DNA of 64,000 nucleotides, from positions 3,224,001 to 3,288,000 of the forward strand of contig NZ_CP082292.1 of the NCBI RefSeq assembly GCF_019880205.1, written 5' to 3'. This stretch comes from Pantoea alfalfae. Its GTDB lineage: Bacteria; Pseudomonadota; Gammaproteobacteria; Enterobacterales; Enterobacteriaceae. The translations under genes and the position numbers were made by a program. The notes under the pieces are model-generated. The model saw only the letters and a list, made by a program, of their open reading frames with translations. It made no database searches and was not told the origin of the DNA. Positions 1 to 64,000 of the stretch are shown one piece after another. Every line of letters begins with the position of its first letter. Positions within the stretch are counted from its first letter, which is position 1.

Positions 1-1211
1 TTGCGGGTACGCTGGAAGTCCACGCCCAACAGCAGCGTATGATCAACCTGGCCGGTGGCGAATTTCGCCTGCGCCTGGGTATCGACCGCCAACTGGTTGA
101 GCGTCTCTTCTGAAACTGCCGAACCGCGCGTGATTTGCTGAGTCTCCGGCAGGAAACCATTGCCATAGATACTGCGGTAATCGGTGCGCAGGTCGGCGTA
201 ACGCAGGTTCTGGCGCAGCGTCCAGGTGTCGTTAAGGCTGTGCTCGGCGTTATAGCCCACCATTTTGGTAGTGCGTGAAATCTTATTGCTCTGCTCGCCT
301 TCGTCGAAGTCGGTCGGCAGTTTGTACTGGCTGCCATCGGCACGGGTGATCGGCACCACAGTGCCCTGACGCGGCAGCCAGCCGTAATAACCAGTTTCTG
401 GCTCGTTCTGGAAATAGGTCAGCAGATCAATGCGGGTGCGATCGTCGGGACGCCAGCTGAATGACGGAGCGATAGTGTAGCGCTTCTCTTTGTTCATCGA
501 CTGCTGCGCATCCTGACTGCGCGCCTGACCGGTCAGGCGATAGCTGTAGACGCCGTTATCATCCAGCGCGCCGCCAAAATCAAAGCCGGTCGAAAAAAGG
601 TTGTCGTTGCCCATCTGGAACTGTACTTCGCGCAGCGTTTCCTGGGTTGGACGCTTGCTCACCAGCGAGACCACACCGCCCGGATTGCTTTTGCCATAGA
701 GCACCGACACCGGACCGCGCAGCAGTTCGGCGCGCTCCAGGAAATAGGGGTCGATGGCAAACTCAGAGTAATTATCTCCCTGCAGCTTCAGGCCATCCAG
801 ATACTGATTGGTATTGGTTTCGCTGAAGGCGCGAATGGATAACGCATCAATCACATCTGAGCTGCCACGGTTACCGGTCAGCACGCCAGGCGTATAGTTA
901 AACGCCCCTTTCACGCTGGTCACGTTGCGCATCTCCATCTCTTCGCGGGTAACCACGGAAACAGACTGCGGATTTTTTTCAATCGGTGTGTCAGTTTTGG
1001 TGCCCGTGGCGCTGCGTTTCGCCGCCACGGTCGGTGCCGGCCCCCAGGCGCTTTCCGCCTCGACGCCGCTGCCGCCATCCGCCGAGACCACCATAGTCTC
1101 CGTCTGCGCAGCATAAAGCGAGGAGCTCAGGCTCAGTGAAATCATGACGCCCAGAAGCGGCCGGGAAAATGTTTTTTTGGTGTTGTCTGCAAAAGTCGTT
1201 CGCGCATTCAT
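1..1211 (-). CDS. fhuA: Ferrichrome outer-membrane receptor FhuA (3' part beyond window)
   Basis: TonB-dependent receptor that imports ferrichrome-type hydroxamate siderophores across the outer membrane. The ATG at 1211 is followed by a signal peptide ending near SLYAAQ, then a TonB-box-like stretch (ETMVVS) and the plug domain. FhuA-like motifs include ESAWGPAPTVAAKRSATGTK, DPYFLERAELLRGPVSVLYG and FQNEPETGYYGWLP. Only about 403 codons lie in the window; the remainder of the barrel is beyond position 1. The mrcB-fhuA order is as in E. coli. A Fur-box-like sequence lies about 45 bases upstream of the start, so iron repression is expected. In E. coli fhuCDB follow; they cannot be seen here. 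Confidence 0.93.
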   Translation of the reverse strand, partial: MNARTTFADNTKKTFSRPLLGVMISLSLSSSLYAAQTETMVVSADGGSGVEAESAWGPAPTVAAKRSATGTKTDTPIEKNPQSVSVVTREEMEMRNVTSVKGAFNYTPGVLTGNRGSSDVIDALSIRAFSETNTNQYLDGLKLQGDNYSEFAIDPYFLERAELLRGPVSVLYGKSNPGGVVSLVSKRPTQETLREVQFQMGNDNLFSTGFDFGGALDDNGVYSYRLTGQARSQDAQQSMNKEKRYTIAPSFSWRPDDRTRIDLLTYFQNEPETGYYGWLPRQGTVVPITRADGSQYKLPTDFDEGEQSNKISRTTKMVGYNAEHSLNDTWTLRQNLRYADLRTDYRSIYGNGFLPETQQITRGSAVSEETLNQLAVDTQAQAKFATGQVDHTLLLGVDFQRTR

Positions 1212-1255
1212 AAAAAGGTGTCTCTTAAAATAGGCTCAGGCGAGCGAATCGAAAC

Positions 1256-1274
1256 GATAATGATTATTATAACG
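1256..1274 (-). promoter_or_regulatory. Fur box upstream of fhuA
   Basis: The plus-strand sequence gataatgattattataacg matches the left and central parts of the 19-bp Fur consensus (GATAATGATWATCATTATC) and degrades at its right end. It lies 45-63 bases before the fhuA ATG, a normal operator position. Iron-dependent repression is inferred from the match and from known fhuA control. Confidence 0.75.
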
Positions 1275-1370
1275 GATTAGATAATATGCGAACTTCAGCG
1301 ACGACTGCAAGCAGAAATCCCAGCAGTGACGCCGTTTGCAGAGCCGTTTACCCGTATTGATCAAAAACAA

Positions 1371-1396
1371 AAAAAGGGCGCCGAAGCGCCCTTTTT
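1371..1396 (-). terminator. Intrinsic terminator of mrcB
   Basis: Perfect 6-bp GC stem (gggcgc/gcgccc, loop cgaa) flanked by A5 and T5 runs. It begins just past the mrcB stop, so it ends leftward transcription and separates mrcB from fhuA; its symmetry would also allow rightward termination. Confidence 0.85.
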
Positions 1397-1412
1397 AACC
1401 TGTCTGACTGAT

Positions 1413-3950
1413 TTATTTGCCAAACATATCTTTTATCCAACCTGCTACGCCGTCGCTGTCTTTCTGCTCCTGCTCCTGCGTTTGCTGGGCCGGTTGCTGT
1501 TGCGGCTGTTGCTGCTGTTGCTGGTCAAACAGCTGTTGCTGCTGCTGAACCTGCTGCTGCTGTTGCTGACACAGCGCATTCGGATCCAGCGCCCACACCG
1601 GCAGAGAACGCCAGGTGCTGCTGCCCGTGCCACAGACGAAGTTACCGGCCGAATCCACATTCATCAGTGATACATCTTCCGGCGGCGTCAGCTGCAGCGG
1701 CATGGGTGCCTGATTGTCGAGGTAGCGACGATAGAGCTGCATCGCACCGCTGGCACCGTAGAGTTTGGTCGGCTGGTTGTTATCACGTCCTACCCAGGTG
1801 ATCGCCACTTCTTTGCCATCAATACCGGCAAACCAGCTGTCCACCAGATCGTTGGTAGTACCGGTTTTGCCCGCCAGATGCGCATTCGGGAAACGCGCGC
1901 CCAGCGCACGGGCGGTACCGTGGTCAGCGACCTGTTGCATGGTGTAGAGCGTCAGATAAGCGGCCTGCGCCGGTTCCACACGCTGCGCCTGCGGATAGCT
2001 CTGATAGAGCACGCTGCCATCTTCTGCAATCACCGAACGCACCGCTGACAGCGACGCGCGATTGCCGCCGCTGGCGATCGACTGGAACGCCTGTGCCACT
2101 TCAACCGGCGTCAGGTTTAAAGCACCCAGCAGCATCGCCGGAACCGGATGCAGCTGCTCTTTCGGCACGCCCAGCTTGTTCCAGGTATCGACTACCGCAT
2201 CCAGCCCCAGCGTCATACCGAGGTTAACCGTCGGCACGTTCATGGAGTTGGTCAGCGCGTCCACCAGCATCACTTTGCCGCTGAAGCGACGGTCGTCGTT
2301 CATCGGTTTCCAGATGGTGCCATTTGGCTGCTTCAGCGCAATCGGCTCATCGGCGATCCAGCTGTTCAGGCGATAGCTGTTTGGCTGGCTCAGCGCGGTG
2401 AGGTAGGTCGCCGGTTTCGCCAGGGAACCAATAGAGCGACGCGCCTGCAACGCACGGTTATAACCGGCATACTGCGGATCGGCACCGCCGACCATAGCAC
2501 GGACTTCGCCGCTGAAGCGGTCAACCACCACCATTGCGGTTTCCAGATCCTTCAGACCACGCTGTTTTTTCAGCGTCGGAATGCCGTCAACCACCGCTTT
2601 TTCGGCCGCATCCTGCGAGACCGGATCCAGCGTGGTAAAGATCTTCACGCCGGAGAGATCTTTAATCTTGTCGCCCAGTTTCGCCTGAAGCTCGTTACGC
2701 ACCATCTGCATAAAGGCAGGCTGTGGCGTGATCACACCGCCCTTTGGCTGCACGCCCAATGGACGCGCCGACAGCATGTCGTACAGCTCCTGGTCGATCA
2801 CTTTCTGCTGCTGCAACAGGCGCAGCACCAGGTTGCGGCGTTCCAGCGCCAGTTTCGGGTTACGCCACGGGTTATAGAGCGACGCCCCTTTCACCATGCC
2901 AACCAGCATCGCCTGCTGATCCAGACTCAGCTCATCAACCGGACGGCCAAAGTAGTAGAGGCTCGCCAGCGGGAAGCCGCGAATCTGATCGCTGCCCGCC
3001 TGACCGAGATAGACCTCATTCAGGTAGAGCTCCAGGATGCGATCTTTGCTGTAGCGCGCATCCATGATCACCGCCATATAGGCTTCACGCGCTTTACGCC
3101 ACAGCGAACGCTCATTGGTCAGGAACAGGTTCTTAACCAGCTGCTGCGTCAGCGTACTGCCACCCTGCACCGCTTTCCCGGCCGTGATGTTCGCCAGGAA
3201 GGCGCGACCAATGGAGTACGGACTGATGCCATCATGCTCATAGAAATGGCGATCTTCAGTGGCGATCAGCGTATCGACCAGCAAATCAGGGAAACCGGTG
3301 CGCGGCACGAAGAGTCGCTGTTCACCATTGGGTGACTGCAGCATGGTGATCAGACGCGGATCGAGGCGGAAAAAGCCAAAATCACGGCCGGTTTCGAGGT
3401 TTTTAATCTCGCTCAGCTCATCTTTGGTAAAGCTCATGCGCGCGTGGATTTGCCCCTCTTTACTGTCGGGGAAATCAAACGGGCGACGCAGCAGATCAAT
3501 GGTGTTGCCCTTCACCGAAAACTCGCCAGGGCGGGTGATACGGGAGACTTCGCGATACTGAGTCCCTTCCAGCAGCGCCACCATTTCACTTTTGTTGTAG
3601 GCCATGCCCGGTTCCAGGCTGACCATGCGGCCATAGACGGTGGCAGGCAGTTGCCACACCTTACCGTCAATCCGGCTGCGAATTTCCGAGTCGAGGTAGA
3701 TGCCCCATGCGACCATTACCACCACAAACACCAGGAACAGTTTAATTAACCATCCCAGCCAACGGCGTTTGCCGCGCGGCGGTTTTCCACCTTTACCTTT
3801 ACGTGGCACCGGCGCTTCCTCCTCGTCATCATTAAAATCGTCCTGATCGATATCCTGTTCGATATCCCTGCGTCGTCCCCGGCCCGCACTGCTGCGCGGC
3901 GGCAACGGTTTACCTTTGCGCCCTATTGGTTCGCGATCGTTCCCAGACAT
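1413..3950 (-). CDS. mrcB: Penicillin-binding protein 1B, bifunctional peptidoglycan synthase
   Basis: Class A PBP polymerising lipid II (GT51 glycosyltransferase) and cross-linking peptides (transpeptidase) in the periplasm, anchored in the inner membrane. The 845-aa product has a charged cytoplasmic N-terminus (about 1-63), one membrane segment (about 64-86, [10 protein letters not shown]...), the GT51 motif [10 protein letters not shown], a SxxK serine motif (SLAK), SMN and KTGTT. The C-terminus ends [16 protein letters not shown], very like E. coli PBP1B, but is preceded by an expanded glutamine tract (about residues 790-830). Own terminator downstream; hrpB lies 98 bases upstream on the same strand. 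Confidence 0.96.
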
Positions 3951-4048
3951 TACTTTTCTTCTCCAGGCAGTGCTTACGGCAGCGCCGCTACTCTAACTGC
4001 TTTCTCGCGTGCCGCATGGCAGAACCCTCTGAATTCGATCCAGCGGAC

Positions 4049-6493
4049 TCAACCCTGCGGGGACATTTTTTTGGTTCGCCTTGTTGGCAAGGCGGTGGCC
4101 GGATCCTCTGGCCAGAGGTGTTTCGGATAGCGTCCCTTCATCTCTTTCCTGACCTCCGGCCAGGCACCGCGCCAGAACGCCGCCAGATCGCGGGTGATCT
4201 GCAACGGACGCTGGGCGGGCGATAACAGCTCGAGCACCAGCGGGATGCGTCCTTCCGCCACGGTGGGATTCTGCGCTTCGCCAAACATCTCCTGAATCCT
4301 GACTGCCAGCGCGGGCGGCTTATCCGCATCGTAGCGGATTGGCAGCCGGCTTCCGGTCGGCACAGTGTAATGAGTTGGCAGCACAGTATCCAGCCGCTGA
4401 CGTTGTGACCATGTGAGTAAATGTAAGAGCGCCGTGGTCAGGTTCACCGCCTGCAGGCTGCGCAGATCGCGCACTGCTGACATCTGCGGCAACAGCCACT
4501 GCGGCAGGCTCTCAAGCAGGCTTTCGTCATCCATGGCGGGCCAGCTCTCTTCCGGCAGCCACTGCGCCGCACACTGAATGCGCAGGCGCAACTGCCCGGC
4601 ATCCGGCGTCCAGCCCAATACCGACAGACCTTTTTCGGCGATCCAGCGCAGCATAGCCGCGTGAAGCACGTCCGGCTCCGGGCGCGCCATCGGCTGGGTC
4701 TTCAGGATCAGGGCGCCAATCTGCTCACGTCTGAACGCACGCAGCGTGCCCTTCTCTTCATCCCACTCCACTTCGGTCCGACGCTCAATCAGCGCTGGCT
4801 GATGCTGGCATAGCGTTTCAATATCGACCGGCAGTGCCAGCAACATCCGGGCATCCGGCGTCGCACTGCCCTGCAACAGGGCGGGTGTAATCAGCCATTC
4901 GTTGCGCGTCAGGCCATCCTGCTCATCGAGTCTGGCCCCCAGCCCGTTAGCCAGCTGATAGCGACCGCTCTGGTCGCGACGCCGCGCCAGCCGATCGCCA
5001 AACCCTACCGCCAGCAGGCCAGCGAAGCGATCTTCATCGCCCCGTCCGCCCCGAATTTTAAGCCGCTGCTGCCACTGCTGCGCCCGCCGCTGCCATTGGG
5101 CCTGTGGCCGATGCAGCGCATCACGCAGATCGGCACTGCCGCTGCGCGGAGGATCTTCCAGAATCGCCACCAGCAGTGCGGCGCTGGCGACCGCATCCGG
5201 CTCATCGCCTGCGGCACAGAGCATAGCAGCAAGCCGCGGATCGCAACCCAGCTTTGCCATACGCCGTCCCAGCGTGTTAAGCAGGCCGTTGCTGTCCAGT
5301 GCACCCAGACGGGTCAGCTGTTGTTGCGCTGCCATCAGATTTCTGGCGGGCGGCTGATCCAGCCACTGCAGCTGTTGCGGCCCGGTACAGCCCCACTGCA
5401 ACAGGTCCAGCCACAGCGACGAAAGGTCACTGTTAACCATTTCCGGTTCGCTCTGCGCCGCCGCACGAGACGCCTGCTCCTGCGGCAGAAGATGCAGACA
5501 GATCCCCGGCATCAGTCGCCCGGCGCGACCTGCGCGCTGGATCATTGATGCCTGGCTGATGCGCTGCGTCTGCAGACGCGTTACGCCGCTGCGGGCGTCA
5601 AACAGGGCGCTGCGTTCCAGCGCACTGTCGACTACCAGACGAATCCCTTCAATGGTCAGGCTGGTCTCGGCGATATTGGTGGCGAGCACCACTTTGCGAC
5701 GTCCGGCGGCGGCGGGCAGGATCGCCCGTCGCTGCGCCGCCAGCGGCAGTGCGCCATAGAGCGGTGTCAGATCCACATCGTCACTAATGCGTGATTCCAG
5801 CTCGCGTTTCACGCGTTCAATTTCCGCCACGCCCGGCAGAAACAGCAGCAGGGAGCCGTCTTCGTCGCGCAGCAGCTGGGCGACTTCACGCGCGACCGCC
5901 TCTTCAAAGCGTACGTTCTGATTCAGCGACGCGTAACGCCGTTCAACCGGATAGCTGCGCCCTTCTGAAATAATCAGTGGCGCATCCGGCAGCAGCGCCG
6001 CCAGCCGGGCATTATCCAGCGTGGCCGACATCAGCATGATTTTAAGATCGTCGCGCAGCCCCTGCTGCACATCGAGCAGCAGCGCCAGCGCCAGGTCGGC
6101 CTGCAGGCTGCGCTCGTGAAATTCATCGAGGATCACCAGCGATACGCCCTCCAGCATCGGATCGTGCTGAAGCATGCGCGTGAGCATCCCTTCGGTGACC
6201 ACTTCCAGCCGGGTTTCTGGCCCGACGCAGCTTTCGCCACGCATCCGGAATCCCACTGTGGCTCCCGGCTGTTCGCCGAGCTGTTCTGCCAGCCGCTGCG
6301 CCACATTACGTGCCGCCAGCCGGCGTGGCTCCAGCATAATGATGCGTCCCGGCAACGCCGCCTGCTGCAACAACTGCAGCGGCAGCCAGGTCGATTTGCC
6401 CGCGCCGGTAGGGGCGGCCAGCAGGATTTGAGAGGCGTCACGCAGCGCCGCCAGGATGTCAGGCAGCACCGCGCTGACCGGTAAATCGCTCAC
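4049..6493 (-). CDS. hrpB: ATP-dependent RNA helicase-like protein HrpB
   Basis: DEAH-box family protein of unclear physiological role. Motifs: APTGAGKST (Walker A), DEFHERS (DEAH-type Walker B), SATLDN (motif III), QRAGRAGR (motif VI), then the HrpB C-terminal domain ending PTRRTKK. I place the start at the GTG at 6493 (814 aa; VSDLPVSAVLPDIL), because GGAG lies 6 bases upstream and the E. coli protein begins MSSLPVAAVLP. The in-frame ATG at 6532 has no ribosome binding site. Divergent from thpR with about 70 bases between the starts. Confidence 0.9.
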   Translation of the reverse strand: MSDLPVSAVLPDILAALRDASQILLAAPTGAGKSTWLPLQLLQQAALPGRIIMLEPRRLAARNVAQRLAEQLGEQPGATVGFRMRGESCVGPETRLEVVTEGMLTRMLQHDPMLEGVSLVILDEFHERSLQADLALALLLDVQQGLRDDLKIMLMSATLDNARLAALLPDAPLIISEGRSYPVERRYASLNQNVRFEEAVAREVAQLLRDEDGSLLLFLPGVAEIERVKRELESRISDDVDLTPLYGALPLAAQRRAILPAAAGRRKVVLATNIAETSLTIEGIRLVVDSALERSALFDARSGVTRLQTQRISQASMIQRAGRAGRLMPGICLHLLPQEQASRAAAQSEPEMVNSDLSSLWLDLLQWGCTGPQQLQWLDQPPARNLMAAQQQLTRLGALDSNGLLNTLGRRMAKLGCDPRLAAMLCAAGDEPDAVASAALLVAILEDPPRSGSADLRDALHRPQAQWQRRAQQWQQRLKIRGGRGDEDRFAGLLAVGFGDRLARRRDQSGRYQLANGLGARLDEQDGLTRNEWLITPALLQGSATPDARMLLALPVDIETLCQHQPALIERRTEVEWDEEKGTLRAFRREQIGALILKTQPMARPEPDVLHAAMLRWIAEKGLSVLGWTPDAGQLRLRIQCAAQWLPEESWPAMDDESLLESLPQWLLPQMSAVRDLRSLQAVNLTTALLHLLTWSQRQRLDTVLPTHYTVPTGSRLPIRYDADKPPALAVRIQEMFGEAQNPTVAEGRIPLVLELLSPAQRPLQITRDLAAFWRGAWPEVRKEMKGRYPKHLWPEDPATALPTRRTKKMSPQG

Positions 6494-6562
6494 AGCAAAC
6501 TCCGCTTCTGCCTGTGCTAAGATGGCGCGCATTGTAGCACGTGATATTTGCCGGAGAGCGCC

Positions 6563-7120
6563 ATGGCGACACAACGCTTATTTTTTGCCATCAGCCTGCC
6601 TGACGAAATGCAGCAACAGCTGGTGCGCTGGCGGGCGGACACCTTTCCTGCAGAGGTCGGCCAGCCAGTGGTCGCAGCAAACCTGCACCTGACGCTGGCG
6701 TTTCTGGGTGAGGTCGCACCGGAAACCTCACAACGCCTGCAGACGCTGGCCTCCCGTATCGTCCAGCCCGGTTTCGATCTCGACCTGGATGATGCCGGGC
6801 ACTGGCCGCGCCCCGGCGTGGTCTGGCTCGGCTGCCAGCGCGCGCCACGCGATCTGTTACAGCTCGCCAGCCTGCTGCGGGCCCAGGCCGCCCGGCATGG
6901 CTGTTATCAAAGCCCACAGCCGTTTCATCCGCACATCACGCTGTTACGCCAGGCCACCCAGCCGGTTGCATTACCGCCACGCGGTTTTCACTGGCGTTTT
7001 CGCGTCTCCACCTTTTCACTGTTCGCCTCTGACTATGCCAGAGGTCGTACCCGCTATCGCGCTCTGGCCAGCTGGCCGTTAACGTCTCAGGATCCGCATG
7101 CACTTCTCTCCGCCCCTTAA
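6563..7120 (+). CDS. thpR: RNA 2',3'-cyclic phosphodiesterase ThpR (LigT)
   Basis: Member of the 2H phosphoesterase family; opens 2',3'-cyclic phosphate RNA ends and was first described as a 2'-5' RNA ligase. The two catalytic HxTx motifs are visible: HLTL in [12 protein letters not shown] and HITL in FHPHITLLR. The ATG at 6563 has GGAG 6 bases upstream and gives 185 aa starting [10 protein letters not shown], matching the E. coli protein. An upstream in-frame ATG (6548) is less likely. The end overlaps sfsA by 23 bases, so the two are probably co-transcribed. Confidence 0.93.
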
Positions 7121-7802
7121 ATCCGCCCGCCTGATCGCCCGTTACAAACGTTTCCTGGCCGATGTCGAGACGCCTGAGGGCGAGGTGCTGACGATTCATT
7201 GCGCCAACACCGGTGCCATGACCGGCTGCGCCACGCCGGGCGATCGGGTCTGGTATTCCACGTCCGACAGCCTGACGCGCAAATATCCCCACAGCTGGGA
7301 GCTGACCGAAACGCAACAGGGCCACTGGATCTGCGTGAATACCCTGCGCGCGAATCAGCTGGTGGCTGAAGCGCTGGACCAGGATCGGTTGCCATTGCTG
7401 GCTGGTTATTCGCATCGACAGGCGGAAGTAAAATATGGCAGTGAAAAAAGCAGAATTGATTTCCTGCTCAAAGCAGAGGCACGGCGCAACTGCTATATTG
7501 AGGTGAAATCCGTAACCCTTTTACATGAAGGTAAAGGCTATTTTCCGGATGCGGTGACGATTCGAGGACAGAAACACCTGCGCGAGCTGGCGACAGTGGC
7601 GGCAGAGGGTCATCGGGCCGTTTTGTTGTTTGCCGTTTTGCACTCGGGGATTGAGGACGTTTCCCCGGCACGCCACATTGATGCGGCGTATGCAGAACAA
7701 CTGGCTCAGGCGCAACGGGAAGGTGTAGAGGTTTTAGCGTATCAGGCAGACTTATCGGCGGAGGGAATGTTTCTTAAATCGCCGATCAACGTAACCTTGT
7801 AA
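7098..7802 (+). CDS. sfsA: Sugar fermentation stimulation protein SfsA
   Basis: 234-aa SfsA-family protein. It begins [20 protein letters not shown] and holds the family signatures [33 protein letters not shown] and [14 protein letters not shown]. coli SfsA was named for increasing maltose use when overexpressed; the fold resembles PD-(D/E)XK nucleases and the true role is not settled. It overlaps the end of thpR by 23 bases. The 247 bases to dksA suggest a separate promoter for dksA. Confidence 0.93.
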
Positions 7803-8049
7803 TATCTTTTGCAATTTTATGTGGTAAGAATGTTCTGAGCTAAGGGCTGATTACGCTGTTCCTCACAGGCTTGTCAAGGTGTGTTCATGAAGAATTGCCA
7901 ACCCTGACTGCTTCTGTTATTTATAGCGGCCTGTTTTTTTCCCCAATGGGGGATCGATGTACCCCGCAGACGTCAGATGCAGGCCGGCAGCAACGCCCCT
8001 GCGGGACGTCAGTCAGAGGGTATAGTGCGTGTTATCCAGGAGAAGCAAC
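7803..8049. other. sfsA-dksA intergenic region with inverted repeats
   Basis: No gene is seen here. Two small hairpins are visible: cccc-aat-gggg near 7941-7951 after a run of seven T, and cccgcag (7963-7969) pairing with ctgcggg (7999-8005). The latter lies in the probable dksA leader, with a repeated gacgtcag motif on its flanks. The sequence ccaggagaagcaac supplies the dksA ribosome binding site. A regulatory role of the repeats is only a guess. Confidence 0.4.
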
Positions 8050-8505
8050 ATGCAAGAAGGTCAAAACCGTAAAACATCGTCCCTGAGTATTCTCGCTATC
8101 GCTGGCGTTGAGCCTTATCAGGTTAAGCCTGGCGAAGAGTATATGAACGACGCGCAGCTGACCCATTTTCGCAAGATTCTGGAAGCCTGGCGTAATCAAT
8201 TGCGGGACGAAGTCGATCGTACCGTATCGCATATGCAGGATGAAGCTGCTAACTTCCCGGACCCGGTTGACCGTGCCGCGCAGGAAGAGGAGTTCAGCCT
8301 GGAGCTGCGTAACCGCGATCGCGAACGTAAACTGATTAAAAAGATCGAGAAGACGCTGAAGAAAGTTGAAGATGACGACTTCGGCTATTGCGATTCCTGT
8401 GGCGTTGAGATTGGTATCCGCCGTCTCGAAGCACGTCCTACTGCCGATCTCTGCATCGACTGTAAGACGTTAGCAGAAATTCGTGAGAAACAAATGGCCG
8501 GCTGA
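8050..8505 (+). CDS. dksA: RNA polymerase-binding transcription factor DksA
   Basis: 151-aa partner of ppGpp in the stringent response; it enters the RNA polymerase secondary channel and alters initiation at rRNA and biosynthetic promoters. The coiled coil and zinc finger (CDSCG ... CIDCK) are present. The start at 8050 ([20 protein letters not shown]) follows a strong AGGAGA and matches E. coli; an upstream in-frame ATG at 8029 has no support. gluQ follows 73 bases later, as in E. coli, with an inverted repeat between. Confidence 0.97.
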
Positions 8506-8527
8506 TGCCGCGTCCATCCTGTTACCG

Positions 8528-8560
8528 CGCAGTGGAACAATGACTTTTTTGTCCACTGCG
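8528..8560 (+). terminator. Hairpin between dksA and gluQ
   Basis: A 9-bp perfect stem (cgcagtgga/tccactgcg) with a 15-base loop that contains a T6 run. The T run sits in the loop rather than after the stem, so this is not a classical terminator. Enterobacteria such as Shigella flexneri are known to have a terminator at this junction limiting gluQ expression; this could be the equivalent. Confidence 0.45.
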
Positions 8561-8578
8561 TGGTCACTTCTGAATCCT

Positions 8579-9457
8579 ATGTCATCCTCCTGCATTGGTC
8601 GCTTCGCCCCTTCTCCCTCTGGTGAACTTCATTTTGGCTCGCTGATTGCTGCCCTGGGCAGTTACCTGAGCGCGCGCGCGCAAAACGGCATCTGGCGGGT
8701 GAGAATTGAAGATATCGATCCGCCGCGGGAAGTGCCGGGTGCCGCCAGCCGCATCCTGCATCAGCTGGAACACTATGGTTTGACGTGGGATGGCGAAGTG
8801 CTGTGGCAGTCGCAACGTCATGAGGCCTACCGTGACGCGCTCGCCTGGCTGCAGCAGCATCGTCAGAGCTATTTCTGCACCTGTCCCCGACGTCGCATTC
8901 AGGAGATTGGCGGTTTCTATGATGGTTACTGCCGTGAACGGCAACGCGGACCAGAGAATGCCGCGCTGCGTTTACGCCAGCATGCGCCGGTCTTTGCGTT
9001 TGAAGACCGATTACGCGGGTGCGTAGAAGCGGACAGACGTCTGGCACAGGAAGACTTTATTATTCACCGTCGCGATGGTTTGTTTGCCTACAACCTGGCG
9101 GTGGTCGTCGACGATCATTTTCAGGGCATTACCGAAGTGGTGCGCGGCGCAGATTTAATTGAGCCGACGGTACGGCAGATTGCACTTTATCAGCAGTTTG
9201 GCTGGCCGGTGCCGGCCTGGCTGCACCTGCCGCTGGCGCTTAATCACGATGGCAATAAGTTATCGAAGCAGAATCATGCTCCTTCCCTGCCCGATGGCGA
9301 TGCCAGACCCCTGCTGGTAGCGGCATTACGCTTCCTCGGGCAGCCTGTTTCAGGTGGCTGGCAGGACTTAACGCAGGACAAACTGCTGTCTGATGCGGTA
9401 GCACAGTGGAATATCGCTTTGATGCCGCAACAGAACGCCCTGAAACCGGATGCATAG
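8579..9457 (+). CDS. gluQ: Glutamyl-Q tRNA(Asp) synthetase
   Basis: Paralogue of the glutamyl-tRNA synthetase catalytic domain that attaches glutamate to the queuosine base of tRNA-Asp. The 292-aa product begins [21 protein letters not shown], with the HIGH-like signature as ELHFG and a KLSKQ (KMSKS-like) motif. The zinc-site pattern [19 protein letters not shown] is present. The anticodon-binding domain is missing, as is normal for this family. Start chosen by alignment to E. coli; longer in-frame starts would run into dksA. Lies downstream of dksA. Confidence 0.94.
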
Positions 9458-9543
9458 ACAACAGCATTCTCAAACGGTTCTCAACAGGCTATGATTAGCC
9501 GCTGATTTTACCTACACCCTAATTGCCACTGTCGAGGTGTCCC

Positions 9544-10962
9544 ATTTTTACCCGAGTAGCTAATTTTTGCCGAAAAGTCCTGAAGCGTGATGAAGAGGAA
9601 GCCCCTGCAGAGGTTGAACCAGAACGTCTGATGGCCATTATCCCTCGTGAAAGCCACAACATCTCACGTAAAGACATCAGCGAAAATGCCCTCAAAGTGC
9701 TCTATCGCCTGAATAAAGCCGGTTATGAAGCCTATCTGGTAGGCGGTGGCGTGCGCGATTTGCTACTGGGGCAAAAACCTAAAGATTTCGATGTGACCAC
9801 CAACGCCACGCCTGAGCAGATGCGTAAGCTGTTCCGCAACTGTCGCCTGGTGGGTCGGCGTTTCCGTCTGGCTCACGTGATGTTTGGCCCGGAAGTGATC
9901 GAAGTCGCTACCTTCCGTGGCCATCATCAGGTTGAAGAGATCGCAGAAGATCGTAACAGTTCGCAGCGCGCCCAGAGCGGTATGCTGCTGCGCGATAATA
10001 TCTTCGGCTCCATTGAAGATGATGCCCAGCGCCGCGATCTCACCATCAACAGCCTCTACTACAGCGTGGCTGATTTCAGCGTACGTGACTACGTTGGCGG
10101 CATCAGCGATCTCGAACAGGGCATCATTCGCCTGATTGGCGATCCGGAAACCCGCTACCGCGAAGATCCGGTTCGCATGCTGCGCGTCGCACGCTTTGCC
10201 GCCAAGCTCAATATGAGCATTGCGCCGGAAACCGCCGAGCCGATTCCACGTCTGGCCTCGCTGCTGCGCGATATTCCGCCCGCGCGTCTGTTTGAAGAGT
10301 CGCTGAAGCTATTGCAGGCAGGTTATGGCTACAGTACTTATCTCAAGCTGTGTGAATATCAGCTGTTCCAGCCGCTCTTCCCGACGCTGGCGCGCAACTT
10401 CACGGAAAACAGTGACAGCCACATGGAGCGGATGCTGGCACAGGTGCTGAAAAACACCGACAACCGCATTCATAACGATATGCGCGTGAATCCGGCGTTC
10501 CTGTTTGCTGCGATGTTCTGGTATCCGCAGCTTGAAGCGGCCGAACGCATTGCGCAGGAGAGTGGCCTGACCTACTTCGAAGCCTTTGCGATGGCGATGA
10601 ACGATACGCTGGACGAAGCCTGCCGTGCGCTGGCAATTCCAAAACGTATTACCTCGCTGATCCGCGATATCTGGCTGCTGCAGTTGCGCATGTCACGCCG
10701 TCACGGTAAACGCGCCTGGAAGCTGATGGAGCATCCGAAATTCCGCGCTGCTTACGATCTGCTGGCGTTGCGTGCAGAAGTGGAAAATAACCCGGAACTG
10801 CTGCGTCTGAGCCAGTGGTGGGGGGAATTCCAGGTGGCTGCACCGCCGCATCAGAAAAACATGCTGAATAATCTGGGTGACGATCCGGTGCCGCGCAATA
10901 AATCACGCCGTCCGCGCCGCCGCTCTTCCGCACCACGTCGTGACAATCAAAACGTGTCATGA
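9544..10962 (+). CDS. pcnB: Poly(A) polymerase I, AUU start codon
   Basis: Adds poly(A) tails to RNA 3' ends, promoting decay and controlling ColE1-type plasmid copy number. It has the nucleotidyltransferase signature [12 protein letters not shown] and [12 protein letters not shown] (catalytic DxD), the [16 protein letters not shown] segment, and a basic Arg-rich tail. The E. coli protein begins [13 protein letters not shown]. The matching codons here are ATT-TTT-ACC-CGA-GTA at 9544, with GAGG six bases upstream and no ATG nearby, so I assign the AUU start known for E. coli pcnB (472 aa). An in-frame TTG at 9523 is the alternative. Ends in an ATGA overlap with folK. Confidence 0.93.
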
Positions 10963-11444
10963 CACGAGTTTACCTCGCATTAGGCAGTAATCTGGCCAAC
11001 CCGCTGCATCAGGTTGATGCAGCGTTGACGGCACTGGATGCATTGCCGCAGACGCAACGCATCGCGACCTCGCCGTTCTACCGTACACCGCCTTATGGCC
11101 CGCCCGATCAGCCCGATTTTCTCAATGCCGCCGTGGCGCTGGAGACCCATCTCAGCGCAGAAACCCTGCTTGACCATACCCAGCAGATTGAGCGGGATCA
11201 TGGGCGGGTGCGTAAGGCGGAACGCTGGGGGCCGCGCACGCTGGATATCGATCTGATGCTGTTTGGCGACGCAGCAATCAACACTGAGCGGCTGATTGTG
11301 CCGCACTACGACCTGCTGAATCGCGCCTTTATGCTGGTACCACTGCTGGCGATTGCGCCCGATGCCCGCCTGCCCGATGGCCGCGCACTCAGCTCCGTTC
11401 TGGCCACCCTGGACAGTCGCAGCATCACGCTGTGGCATGGCTGA
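10959..11444 (+). CDS. folK: 6-hydroxymethyl-7,8-dihydropterin pyrophosphokinase
   Basis: Transfers pyrophosphate from ATP to hydroxymethyl-dihydropterin in folate synthesis, supplying dihydropteroate synthase. It is 161 aa, beginning [11 protein letters not shown], with the HPPK signature [15 protein letters not shown] (Asp pair binding Mg). The ATG overlaps the pcnB stop (ATGA), so the genes are translationally coupled, as in E. coli. panB follows after 83 bases with its own ribosome binding site. Confidence 0.95.
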
Positions 11445-11527
11445 TCAGACAAACGTACATCTCTGATTCCGCTCTTTCACGCTATCCAGTAAACTGCGCC
11501 CATCAGAATTCCTGAGTTGAGAGCGCC

Positions 11528-12322
11528 ATGAAACCCACCACGATTTCACATCTGCGTCAGGCGAAAGCCAGCGGTAAAAAATTCGCGACGCTGACCGCCT
11601 ACGATTTCAGTTTTGCCCGCCTGTTCGCCGATGAAGGCATTCAGGTGCTGCTGGTTGGTGATTCCTTAGGGATGACGGTACAGGGGCACGACTCCACCCT
11701 GCCGGTCACGGTCAGCGATATCGCCTATCATACCGCTGCCGTGCGCCGTGGTGCGCCACAGGCCCTGCTGCTCGCCGATCTGCCCTTTATGAGTTATGCC
11801 ACGCCACAGCAGACCTTTGAGAGTGCCGCACAGCTGATGCGTGCCGGTGCCAATATGGTGAAACTGGAAGGCGGCAGCTGGCTGGCTGAGACCGTACAGA
11901 TGCTGACCGAACGCGCCGTGCCGGTGTGCGGTCATCTTGGCCTGACCCCGCAATCGGTCAATATCTTTGGCGGCTATAAAGTGCAGGGCCGTGATGAAGC
12001 CGGTGCCGATCAGCTGCTGGCCGATGCGCTGGCGCTGGAAGCGGCAGGCGCACAGCTGATGGTGCTGGAGTGCGTCCCGGTGTCGCTGGCCCAGCGGATC
12101 ACCGAGGCGCTCACTATCCCGGTGATCGGCATCGGTGCCGGTAACGTCACCGATGGTCAGATTCTGGTGATGCATGACGCGCTGGGCGTGACCGGCGGGC
12201 ACATTCCCAAATTTGCCAAAAATTTCCTGGCGGAGACCGGCGATGTTCGCGCGGCGATTCGCCACTATATCGCCGAAGTCGAGGCCGGAACCTATCCGGC
12301 GGCAGAGCACAGTTTCCAGTAA
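11528..12322 (+). CDS. panB: 3-methyl-2-oxobutanoate hydroxymethyltransferase
   Basis: First committed step of pantothenate synthesis: methylene-THF plus alpha-ketoisovalerate gives ketopantoate. 264 aa with [35 protein letters not shown] (metal-binding Asp), KLEGG and [11 protein letters not shown] motifs, all typical of PanB. It is followed after 15 bases by panC and then panD, a pantothenate operon. The E. coli gene interposed between panC and panD (yadD) is absent. Confidence 0.97.
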
Positions 12323-12337
12323 TTCAGGAGAGTCACC

Positions 12338-13192
12338 GTGTTGATTATTGAAACGCTGCTGATGCTGCGCAAGGAAGTCCGTCGCTGGCGTCAGCAGGGT
12401 AAACGCATTGCGCTGGTGCCGACCATGGGCAACCTGCATGAAGGCCATCTGACGCTGGTGGATGAAGCCCGGTCGCGCGGGGACATCGTCATTGTCTCGA
12501 TATTCGTCAATCCGATGCAGTTCGATCGCGCCGATGATTTAGCCCGCTACCCGCGCACCCTGCAGGAAGATTGTGAAAAGCTGAACCGTCACCAGGTTGA
12601 CGTGGTTTTTGCCCCGTCACCGGCTGAAGTCTATCCGCAGGGCGCGCAGAATCAGACCTTTGTTGAGGTGCCGGTGCTCTCTTCCCTGCTGGAAGGCGCG
12701 ACGCGTCCAGGCCATTTTCGCGGCGTGGCGACCATCGTCAGCAAACTGTTTAATCTGGTGCAGCCCGATATTGCCTGTTTCGGTGAAAAGGATTTTCAGC
12801 AGCTGGCTATCATTCGTAAGATGGTAGCTGATATGGGCTTCGACATTGAGATTGTTGGCGTGCCAACAGTGCGGGCCAAAGATGGTCTGGCGCTGAGTTC
12901 GCGCAACGGCTACCTGACAGACGATGAGCGTAAGCTGGCACCGGTGCTGAGCCAGGTGATGCATCAGATGGCTCAGCAACTTGAGAACGGCGAGCGTCAC
13001 ATTGAAGAGATTATTGAGGCAGCCCGCGAGACACTGCTGGCACAGGGATTGCGTCCTGATGGCCTGGCAATCTGTGATGCGGACACGTTGCAGCCGCTGA
13101 CGGTGGACAGCCAGCGTGCGGTGGTGCTGATGGCCGCCTGGCTGGGTAAAGCCCGACTGATTGATAATCAAACTGTTGACCTGACGCTGTAA
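12338..13192 (+). CDS. panC: Pantothenate synthetase
   Basis: Joins pantoate and beta-alanine with ATP to form pantothenate. 284 aa with [14 protein letters not shown] (HIGH-like ATP site), [10 protein letters not shown], and the [12 protein letters not shown] (KMSKS-like) signature. The start is GTG at 12338, followed by TTG-ATT-ATT, giving MLIIETLL as in E. coli; AGGAG lies 8 bases upstream. Second gene of the panBCD run; its beta-alanine substrate is made by panD just downstream. Confidence 0.96.
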
Positions 13193-13239
13193 GTACGCCC
13201 GCTGCAGGTTATTTTATTTCTCTGATAAGGTTTCTGGCT

Positions 13240-13620
13240 ATGATTCGCACAGTTCTGCAAGGCAAATTGCACCGCGTAAAAGTGACGCAGGCGGACCTCA
13301 ATTACGAAGGCTCCTGCGCTATCGATCAGGATTTCCTGGATGCTTCCGGCATTCTGCAATATGAAGCGATCGATATTTATAACGTCACTAACGGTCAGCG
13401 CTTCTCTACCTACGCTATCGCGGCTGAGCGTGGCTCGAAAATTATTTCGGTCAACGGTGCTGCTGCCCGCTGCGCCTGCGAAGGCGATATTTTAATTATC
13501 TGCTCGTATGTGCAGGTTGAGGATGCCGTCGCGCGTCAATGGCAGCCTAAGGTCGCCTATTTTGAAGGTGACAACCAGATGAAGCGTCTGGCGAAAGCAT
13601 TGCCGGTACAAATCGCCTGA
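13240..13620 (+). CDS. panD: Aspartate 1-decarboxylase proenzyme
   Basis: Makes beta-alanine from aspartate for pantothenate synthesis. It is a 126-aa pyruvoyl enzyme; the self-cleavage site Gly24-Ser25 is visible in NYEGSCAID, with Lys9, Tyr22 and Arg54-region residues conserved (RFSTYAI). In E. coli maturation needs PanZ, which is not in this window. A strong intrinsic terminator follows, ending the panBCD unit. Confidence 0.97.
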
Positions 13621-13637
13621 GTAATCGATCAGCTGAC

Positions 13638-13673
13638 AAAAAAGGGCCGCCATTAAAATGGGCGGCCCTTTTT
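13638..13673 (+). terminator. Intrinsic terminator of panBCD
   Basis: An 8-bp GC stem (gggccgcc/ggcggccc, 9-base loop) extended by A6/T5 flanks. It starts 17 bases past the panD stop. The region 13674-13796, up to the yadH terminator, shows nothing convincing. Confidence 0.88.
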
Positions 13674-13796
13674 ATTTCTGCTTCTGCAATTAAACCGCTT
13701 TGGTTGTCATCGGCTTCGATGACTTTTTCATCGCAGGCAGGTTTCAGGATGATTTCGAGGCCAGGGAGAACCGTCGTTCGGGTTGTTTTTCACTCA

Positions 13797-13830
13797 CCAA
13801 AAAAAAGCCACGCCCTTATCGCAGCGTGGC
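13797..13830 (-). terminator. Intrinsic terminator of yadGH
   Basis: The stem gccacgc/gcgtggc lies next to an A8 run on the plus strand, which becomes a U tract in the leftward transcript. It sits 20 bases beyond the yadH stop. Confidence 0.82.
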
Positions 13831-13850
13831 CCGTACTATTCAACGTATTG

Positions 13851-14621
13851 TCAGGTGCGCAGTCCGCGTCCGCGCTGAATCAGCGCATAGACCAGCCAGT
13901 AGAATACCAGAATAAAGGCCACCAGTACCGAGAGCGTAAACACCAGTGGCACATCATTAATGCCCAGGAAGCCATAACGGAATCCGCTAATCATATAAAC
14001 GATTGGATTCAGTTTAGAGATAGCCTGCCAGATTGGCGGCAGCAGACTCAGCGAATAGAATACGCCGCCCAGATAGGTCAGTGGCGTCAGCACAAAGGTC
14101 GGGATCAGGCTGATGTCGTCAAAGGTGCGCGCAAAGACGGCATTGAGCAAACCGGCCAGTGAAAACAGAATCGCGGTCAGCAGCAGCGTAATCGCCACCA
14201 TCGACCAGGAGTGCACGTGGAACGGCACAAAGAACAGCGAAATAGCCGTCACCAGAATGCCGACGCAGACGCCACGCGCCACACCGCCGCCCACATAGCC
14301 GGCAATGATAATGTGGGTCGGCACGGGTGCAACGAGCAGTTCTTCAATGTTGCGCTGGAACTTGGCACTGAAGAAGGACGATGCCACATTGGCGTAGGCA
14401 TTGGTGATCACCGCCATCATGATCAATCCCGGCACAATAAACTGCATATAGCTGAAGCCGTGCATCTCACCAATGCGCGACCCGATCAGGTTGCCAAAGA
14501 TGATGAAATAGAGCGTCATGGTGATGACCGGCGGCACCAGCGTCTGGATCCAGATACGGGCGAAACGGTTAACTTCTTTGGCCCAGATGCTTTTCAGCGC
14601 CACCCAGTACAAATGTGTCAT
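13851..14621 (-). CDS. yadH: ABC transporter permease YadH
   Basis: ABC-2 family inner-membrane permease of 256 aa with about six membrane segments. It begins [20 protein letters not shown] and carries the ABC-2 signature region around SSFFSAKFQRNIEELLVAPV. It works with YadG; the exported substrate is unknown. Its ATG overlaps the yadG stop (ATGA), so the two are translationally coupled. Confidence 0.93.
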   Translation of the reverse strand: MTHLYWVALKSIWAKEVNRFARIWIQTLVPPVITMTLYFIIFGNLIGSRIGEMHGFSYMQFIVPGLIMMAVITNAYANVASSFFSAKFQRNIEELLVAPVPTHIIIAGYVGGGVARGVCVGILVTAISLFFVPFHVHSWSMVAITLLLTAILFSLAGLLNAVFARTFDDISLIPTFVLTPLTYLGGVFYSLSLLPPIWQAISKLNPIVYMISGFRYGFLGINDVPLVFTLSVLVAFILVFYWLVYALIQRGRGLRT

Positions 14622-15547
14622 GCTTTTGCTCCTGTTTTTCCCTGCGTCGTCAGGCCAACGAACAGCTCTTCAAGACGGTTGGCTTTATTGCGCATACTCA
14701 GCACCTGCACACCCTGCGCACTTAACTGACTGAACACGCTGTTAAGGCCCTGCTCACGCAGCACTTCCACTTCCAGCGTTGAAGTATCGGTCAGCCGGTA
14801 CTGGAACCCCTCCAGCCTGGGCAGCGGACTGCGCGGCGCCAGATCCAGGATAAAGGTTTCTGATTTGAGCTTGGACAGCAGTTCTTTCATCGAGGTGTTT
14901 TCCACCAGCTCACCGCTCTGGATGATGCCGATGTTGCGGCACAGCATCTCGGCTTCTTCCAGATAGTGGGTAGTGAGAATGATGGTAGTGCCTTTGGCAT
15001 TGAGATCTTTCAGGAACACCCACATTGAGCGACGCAGTTCGATATCCACGCCAGCCGTTGGCTCATCCAGAATCAACAGTTTTGGCTCGTGCATCAGTGC
15101 ACGGGCGATCATCAGGCGGCGCTTCATCCCGCCGGAGAGCATGCGCGCACGCTCAGTGCGTTTGCTCCACAGGTCGAGCTGCTTCAGATACTTTTCCGCA
15201 CGCTCATTGGCTTCACGACGCTCAACGCCGTAGTAACCCGCCTGATTCACGACGATCTGCATCACCGTCTCAAACGGGTTGAAGTTAAACTCCTGCGGCA
15301 CCAGCCCGAGCTGGCGCTTGGCATTCACCACATCTTTTTCCAGATCGTAGCCAAACACCCGCACGCTGCCTTCGGATTTGTTTACCAGCGAACTGATAAT
15401 CCCGATGGTGGTCGATTTACCGGCACCGTTTGGCCCCAGCAACGCATAAAAGTCACCCGCTTCAACGTTAAGATCAATGCCCTTCAGCGCCTGCACGCCG
15501 CCGGGATAGGTCTTAGTCAGCCGGGAAAGTTCCAGTGCATAAGTCAT
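14618..15547 (-). CDS. yadG: ABC transporter ATP-binding protein YadG
   Basis: Cytoplasmic ATPase of the YadGH exporter. It has Walker [10 protein letters not shown], the ABC signature LSGGMKRR, Walker [11 protein letters not shown] and the H-loop TTHYLEEAE, with a DrrA/NodI-like C-terminal extension. I start at 15547 ([19 protein letters not shown], 309 aa) to match E. coli; the longer frame to 15610 adds a stretch without homology and with no good ribosome binding site. Diverges from can. Confidence 0.94.
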
Positions 15548-15655
15548 TCTGCATCCATACCCTGTTTTGATGGCATTGCAATGCCGTTTAAATTTATCAG
15601 GCCCTGGCATATAGTACGCGCGCGCACTTTGCGCAGTAACCGGTCGCTCAACGCC

Positions 15656-16312
15656 ATGACAGACATCAATACCCTGATCAGAAACAACCGCGAATGGTCA
15701 AAACTGCTGGTTGAAGAAGATCCCAGTTTTTTTGAGCGGCTCGCCCAGGCACAAAAACCGCGCTTCCTGTGGATTGGCTGTTCTGACAGCCGTGTCCCTG
15801 CCGAACGTCTGACCGGACTGGAGCCAGGCGAACTCTTTGTTCACCGCAACGTCGCCAATCTGGTAATCCACACCGATCTGAACTGTCTGTCCGTGGTGCA
15901 GTACGCTATCGAAGTGCTGGAAGTGGAACACGTTATCGTATGCGGCCACTACGGCTGCGGCGGCGTGCAGGCGGCGATGGATAACCCGGAGCTGGGATTA
16001 ATCGACAACTGGCTGCTGCACATCCGCGACCTCTGGTACAAGCATAGCGTGTTGCTGGGGGAACTCCCGCCGGATAAGCGCCTGGACAAACTGTGCGAAA
16101 TCAACGTTATTGAACAGGTCTATAACCTGGGGCACTCGACCGTTCTGCAATCTGCCTGGAAACGTGGCAAGGATGTCTCCCTGCACGGCTGGGTTTACGG
16201 CATTCAGGATGGCTGCCTGCGTAACCTGGATGTCACGGCAAACAGCCGGGAGATCCTTGAACAGCGCTATCGTCACGGCATTGCTAATCTGCAGATGAAC
16301 GGCGAGGCCTGA
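15656..16312 (+). CDS. can: Beta-class carbonic anhydrase
   Basis: Interconverts CO2 and bicarbonate and feeds bicarbonate to biosynthetic carboxylations; essential in E. coli in air. 218 aa. The zinc ligands and catalytic dyad are seen as IGCSDSRVP (Cys, Asp, Arg) and CGHYGCGG (His, Cys). It starts at ATG 15656 ([16 protein letters not shown]). It diverges from yadG with about 108 bases between starts and converges on hpt. Confidence 0.96.
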
Positions 16313-16393
16313 GCCGATCGCGGCGTAAAGCGCGACATAGCCTACACCAGGCAACCGGTGCAGGCCTTGGAAGAATGTGCGGTCAGAGCAGTA

Positions 16394-16930
16394 TCAGGAT
16401 TCCAGCGGCACCACTTTGCCGATGTAAGGCAGATGGCGATAGTGCTGAGCGTAGTCGATACCAAAGCCCACCACAAACTCATCCGGAATCGCAAAGCCGA
16501 CATACTCGACATTGACTTCAACTTCACGGCGCTCAGGCTTATCCAGCAGGGTACAGATCGCCAGTGATTTTGGCTGACGCAGCTGCAGAATCTCACGCAC
16601 TTTGCTCAGGGTGTTACCGGAGTCGATGATATCTTCGACGATCAGCACATCTTTGCCACGAATGTCTTCATCCAGATCTTTCAGGATTTTCACATCACGC
16701 GTGCTGGACATGCCGCTGCCGTAACTGGACGCCGTCATAAAGTCGACTTCATGCGGCACATCAATGGCGCGACAGAGATCAGCCATGAACATGAATGAGC
16801 CGCGCAGCAGCCCCACCAGCACCATATCGCTGCCGCTGTCGCGGTAGTGCTCGTTAATCTCTTTCCCCAGTTCAGCGATGCGCGTGGCGATTGCCTGTTC
16901 AGGGATCATCACTTCAACAGTGTGTTTCAT
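16394..16930 (-). CDS. hpt: Hypoxanthine phosphoribosyltransferase
   Basis: Purine salvage enzyme making IMP from hypoxanthine and PRPP. The 178-aa product begins [18 protein letters not shown] and carries the PRPP-binding motif [14 protein letters not shown]. The start at 16930 matches E. coli; the longer reading frame to 17011 adds unrelated residues. It converges with can across 81 bases. The 235 bases upstream hold its promoter and that of the divergent PLP-enzyme gene; no clear operator was seen there. Confidence 0.96.
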
Positions 16931-17165
16931 TGCGTTCAGCCCGGTTACGTCAGAAAAGCCCCGAAGTCTATCACAGACGCCGCAGCGACGACTGTGCGAC
17001 CCTGCATGCAAACGATTACGTCGCGAAAATTATTACCTGTGGCCTTTAAGTCACTGAAATGCGCATTACCTTAGAACATTCTGGCATTTACCAGCATGAT
17101 TCGCTGCGTGGTAGCCTTTATCCAACAGATCGTTACCCTACTCGCGCCGCTGGCCGGAGATCACA

Positions 17166-18449
17166 ATGACTTCATCATCAAGCAAAAAGACGCATATCGG
17201 CGACAGGCCGTTGCACCCCGAAACCCAGATGCTGAACTATGGCTATGATCCCCGCCTCTCTGAAGGTGCGGTAAAGCCGCCGGTGTTTCTGACATCGACC
17301 TTTGTCTTTGACAGCGCCGAAGAGGGACGGGATTTCTTTGATTACGTCTCTGGTCGTCGTGAGCCGCCGGAAGGCAAATCGGGCGGGCTGGTCTATTCGC
17401 GCTTTAACCATCCGAACAGCGAAATTGTTGAAGACCGGCTGGCGGTCTATGAGCAGGCAGAGAGCTGTTCACTCTTCTCTTCCGGGATGGCCGCTATCTC
17501 CACGGCCCTGCTGACATTTGCCCGCCCGGGCGAGGTGATCCTGCACTCCCAGCCCCTGTATGGCGGCACCGAAACGCTGCTCAGCAAAACACTGCACAAT
17601 CTGGATATTAAAGCAGTTGGTTTCAGCGACGGGAATGATGAAGTCAGGGTGCGCGAAGCCGCTCAGCAGGCGATGGCCCAGGGCCGGGTCGCGGTCATCC
17701 TGATTGAAACACCCGCAAATCCGACTAACAGCCTGGTCAATATCCGCCTGATGGCGCGCATTGCCGATGAAATTGACCAGCAACAGGGTTCACGACCGAT
17801 TATCGCCTGTGATAACACCCTGCTCGGCCCGCTGTTCCAGCAGCCGCTGACGCTGGGCGCGGATGTGTCACTCTACTCACTGACCAAATATGTTGGCGGT
17901 CACTCTGACCTGATTGCGGGTGCCGCGATGGGCAGTAAAGCGCTGATGGCGAAAGTGCGCGCCCTGCGCAGCGCCATTGGTACGCAGCTGGACCCGCACT
18001 CAAGCTGGATGCTCAGCCGCTCGCTGGAAACGCTGTCGCTGCGGATGGAGAAAGCCTTTCACAATGCAGAAGCGGTCGCGGCCTTTCTGCGCGATCACCC
18101 GAAAGTGGCGAAGCTGCACTGGCTGCCCTATCTGGATGCGGAGAGCGCCGAAGGGAAAACCTATCGCGAGCAGTGCAGCGGCGCGGGTTCGACCTTCTCG
18201 TTTGATATCGTCGGCGATCAGCCCGCTGCGTTCCGTTTTCTCAATGCGCTGTCGCTGTTCAAACAGGCGGTGAGCCTGGGCGGAACCGAGTCGCTGGCCA
18301 GCCATCCTGGCAGCACCACCCACTCCGGCGTGCCGCAGGCGGTGCGTCAGCGTATTGGTATCACTGACGCCACGGTGCGGCTGTCGATTGGCATCGAGAA
18401 CGCCGGTGACCTGATTGAAGACATCAGACTGGCGCTGGATCAGGCGTAA
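17166..18449 (+). CDS. Cystathionine gamma-synthase family PLP enzyme
   Basis: 427-aa fold-type I PLP enzyme of the Cys/Met metabolism family (cystathionine gamma-synthase/lyase, methionine gamma-lyase, O-acylhomoserine sulfhydrylase). The PLP lysine is K241 in [14 protein letters not shown]. Other markers are the ACDNT aspartate (D216), SRFNHPN near residue 79, [15 protein letters not shown], and C-terminal [17 protein letters not shown]. The N-terminus is longer than in MetB. Exact substrate is uncertain; a gamma-lyase or sulfhydrylase role is equally possible. GGAG lies 6 bases upstream of the ATG. It sits where E. coli has gcd, and its stop abuts the cueO stop tail to tail with no spacer and no visible terminator. 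Confidence 0.88.
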
Positions 18450-20045
18450 TCAGCTCACGGTAAAGCCCAGCATCATGCCAGTATCTTCATGCTCCAGCAG
18501 ATGACAGTGGGCCATGTAAGCGTGTTCGGCGGCAGCGACATAGTTGAAGCGCACCAGCACTTCACTGCGCCAGCCGTCGACATTCACCATATCTTTCCAG
18601 CCCTGCCGATGCGGGGCGGGCGGTTTGCCGTTCTCGGAGAGAATGCGGAACTGGGTGCCGTGAATATGGAAGGGATGCAGCATGGCGTCGCCTTCTCCTG
18701 AAATCGTCCACTTCTCATAATCACCCAGCTTCACCGCAAATGACGGCTTTGTCATATCAAAAGCCTGGCCGTTGATCTTATTGCCATTGCGGAAATCGTA
18801 ACTGGCGGGCTTCGCCATGCCGTGCATGCTGTGATCCATCCCTTCCATGTTTTCCATCGGCGGCATCGGCCCGGCAGCCGTTTTCTCCGGCATCGAATGA
18901 TGACCGCCCTTGCCCATCGCTTTCTCGCCGTAGCGCTGCATCAGCGCCTGCATCCCCTGCTGGTCCAGCTGCGGGTCCATCATCAGCTGCAGCCAGCGTG
19001 TCGTCAGTCCGTCGGTGGCGGGAAGCGCAGGCAGCGTCGCCAGCTTATCCGGCAGCGTGGCGCTGGCCATCACCCGCAGCGGCAGGATCTGTACCAGCGG
19101 CAGCGGCTGGTCAAACGGCGGCAGCGTCATGCCCATCTGTTCGGTCGGCAGCGTCACCAGATCAAACGCTTTACCGTCAGAAGTATCGATCATCACCTCA
19201 AAACGCTCGCCCGGCAGCATCGGCAGTGCGCCGAGCTTCACCGGTTCAGCCAGCAGGCCACCGTCGCTGGCGATCACATAAAGAGGACGTTTATCACTGG
19301 CGGCAACGTGCAGCGAACGGGCATTACAGCCGTTCAGCACACGCAGACGCAGCCAGCCGCGCGGCACCGCATGCTGCGGATACTGCACGCCGTTGGTCAG
19401 CATCATGTCGCCAAACCAGCCCACGGCTGCGCGCATTACGTCGAGCTGATAATCGATCCGGCCGCCATCTTTACTCAGCTGCTTATCCTGGAAAATCAGT
19501 GGCACATCATCCACGCCCCACTGCACAGGCAGGCGCAGTGTGCCGCTCTCCTTATCTTCCAGCAAAATCAGTCCCGCGAGTCCGTGTGCGACCTGATGCC
19601 CGGTTTTGCCATGCAGATGCGGATGATACCAGCAGGTTGCGGCGGGCTGGTCAGGGGTAAAAGAGACCTGACGCGAAGCACCAGGCGCAATCACGGCCTG
19701 CGGACCGCCATCTACCGCGCCGGGGATTTCCAGCCCGTGCCAGTGCAGGGTAGTCGCTTCGCTGAGTCGATTATGGATGTTCACCGTCACCGGTTTGCCA
19801 CTCTGCAACTTCAGCACCGGTCCCAGCAGGCTGCCGTTATAGCCCCAGGTCGGCACGGCTTTGCCATTCCACTGCGAGGTGCCCTGCATCGCGGTAAGGC
19901 TGTAGCTGCCCCTGGCATCCGCTTCCAGCAGTGATGGAATCGGCAGCAGCGGACGGGTGGCTGCCATCAGTGAACGGCTCCAGAGCGGCAAGGCTCCGGC
20001 TGCACTCAGTGCGGCGGTAAGTTTCAGGAAGCGGCGACGTTGCAT
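18450..20045 (-). CDS. cueO: Multicopper oxidase CueO
   Basis: Periplasmic cuprous oxidase giving copper tolerance. The product is 531 aa. The twin-arginine signal [20 protein letters not shown] is present. Copper ligands appear as [25 protein letters not shown] and [15 protein letters not shown] Met/His-rich insert (about residues 375-405, with GGHHSMPEK and [11 protein letters not shown]) matches the CueO substrate-copper region. I chose ATG 20045 because AAGGA lies 8 bases upstream. A CueR-like promoter precedes it. Convergent with the PLP-enzyme gene without a gap. Confidence 0.95.
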
Positions 20046-20075
20046 GGTGATCATCCTTGTGACATCAGAGCGCAC

Positions 20076-20106
20076 AGCCTAAACCCTGACCTTATGGGAA
20101 GGTCAA
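20076..20106 (-). promoter_or_regulatory. CueR-type promoter of cueO
   Basis: On the minus strand, TTGACC (20106-20101) and TAGGCT (20081-20076) are separated by exactly 19 bases, the elongated spacer typical of MerR-family activated promoters. The spacer begins TTCCCATAAGG, like the left half of E. coli CueR operators (GACCTTCC); the right half is only partly symmetrical. Copper induction by CueR is inferred. Confidence 0.7.
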
Positions 20107-20226
20107 GTGTTAGCCGTGAGAATCTGATGAAAAAAGGCGGTGCAGCGGCTCACAGCGCCAAATTAATCGAAAACCTGAGAATAACTGTGCTAACGTCATG
20201 AGCAATATCCATTGAAGAGAACGACT

Positions 20227-20574
20227 ATGAAGCAAAGCATCAAGATCCTGCTGCTGACGGGACTCCTTGGCTTCTCCTCCACCAGTTTTGCCCTGAGCGA
20301 ATCCGAAGCGGAAGATCTGGCCGATCTCACGGCGGTTTTCGTCTATCTGAAAAATGATTGTGGCTATCAGGATTTACCGGACGCACAGATTCGCAAAGCG
20401 CTGGTCTTTTTTGCTCAGCAGAACCGCTGGGATTTAAGCAACTACAGCAACTACAACATGAAAGCCCTGGGTGAAGACAGCTATCGCGATCTCAGCGGCA
20501 TCGCCATCACCAATGACAAAAAGTGCAAGTCACTGGCCCGTGATTCACTGAGCCTGCTGGCCTACGTCAGGTAA
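20227..20574 (+). CDS. yacC: Periplasmic YacC family protein (PulS/OutS-like)
   Basis: Small exported protein of 115 aa with an N-terminal signal (MKQSIKILLLTGLLGFSSTS, cut near FA-LSESEAE). The rest is highly conserved with E. coli YacC: ADLTAVFVYLKNDCGYQDLP and ALGEDSYRDLSGI, with two cysteines that may pair. The family resembles type II secretion pilotins (PulS/OutS), but no secretin gene is nearby. It precedes speE, as in E. coli. ATG 20227 is preferred over 20212 because it fits the signal peptide and follows GAAGAGA. Confidence 0.9.
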   Translation: MKQSIKILLLTGLLGFSSTSFALSESEAEDLADLTAVFVYLKNDCGYQDLPDAQIRKALVFFAQQNRWDLSNYSNYNMKALGEDSYRDLSGIAITNDKKCKSLARDSLSLLAYVR

Positions 20575-20600
20575 TTACTCTGCCCTCTGCTGCCGGACAT

Positions 20601-20620
20601 TGACCGTGCAACCACGGTCA
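20601..20620 (+). terminator. Inverted repeat between yacC and speE
   Basis: A perfect 8-bp stem (tgaccgtg/cacggtca) with a 4-base loop lies 26 bases after the yacC stop and 57 bases before the speE start. No U run follows, so it may be a weak or Rho-assisted terminator, or part of the speE leader. Confidence 0.4.
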
Positions 20621-20676
20621 GTGTTAGCTATCATGTGCCGCCCATCTTCATGGCGATGTCATCAGAGGAGAGCACC

Positions 20677-21540
20677 ATGGCCCACAATGAAACGTGGTAT
20701 GAAACCCTTCATGCCGGTTTTGGCCAGTATTTCACGGTAGATAAAGAGCTGTACCGTGAAAAAACTGCGCATCAGGATTTAATCATTTTCGAAAATGCCG
20801 CGATGGGCCGCGTAATGGCGCTGGACGGCGTGGTGCAGACCACCGAACGCGACGAATTTATCTACCATGAAATGATGACCCACGTTCCGCTGCTGGCGCA
20901 CGGCGCGGCGAAGAGCGTCCTGATCATCGGCGGCGGTGACGGCGCAATGCTGCGCGAAGTGTCACGTCATCCGGAAATCGAAAAGATTACCATGGTGGAA
21001 ATCGATGCAGGCGTGGTGACCTTTTGTCGCCAGTATCTGCCGAACCACAGCGCAGGTGCCTATGACGATCCGCGCTTTACGCTGGTGATCGATGACGGGG
21101 TTAACTTCGTTAATCAGACGCAGGAAAAGTTCGATGTCATCATCTCCGACTGCACCGATCCGATTGGTCCGGGCGAGAGCCTGTTTACCTCCGAATTTTA
21201 TGCCGGCTGTAAAGCGGCCCTTAATGAAAATGGCATCTTCGTGGCGCAGAATGGCGTCTGCTTCCTGCAGCAGGATGAGGCCGTAAACAGCCATCGCAAG
21301 CTGGGCCATTACTTTTCGGATGTCAGTTTCTATCAGGCGGCGATTCCGACCTATTACGGCGGCATCATGACCTTTGCCTGGGCGAGCGATAATCCGGCGC
21401 TGCGCCAGCTCGATACCGCCACCCTGCAGGTGCGTTTCGAGGCCGCTGGCCTGGCGTGTCGTTACTACACACCAGCGATCCATACCGGCAGCTTTGCCCT
21501 GCCGCAATATCTGTTAAATGCGCTATCGGCCGCGTGCTGA
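20677..21540 (+). CDS. speE: Spermidine synthase
   Basis: Transfers aminopropyl from decarboxylated SAM to putrescine, giving spermidine. 287 aa beginning [19 protein letters not shown]. Spermidine-synthase signatures are [24 protein letters not shown] and [15 protein letters not shown]. The start at 20677 matches E. coli; the upstream in-frame ATG codons (20635, 20650, 20656) are not supported. It is followed after 28 bases by speD, which supplies its aminopropyl donor. Confidence 0.96.
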
Positions 21541-21568
21541 CAGTGCATTTTTAAGGGGGTGAACAAAA

Positions 21569-22378
21569 TTGCAAAAGCTAAAACTACATGGCTTCAACAA
21601 CCTGACGAAAAGCCTGAGTTTTTGTATTTACGATATCTGCTATGCGAATACTGAAGCTGAACGCGATGGTTATATCGCCTACATTGATGAACAATATAAC
21701 GCCAACCGTCTGACGGAAATCCTGACCGAAACCTGCTCCATTATCGGGGCTAACGTGCTTAATATTGCACGCCAGGATTATGAACCGCAGGGAGCCAGCG
21801 TCACGATTCTGGTCAGCGAAGAGCCGATCGATCCCAAAGATATCGATAACTCCGAGCATCCTGGCCCGCTGCCCAATTCGGTGGTGGCGCATCTGGATAA
21901 AAGCCATATCTGCGTGCACACCTATCCGGAAAGCCATCCTGAAGGCGGGCTCTGCACCTTCCGCGCGGACATTGAAGTCTCAACCTGCGGCGTGATCTCA
22001 CCGCTCAAGGCGCTGAACTACCTGATCCACCAGCTGGAGTCAGACATTGTTACCGTCGATTACCGGGTGCGCGGTTTTACCCGTGACGTGAAAGGGATGA
22101 AGCACTTTATCGATCACGAGATCAATTCGATTCAGAACTTCATGTCCGACGATATGAAAGCGATGTATGACATGGTGGATGTGAATGTCTATCAGGAGAA
22201 CATCTTCCACACCAAGATGTTGCTGAAAGAGTTTGACCTGAAACACTATCTGTTTAACACCCGCCCGGAAGATCTCAGCCCGCAGGAGCATAAGCGTATT
22301 ACTGACCTGCTGTGGAAAGAGATGCGTGAGATCTACTACGGCAGAAATATCCCCTCAGTGGGCCTGAAGACCCTCTGA
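21569..22378 (+). CDS. speD: S-adenosylmethionine decarboxylase proenzyme
   Basis: Produces decarboxylated SAM for SpeE. 269 aa. The pyruvoyl-forming self-cleavage site is Lys111-Ser112 in [15 protein letters not shown]. The start codon is TTG at 21569 with a strong AAGGGGGTG upstream; the E. coli homologue aligns from this residue ([11 protein letters not shown]). The C-terminus is about five residues longer than in E. coli. A 10-bp hairpin follows. Confidence 0.95.
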
Positions 22379-22383
22379 TTATC

Positions 22384-22419
22384 AGACGCGCAGCGTGACA
22401 CCCCATAACCTGCGCGTCT
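22384..22419 (+). terminator. Hairpin after speED
   Basis: A perfect 10-bp stem (agacgcgcag/ctgcgcgtct) with a 16-base loop lies 5 bases after the speD stop, followed by a pyrimidine-rich but weak T tract. It marks the boundary between the polyamine operon and the accessory island. Confidence 0.6.
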
Positions 22420-22552
22420 CTTCCCGCTTATCCCTCCGACTTCTCATCACGGTAACCGCCGGCATTCCCTGATCGTCAGCAATAATTTGCCGGTCAGAGC
22501 GTGCTACTTTCAGCGCTGAACGCTTATTTCTTCATCGACTACAGGCAAAAAA

Positions 22553-23845
22553 ATGGCAAGAATTAACATTATTGATTTCGCTGCCGTCCCGGACGCCACC
22601 TCACTTTCCACTCAGGCGATACAGCGCGCGATTGATAGCGCATCAGCAGGCGACACGGTGCTGATCCCGGCAGGCCGCTTTCTGACGGGCGCGCTGTTTC
22701 TGAAAAGTGAGATGACGCTGGAGCTGGCGAAAGATGCCGTGCTGCTCGGCAGCGAGCGGCTGGAGGATTACCCAGATATCGCTACGCGCGTGGCGGGGAT
22801 TGATATGGTCTGGCCCGCGGCAATGCTTAACATCAATCATTGCCGCGACGTCACTGTCTGCGGCAATGGCACGCTCGACGGACACGGTGCCGTCTGGTGG
22901 CATAAATTCTGGGGCGAAGACGAAAACAGCGGGATGCTGGCAGACTATACCCGTCGCGGCCTGCGCTGGGTGGTGGATTACGACTGCAAACGTCCACGTA
23001 ACGTGGTGGTTTATCAGAGTGAATACGTGACGCTGGAGGACTTTACCTCACAGGATTCCGGCTTCTGGAACCTGCACGTCTGTTATTCGAAACAGGTTAA
23101 TTTGCAGCGGCTACGTGTGATGAACGCTACCGGACCCAGCACCGACGGCATTGATATTGATTCCAGCCAGTTGGTTCGCGTTGAAGGCTGTACGGTCTCC
23201 TGCAATGACGACAATATCTGCGTGAAATCGGGTCGCGGCGCGGAAGCACAGCAGCTCGGCAGAACCGCACGCGATATCATTATTCGCGACTGCACTCTGC
23301 TGAAAGGCTCGGGCATTACCCTGGGCAGCGAAACCTCTGGCGGTATCGAAAATGTCATCATCGAACACAACCGTTTCTCCGGCACGGGTGTCGGCTTTCG
23401 CATCAAGTCAGCCCGTAATCGCGGCGGCTGGATCAAAAACATCGTGGTTCGCCATCTGAAGATGGAGGATGTCTGTTATCCGTTTATGCTGCAGCTGAAC
23501 TGGTTCCCGCAGTATAGCTACAGTGAGCAGCCCGCCGACACCGAACAGCCGCCACACTGGCGTAAGCTGGCATCGGGCGTCACAGGTGATGCTGGCCTGA
23601 CGCGGGTTGAGAATATCAGTATCAGTCATATCAGCAGCAGCCTGACTGAGCCTGCGGCGTTTTCCCGCGCCTTTTTTATTGAAGGCACGCCGGAAAATCC
23701 GATTGAACGGCTGAGTTTCATCGACATCACACTGCAGGCGCAGGAGTTTGGCAAAATAGCGGGCGTAAGGAATCTGAGTTTTGAACGGGTTACGGTAGAC
23801 GCGCCGGCAATGACGCGCGAAGAGCATGACGCCTACGCGCGTTAG
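22553..23845 (+). CDS. Glycoside hydrolase family 28 (polygalacturonase-type)
   Basis: 430-aa right-handed beta-helix hydrolase for pectic polymers or oligomers. GH28 markers: STDGID (196-201), CNDDNICVKSG with the paired Asp 219-220, GITLGSETSGG (255-264) in place of the usual GHG loop, and FRIKSARNRGG (RIK 283-285). No signal peptide is seen (MARINIIDFAAVPD), so it probably acts in the cytoplasm on imported galacturonate or rhamnogalacturonan oligosaccharides. Exact linkage is unknown. It stands alone, converging on the DeoR gene across a hairpin, at the left end of the sugar-acid island. Confidence 0.85.
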   Translation: MARINIIDFAAVPDATSLSTQAIQRAIDSASAGDTVLIPAGRFLTGALFLKSEMTLELAKDAVLLGSERLEDYPDIATRVAGIDMVWPAAMLNINHCRDVTVCGNGTLDGHGAVWWHKFWGEDENSGMLADYTRRGLRWVVDYDCKRPRNVVVYQSEYVTLEDFTSQDSGFWNLHVCYSKQVNLQRLRVMNATGPSTDGIDIDSSQLVRVEGCTVSCNDDNICVKSGRGAEAQQLGRTARDIIIRDCTLLKGSGITLGSETSGGIENVIIEHNRFSGTGVGFRIKSARNRGGWIKNIVVRHLKMEDVCYPFMLQLNWFPQYSYSEQPADTEQPPHWRKLASGVTGDAGLTRVENISISHISSSLTEPAAFSRAFFIEGTPENPIERLSFIDITLQAQEFGKIAGVRNLSFERVTVDAPAMTREEHDAYAR

Positions 23846-23864
23846 CGGCAATTGCAGAAGATAA

Positions 23865-23920
23865 ACGCGCGGTGCTGCTCGCGCCCTGCTTCAGGATAAG
23901 GTCAGAGAAGCACGGCGCGT
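23865..23920. terminator. Hairpin between convergent GH28 and DeoR genes
   Basis: The segment acgcgcggtgct (23865-23876) pairs with agcacggcgcgt (23909-23920) with one mismatch. It could act as a shared, loose terminator for the two converging genes. No T run is present. Confidence 0.4.
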
Positions 23921-23925
23921 TCAGT

Positions 23926-24690
23926 TCAGGTGGAAGTCAGCGCCAGCGTAATGCCACGCTCGCGCAGCGTGCGGCACACCTCCTGATCTAACCGGCTGTC
24001 GGTCACCACATCGGTCAGGTCATCAACCGGTGAGGCGCAGAACAGCGACCAGGAGCCATATTTACTGCTGTCCGCCAGCAGGACCCGGCGCGCCGCATTG
24101 GCCAGCAGATCGTGTTTCAGCCCCGCTTTCTCTTCAGTCGGCGTGGTAATGCCGCGCTCAAGGCTCCATGAGTTACAGCTGACAAAGGCGATATCCGGAT
24201 TGATGCTGCGCAGCAACCGCCGTCCATGTTCGCCCACGCAGGACTGACTGGAGTCATCAATCCGCCCGCCAATAATCGTTACTTCGATCTGCTTAAACTC
24301 AGACAGAAACAGCGCAATGTGCAGGTCGGCGGTAATCACCCGCAGCGGCAGATGCGTGAGCTGTCGCGCCAGCTCCAGCATAGTCGTACCGGCATCCAGT
24401 ACCACCGCATCCCCCGCCCGGACAAAGCTGGCGGCGCACTCCGCGATCGCCTGCTTCTCGGCCAGGTTCCGCTGCATTTTCTCCAGCGTGGTCGGCTGGG
24501 CAGGAATAAAACGATTCAGGGTGACGCCGCCATGACTGCGGCTGATCACGCCCTCTTTATCCAGCTTAATTAAATCACGTCGAATCGTGGCGGGTGAGGC
24601 GGAAATCGCACTGACCAGTTGCTCAACAGTCACCAGATTATGGCTTTTCAGGTAATCCATAATCTGGTCAAGACGGCTCTGTCCCTTCAT
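23926..24690 (-). CDS. DeoR/GlpR family transcriptional regulator
   Basis: 254-aa regulator. It has an N-terminal DeoR helix-turn-helix ([20 protein letters not shown], then [20 protein letters not shown] and SHGG) and a C-terminal sugar-phosphate sensor domain with [11 protein letters not shown] and IIGGRID. It is the last gene of the leftward kinase-pdxA2-deoR operon, 6 bases after pdxA2. It probably controls both divergent operons through the operator region at 26961-27005; the effector would be a phosphorylated sugar acid. This is inference from family and position. Confidence 0.86.
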
Positions 24691-24696
24691 ATTTCC

Positions 24697-25677
24697 CTAT
24701 GCGAGCTGCATCGCGAGTTTAATCGAGATCGCCATGCTGTCAGACTTCGCTTTACCTGTCCAGGCGATATCAAATGCCGTGCCGTGGTCAGCAGAGGTGC
24801 GGATAAACGGCAGGCCTGCGGTAATGTTCACGCCATCATAGAAGCCCAGCAGTTTAAGCGGGATGTGTCCCTGATCGTGGTACATCGCCACCACCATGTC
24901 ATAGCGTCCATCCTGGCACTGCAGGAATACCGTGTCCGGCGGGCAAGGCCCGGAGACATCAATCCCCTCCGCTTTCATCGCTTCAATCGCGGGAGCAACG
25001 GTGGTGATCTCCTCATCGCCAAACAGCCCGTTCTCACCGGCGTGCGGATTGACACCCGCGACGGCGATGCGTGGTGCGCTGTAACCGACACGACGCAGGA
25101 AGGTGTCCGCCATACCAATCACCGTTTTGATGCGTGTCTGGTTGAGCGTATCGAGGAACTTACGCAGCGCAATATGGGTCGTGACATGAATCACCTTGAG
25201 CTTATCGGTATAGAGCACCATAGCGTAATCTTTGGTGTCGGTAAGATGCGCCAGCAGTTCGGTGTGACCCGGGTAGAGGTGGCCCGCCGCGTGCATCGCC
25301 TCTTTATTCAGCGGCGCGGTAGCAATCGCATGCACGTCACCGGCCAGTGCCAGTTCGGTGGCACGCTTCACGCCGCGCCACGCCAGATCCCCCGCCTCTT
25401 TCTGTACCACGCCAGGTTTCAGCGCGTCGGGATCGGCCAGCGGCTCATCGATCACATTGATAATGCCGGGCGCAAAGCGCGCATCGGCTACCCGATCCAG
25501 CACCCGCAGCTCGGCCTGTGGGGTGATGTTCATCGCCATAATGCGGCGCAGCGTACTGGCACAGCCAATCACCACGGCAGGGATGCCATTCAGCTCACCT
25601 TCAGAGAGCGCTTTGATGATGATTTCCGGGCTGATGCCCGCCGGATCGCCCATGGTGATCGCAATAATTTTACTCAC
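24697..25677 (-). CDS. pdxA2: PdxA2: 4-phospho-D-threonate/erythronate 3-dehydrogenase
   Basis: 326-aa PdxA-family dehydrogenase. Motifs include ITMGDPAGISPEI, TAPLNKEAM, GHTELLA, GVNPHAGENGLFG and MYHDQGHIPLK (metal-binding His). PdxA2 proteins next to DUF1537 kinases are known to oxidise 4-phospho-D-threonate or -erythronate, with loss of CO2 giving dihydroxyacetone phosphate; this pairing, not vitamin B6 synthesis, is the likely role here. Start: GTG 25677, with GGAG 7 bases upstream, overlapping the kinase stop by 8 bases; a TTG at 25692 is a poorer start. The biosynthetic pdxA is expected elsewhere. Confidence 0.86.
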   Translation of the reverse strand: MSKIIAITMGDPAGISPEIIIKALSEGELNGIPAVVIGCASTLRRIMAMNITPQAELRVLDRVADARFAPGIINVIDEPLADPDALKPGVVQKEAGDLAWRGVKRATELALAGDVHAIATAPLNKEAMHAAGHLYPGHTELLAHLTDTKDYAMVLYTDKLKVIHVTTHIALRKFLDTLNQTRIKTVIGMADTFLRRVGYSAPRIAVAGVNPHAGENGLFGDEEITTVAPAIEAMKAEGIDVSGPCPPDTVFLQCQDGRYDMVVAMYHDQGHIPLKLLGFYDGVNITAGLPFIRTSADHGTAFDIAWTGKAKSDSMAISIKLAMQLA

Positions 25678-26929
25678 TCGACTTCTCCTCAATAAAACTA
25701 ATGGCTGCTACCAGGGTATTTTCATCACCAAAGCCACCCGCTTTGGTCATCACCGGCAGAGTAAATTCACTGTTAAGCAGGACCCCGTGCGGCACACAGC
25801 CCGCCACCAGACCCTGAATTTTAAAGCCGCTGGCCCCCAGCGCCTGCGCGACGGCAATCGCCACGTCGCCGCCTGACAGATAGAGCGCATGCGGCAGCCG
25901 TGCCCGACACAGACTCAGGGTGATTTCGCCTAGCAGCTGACAGATCGCCTCACCCAGCTGCTGGCGCGTCACGCGGTGCTGCTGGCAAAGATCCTCGATC
26001 TCGTGCCGCTGGGATGCATGCTGGCAGGTGCGGATCACCGTATGGCGACCGGCACGCAGTGCGGTGGCCGCCTGTTCGATCCAGCGATCCCGCTCAGGCC
26101 AGGCGGACTGCTGAAACAGCTGACGGATATCGACATCGACGACCTCAACGGCGCGCTGAGTACGCAGCGCGGCGATCTGCTGCTCTGCCTGACGACTCAT
26201 CGATCCCACCATCGCCAGCACAGGTTGCGACGGGCGAACGGAGAGCGCAGCGCCCAGCGCATCGCTTAATCCGGCGGCCCCGACCAGCAGGGGCGTCTCA
26301 CTCAGCCGCGACGCAGCGGTTATCAGTCGCGCCAGGTCGGCCTCCGTTTCGGCATCCACTACCACGACGCCATCTGCTTCGGCTAACACAGCATCAAGCC
26401 GATCGCTATGCAGCGTCGCGAGATCGATCTCCATGCCGTCGATCTGCATCTGATGAATGACGCGGGCGCTGCGGATCGGGGTTTTAGGATCGCTGGCAAA
26501 TTCGGTGTCTGTCAGTAACCGCTGATTGACCCACACGCTGCCCTCACGTGTGGTGCGGCCCAGACGCGGTACGGCCGGTGCCACCAGCGCCAGCCTTTTG
26601 CCGCTGGCGCGCAGTGCCGCCACCGTTTCAGCCCCGATATTGCCGCGCAGCGTGGAGTCTATCTTTTTAAACAGCCAGCCCTGCTGAAGCTGTGCCGCGT
26701 AATGCTGCACCACCTGCGTAACGCGCTCTGCAGCCTGAGTGGCACTGACAGCCCGGCTGTCGGTGCTGATTACCAGTACATCCGCCGCCTCGTCGGGTAA
26801 CGTTGCTGCGGAGCCGAACAGCACATGTACACTGGCACCGGCCTGTGCCAGTCCACTACCTGCATCGTTGGCACCGGTAAAGTCATCGGCGATAACCAGC
26901 ACCGGGGTTTTCCATACTGATGAGCCCAT
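25670..26929 (-). CDS. Four-carbon acid sugar kinase (DUF1537 family, DtnK/DenK-like)
   Basis: 419-aa kinase that by family phosphorylates four-carbon sugar acids such as D-threonate or D-erythronate at O4. The N-terminal substrate domain begins MGSSVWKTPVLVIADDFTGA (Asp pair near residue 15). KKIDSTLRGNIGAE and the C-terminal nucleotide-binding part YLSGGDVA, then GFGDE, are typical. ATG 26929 is chosen because AGGAG lies just upstream; the longer frame to 26974 lacks a site. First gene of the leftward operon; overlaps pdxA2 by 8 bases. The exact stereochemistry of the substrate cannot be told from sequence. Confidence 0.86.
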   Translation of the reverse strand: MGSSVWKTPVLVIADDFTGANDAGSGLAQAGASVHVLFGSAATLPDEAADVLVISTDSRAVSATQAAERVTQVVQHYAAQLQQGWLFKKIDSTLRGNIGAETVAALRASGKRLALVAPAVPRLGRTTREGSVWVNQRLLTDTEFASDPKTPIRSARVIHQMQIDGMEIDLATLHSDRLDAVLAEADGVVVVDAETEADLARLITAASRLSETPLLVGAAGLSDALGAALSVRPSQPVLAMVGSMSRQAEQQIAALRTQRAVEVVDVDIRQLFQQSAWPERDRWIEQAATALRAGRHTVIRTCQHASQRHEIEDLCQQHRVTRQQLGEAICQLLGEITLSLCRARLPHALYLSGGDVAIAVAQALGASGFKIQGLVAGCVPHGVLLNSEFTLPVMTKAGGFGDENTLVAAISFIEEKSSE

Positions 26930-26960
26930 CCTCACTCCTGTCAGGCTATTGCCGCTGCAT

Positions 26961-26990
26961 TTGATTATATTCAATCATGATTGATTATAT
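26961..26990. promoter_or_regulatory. Repeat/palindrome operator between the divergent sugar-acid operons
   Basis: The 10-mer ttgattatat occurs twice, at 26961-26970 and 26981-26990, exactly 20 bases (two helical turns) apart. Between and overlapping them lie the perfect palindrome tcaatcatgattga (26971-26984) and the interrupted palindrome ttga-ttatat-tcaa (26961-26974). This is the expected layout for a cooperatively bound repressor, most likely the DeoR protein of the locus. Further AT-rich repeats (aaattaatcg, aaaattaatc) follow to about 27082. Confidence 0.6.
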
Positions 26991-27005
26991 GTGAGCAAGT
27001 TCAAA
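26990..27005. promoter_or_regulatory. CRP-like site in the divergent promoter region
   Basis: The sequence TGTGA-gcaagt-TCAAA matches nine of ten conserved positions of the CRP core TGTGA-N6-TCACA. It lies between the kinase start (26929) and the dehydrogenase start (27117), so catabolite control of the locus is likely. Inferred from sequence only. Confidence 0.55.
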
Positions 27006-27116
27006 TTAATCGAAATCGATATGCCTTATAAAATTAGCCACAGAGAGTGACTGACATCGCATTGCGCTGAGCAAAATTAATCATCTGCTCAGACATGACA
27101 GAAATAAGGGTATGAA

Positions 27117-28265
27117 ATGAACATTAACAGCACGGTGATCAGCGGTTATCAGGCGTTAAACGACATGCGCTATCTGCTGGATGGGATAGCGACGGCAGTC
27201 GTGGTCACTGACCGGAACATTGAGGCGATTCCGGCGGTACAGGCGCTGATGGGGCAACTCCGGGATCAGATCCCGCGTATCAGCGTGGTCAACAGCGTTC
27301 CACCTGAACCGAGCCAGCATGATGTGGCCGCGATTATAGAAACGCTCTCGCAGCGCCAGGCCGACATGGTGATTGGCATCGGCGGTGGCAGCGTACTGGA
27401 TGTGGCGAAGCTGCTCTCGGTGCTGTGCATCAACGGCGCACCGTCGCTGGACGCCCTGCTGGCAGGCGAAAAACCGCAGCGTCGCACCCGTTCAATGCTC
27501 ATCCCGACCACTGCTGGCACCGGCTCTGAAGCGACCCCGAATGCGATTCTGGCGATCCCGGAGAAAGAGACCAAAGTCGGCATTATTTCACCGGTGATGC
27601 TGCCCGATGTGGTGGCGCTGGTGCCGGAACTCACCACCAGCATGCCGCCGCACATCGCCTCGTCTACCGGCATTGATGCCCTGTGTCACCTGATTGAGTG
27701 CTTCACCGCCAACGTTGCCAATCCGGTCAGCGACAACTATGCGCTGATTGGGATGAAGAAGCTGTTCGCGAATCTCGAAACCACGCTGCGCGAGCCGGAG
27801 AATCTGCAGGCACGGCTGGAGATGCTCTGGGCCTCTTATTATGGCGGCGCATCGATTGCCCATGCCGGGACGCATCTGGTGCATGCGATGTCCTATCCGC
27901 TTGGCGGCAAATATCACCTGCCACACGGCGTTGCCAACGCCATTCTGCTGGCCCCCTGCATGCGCTTTGTCCGTCCGGCCGCAGTGAGCAAATTCGCTCA
28001 GGCCTATGACCTGCTGCCCGACGCTGACGTCCGTTTAAGCGATAAAGAGAAATCACACGCGCTGGTCGACTACTTCACCGCGCTGGTTGCGCGGCTGCAG
28101 TTGCCTGCCAGCCTGGAAGCGCTGGGCATCGGCCCGGATCACCTGCCTTATTTAGTGGAAGCGGCACTCGACGTGCAGCGCCTCATGAAAAACGTGCCGA
28201 TGGCGGTCACCGCCGATGATGTGCGCGCCGTCTACCTGACGCTGTTCCCTTCCTGCCAGGCGTAA
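27117..28265 (+). CDS. Iron-containing alcohol dehydrogenase
   Basis: 382-aa group III metal-dependent dehydrogenase. The NAD(P) motif GIGGGSVLDVAK (residues 87-98), TTAGTGSE, and metal ligands D187 and H191 (GIDALCHLIE), H256 (HAMSYPLGG) and H270 (LPHG) are all present. Family members interconvert small alcohols or hydroxy-acids and aldehydes/ketones (lactaldehyde, 4-hydroxybutyrate, maleylacetate types). As first gene of the rightward operon, directly before a DHDPS-family lyase, it may reduce or oxidise the aldehyde released by the lyase. Substrate unknown. Confidence 0.84.
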   Translation: MNINSTVISGYQALNDMRYLLDGIATAVVVTDRNIEAIPAVQALMGQLRDQIPRISVVNSVPPEPSQHDVAAIIETLSQRQADMVIGIGGGSVLDVAKLLSVLCINGAPSLDALLAGEKPQRRTRSMLIPTTAGTGSEATPNAILAIPEKETKVGIISPVMLPDVVALVPELTTSMPPHIASSTGIDALCHLIECFTANVANPVSDNYALIGMKKLFANLETTLREPENLQARLEMLWASYYGGASIAHAGTHLVHAMSYPLGGKYHLPHGVANAILLAPCMRFVRPAAVSKFAQAYDLLPDADVRLSDKEKSHALVDYFTALVARLQLPASLEALGIGPDHLPYLVEAALDVQRLMKNVPMAVTADDVRAVYLTLFPSCQA

Positions 28266-28276
28266 TGAGGATTGTC

Positions 28277-29161
28277 ATGAATAAGAAAATCAACGGCGTA
28301 CTGACCGCCATCGTCACCACCTTTGACCGTGAAGGTGCCTTTGACCCGGTAAGGCAGCGTGAGCAGGTCAGACGCCAGATCAACGCCGGAAACGGCATCT
28401 TCTGTGGCGGCACCAACGGCGAGTTCTTTGTGCTGAACGAGCAGGAGAAGATTGCCGTTACCACCACCTGCGTCGATGAAGTCAATGGCCGTGCGGCCAT
28501 CGTGGCGCATATCGGCGAGATTTCGACCCGTGAAACGATCCGGCTCGGCAAACAGATCGCCCGCCTTGGCGTGGATGCCGTCTCGGCGATCACGCCATGG
28601 TTTGTGCCGCTGAAGCAGCAGGAGCTGATCGACCACTATCAGCGCGTGGCTGACGCGCTGACGGTGCCGCTGTTCCTCTACAACATTCCGGCGCGAACCG
28701 GCAATACCCTGCAGCCAGAGACCGTTCGTACGCTGGCCGCGCACCCGAACATCATCGGCATTAAAGACTCCGCAGGCAGCTATGAAAGTCTGAGCGGCTT
28801 TCTGCAGGCTACCGCCGACTGTGAGGGCTTTGATGTGCTAAACGGCCCTGACTCACTGATTCATCAGGGATTCGTTGATGGCTGCTCCGCCTCCATTTCC
28901 GGGCTGGCAAACGTGGCACCGGAAGCAATTAACGCCATCTGGGCGCGCTTCAGTGCCGGTGACATTGCCGGTTCGCATCAGGCACAGGAGAACGTTACCG
29001 GCCTGCGCACCGCGCTGTACAGCATCGGTTTCTCACCGGCCGCCGTGAAAAAAGCGGTCAGCCTGCAGGGCTTTGAAGTGGGTGAAAGCCGCTATGCGGT
29101 GCAGTTCAGCGCCGACGAACAGCAGCAGATCCGTCAAATTGTGAACCACTACCTGCAATAA
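28277..29161 (+). CDS. DHDPS/NanA-family pyruvate-dependent lyase
   Basis: 294-aa class I aldolase of the dihydrodipicolinate synthase superfamily. The Schiff-base lysine is K163 (IIGIKDSAGS), the catalytic tyrosine Y135 (PLFLYNIPARTG), and the pyruvate carboxylate site GGTNGE at 44-49. Members act as DapA, N-acetylneuraminate lyase, or 2-keto-3-deoxy sugar-acid aldolases/dehydratases; genome context argues for a sugar-acid catabolic role. I start at ATG 28277 (GAGG 6 bases upstream), not the ATG at 28265 that overlaps the preceding stop. Confidence 0.85.
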   Translation: MNKKINGVLTAIVTTFDREGAFDPVRQREQVRRQINAGNGIFCGGTNGEFFVLNEQEKIAVTTTCVDEVNGRAAIVAHIGEISTRETIRLGKQIARLGVDAVSAITPWFVPLKQQELIDHYQRVADALTVPLFLYNIPARTGNTLQPETVRTLAAHPNIIGIKDSAGSYESLSGFLQATADCEGFDVLNGPDSLIHQGFVDGCSASISGLANVAPEAINAIWARFSAGDIAGSHQAQENVTGLRTALYSIGFSPAAVKKAVSLQGFEVGESRYAVQFSADEQQQIRQIVNHYLQ

Positions 29162-29240
29162 CGTCCATCGCCTTTGCACCCTATCGGTCAGATGAGAACG
29201 AACCTGATGGTCGCCATCTGCCAGAACAATCGAGGTTACG

Positions 29241-30656
29241 ATGAAAGCATTCTCAACTGAGAGCACCTTACTGATCGTCGGCATGGTGGTCGCCTATATC
29301 CTGTTCACCACCTGGCTGACATGGCGCTTACGCAGTAAAACCAGCGGCGACTTTATGGAAGGCTCCCGCGCCATGCCGGCCTTTATCGTCGGCATCATGC
29401 TGATGTCAGAGTATATCGGGGCAAAATCGACCATCGGCACGGCGCAGGCAGCCTTTGAGGATGGCTTCGCCGCTTCCTGGTCGGTCATCGGTGCCGCGAT
29501 AGGTTTTCCGCTGTTTGGCCTGATTCTGGTCAAACGCATTTATAACACCGGGAAGATCACGATCTCTGGTGCTATCGCCGAGAAATATGGCCGTTCGACC
29601 AGGAACATTATCTCGCTGATCATGATCTATGCGCTGCTGCTGGTGAACGTCGGGAACTACATCAGCGGTGCGGCGGCGATCTCAACCGTGCTGAAGATCG
29701 ACCTGACGCAGGCGGCCTTTATTACCGCAGTGGTAAGTACCTTCTACTTTGCATTTGGCGGCATGAAAGGCGTTGCGTGGGTTACGCTGCTGCACAGCGC
29801 CATCAAGTATATGGGGATTCTGATCATCCTCTATGTGGCACTGAAGATGACCGGCGGCGTCGCTCCGATGATCGAGAAAATGCCAGCGTTCTACTGGACG
29901 TGGGATGGCCACGTCGGGGCCAGCACCATTGTGGCCTGGCTGATCGGGACCGTGGGTTCGATCTTCTGTACGCAGTTTGTGATCCAGGCGATCTCATCCA
30001 CCAAAGATGTGAAGTCAGCGAAACGCGCTACCTGGGTTGCCTTCATTTTCTGCCTGCCGATCGGTCTGGCGATGGCGCTGATTGGTGTGGCGGCGAAGTT
30101 TGCGCACCCCGATATCAAGAGCCTCTATGCGCTGCCCGTGTTTCTGCAGGATATGTCACCGTGGCTGGCAGGCATTGTCACCACCTCGCTGGTGGCCTCG
30201 ATTTTCGTCAGCGTCGGCACCGTTGCGCTGGCCATCGCCTCGCTGGTCGTAAAAGACTTTTACGTGCCCTGGCGTAACCCGACGCCAGAGCGCGAATTCA
30301 AAATGACGCGCTGGATTTCGATTGGCATCGGCTTCTTCCCGCTGCTGTTTGTCCTGTTCTTCCCTGAAGTGCTGAAGCTCTCCTTCTTTACCCGCGCAAT
30401 TCGCCTGTCGATCACCGTGGTAGCGATTATGGCGTTCTATCTGCCATGGTTTAAGAGCACGCGCGGTGCCAACGCCGGTCTGATTGGTGCCTGCGTGGTC
30501 ACATCCGTCTGGTTCCTGATGGGTAACCCCTTCGGTATCGACAATATGTATGTGGCGCTGATTACACCGGCCATCATTATGGTAATTGACCGCTGTATCC
30601 CGTCACGCCAGTCTCAGCCTCAACCGCAACACAATGCACAAAATAGTGGAGCCTAA
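29241..30656 (+). CDS. Sodium:solute symporter family transporter
   Basis: 471-aa inner-membrane protein with about 13 hydrophobic segments of the SSS family (PutP/PanF/sialic-acid SiaT type). It begins MKAFSTESTLLIVGMVVAYI; DFMEGSRAMPAFIVGIMLMS and EYIGAKSTIGTAQAAFEDGF correspond to the conserved sodium-site TM1-TM2 area. It is probably the uptake route for the substrate of this operon. It ends one base before the sialidase-like gene, indicating tight coupling. Substrate unknown. Confidence 0.84.
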   Translation: MKAFSTESTLLIVGMVVAYILFTTWLTWRLRSKTSGDFMEGSRAMPAFIVGIMLMSEYIGAKSTIGTAQAAFEDGFAASWSVIGAAIGFPLFGLILVKRIYNTGKITISGAIAEKYGRSTRNIISLIMIYALLLVNVGNYISGAAAISTVLKIDLTQAAFITAVVSTFYFAFGGMKGVAWVTLLHSAIKYMGILIILYVALKMTGGVAPMIEKMPAFYWTWDGHVGASTIVAWLIGTVGSIFCTQFVIQAISSTKDVKSAKRATWVAFIFCLPIGLAMALIGVAAKFAHPDIKSLYALPVFLQDMSPWLAGIVTTSLVASIFVSVGTVALAIASLVVKDFYVPWRNPTPEREFKMTRWISIGIGFFPLLFVLFFPEVLKLSFFTRAIRLSITVVAIMAFYLPWFKSTRGANAGLIGACVVTSVWFLMGNPFGIDNMYVALITPAIIMVIDRCIPSRQSQPQPQHNAQNSGA

Positions 30657-30657
30657 T

Positions 30658-31854
30658 ATGACTCAGGAAACCGTCACCGCAGAACGCACCGGCCTGGTTG
30701 CGCCGCACCCGCAGGATAGCGCCCAGCAGATTGCGATGCTGCCCTCCTCCTGCCCGCAAAACCACGCGGCTAACCTGCTGCCGCTGCCCGATGGCGATCT
30801 GCTTTGCGTCTGGTTTGGTGGCACGCAGGAAGGGATTGCCGATATCTCGGTCTGGTGTTCCCGGCTGACAAAAGGCAGCGATCGCTGGAGTGACGCGCAG
30901 AAGCTGTCTGACGATCCGGGTCGTTCAGAACAGAACCCGGTGCTGTTTCTCGATCCGGACCAGATACTGTGGCTGCTGTGGACGGCACAGAAATCGGGCA
31001 ATCAGGACACCGCGATTGTGCGCTATCGCCAGTCTCACGATTTCGGCAAGCACTGGGGCGAGATCAAAACGCTGCTGGATAAGCCCGGCACCTTTATCCG
31101 CCAGCCGATTGTGGTGTTGCCCAACGGCAACTGGTTGCTGCCGGTGTTCTACTGCCTGACGCAGCCCGGCGAAAAGTGGGTCGGCAGTTATGACGTCAGC
31201 GCGGTAAAAATCTCGGAAGATAAAGGCCAGAGCTGGCGCGACGTCAGCGTGCCTGACAGCACCGGCTGCGTTCATATGAACGTCACCCTGCTGGATGATG
31301 GTTCGCTGCTGGCTCTCTACCGCAGTCGCTGGGCCGACCATATCTACCAGAGCCGCTCGTTTGATCAGGGTGAAAGCTGGAGTGCGCCTGAGCCGCTGTC
31401 GCTGCCCAACAATAACTCGTCCATTCAGGTCACAACGCTGCGCAACGGTCATCTGGCGCTGGTGTTCAATGCCATGAGCGCCGAAGGTGCCAGCGAGCGC
31501 CGGTTGTCGCTGTATGACGAAATTGAAGATGATGAAGAGGACAGTGACGTTGCGGTTGCCGCCGAGCCGGTGGTGCACAGCGGGCGGACCGCCTTCTGGG
31601 GCGCGCCACGTGCGCCCATGACGCTGGCTATCTCAACGGATGGCGGCAAAAGCTGGCCGCTACAGCGCAATCTGGACGAAGGCGATGGCTACTGCATGAC
31701 CAATAACTCTCAGCAAAAGTTAAACCGTGAGTTCTCTTACCCCAGCATCAAACAGGGCGTAAACGGCGAACTGCATATCGCCTACACCTGGTATCGCCAG
31801 GCGATCAAGTATGTGAGGGTCGACGAGTCCTGGGTGCGGGGGGGTGATGCGTGA
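30658..31854 (+). CDS. Sialidase-like BNR/Asp-box protein
   Basis: 398-aa six-bladed-propeller type protein with four Asp-boxes (SxDxGxxW): SHDFGKHW (126-133), SEDKGQSW (186-193), SFDQGESW (234-241), STDGGKSW (326-333). The N-terminal block HAANLLPLPDGDLLCVWFGG and EGIADIS resembles the BNR_2 sialidase-like family. There is no signal peptide and no (F/Y)RIP arginine motif of classical GH33 sialidases, so true sialidase activity is doubtful; a cytoplasmic glycosidase or lyase for an imported acidic glycoside is more likely. An acidic loop (DEIEDDEEDSD) lies near 287-297. Overlaps the SDR start by 4 bases. Confidence 0.78.
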   Translation: MTQETVTAERTGLVAPHPQDSAQQIAMLPSSCPQNHAANLLPLPDGDLLCVWFGGTQEGIADISVWCSRLTKGSDRWSDAQKLSDDPGRSEQNPVLFLDPDQILWLLWTAQKSGNQDTAIVRYRQSHDFGKHWGEIKTLLDKPGTFIRQPIVVLPNGNWLLPVFYCLTQPGEKWVGSYDVSAVKISEDKGQSWRDVSVPDSTGCVHMNVTLLDDGSLLALYRSRWADHIYQSRSFDQGESWSAPEPLSLPNNNSSIQVTTLRNGHLALVFNAMSAEGASERRLSLYDEIEDDEEDSDVAVAAEPVVHSGRTAFWGAPRAPMTLAISTDGGKSWPLQRNLDEGDGYCMTNNSQQKLNREFSYPSIKQGVNGELHIAYTWYRQAIKYVRVDESWVRGGDA

Positions 31855-32534
31855 TTGAAAAGATGGCGCTGGTGACCGGAGCCAGCTCCGGCATCGGTCA
31901 GGCGATTGTGGACTGCCTGCTTGATGAGGGCTGGCAGGTTACCGGCCTGAGCCGCTCGGCGATAAATCGGGCAGACGCGGGCTGGCAGAGCCATCAGGTC
32001 GACATCAGCGACAGCGCAGCATTGCAGGCTTTACTGGACAAACTGCCGGTGCCGCAGGCGGTGATCCATGCAGCGGGAATGATGCAGGCCGCGCCGCTCG
32101 GGGAGCTGGATCTGAACGCCAGCACACGCCTGTGGCAACTGCATGTTGCCGCTGCAGAACAGCTGGCCAATCATTTTGCGCCCCGGATGAGCGCGGGTGG
32201 CAGAATCGTGCTGCTGGGCAGCCGCACGTCAGGCGGTGCGTCGGGCCGCAGTCAGTATGTGGCCACCAAATCGGCGATGATCGGCATGGTGCGCAGCTGG
32301 GCGGCAGAGCTGGCACCGCTCGGCATTACGGCAAATATTGTAGCGCCAGGCGCCACCGAAACGCCGATGCTGCAACAGCCGGGCCGGGCCAGTTCACCAC
32401 CGCGCTTGCCGCCAATCGGGCGTTATATTCAGCCGCAGGAAGTGGCCGGGCTGGTCGGCTTCCTGCTTTCGCCGGCGGCAGCGGCGATCACCGGTCAGCA
32501 GCTGGTGATGTGCGGTGGTGCGTCGCTGAATTAA
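31851..32534 (+). CDS. Short-chain dehydrogenase/reductase
   Basis: 227-aa SDR enzyme. It has the cofactor motif TGASSGIG (9-16), catalytic Ser in LLGSRTSGG, and YVATK (Tyr136, Lys140). Without an acidic residue clearly at the end of strand 2, NADP preference is possible (GLSRS). Last gene of the rightward operon: GTG 31851 overlaps the preceding stop by 4 bases, with a G-rich ribosome binding site; the ATG at 31863 is an alternative. Presumably oxidises or reduces a sugar-acid intermediate. A strong hairpin follows. Confidence 0.83.
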   Translation: MIEKMALVTGASSGIGQAIVDCLLDEGWQVTGLSRSAINRADAGWQSHQVDISDSAALQALLDKLPVPQAVIHAAGMMQAAPLGELDLNASTRLWQLHVAAAEQLANHFAPRMSAGGRIVLLGSRTSGGASGRSQYVATKSAMIGMVRSWAAELAPLGITANIVAPGATETPMLQQPGRASSPPRLPPIGRYIQPQEVAGLVGFLLSPAAAAITGQQLVMCGGASLN

Positions 32535-32538
32535 TTAG

Positions 32539-32568
32539 CAGGCCGGGCAGCTCAGGTGGCCCGGCCTG
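32539..32568 (+). terminator. Hairpin ending the sugar-acid operon
   Basis: A perfect 10-bp GC stem (caggccgggc/gcccggcctg, 10-base loop) lies 4 bases after the SDR stop. The T tract is short. It also faces the convergent yacL gene. Confidence 0.7.
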
Positions 32569-32582
32569 TATTAGCGTAAAAA

Positions 32583-32960
32583 TTACCGTACGGGTTTACC
32601 ATACTGGTTCACAAACTGGCGATAAGCGGCAATCACCAGCTGAAAATCTTCAATACCGCAGAAGGAGAGGCTCTCTTCGTCGTAGTAATTCATCCCCTCT
32701 TCCATGCCGTCATCTTCCAGTGCCAGCAGATTAGCGCGAATCATCACCTCTTCCTCATCCAGCAGGATGGTGTACTCGCTGCCGATGCGCTGCCACTGAC
32801 GCACGCTGCCTTTGACGTCTTCGATTGCGGCTTCCACTTCATCCAGCAATCCTGGATCGTTTTTCACCTCTTCGTTGAACCAGTGGCCGACCGCTTCATG
32901 ATCCATCGACATACGAACCTTAATCTGTCCGGTCACATCGCGTAAAAATTCATATTCCAT
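32583..32960 (-). CDS. yacL: YacL family protein (UPF0231)
   Basis: 125-aa acidic cytoplasmic protein of unknown function, conserved beside acnB in enterobacteria. It begins [20 protein letters not shown] and ends [11 protein letters not shown], near-identical in pattern to E. coli YacL. It marks the return to the conserved backbone after the accessory island. It is 190 bases downstream of acnB on the same strand, with the acnB terminator between. Confidence 0.92.
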
Positions 32961-33102
32961 CGCCCGTTCCTCTTAACGTCATCGCGTCACCTGATAAGTG
33001 TTCGTGCTGCTCTCGCGGCACAGTGTGACACGTCGCGCATTATTACAGGCTGCCTGCCGAAAGCCAGCTTTTGATCGTCTCTCTACCCCATGTACAGACG
33101 TA

Positions 33103-33128
33103 AAAAAGGGGCGAATCATCGCCCCTTA
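33103..33128 (-). terminator. Intrinsic terminator of acnB
   Basis: A 6-bp GC stem (ggggcg/cgcccc, loop aatcat) lies next to an A6 run on the plus strand, giving a U tract in the leftward transcript, just past the acnB stop. Confidence 0.85.
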
Positions 33129-33150
33129 GTCATAACTGACAGGTGAAGAA

Positions 33151-35748
33151 TCAGACCGCGGTCTGGAAAATCACGCCATCAGCTTTGTCGGTGTACTGCG
33201 TCAGCTGGTCGAAGTTGAGATAGCGATACGTGTCGCTGGCCGTTTTATCGACCTGCGCCATAAATTGCTGATACTCATCCGGCGTTGGCAGTTTACCAAG
33301 CAGAGACGCGACCGCAGCCAGCTCCGCTGACGCCAGGTAGACATTAGCACCGGTACCCAGACGGTTCGGGAAGTTACGGGTCGAAGTGGACACCACCGTC
33401 GAACCATCAGCCACACGTGCCTGGTTACCCATGCAGAGTGAACAGCCCGGGATCTCGATACGCGCACCGCTTTTGCCGAATACGCTGTAGTAGCCCTCTT
33501 CGGTCAGCTGTGCCGCATCCATCTTGGTTGGCGGAGCCACCCACAGACGGGTTGGCAGCTGGCCTTTGTGGCTATCCAACAGTTTACCGGCAGCACGGAA
33601 GTGACCAATGTTGGTCATGCACGAACCGATGAACACTTCGTCGATCTTCTCGCCCTGAACGTCAGAGAGCAGACGGGCATCGTCCGGATCGTTTGGCGCA
33701 CAGAGGATCGGCTCTTTGATTTCAGCCAGATCGATTTCGATCACGGCAGCATATTCAGCATCCGCGTCCGGCTCCAGCAACTGAGGATCGGCCAGCCATT
33801 TCTCCATGCTTTCAACGCGACGCTCAAGCGTACGACGATCGCCGTAGCCTTCTGCGATCATCCACTTCAGCAGCACGATGTTGGAGTTCAGGTATTCGAT
33901 AATCGGCGCTTTATCCAGCTTGATAGTACAGCCCGCAGCGGAACGCTCGGCTGACGCATCGGACAGCTCAAACGCCTGCTCGACTTTCAGATCCGGCAGA
34001 CCTTCAATCTCAAGGATGCGGCCAGAGAAGATGTTTTTCTTACCTTTCTTCTCAACGGTCAGCAGACCCTGTTTGATGGCATACAGCGGAATGGCGTGAA
34101 CCAGATCGCGCAGGGTAATGCCTGGCTCCATCTTACCTTTGAAGCGCACCAGCACTGATTCCGGCATATCGAGCGGCATAACGCCCGTCGCTGCCGCAAA
34201 CGCCACCAGGCCTGAACCCGCCGGGAAAGAGATGCCGATAGGGAAACGGGTATGGGAATCACCACCGGTACCCACGGTATCCGGCAGCAGCATACGGTTC
34301 AGCCAGCTGTGGATAATGCCGTCACCCGGACGCAGTGACACACCGCCACGGTTCATGATGAAGTCTGGCAGTGTATGGTGCGTGCTCACATCCACAGGCT
34401 TAGGATAGGCGGCGGTGTGACAGAAGGACTGCATCACCAGATCGGTCGAGAAGCCCAGGCAAGCCAGATCTTTCAGCTCGTCACGGGTCATCGGGCCGGT
34501 GGTATCCTGCGAGCCAACCGAGGTCATTTTAGGTTCGCAATAGGCACCCGGACGAACGCCGGTTACGCCACAGGCGCGGCCAACCATTTTCTGCGCCAGC
34601 GAGAACCCACGGGTACTCTCCGCAACATCTTTCGCCTGACGGAATACGGTGCTGTGCGGCAGACCCAGCGACTCGCGCGCTTTGGTGGTCAGACCGCGAC
34701 CGATGATCAGCGGAATACGGCCACCGGCGCGCACTTCGTCAATCACTACTTCGGTTTTGAGCTCGAAGCTGGCCAGCAGCTCATTGGTTTCGTGGTTGCG
34801 GACTTCGCCTTTGAATGGATAGATGTCGATCACATCGCCCATGTTCAGGTTGTTTACGTCCACTTCAATGGGCAGTGCGCCCGCATCTTCCATGGTGTTG
34901 AAGAAGATGGGTGCAATTTTGCTGCCCAGCACCACGCCGCCGCCTTTTTTATTTGGCACGTTCGGGATGTCGTCGCCCATAAACCACAGCACCGAGTTGG
35001 TGGCGGATTTACGTGAAGAACCGGTTCCGACAACATCACCGACATAGGCCAGCGGGAAGCCTTTGGTCTTCAGAGCTTCGAGCTGTTTGATCGGGCCGAT
35101 ATTGCCCGCTTCATCAGGCTCAATGCCTTCACGGGCATTTTTCAGCATCGCCAGGGCGTGCAGAGGAATATCTGGACGTGACCAGGCATCCTGGGCCGGA
35201 GAGAGATCGTCGGTGTTGGTTTCGCCAGTGACCTTAAACACTGTAACCGTGATCTTCTCTGCCAGTTCAGGCCGTGACAGATACCATTCCGCATCTGCCC
35301 AGGATTGCATCACCTGCTTCGCGTATTCATTACCCGCTTTCGCTTTCTCTTCGACATCATAGAAGTTGTCGAACATCAGCAGCGTGTGTGAAAGGGCTTT
35401 CGCGGCAATCGGAGCCAGTTTGCTATCGTCCAGCGCCTCAATCAGCGGATGAATATTGTAACCGCCCTGCATGGTGCCAAGCAGTTCAACCGCTTTTTCA
35501 GGAGATATCAGAGGAGAGGTTGCTTCGCCTTTGGCGACAGCCGCCAGGAAACCGGCTTTGACATACGCCGCTTCATCGACGCCAGGTGGGACGCGGTTGA
35601 CCAATAAATCGGTCAGAAATTCTTCTTCACCCGCAGGTGGATTTTTCAGCAGTTCAACCAGCGCGGCCATCTGGGAAGCCTCTAAAGGCTTAGGTACAAT
35701 TCCCTGGGCAGCACGCTCGGCAACGTGCTTACGGTATTCTTCTAGCAC
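33151..35748 (-). CDS. acnB: Aconitate hydratase B
   Basis: Main TCA-cycle aconitase (citrate to isocitrate) and 2-methylcitrate-pathway enzyme; when its iron-sulfur cluster is lost it binds RNA. 865 aa with the HEAT-like N-domain, [15 protein letters not shown], and cluster ligands in SCMTNIGHF and [12 protein letters not shown]. The start is GTG 35748 ([16 protein letters not shown]), with GAGG 8 bases upstream, matching E. coli MLEEYRKH; an in-frame start at 35811 adds unrelated residues. The order acnB-yacL matches E. coli. Confidence 0.96.
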
Positions 35749-36128
35749 GACGTTATCCTCGCTCTCATTATGTAGGGCTTTCCGACCACCTTGCTCACTT
35801 ATGGAGAACACACTTCCCTTTCTCGTCCAGGTTGAGGTGCCCGGTTTCGCGGAGGGCAGAATAGCAGGATTTCGTCTGTTTGTTAATCTGTTTACAAAAA
35901 TACAACATAATCCACTGCGCCCATTTTACCCGCTTATTATCCCGCATCAGCCAGCTAAGTCAGCTGATTGGCTCTCTCAGCAGCGTACCGCATTCCGCTC
36001 AAATGACAGCGCGAGGACGTCAGCTTTGCCGCGGTTTTAACGAAATGATTCAGTGAAATAGATAACTGGCAGGAATAGAAACAGCAGGCGTCTGGTGTAC
36101 AGTAGAGGAGGGTTCGGGAGCAGATCAA
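35749..36128. other. Region upstream of acnB
   Basis: About 380 bases without a convincing gene. The part nearest acnB is AT-rich (tttgttaatctgtttacaaaaatacaac around 35878-35905) and probably holds the leftward acnB promoter. Nothing clear is seen between about 35950 and 36128; one overlapping rightward open frame looks like chance. Confidence 0.4.
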
Positions 36129-36153
36129 CACCAGGCTGCAAATCAGCCTGGTG
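36129..36153 (-). terminator. Hairpin after the padC-MBL unit
   Basis: A perfect 10-bp stem (caccaggctg/cagcctggtg, 5-base loop). For leftward transcripts it lies 20 bases after the TAA at 36173, not after the TGA at 36293, which supports the idea that the metallo-hydrolase gene originally ended at 36173. Confidence 0.6.
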
Positions 36154-36172
36154 CTCTTCTCGCGTCAGAGGA

Positions 36173-37027
36173 TTACAACGTGGTTTTCATTTCCCGCAGT
36201 GATACCGGCCAGTCACCCGGCCAGACGTAGTGATCTTTCAGAATCCGCGCACTGTAGTCGAGACAGATTTTCACCGGCAGGTTGGGATAGATTCACTCCA
36301 TCTCCTGCACCAGCTCTTCGCTGTTTTTGACCTTGTGCAGCGTCTTAATGAAATCGTTGATATAGGTGCGGGTAAAGCCTATTGCTGAGGGGCTAAGCGA
36401 TGGCGTCGTTCGCGAATGGCCAGGGATCAGGACTTTCGGCGCCAGCGCTTCGAGTTTATCCAGACTGCCCATCCATTTCGCCATGCGCTCCGGCGTGCGC
36501 ATATCGGCAATCCAGACATGTGCATCCGCGAAGACCACATCGGAGGCGATCAATGTTTTCGTCGAGGGGATCCAGAGCGGTGTCACCCGGATGCAATCGC
36601 CACTGAGATCGCTCAGGATTTTAATCTCCTGCCCTTCCAGCCAGATCGTATCCTCTTCCAGTTCGGTGATCGCAAACTTAGTGCGGGCACCGTTCTCTTT
36701 TAAAACCTGCTTACCCCAGTAATCAATTTTGAAATCAAAGGCGTCATTAACGTCTTCGGCGACCTGCCTGTAAGAGAGAATTTCAGCAGCCGGAAAAACC
36801 GACTTAATCACTTCAAGACCCAGAAAATGATCGGGATGCAGATGGGTAATAAAGATGCGTTTCAGGTCGAGACCGGTTTCGATAATCTCAGCGACTAAAC
36901 GATGCGCATTCGCCAGCGTGAACTGGGCGTCGACTAACATCGCCTCTTTCTCACCCATAATGGTGGAACTGACACCGAAGCCGTCGTGCTGATCGCTGCT
37001 GATAAAAACCTTCGTCGATAAATCCAT
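36173..37027 (-). pseudogene. MBL-fold metallo-hydrolase gene split by an in-frame TGA
   Basis: The first 244 codons (37027-36293) encode a metallo-beta-lactamase-fold hydrolase: THLHPDH (H62, H64, D66, H67), SGD near 140, IASDVVF, and PGHSRTTPS. After a TGA at 36295-36293 the same frame stays open for 39 more codons and reads IYPNLPVKICLDYSARILKD, then HYVWPGDWPVSLREMKTTL, to TAA at 36173. The downstream hairpin fits this longer end. So either the gene carries a nonsense mutation (or sequencing error) or the protein is naturally short; the metal site is intact in both. It lies 86 bases after padC, which suggests a role in phenolic acid metabolism. The functional reading would be 36293-37027. 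Confidence 0.7.
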
Positions 37028-37080
37028 TTTTCGTCCTCATACGTTACACATCAGAAGCTGCACGTCAGAAACAACTAAGC

Positions 37081-37105
37081 AGAAGAGGTCATGATGACCT
37101 CTTCT
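37081..37105 (-). terminator. Palindrome after padC
   Basis: A perfect 11-bp stem (agaagaggtca/tgacctcttct, loop tga) lies between padC and the metallo-hydrolase gene. There is no U run; it may attenuate rather than end transcription. Confidence 0.5.
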
Positions 37106-37113
37106 GTTCACTC

Positions 37114-37623
37114 TTAATTTTTCAGGTTTTCCGGAAAATTGGCGGGCAGCTGATCAGGCGGACAGTCAATGACGCTTTCGTTGTTTTCACCGACATCGCG
37201 GATTACGGTCAGCGTCGCGAACTCATCAATCACTTCGGTTGGATAAGCCGGGCCCGCTTCGCGGAATTTCGCCATCTCTTCCAGATGATCATTCTGGAAG
37301 CAGACGGTTTTTTCCGGATTGTTCATGACCCAGCGTGGGAAAAAGATGGTGCCGTGGAAAATTTTATCCGCCAGATTGACGGCCAGGCTGACATCAGTGC
37401 CGGTGGGTTCAGTCCAGGAAACTTTATAGACATCCTGTGCCAGGCGAACCACATAAACATGCTGGTTTTTAACCCAGCGATTGCCGACCATGCCACTGTG
37501 AATGCGATAGTCGATGGTGCTGGCATTTTTAATGTAGAGCTCGTAGTTCCAGCCGTTGTCATAGGTGTAAACCAGATGTTTGCCAACGATGCCAGACAGG
37601 TCATGTTTATCAAAAGTGCTCAT
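37114..37623 (-). CDS. padC: Phenolic acid decarboxylase
   Basis: 169-aa PAD enzyme that decarboxylates p-coumaric, ferulic and caffeic acids to vinyl phenols, detoxifying plant hydroxycinnamates in the cytoplasm. The family blocks are nearly intact: HLVYTYDNGWNYELYIKN, TIDYRIHSGMVGNRWV, KVSWTEPTGTDVS and TIFFPRWV. The catalytic residues of characterised PADs map to Y19, Y21, R49 and E72. It is divergent from a LysR regulator 105 bases away and upstream of an MBL-fold gene. Not part of the E. coli backbone. Confidence 0.93.
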   Translation of the reverse strand: MSTFDKHDLSGIVGKHLVYTYDNGWNYELYIKNASTIDYRIHSGMVGNRWVKNQHVYVVRLAQDVYKVSWTEPTGTDVSLAVNLADKIFHGTIFFPRWVMNNPEKTVCFQNDHLEEMAKFREAGPAYPTEVIDEFATLTVIRDVGENNESVIDCPPDQLPANFPENLKN

Positions 37624-37685
37624 AATGAATTCCTCATTTGTTTTCCTTGTGGTGATTATTGCGCGTTACAAAAGCGATGAATAAC

Positions 37686-37697
37686 GCTATTTTTAGC
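37686..37697. promoter_or_regulatory. Palindrome in the padC-lysR intergenic region
   Basis: gctatttttagc is symmetrical (gcta-tttt-tagc) and lies 62 bases from the padC start and 31 bases from the LysR start, in AT-rich sequence. It is a candidate LysR-type site (T-N11-A is also present here). Weak evidence from sequence only. Confidence 0.35.
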
Positions 37698-37728
37698 ATT
37701 AAATAATTCAATTTTTAGATGGATTAAC

Positions 37729-38628
37729 ATGTACAAAACAACGCTGGAACAGTGGTATCTGCTCGACGCCGTCGTAAAGGAAGGGAGTTTTGCGCTGGCA
37801 GCGGAGAAAAATAATCGTAGCCAGTCCTCATTAAGCTATCAGCTGGGTCTGCTTCAACAACGGCTGGACATGGAACTGCTGGAGCAGGTGGGACGCCGTG
37901 CCGTTCTGAGTGCTGAAGGACATCAGTTACTTGCGCAGGTACGTCCACTGCTGGAAGGATTTAGCGCGCTCGAAGCTAAGGCCAGTGCCCTGCGACGGGG
38001 TGAGCGTTCGCGCATTGATTTAATGGTAGATGCTACTTTTCCTAAACCTCTGCTGTTTGACGTGCTCAATATATTTCAGCAACGCTATCCACATGTGCGC
38101 ATCTGGTTCAGCGAAATTGTCCGCAGCGAAACGCCAGACAGGCTGGCGGAACAACAGGCCGATCTCTGGCTGGTGGCGCAATATGGCGCTGAACCATTGG
38201 CTGGCGAAAGCCTGATGAGCGTCGATTTCGTTGCCGTGGCGCATCGCCATCACCCGCTGCACAGTGAACCTGCCCCGCTTAATGCTGCCACACTGGCGCG
38301 CTGGCCCTGTATTACCATTCTGGATCGCCAGCAACAGCAGCAGTCAGAGGTGAGTGGCGATCAGGCAGAAAACTGGTCATTCACTACCCTGTCGGCAGCA
38401 ATTGAAGCGGTCCAGCACCAGCTAGGCTATGGCTGGCTGCCGGAACAGAATATCGCGGGGCTCTTAGAGAGCGGTGAACTCCGTCCCCTGCCGCTGCTCC
38501 AGGGTCGCCGGCGCAGTAGTACGCTGGTGATGTACATCAATGAAGAGAGGCTGCCCGGCAACAGCGCTATTGCTGAACTGGCGCAGATGTTTGTTGAACG
38601 GGTGGCGGCGTGGGAAGTGCGTCGCTGA
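37729..38628 (+). CDS. LysR family transcriptional regulator, likely of padC
   Basis: 299-aa LTTR. It has an N-terminal winged helix (LEQWYLLDAVVKEGSFALAA then SQSSLSYQLGLLQQRLDMEL) and a periplasmic-binding-like effector domain (SRIDLMVDATFPKPLLFDVL, then VDFVAVAHRHHPL). Divergent orientation to padC is the usual layout for a LysR protein controlling its neighbour, so it probably responds to hydroxycinnamic acids. The start is ATG 37729. The next gene is unrelated. Confidence 0.85.
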   Translation: MYKTTLEQWYLLDAVVKEGSFALAAEKNNRSQSSLSYQLGLLQQRLDMELLEQVGRRAVLSAEGHQLLAQVRPLLEGFSALEAKASALRRGERSRIDLMVDATFPKPLLFDVLNIFQQRYPHVRIWFSEIVRSETPDRLAEQQADLWLVAQYGAEPLAGESLMSVDFVAVAHRHHPLHSEPAPLNAATLARWPCITILDRQQQQQSEVSGDQAENWSFTTLSAAIEAVQHQLGYGWLPEQNIAGLLESGELRPLPLLQGRRRSSTLVMYINEERLPGNSAIAELAQMFVERVAAWEVRR

Positions 38629-38770
38629 ACGTAAATCGAAGGGCACGCGTACAGCAGCTCTTTCTGGCCGCTCGCTCCTTATAACCCCGCTATTTCGCTA
38701 GCTCTCATCATTTCCTTTCGCTAAACTGCGGGGCTGGATTCCTCCCAGCATAAATTGCGCAGAGTAATCC

Positions 38771-39406
38771 ATGACCCGCAAATTCAAGCCTTTCACCTCA
38801 CTTTCCCGCCGCCACCGTCGCACGCGTGTTCAGCACATCAAAAATCTTATCCATCGCGAGCGTGAGCGCTGCGGTGGGCTACATTACGATGATTGTGATT
38901 CTGAAAACGCAGAGGCTATTGCGGCGGGCTGGGTCTGGACCTGGAGTGATGTACTTTTCCTGGATGATCAAGATCCCACCATCTATTGGAACGCTGAGAT
39001 CGTTACTGCTGATGTCGCTCGCATGGATATCATCGAAAACCGGGTACTCAATGAGGCCACTGCAATGCTTGACCAGACCCAACTGGAGGATGAATTCCGT
39101 TTAGAGACAGTGTCCAGCTATGACGCGAAAGGAAAGATTGTCAGCTATAAGCAGGTCAAACGCACCCGCGTTGCTTATCCCCAGTTCGGCGGGATGACAT
39201 ATCATGATTACATTAACAAGCGCGTGGCAGATATTCTCCGCGACACCCCACCCGTAATCACCCCTGGTTATCGCATCCAGCACGGCTATCGTAGTGGTAT
39301 TGGTCTGCAAATTATCGTCGCAGAGTCAGAGCTGACGCGTGAAGTCATCGATAATGCCATCCGCACATTTCTGGCAGGTAACATGCCTTCTCTTAAATCT
39401 ATATAG
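38771..39406 (+). CDS. Hypothetical protein, unrecognised
   Basis: 211-aa soluble protein that I do not recognise. The N-terminus is strongly basic (KFKPFTSLSRRHRRTRVQHI), then an acidic/aromatic stretch (AAGWVWTWSDVLFLDDQDPT) and mixed alpha/beta-like sequence; there is no signal peptide or membrane segment. It has a plausible ribosome binding site (GAG, 7 bases upstream). It lies alone between the padC locus and lpdA, absent from the E. coli backbone, so it is probably an acquired gene. Codon choice includes more AT-ending codons than its neighbours. Role unknown. Confidence 0.65.
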   Translation: MTRKFKPFTSLSRRHRRTRVQHIKNLIHRERERCGGLHYDDCDSENAEAIAAGWVWTWSDVLFLDDQDPTIYWNAEIVTADVARMDIIENRVLNEATAMLDQTQLEDEFRLETVSSYDAKGKIVSYKQVKRTRVAYPQFGGMTYHDYINKRVADILRDTPPVITPGYRIQHGYRSGIGLQIIVAESELTREVIDNAIRTFLAGNMPSLKSI

Positions 39407-39620
39407 CCGTTCTGATGCCCCACATCCCCTGCCGGGCTTTTTGACACACCGCCTCGCACGTCAGGGGTTAACGGCTTACTGTCATTGCTAGTCCGGCAGC
39501 ACAAAGGCTGAATATCAGTAATATTGAAGTGCGATTCCGGGCGATTTTCCCTCGGCCTAACGTGTCTGTCAGAGGAATGAATGGCAGAATCTACTGACAC
39601 TTATGATCAAAATGACAGCG

Positions 39621-39647
39621 AAAAAAAAGCCCCCATAACGGGAGCTT
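39621..39647 (-). terminator. Intrinsic terminator of lpdA
   Basis: Imperfect stem (agcccc.../...ggagct) next to an A8 run on the plus strand, forming a U tract in the leftward transcript about 20 bases after the lpdA stop. The gap from 39407 to 39620 shows no gene. Confidence 0.8.
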
Positions 39648-39668
39648 TCTCTTTGCAGCAGCAGAAAC

Positions 39669-41093
39669 TTACTTCTTCTTCGCTTTCGCGTTAGGCAGAT
39701 CGGTGATGCTACCTTCGAAGATTTCTGCAGCCAGACCGACTGACTCATGCAGGGTCGGGTGAGCATGGATGGTCAGCGCAATATCTTCCGCATCACAACC
39801 CATCTCAATCGCCAGACCGATTTCGCCTAACAGCTCGCCGCCGTTAGTACCGACAATCGCGCCACCGATAATACGGTGCGTCTCTTTGTCGAAAATCAGC
39901 TTGGTCATGCCGTCTGCACAATCAGAAGCGATAGCACGGCCTGAGGCAGCCCACGGGAAGGTGGAGGTCTCGTAGCTGATGCCCTTCTCTTTCGCTTCTT
40001 TCTCGGTCAGACCGACCCAGGCAACTTCTGGCTCAGTATAGGCAATTGAAGGGATCACTTTCGGATCGAAGTAGTGCTTCAGACCAGAGATCACTTCAGC
40101 CGCTACGTGGCCTTCATGCACGCCTTTGTGCGCCAGCATTGGCTGACCGACGATGTCGCCGATAGCATAGATGTGTGGCACGTTGGTGCGCATCTGTTTA
40201 TCGACGCGGATGAAGCCGCGATCGTCCACTTCCACGCCCGCTTTACCGGCATCCAGACCTTTACCGTTCGGCACACGACCGATAGCAACCAGCACCGCGT
40301 CATAACGCTGCGCTTCGCCTGGTGCTTTTTTGCCTTCCATTGAAACGTAAATGCCATCGTCTTTTGCTTCAACGGCGGTCACTTTAGTTTCCAGCATCAG
40401 GTTAAATTTCTTGCTGATTTTCTTGGTAAAGACTTTCACCACGTCTTTATCCGCAGCCGGGATAACCTGGTCGAACATCTCAACCACATCGATCTCTGAA
40501 CCCAGCGCGTGATAGACCGTCGCCATTTCCAGACCGATGATACCGCCGCCCATGACCAGCAGACGCTTCGGCACTTCTTTCAGTTCCAGCGCATCGGTAG
40601 AGTCCCAGACGCGTGGATCTTCATGTGGAATGAATGGCAGTTCGATTGGGCGTGAACCCGCAGCGATGATAGCATTATCGAAGTTGATGGTGGTCGCGCC
40701 GCCTTCTCCTTCAACCACCAGGGTGTTAGCACCGGTGAATTTGCCCAGGCCATTCACCACGGTGACTTTACGACCTTTTGCCATACCTGACAGGCCGCCA
40801 GTCAACTGGTTGATAACCTTCTCTTTCCAGCTGCGAATCTTGTTGATATCAGTAGATGGCTGGCCAAACACAATGCCGTGCTCTTCAAGGGCTTTTGCCT
40901 CTTCAATCACTTTAGCAACGTGCAGCAGCGCTTTAGATGGGATACAACCGACGTTCAGACAAACACCACCGAGGGTGCTGTAACGCTCTACCAGTACGGT
41001 TTCCAGACCTAAATCCGCACAACGGAAGGCTGCAGAGTAACCTGCAGGACCTGCCCCAAGTACCACGACCTGGGTTTTAATCTCTGTACTCAT
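39669..41093 (-). CDS. lpdA: Dihydrolipoyl dehydrogenase (E3)
   Basis: 474-aa FAD flavoprotein that reoxidises lipoamide in pyruvate and 2-oxoglutarate dehydrogenases and the glycine cleavage system. FAD motif GAGPAGYSAAF, redox pair GGVCLNVGCIPS, NAD motif VMGGGIIGLE, and C-terminal HAHPTLHE acid/base pair. The second of two adjacent ATG codons (41093) matches E. coli MSTEIKTQVV. It has a 160-base upstream gap after the aceF terminator, so it likely has its own promoter. Confidence 0.97.
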   Translation of the reverse strand: MSTEIKTQVVVLGAGPAGYSAAFRCADLGLETVLVERYSTLGGVCLNVGCIPSKALLHVAKVIEEAKALEEHGIVFGQPSTDINKIRSWKEKVINQLTGGLSGMAKGRKVTVVNGLGKFTGANTLVVEGEGGATTINFDNAIIAAGSRPIELPFIPHEDPRVWDSTDALELKEVPKRLLVMGGGIIGLEMATVYHALGSEIDVVEMFDQVIPAADKDVVKVFTKKISKKFNLMLETKVTAVEAKDDGIYVSMEGKKAPGEAQRYDAVLVAIGRVPNGKGLDAGKAGVEVDDRGFIRVDKQMRTNVPHIYAIGDIVGQPMLAHKGVHEGHVAAEVISGLKHYFDPKVIPSIAYTEPEVAWVGLTEKEAKEKGISYETSTFPWAASGRAIASDCADGMTKLIFDKETHRIIGGAIVGTNGGELLGEIGLAIEMGCDAEDIALTIHAHPTLHESVGLAAEIFEGSITDLPNAKAKKK

Positions 41094-41216
41094 CATGACC
41101 TCTTAATTGATATCCGGCGGGTCAGACGTTCTTATAATGCCCTTGTTCCACCGGGACTTTCACCGCAAGAGTTTACAGAATTGTTAACAAACTGCCAACA
41201 GCGGCGCGACGAATCG

Positions 41217-41246
41217 TTAAAGGAAGGCCGGCATCCGCCGGCCTTC
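41217..41246 (-). terminator. Hairpin after aceF
   Basis: A perfect 10-bp GC-rich stem (gaaggccggc/gccggccttc, loop atcc) lies 8 bases after the aceF stop, with a short T tract on the leftward transcript. It separates aceEF from lpdA. Confidence 0.75.
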
Positions 41247-41253
41247 TTCACAT

Positions 41254-43158
41254 TTACATAACTAAACGACGAATGTCAGACAACATATTGCCGATAATGG
41301 TGATGAATCGCGCACCATCAGCACCGTCGATCACGCGGTGGTCGAAGGAGAGAGAAATCGGCATCATCAGACGCGGCGTAAACTCTTTACCATTCCACAC
41401 CGGCTCCATCGCCGATTTAGAGACACCCAGGATAGCCACTTCCGGCGCGTTAACGATCGGCGCGAAGTGTGTGGTACCCAGGCCGCCCAGGCTGGAGATG
41501 GTGAAACATCCGCCCTGCATGTCGCCCGCTGTCAGCTTACCGTCACGCGCTTTCTTCGAAATTGCCATCAGTTCACGCGACAGCTCGGTGATGCCTTTCT
41601 TGTTCACGTCTTTGAAGACCGGAACAACCAGGCCGTTTGGCGTATCAACCGCCACACCGATGTTGATATATTTCTTCAGCGTCAGTTTCTGCGCATCTTC
41701 AGACAGCGAGCTGTTGAAGCGTGGCATCTGCTCAAGCGCCGCCGCGACCGCTTTCATGATGAACACGACAGGCGTGTATTTCACATCCAGCTTACGCTTC
41801 TCTGCTTCAGCATTCTGCTGCTTACGGAACGCTTCCAGATCGGTGATATCGGTTTTGTCGAAATGCGTAACGTGCGGGATCATCACCCAGTTACGGCTCA
41901 GGTTCGCGCCAGAAATTTTCTGGATACGACCCAGTTCGACTTCTTCGATTTCGCCAAACTTACTGAAATCAACTTTCGGCCATGGCAGCATGCCCGGCAG
42001 ACCACCGCCGCTTGCCGCAGCAGGCGCTGCTTCAGCGCGTTTCACGGCCTCTTTCACGTAAGTCTGCACGTCTTCTTTCAGAATGCGACCTTTACGGCCG
42101 GTGCCTTTGACTTTCGCCAGGTTAACACCGAACTCGCGCGCCAGGCGACGGATCACCGGGGTCGCGTGAACGTAAGCGTCGTTCTCTGCGAACTCACCTT
42201 TGCTGTTGGCTTTGGCTGCTGGCGCCGCGGCGGCTGGCTTAGCCTCAGATTTCGCAGCAGGCGCCGGAGCGGCGTCCTGTTTCGCGGCCGCAGGGGCGGC
42301 CGGAGCAGCACCTTCGACTTCGAACACCATGATCAGTGAGCCGGTGCTGACTTTATCGCCCGTGGCGACTTTCAGCTCTTTGACAGTACCTGCAAACGGC
42401 GCAGGGACTTCCATTGAGGCTTTGTCGCCTTCAACCACGATCAGTGACTGCTCAGCCTCAACTTTGTCGCCAACTTTGACCAGGATCTCGGTAACTTCGA
42501 CTTCATCACCGCCGATATCCGGAACGTTGACCTCTTTTGCGCCTGCAGCAGCAGCGGGTGCCGATGCTGCTTCTTCTTTCACTTCTGGCTTCGCATCAGA
42601 GGCCGGTGCTGCGCCTTCTGCTTCAAAGACCATGATGGCTGAACCGGTGCTGACTTTGTCGCCGGTCGCAATGGTGATCTCTTTGACCACACCCGCGAAC
42701 GGAGCCGGAACTTCCATTGAGGCTTTATCACCTTCCACCACAATCAGTGACTGCTCGGCTTCAACTTTGTCGCCAACCTTCACCAGAATCTCAGTGACTT
42801 CGACTTCATCACCGCCGATATCCGGCACAGCCACTTCTTTGCTGGCCGTCGCCGCAGCAGCGGCTGGCGCAGGCGCCGCGTCCGCTTTTTTCTCTGCGGC
42901 CGGTGCTGGTGCTGCTTCCGCAGCGCCTTCAGCATCAAACACCATGATCAGTGAGCCGGTCTCAACTTTGTCACCGGTAGAGATCTTAATCTCTTTCACT
43001 ACGCCAGCCTGTGGCGACGGCACTTCCATTGAGGCTTTGTCGCCTTCCACGGTGATCAGCGACTGCTCGGCTTCCACCTTGTCGCCAACTTTCACCAGAA
43101 TCTCGGTGACTTCAACTTCGTCAGACCCGATATCCGGTACCTTAATTTCGATAGCCAT
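41254..43158 (-). CDS. aceF: Pyruvate dehydrogenase E2, dihydrolipoyl acetyltransferase
   Basis: 634-aa core of the pyruvate dehydrogenase complex. It carries three tandem lipoyl domains, with lipoylated lysines K41, K145 and K246 each in [11 protein letters not shown], joined by Ala/Pro-rich linkers. A peripheral-subunit binding domain follows ([20 protein letters not shown] near 335-355), then the catalytic domain ending with [13 protein letters not shown]. Domains 2 and 3 are almost identical at protein level. Lies 14 bases after aceE in the pdhR-aceEF operon. Confidence 0.97.
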
Positions 43159-43172
43159 TACTCTATTACCTC

Positions 43173-45839
43173 TTAAGCCAGACGCGGGTTAACTTTATCG
43201 GCATCGATATTGAATTTGGTGATCGCATCGGCCACCACTTTCTTCTCGATCTCGCCGCGTTTAGCCAGCTCACCCAGCGCGGCAACCACCACATAAGATG
43301 CATCCACTTCGAAGTGATGACGCAGATTCTCACGGCTGTCAGAGCGACCAAAGCCATCGGTACCCAGTACGCGATAATCGCTGGCCGGGACATAGCTACG
43401 AACCTGCTCAGCGAACAGTTTCATGTAGTCGGTTGAAGCAACAGCGGGTGCGTCGTTCATCACCTGAGCGATGTAAGGTACGCGCGCTTCTTCAGTCGGA
43501 TGCAGCATGTTCCAGCGCTCACAATCCTGGCCATCACGCGCCAGCTCGGTGAACGAGGTCACGCTGTAGACATCAGAGCCGATACCGTAATCTTTCGCCA
43601 GGATCTGCGCAGCTTCACGCACGTGACGCAGGATAGAACCTGAGCCCAGCAGCTGCACTTTACCTTTGCTGCCTTCTACCGTTTCCAGCTTATAGATACC
43701 CTTACGGATACCTTCTTCAACGCCCTGCGGCATTGCTGGCATATGGTAGTTTTCATTCAGCGTGGTGATGTAGTAGTAAACGTTCTCCTGCGCTTCGCCA
43801 TACATACGCACCAGACCGTCATGCATGATGACTGCGACTTCATAAGCGTAAGATGGATCGTAAGAGATACAGTTCGGGATAGTCAGAGACTGAATATGGC
43901 TGTGACCATCTTCATGCTGCAGACCTTCGCCGTTCAGCGTCGTACGGCCTGAGGTACCGCCGACCAGGAAGCCGCGCGCCTGCTGGTCGCCCGCCAGCCA
44001 CATCAGATCGCCAATACGCTGGAAGCCGAACATCGAGTAATAGATGTAGAACGGGATCATCGGCAGGTTGTTGGTGCTGTATGAGGTCGCCGCAGCCAGC
44101 CAGGATGAACCTGCGCCCAGCTCGTTGATCCCTTCCTGCAAAATCTGGCCTTTCTCGTCTTCTTTGTAGTAGGCAACCTGCTCGCGGTCCTGCGGGGTAT
44201 ACTGCTGACCGTTCGGGCTGTAGATACCGATCTGACGGAACAGACCTTCCATACCAAAGGTACGCGCTTCATCGGCGAGGATCGGAACCAGACGATCTTT
44301 GATCGACTTGTTCTTCAGCATCACGTTCAGGGCACGCACAAAGGCGATAGTGGTCGAGATCTCTTTGTTCTGCTCATCCAGCAGCGCACTGAACTCTTCG
44401 AGTGCTGGCATTTCCAGCTTTTCAGTGAACTTCGGCTGACGCGTTGGCAGGTAACCGCCTAACTTCTCACGCTGACCGTGCAGATAAGTATGCTCTTCTG
44501 AGCCTTTCTCAAAGGTGACGTACGGCAGTTCTTCGATTTTATCGTCAGCAACCGGCACGTTAAAGCGATCACGGATATAGCGTACGCCATCCATGTTCAT
44601 CTTCTTCACCTGGTGGGCAATGTTTTTGCCTTCCGCGGTGTCGCCCATACCATAACCTTTGATGGTATGCGCCAGGATCAGTACTGGCTTGCCTTTGGTA
44701 TCCTGCGCTTTTTTCAGTGCCGCATAGATTTTCTTCGGATCGTGGCCGCCACGGTTCAATGCCCAGATTTCATCATCGGACATATCTTTAACCAGCGCCG
44801 CGGTTTCCGGATACTTGCCAAAGAAGTGCTCACGCACGTAGGCACCATCACGGGATTTGAAGGTCTGGTAGTCACCGTCAACGGTTTCGTTCATCAGCTG
44901 AATCAGCTTACCGCTGGTATCTTTGCGCAGCAGCTCGTCCCAGCGACCGCCCCAGATGACCTTGATCACTTCCCAGCCAGCACCGGCAAAGATGCCTTCC
45001 AGCTCGTTGATGATCTTGCCATTACCGGTTACCGGGCCATCCAGACGCTGCAGGTTGCAGTTGATAATGAAGACCAGGTTATCCAGTTTTTCACGGGTGG
45101 CGATGGTGATCGCACCTTTTGATTCCGGCTCATCCATCTCACCGTCACCCAGGAAGGCGTAAACGGTCTGGGCAGAGGTGTCTTTCAGGCCACGGTGTTC
45201 CAGATACTTCAGGAACTTCGCCTGATAGATCGCTGACAATGGACCCAGACCCATTGATACGGTCGGGAACTGCCAGAACTCCGGCATTAATTTCGGGTGC
45301 GGATAAGAAGAGAGGCCTTTGCCATCAACTTCCTGACGGAAGTTGTTCATCTGATCTTCGGTCAGGCGACCTTCAAGGAACGCACGGGCATAGATACCCG
45401 GAGAGATGTGGCCCTGGAAATAGACCAGATCGCCGCCATCCTTCTCACTGCGCGCGCGGAAGAAGTGGTTGAAGCACACTTCATAAATCGTCGCAGAAGA
45501 CTGGAAGGAGGACATGTGGCCACCGAGTTCCAGATCTTTCTTCGACGCGCGCAGCACCGACATGATGGCGTTCCAGCGGATTGCGGAACGGATACGACGT
45601 TCAAGAGAGGTGTTGCCCGGATAATCGGGTTCATCTTCAACGGCAATAGAGTTGATATAGTTGCTGATTGCAGACGAACCTGCAGCCACTTTTACGCCGC
45701 CTTTGCGGGCTGCACCCAGTACCTGATCAATCAGATACTGTGCACGTTCAACACCTTCTTCACGGATGACCGATTCGATCGCCTGTAGCCAGTCACGAGT
45801 TTCAATCGGATCCACGTCATTGTGTAAACGTTCTGACAT
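43173..45839 (-). CDS. aceE: Pyruvate dehydrogenase E1 component
   Basis: 888-aa homodimeric thiamine-diphosphate enzyme that decarboxylates pyruvate and acetylates the E2 lipoyl groups. The ThDP-binding block [20 protein letters not shown] ... NCNLQRLDG and [11 protein letters not shown] are present. It begins [20 protein letters not shown] and ends [10 protein letters not shown], as in E. coli, with one extra residue. It is preceded by pdhR (101-base gap with a 7-bp inverted repeat, 45881-45910). Confidence 0.97.
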
Positions 45840-45940
45840 GGGTGTGTTCCTTATCTGTGTCTAATACGTTGAATAATCGGGAGCCTGTTAAAGCAGATGC
45901 CGGCAGGCTCGTCTGATGTCAGTACGATCTTTGTCGCACG

Positions 45941-46705
45941 TTATTCCTTACGTTGCTGTAAACGACGCAGGGAGCGTTCCCGACGGCTCTGCTCCCGACT
46001 TCTGTCCAGCAAGATTTCCTCTATGAACGCCAGGTGACGGTGTGAAGCCTCGCGCGCTTTTTCTGGCTCACGGGCCACAATCGCCTCAAAGATTCTGGCG
46101 CGGTGACCGCTCACTTTTGCCAGCATTTCCCGGCGCGAGTAGAGCAATTCGAAATTCTGACGGACGTTTTGTTCCAGCATAGGGCCCATTGAGCGTAGCA
46201 AATGTAAAAGCACAACATTATGGGCCGCTTCTGTGACAGCGATCTGATACTGCATCACTGCGTCCGCTTCGGCGTCTAAGTCGCCGCTGTCCTGCGCCTG
46301 CTGGATATTCACATGGCAGTCGCGAATGCGCAGCAGGTCTTCCTCTGTGCCGCGCAGTGCCGCGTAATAAGCCGCGATGCCCTCTAAGGCATGGCGCGTT
46401 TCCAGCAGATCAAACTGTGATTCCGGATGGTCGGCGAGAAGCTCAACGAGGGGATCGCTCATGCTTTGCCAGAGATGCTCCTGTACAAATGTTCCGCCAC
46501 CCTGTCGGCGCAGCAATAATCCTTTGGCTTCTAAGCGCTGGATCGCTTCGCGGAGGGACGGACGTGAGACATCGAATTGTTTAGCGAGTTCGCGCTCAGG
46601 CAGCAGCTTCTCTCCCGGACGCAGGGTCCCTTCCATAATCAGCGATTCGAGCTGTTGCTCGATAGCGTCGGAGAGCTTAGGTTGGCGAATCTTACTGTAA
46701 GCCAT
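45941..46705 (-). CDS. pdhR: Pyruvate dehydrogenase complex repressor PdhR
   Basis: 254-aa GntR/FadR-subfamily repressor that senses pyruvate and controls pdhR-aceEF-lpd. The N-terminal winged helix includes [20 protein letters not shown] and the FadR-type ligand domain follows. A perfect PdhR-type palindrome lies 34 bases upstream of the start, so it is autoregulated. First gene of the leftward operon with aceEF; divergent from aroP. Confidence 0.95.
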
Positions 46706-46738
46706 CGTCCCTTCTTATTAAGCCAATCGTCCGGAGTA

Positions 46739-46755
46739 AATTGGTAATACCAATT
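46739..46755. promoter_or_regulatory. PdhR operator
   Basis: AATTGGTAATACCAATT is a perfect palindrome matching the PdhR consensus ATTGGTnnnACCAAT. It lies 34-50 bases before the pdhR ATG and therefore overlaps the expected promoter. Pyruvate-relieved repression is inferred from the E. coli system. Confidence 0.85.
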
Positions 46756-47135
46756 GCAAAGAGGTGCCGGTAAAGTAACAAAGTATTCACCTTGTGTCTA
46801 TATGGTGTCTGCGACATTAACCTGCCCCCAAAGCCTGTGCTGGCGCTAACTTGCGGTTAAAAAAATGAAAAATTCGCGTTGCCACAAATGTTAAATAATT
46901 TCACTTTTACCAAACCTTACACCCGCTTAGCGCGTTAGCGCAGCGGCAGGCATAAGTGAAACCTATTCGTCATTAACGGCATTTCATGGCAGAAGTTGCT
47001 GTGGGCAGACGTGACCAGGACGGCGTTTTTTCAGTCAACTCTCAGCACGAAAGGCGAAAGCAGGTGCAAAGCGATTCGCTTATCACTATTCTTGTCGCCA
47101 GGGTAGCAGATGGCAGCATTCAGCACGCCGGATAC
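46756..47135. other. pdhR-aroP intergenic region
   Basis: About 380 of the 515 bases between the divergent pdhR and aroP genes. It is AT-rich near 46855-46915 and shows no coding potential on either strand. It presumably holds the two promoters; no sRNA gene could be recognised. Confidence 0.4.
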
Positions 47136-47175
47136 CGTAAAATAATCAATACGTTATTGTAACTACTTCATTACA
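47136..47175 (+). promoter_or_regulatory. TyrR-like boxes before aroP
   Basis: TGTAAC-tacttc-ATTACA (47158-47175) matches 10 of 12 positions of the TyrR box TGTAAA-N6-TTTACA. A weaker box, CGTAAA-ataatc-AATACG, lies at 47136-47153, one starting 22 bases before the other. A strong/weak pair at near-23-bp spacing is the known arrangement at E. coli aroP, where TyrR represses. Confidence 0.6.
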
Positions 47176-47220
47176 GCGGACTGCGCTGCGAACGAAGAAT
47201 AAAAACATCACGAGGTTTGT

Positions 47221-48576
47221 ATGGAACAACAGCAAGGCGAAGCGCTGAAACGTGGTCTTAAGAACCGCCATATTCAGCTCATCGCGCTGGGTGGTGCAGT
47301 GGGAACCGGGCTGTTTCTGGGCAGCGCATCGGTCATTGAATCCGCCGGACCGGCCGTTATTCTGGGCTATGCGATTGCCGGTTTTATTGCCTTTTTAATC
47401 ATGCGTCAGCTGGGTGAAATGGTGGTGGAAGAGCCGGTCGCCGGCAGCTTCAGCCACTTCGCGTATAAATACTGGGGCAACTTTGCCGGGTTCGCCTCAG
47501 GCTGGAACTACTGGGTCCTTTACGTACTGGTTGCCATGGCAGAACTTACTGCCGTTGGTAAATATATCCAGTTCTGGTGGCCAGACTTTCCTACCTGGGC
47601 CTCAGCCGCCATCTTCTTCGTGATGATCAACGCCATCAACCTGACCAACGTGAAAGTGTTCGGTGAGATGGAGTTCTGGTTCGCCATTATTAAAGTGGTC
47701 GCGGTCATCGGCATGATCCTGTTTGGTGGCTGGCTGCTGTTCAGCGGTCACGCGGGTCCGCAGGCGACCGTGCGCAACCTGTGGGAACAGGGCGGCTTTT
47801 TCCCGCATGGCATCGGCGGTCTCGTCGCGGTCATGGCAATTATCATGTTCTCGTTCGGCGGACTGGAGCTGGTAGGTATCACCGCAGCAGAGGCTGATAA
47901 CCCGGAAGTGAGCATTCCAAAAGCAACTAACCAGGTGCTGTGGCGTATCCTGATTTTCTACATTGGTTCGTTGGCAGTGCTGCTGTCTCTGATGCCGTGG
48001 AGTCGTGTCACGTCAGAAGTCAGCCCGTTTGTCTTTATCTTCCACGAGCTGGGCGATGCCATGGTGGCGAATGCGCTGAACGTGGTGATCCTGACGGCGG
48101 CCCTGTCGGTCTATAACAGCTGCGTTTACTGCAACAGCCGTATGCTGTTTGGTCTGGCACAGCAGGGCAATGCGCCGAAAGCGCTGCTGAAAGTCGATCG
48201 TCGCGGTGTGCCGGTGTTAACGATTCTGGTCTCGGCTGTTGCCACTGCACTGTGCGTGCTGATCAACTACCTGATGCCGGGCGAAGCGTTTGGCCTGCTG
48301 ATGTCGCTGGTCGTCTCCGCGCTGGTGATCAACTGGGCAATGATCAGCCTGGCGCACCTCAAGTTCCGTCGTAAGAAAGATCAGCAGGGCGTCACCACCC
48401 GCTTCAAAGCGCTGCTCTATCCGGCGGGTAACTGGATTTGCCTGGTCTTCCTGGCGGCGATTCTGGTGCTGATGGTGACCACGCCGGGCATGGCGATCTC
48501 TGTCTGGCTTATCCCGGTCTGGCTGGTCATTCTGGGTATTGGTTACTTTATTAAGAACCAGACGCAGAAAGCCTGA
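47221..48576 (+). CDS. aroP: Aromatic amino acid permease AroP
   Basis: 451-aa APC-superfamily proton symporter for Phe, Tyr and Trp, with 12 membrane segments. It begins MEQQQGEALKRGLKNRHIQL and has the amino-acid permease signature GLFLGSASVIESAGPAVILG and GEMVVEEPVAGSFSHFAYKY. Position next to pdhR and ampE as in E. coli supports AroP over PheP. TyrR-like boxes are upstream. A 9-bp hairpin follows. Confidence 0.94.
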   Translation: MEQQQGEALKRGLKNRHIQLIALGGAVGTGLFLGSASVIESAGPAVILGYAIAGFIAFLIMRQLGEMVVEEPVAGSFSHFAYKYWGNFAGFASGWNYWVLYVLVAMAELTAVGKYIQFWWPDFPTWASAAIFFVMINAINLTNVKVFGEMEFWFAIIKVVAVIGMILFGGWLLFSGHAGPQATVRNLWEQGGFFPHGIGGLVAVMAIIMFSFGGLELVGITAAEADNPEVSIPKATNQVLWRILIFYIGSLAVLLSLMPWSRVTSEVSPFVFIFHELGDAMVANALNVVILTAALSVYNSCVYCNSRMLFGLAQQGNAPKALLKVDRRGVPVLTILVSAVATALCVLINYLMPGEAFGLLMSLVVSALVINWAMISLAHLKFRRKKDQQGVTTRFKALLYPAGNWICLVFLAAILVLMVTTPGMAISVWLIPVWLVILGIGYFIKNQTQKA

Positions 48577-48589
48577 TCTTTTTGCTCAT

Positions 48590-48615
48590 CCGGTGCGCGC
48601 TGTCAGGCGCACCGG
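48590..48615 (+). terminator. Hairpin after aroP
   Basis: A 9-bp perfect stem (ccggtgcgc/gcgcaccgg, 8-base loop) starts 14 bases after the aroP stop, followed by a poor T tract (ccactttag). Confidence 0.6.
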
Positions 48616-48700
48616 CCACTTTAGCTCTATTACTATTTTTATTACTGGCTTGAGATGGTAATTTTTTCCTGCTTCTAACCTGATTAAGGAAAAAATTATT

Positions 48701-48946
48701 ATGCGGGAACTCGCACCATCAGAAATTTTGGCCGTAAGTGGCTGTGGCATGATTCAGGATATTACTACCACCGTGGGTAAGCAGGCCGGTTCATTAATCG
48801 GTAACATACTCGGCTCCCTGATCCCGGTGCCATTTATTTCCGGTTTAGTAGGTTCTGTTGCCAGCACTCTCTTTGGCAATATTGGTGGCTGGCTCGGCAG
48901 CTTCGTTGGCGGACTGGTTGAAGGCCAGAACAAAAGCGCTGCGTAA
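48701..48946 (+). CDS. Putative class II microcin-like peptide precursor
   Basis: 81-aa peptide. The first 15 residues, MRELAPSEILAVSGC, match the double-glycine leader of colicin V-type microcins (MRTLTLNELDSVSGG), except that the last position before cleavage is Cys instead of Gly. The predicted mature part is about 66 residues, starts GMIQDITTTVGKQAG, and is rich in Gly and hydrophobics with many GxxxG-like spacings (LIGNILGSL, FGNIGGWLGSFVGGLV), as in pore-forming class II microcins. AAGGA precedes the ATG, AT-rich sequence lies upstream, and a strong terminator follows, so it is a single-gene unit. No immunity, ABC-exporter (C39 peptidase) or membrane-fusion gene is nearby. Confidence 0.75.
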   Translation: MRELAPSEILAVSGCGMIQDITTTVGKQAGSLIGNILGSLIPVPFISGLVGSVASTLFGNIGGWLGSFVGGLVEGQNKSAA

Positions 48947-48979
48947 ACACCCTTTCGTTAAAAATACCCTCTATAAACT

Positions 48980-49022
48980 AATGTGAACTGGCTCGCTGGT
49001 GCGTACCAGTTCACATTTTTTT
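48980..49022 (+). terminator. Intrinsic terminator of the microcin-like gene
   Basis: A 12-bp perfect stem (aatgtgaactgg/ccagttcacatt, 14-base loop) followed by a run of seven T. It is one of the strongest terminators in the window and supports real transcription of the small gene before it. Confidence 0.9.
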
Positions 49023-49123
49023 GCGCCCGCCTGTTTTGTCCATCTTTGTAACCAATTGCTGCTGCGTCACAGACGGCTTCGACCCTAATAATCACTGGCT
49101 TCACGGTTTGCAGGAGAAGCAAA

Positions 49124-50536
49124 ATGAAGCCCGCAGCACTCTCATTTAAAGAAAAGCTGGGTTATGGCATGGGCGATGCCGGATGCAACATGATTGGCGG
49201 TGCCATCATGTTGTTCCTGAACTACTTCTATACCGATGTTTTCGGGCTGGCTCCGGCGCTGGTGGGGACCCTGTTGCTCTCGGTCAGGGTGCTCGATGCA
49301 GTCACCGATCCGATTATGGGTGCCATCGCCGATCGCACCCAGAGTCGCTGGGGCCGTTTTCGTCCCTGGCTGCTGTGGGTTTCCGTGCCCTATGTGGTCT
49401 TCAGCGTACTGATGTTCACCACGCCCGACTGGACTTACCACAACAAGGTGATCTGGGCCTTCGTCACCTATTTCCTGATGTCGCTAACTTACACAGCGAT
49501 TAACATTCCTTACTGTTCTCTGGGCGGCGTGATTACCAACGACCCCGGTGAGCGTGTCTCCTGTCAGTCTTATCGCTTTGTCATGGTCGGCATCGCCACG
49601 CTGATACTCTCTCTGTCCCTGCTGCCGATGGCAGAGTGGTTCGGTGGCGAAGACAAAGCGCGCGGCTACCAGATGGCGATGGCGGTACTGGCAACCATTG
49701 GCCTGGCAATGTTTCTGTTCTGCTTTGCCACGGTACGTGAACGTATCCGCCCGGCCGTGCCGAGTAATGATGATCTGAAGAAAGACCTGCGTGATGTCTG
49801 GAAAAATGACCAGTGGGTGCGCATTCTGCTGCTCACCTTCTGTAACGTCTGCCCTGGCTTCATCCGCATGGCGGCCACCATGTATTACGTGACCTGGGTC
49901 ATGGGCCAGTCAACGCACTTTGCCACGCTGTTTATCAGCCTGGGAGTCATTGGCATGATGGTCGGCAGCACGCTGGCAAAACTGCTCACCGATCGCTGGT
50001 GCAAACTCAAAGTCTTCTTCTGGACCAATATCGCACTGGCCCTTTTTTCCAGCGCCTTCTACTGGATCGATCCCCACGCTACCGTGATGGTGGTGGTCGC
50101 CTATTTTGTGCTGAACATTCTGCATCAAATCCCCTCTCCGCTGCACTGGTCACTGATGGCCGATGTGGATGACTACGGCGAATGGAAAACCGGCAAACGC
50201 ATTACCGGTATCAGCTTTTCCGGCAACCTCTTTTTCCTTAAGGTAGGGCTGGCAGTGGCCGGTGCGATGGTCGGCTTTCTGCTGTCGATCTATGGCTACA
50301 ATGCGGGCGCTAAGCAGCAGTCACCTGAGGCGATTAACGGCATCATGCTGCTCTTCACCATTATTCCTGGCGTCGGCTATCTGATTACCGCAGGTGTGGT
50401 ACGACTGATGAAGGTCGACCGCAAAATGATGATTACCATCCAGCAGGATCTCGCGCTGCGCCGCGAAAACTTCCATGAGTTACACACTGTTCGCCTGCGC
50501 GACGGTGTTGTCACGCCAACCGGAGATGTTAAATGA
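49124..50536 (+). CDS. GPH-family sugar transporter (MelB-like)
   Basis: 470-aa inner-membrane cation symporter of the glycoside-pentoside-hexuronide family, about 12 membrane segments. It begins KLGYGMGDAGCNMIGGAIML; the cation-site region is RVLDAVTDPIMGAIADRTQS followed by WGRFRPWLL. The stop overlaps the start of a GH43 glycosidase gene (ATGA), so the pair works together: the transporter probably imports arabino- or xylo-oligosaccharides that the glycosidase cleaves inside the cell. Inserted in the aroP-ampE interval of the backbone. Confidence 0.87.
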   Translation: MKPAALSFKEKLGYGMGDAGCNMIGGAIMLFLNYFYTDVFGLAPALVGTLLLSVRVLDAVTDPIMGAIADRTQSRWGRFRPWLLWVSVPYVVFSVLMFTTPDWTYHNKVIWAFVTYFLMSLTYTAINIPYCSLGGVITNDPGERVSCQSYRFVMVGIATLILSLSLLPMAEWFGGEDKARGYQMAMAVLATIGLAMFLFCFATVRERIRPAVPSNDDLKKDLRDVWKNDQWVRILLLTFCNVCPGFIRMAATMYYVTWVMGQSTHFATLFISLGVIGMMVGSTLAKLLTDRWCKLKVFFWTNIALALFSSAFYWIDPHATVMVVVAYFVLNILHQIPSPLHWSLMADVDDYGEWKTGKRITGISFSGNLFFLKVGLAVAGAMVGFLLSIYGYNAGAKQQSPEAINGIMLLFTIIPGVGYLITAGVVRLMKVDRKMMITIQQDLALRRENFHELHTVRLRDGVVTPTGDVK

Positions 50537-51492
50537 CCGCAATCTTGCCGAATCCTTTTATCGAGCAGCGTGCCGACCCCTTTATTTTGCGTCATGAACA
50601 GTACTATTACTTTGTGGCATCGGTGCCTGAGTATGACCGGCTGGAGATCCGTCGCGCCACGACGCTGGCCGGCCTGCGCAGCGCCGAGCCGGTGGTCGTC
50701 TGGCGCAAGCCCGAGAGCGGCCCCTTTAGCGAGTTAATCTGGGCACCTGAGCTGCACTACATTAACGGACAGTGGGTCATCTATTTCGCAGCAGCACCCA
50801 CACGCGAAATCAAAGAGGGACTGTTTCAGCACCGGATGTATGCGCTGGTGTGTGAGGCGGCAGATCCGTTGCAGGGCGAATGGCAGCCCTGCCGCAGGGT
50901 CTTCACCCACCTGGACAGCTTCTCACTGGATGCAACCCACTTCGTGCATCAGGGCAAAAACTGGTATCTCTGGGCGCAGAAAGATCCCCTGATTCCCGGC
51001 AACTCTAACCTCTACCTGGATGAGCTGCTGAATCCCTGGACGCTAAAAGGTACGCCCGTAATGCTGAGCCGGCCGGAATATGAGTGGGAGTGTGCAGGGT
51101 TCAGCGTTAATGAAGGACCGGCGGTTATCCGTCACGGCGATCGGCTGTTTGTGACCTATTCCGCCAGCGCCACCGATGAAAATTACTGTCTGGGGATACT
51201 GTCGATTGCCGCGAATGCCAACCCGCTTGATGTCGCAGCCTGGCAGAAATCAGCGCGTCCGGTATTTGTGACCAGCTGGGACAACCACCAGTACGGGCCG
51301 GGCCACAACAGTTTTACCCAGGATGAGGCAGGACGCGACGTACTGGTGTACCACGCGCGTAACTACACTGAAATTGAAGGCGATCCGTTATGGGATCCGA
51401 ACCGCCATACCCGACTGAAATATTTCAGCTGGCGGGAAGATGGCACGCCTGATTTCGGCGTGCCACCTGCTGATTACACCAGCGTGCCGTAA
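50533..51492 (+). CDS. Glycoside hydrolase family 43
   Basis: 319-aa five-bladed propeller glycosidase of arabinosidase/xylosidase type. The three catalytic acids are visible: base D15 (RADPFIL), pKa modulator D133 (SLDATHF) and acid E194 (SVNEGPAV). The C-terminal [12 protein letters not shown] carries the conserved metal His. No signal peptide, so it acts on imported oligosaccharides; exo-arabinofuranosidase is the likeliest activity, beta-xylosidase an alternative. Translationally coupled to the upstream transporter; its end overlaps the convergent ampE end by 19 bases. Confidence 0.86.
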
Positions 51493-52328
51493 ATCGTCAG
51501 CAACGCGACGGCAACAACCAGCACCAGCGAAGTCCGTTTCGCTAACGCCACGGCCACCCGTGGCGTTTCAACTTTATCGGTGTGCGGATCGCGCGACAGT
51601 GAGAACTGCGCCAGCGTCGTCAGCACGTGATACTGAGAACGGTGACGATCGGTCAGCGAGGCAAACCAGGCGGGCAGCGCTTTTTCGCCATGGCCCAGCA
51701 GCGCGTAAGCGACACCCGCCAGCCGCACCGGGATCCAGTCGAGCAAATGCAGAATCGCATCCACGCCTGATTGCGCTCGCGCCATTGGTGTGCCGAATTT
51801 TGCCAGCCAGCCTTGCCAGGCGCGCAGAAACGCGTAACCCACCAGCAGCACCGGCCCCCACGGGCCACCCACCACCAGCCAGAACATCGGGGCGAGATAG
51901 AAACGGAAGTTTATCCAGATCAGCGCATTTTGCAGCTCGCGCAGAAACTCACGTTCGCTGCACTCCACCGGCACACCATGGATCAGCGTCAGCTCAGCCG
52001 CCATCGCTTGATGTGCCGCGTCGTCGTCATGGCTGGCCGCCTTCAGATAGTTATGGTAGTGCTGACGCACTGAGCCGGCACCGATACAGAGCAGTCCGGC
52101 AACAATCCAGAACAGCAACTGCAGCACGCCAAACAGCAATCCTTTCAGACTCCAGACCACCAGTGCGGTCAGCGCCATTGCCAGTAGGGTCATCAGCAAA
52201 GTACGCATCATGGAGTAATGGCGACGATGGCGAAAAATCGGCTCCAGCCGGTGTTCGAGCTGCCAGTGCTCGCCCAGTTTAAACAGGCGCTCCCAGCCTA
52301 AAACCAACAACAAGGTAAACAACGTCAT
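51474..52328 (-). CDS. ampE: Regulatory signalling modulator AmpE
   Basis: 284-aa inner-membrane protein of the ampDE operon, with about four membrane segments (first: [20 protein letters not shown]). Family role in beta-lactamase regulation is not well understood. It lies 16 bases after ampD. The 3' end overlaps the GH43 gene by 19 bases, a sign that the accessory pair was inserted right at the edge of this conserved operon. Confidence 0.92.
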
Positions 52329-52344
52329 ACTGACTCCGCAAAAA

Positions 52345-52896
52345 TCAGGATTTTTGCTGCGTTAACAGCTGTTTGTAGTAGTCCCAGTCAAAAGCAGGCC
52401 CGGGATCGGTTTTGCGTACCGGCGCGATATCGCTGTGCCCCGTGATACGTGCAGGCGTTACCGGATAGTGTTGCAGCAGTAACTGCGTGACCTGCTGCAA
52501 GGCCCGATATTGCGCCTCGCTATACGGCTCGCTGTCAGTTCCTTCCAGCTCAATACCGATGGAGAAGTCGTTGCAGTTCTCACGTCCTTCGAACTGCGAA
52601 ATGCCTGCATGCCAGGCGCGTTTGTCAAAAGGGACATACTGCACGATCTCCCCGTCACGACGAATCAGGCAGTGTGCTGCCACTTTCAGCGCGGCGATAT
52701 CCGCAAAATAGGGATGGGCATCAGGCGGTAATGTGCCGGTAAACAGTCTGTCGATCCAGGGTCCGCCAAATTCACCGGGTGGCAGGCTGATATTGTGGAT
52801 CACCAGCAGTGAAGGCACCTCATTGTCAGGGCGTTCATTGCAGTGTGTTGACGGCACGTGACGCACACCGGTCAGCCAGCCCTGTTTGATTTTCAT
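52345..52896 (-). CDS. ampD: 1,6-anhydro-N-acetylmuramoyl-L-alanine amidase AmpD
   Basis: 183-aa cytoplasmic zinc amidase of peptidoglycan recycling; removes the peptide from anhydromuropeptides and so keeps AmpR-controlled beta-lactamase off. Zinc ligands are in [16 protein letters not shown] (His), [21 protein letters not shown] (His and Asp), with the catalytic Glu in [10 protein letters not shown]. Divergent from nadC, as in E. coli, with about 190 bases between the starts. Confidence 0.96.
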
Positions 52897-53015
52897 ACCG
52901 CTTTTCCTTATATCACAAGGCTGAGAATAGCATGAATAATAAAGGATTCTTGCCTCTTAGTGTGTCGGTCCGGTGACATTAAATAGCCCATTGTTAAGGA
53001 TACTAAACAAAATAG

Positions 53016-53990
<975 letters not shown>

Positions 53991-54164
53991 CCTGCCTCGC
54001 CGTCACTCAATACAGCGATTTTGCGATCCCGCTTCCGGCGCAGTTTCGACTGCGCTGTAAGTCTGAAATCTCTTCACATCATGCTTTCCAGTTCGCCGAT
54101 CTCTGACTGTCTTTCACCGTCCCCGATTTTTACCCTGTCGCCTTCTTAATACGGAGACGATGTG

Positions 54165-54620
54165 ATGAATTATCAACGTGGATTTACGCTGGTTGAACTG
54201 ATGATTGTGGTGGGTATTGTGGCAATCTTAAGTGCCATCGGCCTGCCCGCTTATCAAAATTATCTGCAGCGTGCTGCCCTTACCGACATGCTGCAAACCA
54301 TGGTGCCCTTTAAGACCGCCGTAGAGCTTTGCGCCATGGAGCGCGGCGGCCCGACGCAGTGCCAGGCCGGAGAAGCGGGTATTCCTGCCGCCAGAGGATC
54401 GCGCTATGTCTCGGCACTGAGCGTAACCAACGGGGTGATTACGCTGACTGGCCAGGAGAGTCTGAATGGCCTGAGTGTTGAAATGTTGCCAATCTGGGAC
54501 AGCATAGAGGGCGGCATCAGCTGGCAACGCAGCTGCACCAGCAATAACACCAGCCTGCGGGACAATTGCCGGGAACAATTCCGCTTTGCGGATAAAGGAG
54601 CCAGCGATGAGCAATCCTGA
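54165..54620 (+). CDS. ppdD: Prepilin peptidase-dependent pilin PpdD
   Basis: Major type IV pilin of enterobacteria. 151 aa with the class III leader MNYQRG|FTLVELMIVVGIVAIL: cleavage after Gly6, methylated Phe7, Glu11 conserved. A C-terminal cysteine pair (CTSN...DNC) fits the pilin D-region. ATG 54165 has GGAG 8 bases upstream; the in-frame GTG at 54162 is less likely. First gene of ppdD-hofB-hofC, with hofB overlapping its end by 14 bases. Confidence 0.92.
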   Translation: MNYQRGFTLVELMIVVGIVAILSAIGLPAYQNYLQRAALTDMLQTMVPFKTAVELCAMERGGPTQCQAGEAGIPAARGSRYVSALSVTNGVITLTGQESLNGLSVEMLPIWDSIEGGISWQRSCTSNNTSLRDNCREQFRFADKGASDEQS

Positions 54621-55992
54621 TGAGACGATTATGGCATTATGCCAGCGCTATCGCGCTCTGGTTCTGCACCATGATGCCAGTCTGCTGCGCGTTGCCGTTG
54701 CGGAGAGCGTGCCGCCCGGACTGGCTGAAGCGCTCAATTTTGCCAGCCAGTGTCAGATTGAGATCGAATGCTGGCCGCAGGCCCGGCTTGACCAGCTCCA
54801 GCACGCTGATAAAGGGCTGGTGGCGCGCGAAGAGACACCCACCGAGTCAGCAATAGAAGCGACACAGCTCATCCTGCGTCAGGCACTGGAGCGACGGGCC
54901 TCCGATGTGCATATCGAACCCTGCCGCGAGGGTCTGCGTGTGCGACTGCGTATTGATGGCGTACTGCATCCGCTCTCTTCACTGCCTTTCACTCAGCCTG
55001 CGGCGTTGCTGGCACGACTGAAGATCCTTGGCGGGCTGGATATCGCCGAACGCCGGTTACCGCAGGATGGTCAGTTCAGCATGGAGATTGCCGGTAAACC
55101 CGCCTCTTTTCGCCTGGCGACCTTACCCATCTATGGTGGCGAGAAAGCGGTGGTCCGGCTGCTGCAGAGTGAAAGCGCGGCGCTGTCTCTGGATAAGCTC
55201 GGCTTACCGGCTGCCCAGTTGCGTCGGTTCTGTGCCGCACTGGCCCAGCCGCAGGGACTGATCCTGGTCACCGGCCCCACCGGCAGCGGCAAGACGTTTA
55301 CGCTTTATAGCGGACTCAGTGCCCTGAATAAACCAGAAAAAAATCTGTGCAGCGTTGAAGATCCGATTGAGATTCCGCTGCCCGGCATTAACCAGACACA
55401 GATCCACACTAAAAACGGTCTTGATTTTAACCGTGTGCTGCGGGCGCTGCTGAGACAGGATCCGGATGTGATCATGGTGGGCGAGATCCGCGATGCCGAA
55501 ACAGCGGAGATTGCGGTGAAAGCGGCGCAGACCGGGCATCTGGTACTGTCAACGCTGCACACCAACTCCACCGCCGAGACGCTGACCCGGCTGCGACAGA
55601 TGGGGATTCCCGGTTATCTGCTGGGGTCGGCGCTGAAACTGATTGTTGCGCAGCGTCTGGTGCGGCGCCTCTGCCCCCATTGCCGTCAACCCGCTGAGGC
55701 GGTGGCGCACTATCCTGCGGAACTCTGGCCCGGCACCCTGCAAACCTGGCGGGCGTCCGGGTGCGACCACTGCTTTTCCGGTTATTTTGGCCGGCTGGCG
55801 CTGTTTGAACTTCTGCCGATCAATGCCAGACTGCAGAATGCGATTGCAGCCGAGATGCCGCTGGAGAATCTCCTCAATCTGGCGAAACAGCAAGGATTGC
55901 GCACTTTACTGGTTTCCGGCCTGGAAGCGGTAAGCCGGGGCGATACCTCGCTGGAAGAGATGCAACGGGTGATTGGGCTGGACGATGGCTAA
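54607..55992 (+). CDS. hofB: Type IV pilus assembly ATPase HofB (GspE/PilB family)
   Basis: 461-aa hexameric ATPase powering pilus assembly. It has ASDVHIEPCREG in the N2 domain, Walker A GPTGSGKTFTL, Asp box EDPIE, Walker B VIMVGEIRDAETAEIA, HTNSTAETLTRL, and a zinc tetracysteine motif (CPHC ... CDHC near 350-385). The N-terminal region is shorter than in PilB. The start overlaps ppdD; its end overlaps hofC by 8 bases. Confidence 0.92.
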   Translation: MSNPDETIMALCQRYRALVLHHDASLLRVAVAESVPPGLAEALNFASQCQIEIECWPQARLDQLQHADKGLVAREETPTESAIEATQLILRQALERRASDVHIEPCREGLRVRLRIDGVLHPLSSLPFTQPAALLARLKILGGLDIAERRLPQDGQFSMEIAGKPASFRLATLPIYGGEKAVVRLLQSESAALSLDKLGLPAAQLRRFCAALAQPQGLILVTGPTGSGKTFTLYSGLSALNKPEKNLCSVEDPIEIPLPGINQTQIHTKNGLDFNRVLRALLRQDPDVIMVGEIRDAETAEIAVKAAQTGHLVLSTLHTNSTAETLTRLRQMGIPGYLLGSALKLIVAQRLVRRLCPHCRQPAEAVAHYPAELWPGTLQTWRASGCDHCFSGYFGRLALFELLPINARLQNAIAAEMPLENLLNLAKQQGLRTLLVSGLEAVSRGDTSLEEMQRVIGLDDG

Positions 55993-57184
55993 CGCAGCTT
56001 TATTCAGCTGGCAGGCGGTCGACAGCCAGGGCCAGTTACTCAGTGGTCAGCTACTGGCTGTCGACACTGACAACCTGCTACTCATCCTGGAGCAGCGCGA
56101 TCTTCTGCCGGTGAGCTGGAAGCGGGAAAAAATCTGGCGTCAGAGGGACTGGACGTGGCAGCACAAAACCGATCTGATTCGTCAGCTGGCTACCCTGCTC
56201 AAAGCGGGCCTGCCACTGGCAGAAAGTCTGGCTTTACTGGCTGAGGGGCATCCTCATGCAGGCTGGCGGGCTCTGATGCTCGCCCTTCATCATCGGGTAC
56301 TCAGCGGTGCCCCTTTTTCACAGGCTTTGCGTGAATGGCCGCAGATTTTTCCGCCGCTCTACCCGGCGCTGATGGAAGTGGGCGAACTGACGGGGCAGCT
56401 GGATGTTTGCTGCAGTGAGTTGGCTCAGCAGCAGATCCGCCAGCAGCAGTTATGGCATCAGGTGGCAAAGGCGTTACGCTATCCGCTCTTCATTCTGCTG
56501 GTGGCAATCGCTGTCACCTGCGGCATGTTGCTGTTCGTGCTGCCAGAGTTCGTTGCGGTGTATGACTCTTTTGACGCGCCTCTGCCCGCTTTTACAGCCA
56601 CGGTCATGCAGTTATCTGCCGCACTTCAGGAGTGGGGAGCGGTGTTAGCCATCGGCGTATCGCTGATGCTGGTGGCCTGGCATCAGTTACGACGACGCTC
56701 TGTGGGCTGGCAACGCCGTGAGCAGGCGATTTTCCTGCGCATCCCGCTGCTTTCCGGGTTATGGCGTGGCACGCAGCTGACGCAGATCTACACCATTCTG
56801 AATCTGACACAGCGTGCCGGGTTAACGCTGTTACAGGGACTGGCTGCTGTTGAAGTCACGCTCTCCTTATTACTCTGGCGGGAAGCGATGGCCGGACTGC
56901 AGCAGCATATTGCCCAGGGGAGCCCTCTGCATCAGGCGCTGATGCAGCATCCGCTGTTCACGCCCTTATGTGCTCAGCTGGTTCGGGTTGGGGAAGAGGC
57001 GGGCGCACTGGATTTGATGCTGGCCCGGCTGGCGGAATGGCATGAGGCAGAAACACGAGAGCGCGCTGACACACTGGCGGCGTCGCTGGAACCGATAATG
57101 ATGGTGGTGATTGGCGGCATTGTCGGCACGCTGGTGATTGCAATGTATCTGCCGGTGTTTGGGCTGGGGGATGTAATGCATTAA
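55985..57184 (+). CDS. hofC: Type IV pilus inner-membrane platform protein HofC (PilC/GspF)
   Basis: 399-aa platform protein with two GspF domains and three membrane segments (near 165-190, 215-235 and 365-390). Signatures: LATLLKAGLPLAESLALLAE and the repeat LTQRAGLTLLQGLAAVEV; C-terminal ASLEPIMMVVIGGIVGTLVI. It completes the ppdD-hofBC unit, which alone is not a full pilus system; the remaining pil genes should be elsewhere. Convergent with guaC across 25 bases. Confidence 0.91.
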   Translation: MANAALFSWQAVDSQGQLLSGQLLAVDTDNLLLILEQRDLLPVSWKREKIWRQRDWTWQHKTDLIRQLATLLKAGLPLAESLALLAEGHPHAGWRALMLALHHRVLSGAPFSQALREWPQIFPPLYPALMEVGELTGQLDVCCSELAQQQIRQQQLWHQVAKALRYPLFILLVAIAVTCGMLLFVLPEFVAVYDSFDAPLPAFTATVMQLSAALQEWGAVLAIGVSLMLVAWHQLRRRSVGWQRREQAIFLRIPLLSGLWRGTQLTQIYTILNLTQRAGLTLLQGLAAVEVTLSLLLWREAMAGLQQHIAQGSPLHQALMQHPLFTPLCAQLVRVGEEAGALDLMLARLAEWHEAETRERADTLAASLEPIMMVVIGGIVGTLVIAMYLPVFGLGDVMH

Positions 57185-57209
57185 GGGGCGCGGGCTGCGC
57201 CCCGGATGC

Positions 57210-58250
57210 CTATCGGTTGAAGACCCGGTTCTCCTGCTCGTTAACGCGGATAAAGGTCGTGCGCTTGGTCAGCTCTTTCAGGCGCTCCGCTCCGACGTAA
57301 GTACAGGCAGAACGCAGTCCACCCAGAATATCGCGCGCGGTGTCAGCGACCGGCCCCCGCAATGGCAGTTTCACCGTTTTACCTTCGGCGGCACGGTACT
57401 GGGCGACACCACCAACGTGACGCTTCATCGCTGATTCGGAACTCATGCCGTAAAAGAGCATAAAGCTTTCGCCATTCTCTTCGACGACCTGCCCTTCACA
57501 CTCATCATGTGCTGCCAGCATGCCACCCAGCATCACAAAGTCAGCGCCGCCGCCAAAGGCTTTGGCAATATCACCCGGCACGGAACAACCGCCATCACTG
57601 ACAATCTGTCCGCTTAAGCCATGCGCCGCATCGGCACACTCAATGACTGCAGAAAGCTGCGGATAGCCCACGCCGGTTTTCACCCGGGTTGTACAGACCG
57701 AACCCGGGCCAATACCGACTTTGACGATATCCGCGCCGGAGAGGATGAGCTCCTCTACCATTTCGCCTGTGACCACGTTTCCGGCACAGATAGTTTTAGT
57801 CGGGAAGGTTTCACGTGCACGCTGCAGGAAATCGACAAAATGCTGTGAGTAGCCGTTGGCCACGTCAATGCAGATAAACTGCAGATCGTCAGACAGCGCC
57901 ATAATCGCGACCAGTTTAGTGAGGTCGGCTTCTGACGTGCCGGTTGAAACCATCACATGTTTCAATACCGTCGCGGGGACGCGCTGAATAAACGCCCGCC
58001 AGTCGTCTGCGCTGTAATGCTTATGGACGGCAGTGAGGATATTGAAGCTGGCCAGCGCCTCAGCCATTGAAAATGTGCCGACGGTATCCATGTTGGCGGC
58101 GATGATCGGTACGCCGCTCCAGCTGAGACCTGAATGTCTGAAGGTAAAGCTGCGCTCAAGCTCAACCTGTGAGCGACTTTGCAGCGTTGAACGTTTGGGG
58201 CGGATCAAGACATCTTTAAAGCCCAGTTTCAAATCTTCTTCAATACGCAT
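57210..58250 (-). CDS. guaC: GMP reductase
   Basis: 346-aa IMPDH-family enzyme converting GMP to IMP with NADPH, used in purine interconversion. The catalytic cysteine lies in [20 protein letters not shown], and [11 protein letters not shown] and [11 protein letters not shown] are present. The start at 58250 ([20 protein letters not shown]) matches E. coli; a longer frame to 58289 lacks homology. Divergent from coaE. Confidence 0.95.
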
Positions 58251-58484
58251 AAACAGTGTCCTGGTAAGTGGCAATGAATCGTCGTTCACGAAGTAAGCAC
58301 AGCTCCAGTGACGTTATGATACGCGCCTCTCGCTGCGCGACAAGACTGCGAATTACACTTTATTTACGCTACAATCCGTTAAATTTAGTTGTGCTTTATC
58401 GGTGTGATCTGCCGCGCATTTTTGCCTTTTTTAGCCAGATCATTACCCTGAACCTATGTCGGAATATGAAGTCAGGTGAGAAAC

Positions 58485-59093
58485 ATGCCCTATATCGTCG
58501 CGCTTACAGGGGGAATCGGCAGTGGAAAGAGTACGATTGCCCAGGCATTCGCCGCGTCTGGTGTGGAAATTATTGACGCTGACCTGATCGCCCGAGAAGT
58601 TGTTGAGCCTGGCACGCCCGCTTTGCAGGCTCTTCAGGCACGCTATGGCGCGTCAATCGTGACGGATCAGGGAATGCTTGATCGTAAACAGCTTCGCGAC
58701 ATTATTTTTCAGCAGCCGGAAGAGAAAAGCTGGTTAAACGCGCTGCTCCATCCGCTGATTAACGCCCGGACACGAGAACTGATCGCCCAGGCCACCTCAC
58801 CTTATGTGCTCTGGGTGGTGCCATTACTGGTGGAAAATCAGTTACAGCACCAGGCTGATCGGGTGCTGGTAGTCGATGTTGATGAGGCAACGCAGTTAGC
58901 GCGCACCCAGCAACGTGACCACCTTTCCGTCGAACAGGCGAAACGTATTCTTGCCGCACAGGCCACGCGCCAGCAGCGCCTCGCCTGTGCCGACGACATT
59001 ATTGATAACAGTGGTGAGCCCGACGACGCCTTGCCACAGGTTGCCGAACTCCATCAGCGCTATCTCAGGCTGGCGGCAACGAAACAGGATTAA
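58485..59093 (+). CDS. coaE: Dephospho-CoA kinase
   Basis: Last step of coenzyme A synthesis. 202 aa: [20 protein letters not shown] with the P-loop, [22 protein letters not shown] and [13 protein letters not shown] 58485 follows AGGTGAG; the in-frame GTG at 58476 is less likely. First of the coaE-zapD-yacG run, with 4 bases to zapD. Confidence 0.95.
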
Positions 59094-59097
59094 TACC

Positions 59098-59841
59098 ATG
59101 AGCACACCCGTTCTGTTTGAACACCCACTGAATGAAAAAATGCGAACCTGGTTACGGGTTGAGTTTTTGATTAATCAGTTAGATGAAACGACACCACTGG
59201 ATAAAACCGTTAATGCGCTGACCTTTTTTCGCCTGATTAGCGAGCTGCTCGATATTTTTGAGCGCGGCGATATGCGGACAGAACTGTTGAAAGAGCTTGA
59301 GCGCCAGCAGCAAAAATTACGGGCGTGGGCTGACGTGCCCGGCGTCGATATGACGCTGGTGGATGCCCTGCGCGATAAGATCAAAATTCAGTCAACGCAG
59401 TTGATGAATGCCCCACGTATGGGCCAGCAACTCCGCGAGGATCGTCTGATTGCCCTGGTGCGGCAGCGTCTGAGCATCCCCGGTGGATGCTGCAGCTTTG
59501 ATTTGCCGGGCCTGCACATCTGGCTCCATCTGCCGCAGGAAGCACGCGATGCGCAGGTCGAAGCCTGGATGTTGACGCTGGAGCCACTGCATCATGCGCT
59601 GGCGATGATACTGGATCTGATCCGCCAGTCTGGCGCGTTTCATGTGCAGACCAGCCTTAATGGTTTTTATCAGGATAATGCCGAAGGCGCCGATCTGCTG
59701 CGACTGCAGTTGTCGCTGGAGGATGCGCTCTATCCACAGGTGTCCGGACATAAAAGCCGCTACGCCATTCGTTTTATGCCGCTTGATAGTGAGCGTGGTG
59801 AAGTTCCGGCCCGCCTTAATTTTCAACTGGCCTGTTGTTAG
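59098..59841 (+). CDS. zapD: Cell division protein ZapD
   Basis: 247-aa cytoplasmic protein that cross-links FtsZ filaments at the division site. It begins [20 protein letters not shown]; the highly conserved block [20 protein letters not shown] and [14 protein letters not shown] match E. coli ZapD (YacF). It sits 4 bases after coaE and 8 bases before yacG, so the three genes form an operon. Confidence 0.95.
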
Positions 59842-59849
59842 AGGTAAAA

Positions 59850-60047
59850 ATGCAGCAAGAAGTGATGACCGTTTCCTGTCCGCAGTGCGGCAAAGATGTG
59901 ATCTGGGATGAGCTCAGCCCGTGGCGCCCTTTTTGCAGTAAGCGCTGCCAGCTCATCGATTTAGGGGAATGGGCCGCAGAAGAAAAACGCATTCCCAGCA
60001 GCAACGACATGAACGACAGTGACAACTGGAGTGAAGAAGATCGTTGA
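59850..60047 (+). CDS. yacG: DNA gyrase inhibitor YacG
   Basis: 65-aa zinc-finger protein; E. coli YacG binds GyrB and blocks DNA binding by gyrase. Cys4 site CPQCGK ... FCSKRCQ, then [17 protein letters not shown] and an acidic tail. The ATG at 59850 follows GAGGTAAAA. End of the coaE-zapD-yacG operon; converges on mutT across a hairpin. Confidence 0.94.
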
Positions 60048-60051
60048 TAAG

Positions 60052-60070
60052 ATGGGGCGCACTGCCCCAT
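60052..60070. terminator. Hairpin between yacG and mutT
   Basis: A 7-bp perfect stem (atggggc/gccccat, 5-base loop) between convergent genes. No long T run; probable bidirectional weak terminator. Confidence 0.5.
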
Positions 60071-60074
60071 TCAG

Positions 60075-60470
60075 TCAGAGTTCGCTCGCGACCAGTCGCG
60101 CAATCAGCTGGTGATTCGCGGGTGGAAACTCCTCCGCCACCAGCGCATGCTGATCAACCCAACGCTGTGGCTGACCCTCTTTGCCCCACGGCTCGCCGTT
60201 CCACCCTTCAACCAGAAAGAAATGCAGCGTTACGCGCAGATCGTCATAGCTGTGGTCTGCATGACCAATCGGGCGCGCCTCAGTGACGTCAATCCCGGTC
60301 TCTTCGTGTAGCTCCCTGATCAGTCCCTGTTCGGCGCTTTCGCCCGCTTCAATCTTACCGCCAGGAAACTCCCACTTGTTCGCCATGTAAGAGCTTGCCG
60401 CGCGCTGGGCAAGGAAAATCTGTTTATTGGCATTGCGAATGATGCCAACTGCAACCTGCAGGTGCTTCAT
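60075..60470 (-). CDS. mutT: 8-oxo-dGTP diphosphatase MutT
   Basis: 131-aa Nudix hydrolase that removes 8-oxo-dGTP from the nucleotide pool and prevents AT-to-CG mutation. The Nudix box runs from GGKIEAGE to RELHEETGI, and the start MKHLQVAVGIIRNANKQIFL matches the family. It lies downstream of secA on the same strand, separated by the secA terminator, as in E. coli. Confidence 0.95.
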   Translation of the reverse strand: MKHLQVAVGIIRNANKQIFLAQRAASSYMANKWEFPGGKIEAGESAEQGLIRELHEETGIDVTEARPIGHADHSYDDLRVTLHFFLVEGWNGEPWGKEGQPQRWVDQHALVAEEFPPANHQLIARLVASEL

Positions 60471-60582
60471 GGAAACTATCCGGTCGTCATAGGTGAATGA
60501 AGGCTGATTCTAGAGCATGCCGGAGCGGAAGTTAACCGCTTTAGCTCAGCGCTGGCGCAGAGATTACGTTAGCAGAGCGCAT

Positions 60583-60609
60583 AAAAAAAGGAGCCATTGG
60601 CTCCTTTTT
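60583..60609 (-). terminator. Intrinsic terminator of secA
   Basis: Stem ggagcc/ggctcc with a 3-base loop, extended by A7 and T5 flanks, 16 bases past the secA stop. It is symmetrical and could work in both directions. Confidence 0.85.
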
Positions 60610-60624
60610 CATCAGCATTCAGTC

Positions 60625-63330
60625 TCAGGCAATACGGCCATGGCACTGTTTGTACTTTTTGCCGGAACCACATGGGCAGGGGTCGTTGCGGCCGACTTTG
60701 CGTTCGCCACTCTGCTCCGCCACAGGCTCGGCTGCCAGCAGATCTTCTTCTACATGGCTTAGCTGCTGTTGCTGCGCCAGACGTTCAGCTTCCTCACGAC
60801 GCTGTTGCTCCATCGCTTCAACTTCTTCTGGCATACGCACCTGCACTTTGCTCAGCGTACTGATCACTTCATATTTCAGTGATTCAAGCATCGCAGCAAA
60901 CATGGCGAAGGATTCACGCTTGTACTCCTGCTTAGGATCTTTCTGCGCATAGCCGCGCAGATGAATACCCTGACGCAGGTAGTCCATCGCAGCCAGATGC
61001 TCTTTCCACAATGAATCCAGCGTCTGCAGCATCACGCCTTTTTCGAAGTTGCGCATCATCTCTGCGCCAACGATCTGCTCTTTCTCAGCGTAGCTTTCCG
61101 TGGCGTGGGTCATGATGCGCTCACGCAGCACTTCTTCGTGCAGGTCAGGCTCTTTATCCAGCCACTCTGCAATCGGCAGGTTCAGATCGAAGTCAGCACG
61201 CAGACGCTCTTCCAGGCCTGGCACGTCCCACATTTCTTCCAGCGACTGTGGCGGAATGTAGGTATCAATCGTCACTTTGTAAACATCGTGACGAATGCTG
61301 TTAATGGTTTCGCTAACATCAGACACATCCAGCAGCTCATTACGCTGACTGTAGATTGCGCGACGCTGGTCATTCGCCACATCATCATATTCCAGCAGTT
61401 GCTTACGAATATCGAAGTTACGGCTTTCAACTTTGCGCTGTGCATTGGCAATCGCTTTGGTGACCCATGGATGCTCAATCGCTTCGCCTGGCTTCATGCC
61501 CAGTTTACGCATCATGTTGGAGACGCGGTCTGAGGCGAAAATACGCATCAGCGCATCTTCCATCGACAGGTAGAAACGTGAAGAACCAGCATCACCCTGA
61601 CGGCCGGCACGACCGCGCAGCTGGTTATCGATACGACGTGATTCGTGACGCTCAGTACCGACGATGTGCAAACCACCTGACGCCAGCACCGCATCATGAC
61701 GAATCTGCCATGCCGCTTTGATCTCTTCGATTTGCGCTTCAGTTGGCTCTTCCAGTTCAGCCACCTCGGCATGCCAGCTACCGCCCAGCATAATATCCGT
61801 ACCACGTCCGGCCATGTTGGTAGCAATAGTGACCGCACCCGGCTGACCGGCCTGCGCCACGATATCCGCTTCGCGGGCGTGGAATTTGGCGTTCAGGACG
61901 TTATGTTTGATACCGGCACGGGTCAGTTCGTTAGAAACCACTTCTGATTTTTCAATCGAGATGGTTCCCACCAGCACTGGCTGACCGTTGGCAGTACGCT
62001 CACGGATATCTTCGATAATGGCATCGATCTTCTCTTTCTCGGTCATGTAGACCAGGTCGGCCAGATCTTTACGCACCATCGGACGGTTAGTCGGCACCAC
62101 AATGGTGTCGAGCTTGTAAATAGAGCTGAATTCGAACGCTTCGGTATCGGCAGTACCGGTCATACCGGCCAGCTTCTCGTAAATACGGAAGTAGTTCTGG
62201 AAGGTGATAGAGGCCAGCGTCTGGTTCTCGTTCTGAATCTCAACGCCTTCTTTCGCTTCAATCGCCTGATGCAGACCATCGGACCAGCGACGGCCCTGCA
62301 TGGTACGGCCGGTGTGCTCATCAACAATCACTACTTCGCCATCTTTCACGATGTAATCAACATCGCGGGTAAAGAGTGCGTGCGCACGCAGCGCCGCAGT
62401 GACGTGGTGCATCAGCATGATGTTGGTCGGTGAGTAGAGAGACTCGCCTGCTTCCATGATGCCCTGGCTGACCAGCAGCTCCTCCACTTTCACCAGACCA
62501 CGCTCAGACATATGAGCCTGACGCGCTTTCTCATCAACCCAGAAGTCGCCTTCACCCTGATGGGTTTCGGTATCTTCTTTATCCTGGCGTACCAGATGAG
62601 GGATGATTTTGTTCACTTTGGTATAAAGCTCAGAACTGTCTTCTGCCGGACCGGAGATAATCAGCGGCGTACGCGCTTCATCGATCAGGATGGAGTCGAC
62701 CTCATCCACCAGCGCATAGTGCAGTTTACGCTGCACGCGCTCTTCCGGGCTGAAAGCCATGTTGTCGCGCAGGTAATCAAAGCCATATTCGTTGTTGGTG
62801 CCGTAGGTAATATCAGCAGCGTAAGCTTCACGCTTCGCCACCGCTGGCAGACCCGACATGTTGATACCGATGCTTAACCCCAGGAACTCAAACAGTGGAC
62901 GGTTGTTTTCCGCATCACGCTGTGCCAGATAGTCGTTGACGGTCACGACGTGAACGCCTTTGCCAGAGAGTGCATTCAGATAGGCTGGCAGCGTTGCGGT
63001 CAGGGTTTTACCTTCACCGGTACGCATCTCAGCGATGCAGCGATCGTTCAGCACCATGCCGCCGATCAGCTGCACGTCGAAGTGACGCATACCGAACACA
63101 CGTTTACTCGCTTCACGCACGGTCGCGAACGCTTCAGGGATCAGGCTTTCCAGCGATTCACCTTTTTTCAGGCGCTCGCGGAACTCGTCGGTTTTCGCTT
63201 TCAGTTCATCGTCAGTGAGCTTCTCAAAATCGGGCTCCATCTTATTGATGACGTCCACCACTTTGCGCATACGGCGCAGCGTACGATCGTTACTGCTACC
63301 AAAAACCTTGGTCAATATTTTGCTTAACAT
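60625..63330 (-). CDS. secA: Preprotein translocase ATPase SecA
   Basis: 901-aa motor that pushes unfolded proteins through SecYEG. Walker [62 protein letters not shown], and the C-terminal zinc/SecB-binding site ([14 protein letters not shown]). It begins [20 protein letters not shown]. secM lies just upstream; stalling on the SecM peptide exposes the secA ribosome binding site, which lies in the 74-base gap. Confidence 0.97.
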
Positions 63331-63404
63331 AGTAAATATATTCTCAATTCAGCCGGCGCATTCCGGACTGCGAAATCTAAACAGAGTGAATAAAACCAAA
63401 AATA

Positions 63405-63911
63405 TTAGCAGAACAATCGGGCGGGTCCGGCGCGAATGCCATGCACACTGGCATGCCATTCTACCCATGAGCGGGTAGCGGCCATGAAAAGAGGGGGGGC
63501 AGATATCTGCTGCGGTGCAGTGTGCAGCGCAGAATGTGATGTCAGTAAATTATGCAGTGAGTCGATCAGCGCCAGCTTTTGTGCCGCCAGCGGTAATTGC
63601 TGTTGCTCCGCCTGCACCTGAGGTGCCAGCGTGAAAGAGAGGTGACGGATAACGGTGCGGATGGCGTGCTGATGCCAGTAATCCACGCTGAAGCTCGGTC
63701 GCCGGGATACTTCCTGAAGCCGGATTAAATGATCAAAGCGGGTAGCATTGCCCAGAAAGAGACTGCTGGCCGGCGATTCAGACGAGGCGTTGAGTTCGGA
63801 GCTTTGCGCACAGGCTGGCAGGCCAAAGCTGGCCGCTACCATCCCTAACAGGAGATGGGGCCAGAAGTAGCGTCTACCTAATTGTCGCCAGCGCAGAAGA
63901 ATCCCGATCAC
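63405..63911 (-). CDS. secM: SecA translation regulator SecM (arrest peptide)
   Basis: 168-aa exported monitor of Sec activity whose C-terminus stalls the ribosome. It begins MIGILLRWRQLGRRYFWPHL, with the same long signal and GMVAASFGLPA as E. coli, and SVDYWHQHAIRTVIRHLSF. The arrest end reads SWVEWHASVHGIRAGP-ARLFC: GIRAGP and the upstream Trp are kept, but the E. coli Phe150 and Ile156 positions are Arg and His. I use the GTG at 63911 (GGA 6 bases upstream, as in E. coli); an ATG at 63929 is the alternative. lpxC is expected beyond the window end. Confidence 0.9.
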   Translation of the reverse strand: MIGILLRWRQLGRRYFWPHLLLGMVAASFGLPACAQSSELNASSESPASSLFLGNATRFDHLIRLQEVSRRPSFSVDYWHQHAIRTVIRHLSFTLAPQVQAEQQQLPLAAQKLALIDSLHNLLTSHSALHTAPQQISAPPLFMAATRSWVEWHASVHGIRAGPARLFC

Positions 63912-64000
63912 AACCTTTCCATCGCGCATGCTCTGTTGCGCTCTTGTTTTCTGGTATCCGCCGCGAGCCGCAACGGATTTCGGCCTGTAAAAGCGCCACA

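Follow-up and report, generated by a model that had tools for sequence, protein, structure and literature searches.

3-Deoxy-D-lyxo-2-heptulosarate (Dha) is an uncommon acidic sugar found in rhamnogalacturonan II (RG-II), a polymer of plant cell walls. Degradation of RG-II by Bacteroides thetaiotaomicron reportedly involves the Dha hydrolase BT1020 (GH143) and a polysaccharide-degrading surface system. RG-II breakdown by this bacterium is treated in PMC7939467 and PMC12282258, and according to PMC10762512 Dha occurs in the scales and theca of green algae. Catabolism of D-threonate by DtnK and PdxA2 has been described (Zhang et al. 2016, as cited in PMC10971088). The E. coli protein YhcH is described as providing ring-forming Neu5Ac in its open form to the aldolase and as having no effect on 2-keto-3-deoxyxylonate, which is mostly open (PMC8141875). 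Recognition of Neu5Ac by the aldolase NanA is ascribed to residues D191, E192 and S208, and Arg138 of E. coli DHDPS is paired with the C7 carboxylate in the bound complex (PMC5380162); in PMC11201819 the DHDPS arginine is in contact with the carboxyl of a bound succinic compound. For the catabolism of free Dha we found no account in the titles and abstract openings of the open-licence literature among the matches listed.

The window analyzed here is a stretch of 64,000 nucleotides from Pantoea alfalfae. It contains a BNR_2 propeller gene (30658..31854, forward strand) that starts with ATG, encodes 398 amino acids and follows, after a gap of one base, the stop codon of the SSS gene upstream of it. 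We found that this gene belongs to a conserved pathway and not to a sialic-acid operon. We consider it somewhat probable that the propeller and its partners form a conserved bacterial route for the breakdown of Dha from RG-II, in which the propeller, judged from Pfam, its GH33-like model and the conserved linkage, is a predicted intracellular Dha-glycoside ketosidase. The fold, the conserved linkage of the genes, the family assignment of kinase and dehydrogenase, the arginine of the aldolase and the conservation of residues were observed directly; the substrate, the order of the steps and the function of the propeller as a hydrolase are what we infer in this scheme. A small Dha glycoside would be imported, and its ketosidic bond would be hydrolyzed in the cytoplasm by the propeller at a sialidase-like Tyr/Asp site. 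In most relatives the ring would be opened by a YhcH-type protein, which is absent from this locus. A DapA-type aldolase would then cleave Dha, giving pyruvate together with D-threuronate, a C4 semialdehyde acid, and an iron alcohol dehydrogenase (Fe-ADH) would reduce the latter to D-threonate. This would be phosphorylated by DtnK, and oxidation by PdxA2 with loss of CO2 would give dihydroxyacetone phosphate.

The linkage was counted in the best 80 of 291 confirmed named relatives, with partners sought within 10 kb. All four partners (Fe-ADH, DapA-type aldolase, D-threonate kinase and D-threonate-4-phosphate dehydrogenase) were present in 54 of these 80 loci and at least three of them in 62. 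The same gene set recurred with other transporters or another gene order in rhizobia, Agrobacterium, Vibrio and a Subdoligranulum. Sixteen of the 80 had none of the four nearby, three of these ending at contig ends; of the remaining 13, three were traced to searched genomes, which carry the aldolase and kinase elsewhere (the two were sought in 21 of the 35 same-genus relatives). The local kinase seems to have been lost or eroded in P. stewartii and P. ananatis. Tartrate dehydrogenase, which scored above the cut-off of the TTC model and lies beside the SSS, BNR and SDR genes in some Pantoea, was considered as a substitute for the threonate branch and dropped, because the searched genomes of that type carry the aldolase and kinase elsewhere. 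Twelve further loci, ten on plasmids, one in E. coli 536 and one being L176 (itself among the 80), have a propeller of 38% identity or more; the DapA type was found in 12 of them, Fe-ADH in 11, PdxA2 in 10 and DtnK in 9, and in 24 control BNR loci Fe-ADH, PdxA2 and DtnK were each found in none. This comparison excludes L056, L062 and L066 (short contigs, from 13 distant gammaproteobacterial loci) and P. ananatis L194, and a DUF1537-like fragment seen by eye at the edge of the Subdoligranulum locus (L200, 81-788) was left uncounted. The Roseomonas locus had neither kinase nor PdxA2, and in L176, which is cut at one end, the aldolase was the sole partner. A propeller match was found in 1043 of 5426 complete E. 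coli genomes and in 310 plasmid records; gene context was inspected in 13 of these records and in one E. coli locus. Many of the hosts are plant-associated genera, judged by name.

The DUF1537 kinase DtnK (25670..26974, reverse strand) scored 526.3 bits with the NCBIfam model for D-threonate kinase (cut-off 450), and PdxA2 (24697..25692, reverse strand) scored 661.8 bits with that for D-threonate-4-phosphate dehydrogenase (cut-off 583). The Pectobacterium kinase of the same locus type matched PDB 4xfm/4xgj across all 442 residues (E 4e-265). The kinase cut-off of 450 was missed by the Vibrio kinase (414.8) and by four alphaproteobacterial kinases. The first-pass annotation had left the divergent pair of DtnK and PdxA2, which points to a substrate class, unconnected. 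The Fe-ADH (27117..28265, forward strand), predicted from its family match to convert the C4 semialdehyde acid to D-threonate, scored best with ErcA, and among solved structures with 1,3-propanediol oxidoreductase. None of the NCBIfam models reached its cut-off with this protein (ErcA 214.9 against 550, 4-hydroxybutyrate dehydrogenase 207.4 against 500, lactaldehyde reductase 202.8 against 523), and this lack of any curated match counts against the assigned role.

The SSS-family sodium symporter (29241..30656, forward strand; PF00474), a predicted importer of the Dha glycoside or of Dha, was present in 70 of the best 80 of the 291 loci; elsewhere other transporter families take its position, and SLC13/CitMHS, TRAP and ABC transporters occur in linked loci. 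In the same 80 we found the SDR oxidoreductase (31851..32534, forward strand; PF13561), conserved with the propeller, in 68, the DeoR-family regulator (23926..24690, reverse strand; PF00455, PF08220) in 56 and a YhcH-type gene in 51. Two of the YhcH proteins of relatives scored 104.1 and 109.1 with the NanQ model, below its cut-off of 160, and 104 and 98.3 with TIGR00022, above 45.5. An SDR of 58% identity lies near the Roseomonas cluster. The proposed scheme assigns no function to the conserved SDR or to the TerC gene found in E. coli and Klebsiella. A GH28 glycosidase with no evident signal peptide (22553..23845, forward strand; PF00295, 96 bits) may be an accessory; it occurs in 5 of these 80 loci, three times beside speD and twice after the SDR, and another GH28 occurs in 7 further ones, so its association with the pathway is weak. 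The gene names speD, yacL and acnB are putative and were given from the look of the sequences. No secreted RG-II-specific enzyme was seen in the locus.

The aldolase (28265..29161, forward strand) matched PF00701 with 207.6 bits and is, from this and the alignments, a predicted Dha aldolase. Its residues were compared by alignment with E. coli DapA, NanA and YagE. The equivalents of the DHDPS Lys, Tyr and Arg138 are present, the last as Arg144 (codon 28694-28696, forward strand), a position where NanA and YagE have Leu. The motif containing Arg144 is kept in 60 of 61 clustered aldolase orthologs, and one is without it. Among the Neu5Ac-recognition residues of NanA, Asp196 is kept, and Ser197 and Gly213 stand in place of E192 and S208. 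The protein scored 126.1 bits with the nanA model TIGR00683 (cut-off 382) and 175.9 bits with the DapA NCBIfam model (cut-off 206.15). The first-pass annotation had called it a NanA-family lyase; with two of the three recognition residues missing, the DHDPS arginine present and both scores below cut-off, this name did not hold, and by its residues the gene is not a NanA. Three of the ten linked aldolases of alignment A6 (R. johnstonii, Aminobacter and Roseomonas) are without the arginine and form another DHDPS subgroup. The arginine is also the usual state of DHDPS, which counts against a Dha-specific reading.

It is possible, but rather unlikely, that the pathway serves a different 2-keto-3-deoxy diacid or ketoside, the aldolase product of which is reduced to a tetronate. 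Linkage reveals the type of pathway and not the sugar, and the alphaproteobacterial kinases and some of the aldolases fall in other subgroups. By our own Fischer-projection reasoning, the only tetronate that can arise from retro-aldol cleavage of Dha and subsequent reduction of the aldehyde is D-threonate, and no further C7 ulosaric acid that is common in nature is known to us. We favor Dha, because the D-threonate stereochemistry, the pyruvate and the C7-carboxylate site all point to it. Algal Dha would suit as the source for Vibrio.

The propeller protein matched Pfam BNR_2 with 218 bits (cut-off 31.4). It has exactly four strict Asp-boxes (SxDxGxxW), at residues 126, 186, 234 and 326, and these are not due to chance, since 5000 shuffles of the protein gave a mean of 0.04 and a maximum of 2 even in the relaxed form. 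Among solved structures its model was closest to GH33 sialidases (1wcq: Z 36.3, rmsd 2.3, 309 aligned). This agrees with the first-pass annotation, which had counted four Asp-boxes and assigned the protein to the sialidase-like propeller class without a signal peptide. By eye no export signal is evident, the N terminus being polar and without a hydrophobic stretch, and the ORFs of relatives, e.g. L152, L160 and L170, begin at the matching place; the protein thus looks intracellular. An acidic loop at residues 287-297 (31516..31548, forward strand), predicted from pLDDT to be disordered, had been regarded as an oddity. The acidic run is real and falls within a stretch of low confidence (residues 286-313, pLDDT <50). 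The run itself is variable among relatives, and the preceding SLYDE(I/L) is kept in the Enterobacterial members and in most of the other linked ones. The loop is a family trait and not a peculiarity of this gene. Compared with unlinked BNR_2 proteins, the propeller has two insertions, at about 275-312 and 343-357. Searched against phages, the Pectobacterium propeller matched four records; one of them, at 40% identity, is an unannotated faecal 'Bacteriophage sp.' record.

The (F/Y)RIP motif is lacking in the protein, as had been stated before. His36 (30763..30765, forward strand) stands at what we take, by spacing, to be the place of the RIP arginine. A profile search with the N terminus gave weak matches only (best E 0.16), none of them covering the first sialidase arginine, so this placement rests on spacing. 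The position is His in all 42 rows of alignment A2 and in 78 of 78 close orthologs. His206 (31273..31275, forward strand) aligned with the Glu of EAQ in 4bbw and NanC; it is His in the 11 pathway-linked members of alignment A7 and in all 78 close orthologs, and Gln in the five unlinked members of A7. Arg222 (31321..31323) and Arg318 (31609..31611), both on the forward strand, aligned with arginines of 4bbw and others as the second and third sialidase arginine. Tyr361 (31738..31740, forward strand), the candidate nucleophile, aligned with the Tyr of 4bbw and NanC, and Asp62 (30841..30843, forward strand), the candidate acid/base, with the EDID stretch of the P. gingivalis sialidase in a weak match (E 0.16). 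Tyr361, Asp62, Arg222 and Arg318 are invariant in all 42 rows of A2; the Tyr nucleophile and the arginines are known features of the sialidase active site. Of the GH33 features, the Asp-box propeller fold and the second and third arginine were found, and (F/Y)RIP with the first arginine and the Tyr-Glu pair were not. The first-pass annotation had pointed to the arginine triad and the nucleophile; the triad does not appear to be intact, the first arginine being placed by spacing, but Tyr, Asp and two of its arginines remain. Only part of the sialidase active site appears to be left in the propeller.

Within a Dha pathway the propeller might also be an anomerase, a lyase-type or transfer enzyme or an inactive binder, although we regard this as unlikely. 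The histidines at the first-Arg (by spacing) and Glu positions would be in line with it, as would the best single-sequence PDB matches, which are anhydrosialidases (E 0.001). Moreover, BNR-less Pantoea have the core without a propeller, next to genes for a D-2-hydroxyacid dehydrogenase and an MFS transporter, which makes the propeller an add-on. Against this stand the invariant Tyr, Asp and two Arg, and for an anomerase the YhcH relative is already the candidate in most loci. A hydrolase acting on a Dha glycoside is the function we prefer.

Catabolism of Kdo (octulosonate), the other ulosonic acid of RG-II, is improbable. A hydrolase and an aldolase of these kinds could handle it, but Kdo would yield a pentose (D-arabinose), and no isomerase or pentulose kinase was seen in this locus. 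A pentulose kinase (above cut-off in L202) and an isomerase-like gene sit instead in a paralogous propeller operon, the contents of which would fit the pentose expected from Kdo. Very improbable, too, is that the kinase and PdxA2 serve vitamin B6 salvage from 4-hydroxythreonine and the remaining genes are unrelated. The DUF1537 kinase STM0162 is described as phosphorylating 4-hydroxy-L-threonine (PMC10971088), and an E. coli locus is interpreted in this way in PMC12928451, but here both proteins score above the D-threonate cut-offs, and their linkage across classes with the aldolase, the dehydrogenase and the propeller calls for a function shared by all of them. Catabolism of sialic acid (Neu5Ac, Kdn), to which the database name exo-alpha-sialidase and NCBI naming, the fold, the SSS transporter and YhcH in relatives would point, is scarcely credible for a genome without NanE (no PF04131 match in the whole genome), an aldolase with Ser and Gly for E192 and S208 of NanA and Arg for its Leu, and a propeller without the RIP motif and Glu. 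The best match of E. coli NanA in the genome was the DapA-like gene of the window, at 30% identity. The first-pass annotation had noted that nanE is missing and that the locus imitates a sialic-acid operon with probably different chemistry, and both views were upheld.

Taken more broadly, we hold in even balance the proposal that at least two phyla (Pseudomonadota and Bacillota) have a dedicated intracellular Dha pathway that yields pyruvate and, via D-threonate, dihydroxyacetone phosphate, and that Enterobacteriaceae also have a paralogous Kdo operon with pyruvate and a pentulose phosphate as products. Each RG-II ulosonic acid would thus have a route of its own, with its own sialidase-fold ketosidase. 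The Dha type would be a subfamily in which two of the catalytic positions of sialidases are occupied by His, and DtnK and PdxA2 would have in Dha a natural supply of D-threonate. The name exo-alpha-sialidase, which annotated relatives among those listed carry, would be wrong for these genes. If true, this would be the first Dha catabolic route known to us, for one of the rarest plant sugars, and would explain the natural origin of D-threonate. It would also correct a misleading gene name and would mean that soft-rot, epiphytic, nodulating and gut bacteria use the most complex part of pectin as food.

In comparison with known systems, the propeller shares with the GH33 sialidases of M. viridifaciens (1eur/1wcq) and B. 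thetaiotaomicron (4bbw) the Asp-box fold, Tyr, Asp and two of three arginines, but differs from them in the two histidines, the lack by eye of an export signal and its genetic partners. With E. coli nanA-nanT-nanE-nanK-nanQ the Dha-type loci have in common a transporter, a DHDPS-superfamily aldolase, a kinase and, in most loci, an anomerase relative. They differ by the absence of nanE, by an internal propeller predicted to be a hydrolase, and by a C4 acid kinase and dehydrogenase in place of the ManNAc kinase and epimerase. E. coli BEN2908 GR6 (PMC12928451) shares CitT-type, EbgC/NanQ-like, COG4692, DapA, Fe-ADH, OtnK/DtnK-like, PdxA2 and GlpR-type genes; in the accessible text of that paper a similar S. 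meliloti cluster is pointed out, and GR6 is filed under sugar metabolism and vitamin B6 synthesis without a substrate. The substrate of B. thetaiotaomicron BT1020 is the same as that proposed for the propeller; BT1020/GH143 was not recognized among the fold and sequence matches listed. The kinase and dehydrogenase families are those of known D-threonate catabolism, the solved DtnK 4xfm/4xgj (P. atrosepticum ECA3761) being the match of the Pectobacterium kinase in this locus type, and to that pathway the present locus would add an upstream source of D-threonate, namely Dha.

The propeller gene (30658-31854, + strand) is the fourth gene of a forward-strand run of five, after an iron alcohol dehydrogenase (start 27117), a DapA-family aldolase (start 28265) and an SSS symporter (start 29241), and before an SDR oxidoreductase (31851-32534). 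Divergent from this run lie a D-threonate kinase (26974 to 25670), a D-threonate-4-phosphate dehydrogenase (PdxA2, 25692 to 24697) and a DeoR regulator, with a GH28 gene past this group. The genes flanking the island are recognisable as speD on one side and yacL-acnB on the other. The first-pass annotation described the propeller as an Asp-box protein without RIP motif or export signal. This description was confirmed: the 398-aa product belongs to Pfam BNR_2 and has four strict Asp-boxes, the RIP motif had no match in its sequence, and no export signal was seen when the N terminus was judged by eye.

Judged by family models, the kinase and dehydrogenase pair gives the clue to the pathway substrate. 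The kinase scored 526 bits against the curated NCBIfam cut-off of 450, and the dehydrogenase 662 bits against 583. The Pectobacterium kinase of the equivalent locus matched the solved DUF1537 protein 4xfm/4xgj over 442/442 residues (E 4e-265). The 4xgj structure, titled as a protein from P. atrosepticum ECA3761, reportedly contains D-threonate. In P. ananatis and P. stewartii (loci L194, L146, L153) the interval from PdxA2 to the iron alcohol dehydrogenase holds no full-length kinase gene, and L054 had a kinase fragment only.

Aldolases of the DapA type make or split pyruvate adducts. A C3-C4 split of 3-deoxy-D-lyxo-2-heptulosarate (Dha) would yield pyruvate and a C4 semialdehyde acid, the reduction of which would, by Fischer projection, give D-threonate. 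This rule is consistent, since it also gives D-arabinose, the known product, from Kdo. The iron alcohol dehydrogenase of the window scored below every curated NCBIfam cut-off, with near-equal best scores for ErcA, 4-hydroxybutyrate dehydrogenase and lactaldehyde reductase; the product of 4-hydroxybutyrate dehydrogenase is D-threonate minus two hydroxyls. The proposed scheme assigns no step to SDR or TerC. In most Enterobacterial loci the SDR gene comes after that of the propeller, and an SDR of this kind also lies near the Roseomonas cluster. According to a passage of PMC12168206, rhamnogalacturonan II (RG-II) is the sole known plant location of Dha, and green-algal scales and theca also contain it (PMC10762512).

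The AlphaFold2 model of the propeller, built from 34 sequences, had a mean pLDDT of 82.6 and a pTM of 0.85, with stretches 286-313 and 344-355 below 50. The closest solved structures were GH33 sialidases (Foldseek E 2e-17 to 1eur; Z 36.3, rmsd 2.3, 309 aligned residues and 20% identity with 1wcq). In the profile alignment Arg222 and Arg318 each fall on an Arg of solved sialidases, Tyr361 falls on a Tyr and His206 on the Glu, all of them positions of the sialidase active site. His36 was placed at the RIP arginine by spacing alone. All five residues were identical in 78/78 close orthologs. In a separate alignment, position 206 was His in 11/11 linked propellers, i.e. those with partner enzymes (iron alcohol dehydrogenase, aldolase, kinase, PdxA2) nearby, and Gln in 5/5 unlinked ones. 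The linked rows of this alignment also share two insertions, marked by conserved SLYDE and CxxNNS motifs, that are absent from unlinked rows. The Subdoligranulum propeller lacks the first insertion and has a deviant second motif. We read the propeller as a sialidase-fold ketosidase retuned for a different ulosonic acid, and infer hydrolase activity.

A scan of named genomes gave 291 confirmed relatives, of which the best 80 loci were retained for counts of clustered ORFs at most 10 kb from the propeller; among these, Pantoea had the highest propeller identity. SSS was present in 70/80, SDR in 68, iron alcohol dehydrogenase in 64, kinase and aldolase in 61 each, PdxA2 in 58, DeoR in 56 and YhcH/DUF386 in 51. 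All four partner enzymes were found in 54 of the 80, at least three in 62 and none in 16. Three of these 16 loci end at contig edges (L138, L142, L176); the remaining 13 come from Pantoea and carry an SSS-BNR-SDR module, some with YhcH as well. In the three matched to searched genomes (L107 to G004, L116 to G017, L135 to G009) aldolase and kinase lie elsewhere in the genome, as they do in three further Pantoea genomes where core and propeller are separated (G006, G018, G021). The propeller occurred in 14 of 22 same-genus genomes examined, with the aldolase in all 14; the aldolase occurred in 5/8 propeller-less genomes (partial in G005, broken in G014). In G012, which has the propeller, the best kinase match was 31% identical. 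In six Pantoea loci at speD-yacL (L179, L180, L182-L185) the core pathway is accompanied by a D-2-hydroxyacid dehydrogenase and an MFS transporter, and G003 and G007 have this core with the propeller gene absent genome-wide. In one Pantoea clade (L045, 4968-6038, and relatives) a tartrate dehydrogenase (TTC, above cut-off) lies beside SSS-BNR-SDR, accompanied by a divergent LysR-type gene. In the portion of PMC8141875 consulted, E. coli YhcH opens the Neu5Ac ring for its aldolase and is without effect on 2-keto-3-deoxyxylonate, which is mostly open. By analogy, the YhcH relatives would suit a ring-forming ulosonic acid.

A tblastn search gave 310 plasmid records, mostly from Rhizobium (128) and Sinorhizobium (78), and 13 were inspected at gene level. 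In R. johnstonii, S. meliloti, A. fabrum, Thioclava and Aminobacter the propeller is found together with PdxA, a four-carbon acid sugar kinase, an iron alcohol dehydrogenase and a DHDPS-family gene; gene order differs, the transporter is of the ABC type and the regulator of the FadR/GntR type. Roseomonas has three of these genes in succession (iron alcohol dehydrogenase, propeller, DHDPS-family gene), and kinase and PdxA were not found in the inspected stretch; iron alcohol dehydrogenase, aldolase, PdxA2 and propeller are consecutive on the Subdoligranulum plasmid. In Vibrio litoralis the genes are ordered as in the Enterobacterial loci, except that a TRAP transporter replaces SSS. The E. coli 536 and Klebsiella loci carry an SLC13-type permease and TerC, and the 536 locus (L193, glnS to nagE) keeps the pathway genes and has neither SSS nor SDR. 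The propeller gene was present in 1043/5426 complete E. coli genomes (90-95% identity to the Escherichia sp. L164 propeller), locus content being known from strain 536. A 40% identical propeller was seen in MT836487.1 (2233-3273), a 10-kb record of human faecal origin that is labelled 'Bacteriophage sp.' and carries no annotation.

Twelve loci with propellers of at least 38% identity had iron alcohol dehydrogenase in 11, aldolase in 12, PdxA2 in 10 and kinase in 9; around 24 other BNR_2 genes taken as controls the respective counts were 0, 10, 0 and 0. A tree built from 50 propellers separated the 31 linked ones, about 20 of them labelled by kinship as close orthologs and not by inspected neighbourhood, from the rest with support 99. 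Long branches carried three rows including Subdoligranulum, with a tool warning that placement may be false. The passages of PMC12928451 examined describe the same gene kinds in E. coli BEN2908, point also to S. meliloti, and assign no substrate. No account of free Dha catabolism was found among the titles and abstract starts listed from the open-licence literature.

An Enterobacterial paralog with 31-37% identity to the propeller in best segments lay beside a DHDPS-family gene in 9/12 loci, and five were listed gene by gene. In L202 (operon 4630-13963), L207 and L211 genes for an isomerase-like protein, an FGGY-type kinase, a LacI regulator and a transporter, either TctCBA or MFS, join the pair; L204 and L212 listed the paralog and an MFS gene, and no DHDPS-family, kinase or isomerase-like enzyme. 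In L202, the one locus tested, the kinase matched pentulose kinase (549 bits, cut-off 408.7) and the isomerase-like protein matched the L-fucose isomerase C-terminal domain under cut-off. A Kdo route would need cleavage to pyruvate and D-arabinose, then an isomerase and then a pentulose kinase, and the gene set of the sister operon fits these needs. Counted in carbons, the downstream steps of the window-type and sister operons correspond to the two ulosonic acids found in RG-II.

The aldolases were also compared with known enzymes. E. coli DHDPS Arg138 is assigned to the C7 carboxylate of the bound complex in a section of PMC5380162, and touches the carboxyl of a bound succinic compound in an excerpt of PMC11201819 (see also PMC3188589). 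The equivalent Arg was kept in 60/61 clustered aldolase orthologs and in 7/10 linked aldolases of a separate alignment, the other three being of another DHDPS subgroup, and was absent from 9/9 sister-operon aldolases. In the window aldolase this residue is Arg144, whereas NanA and YagE have Leu at the same place.
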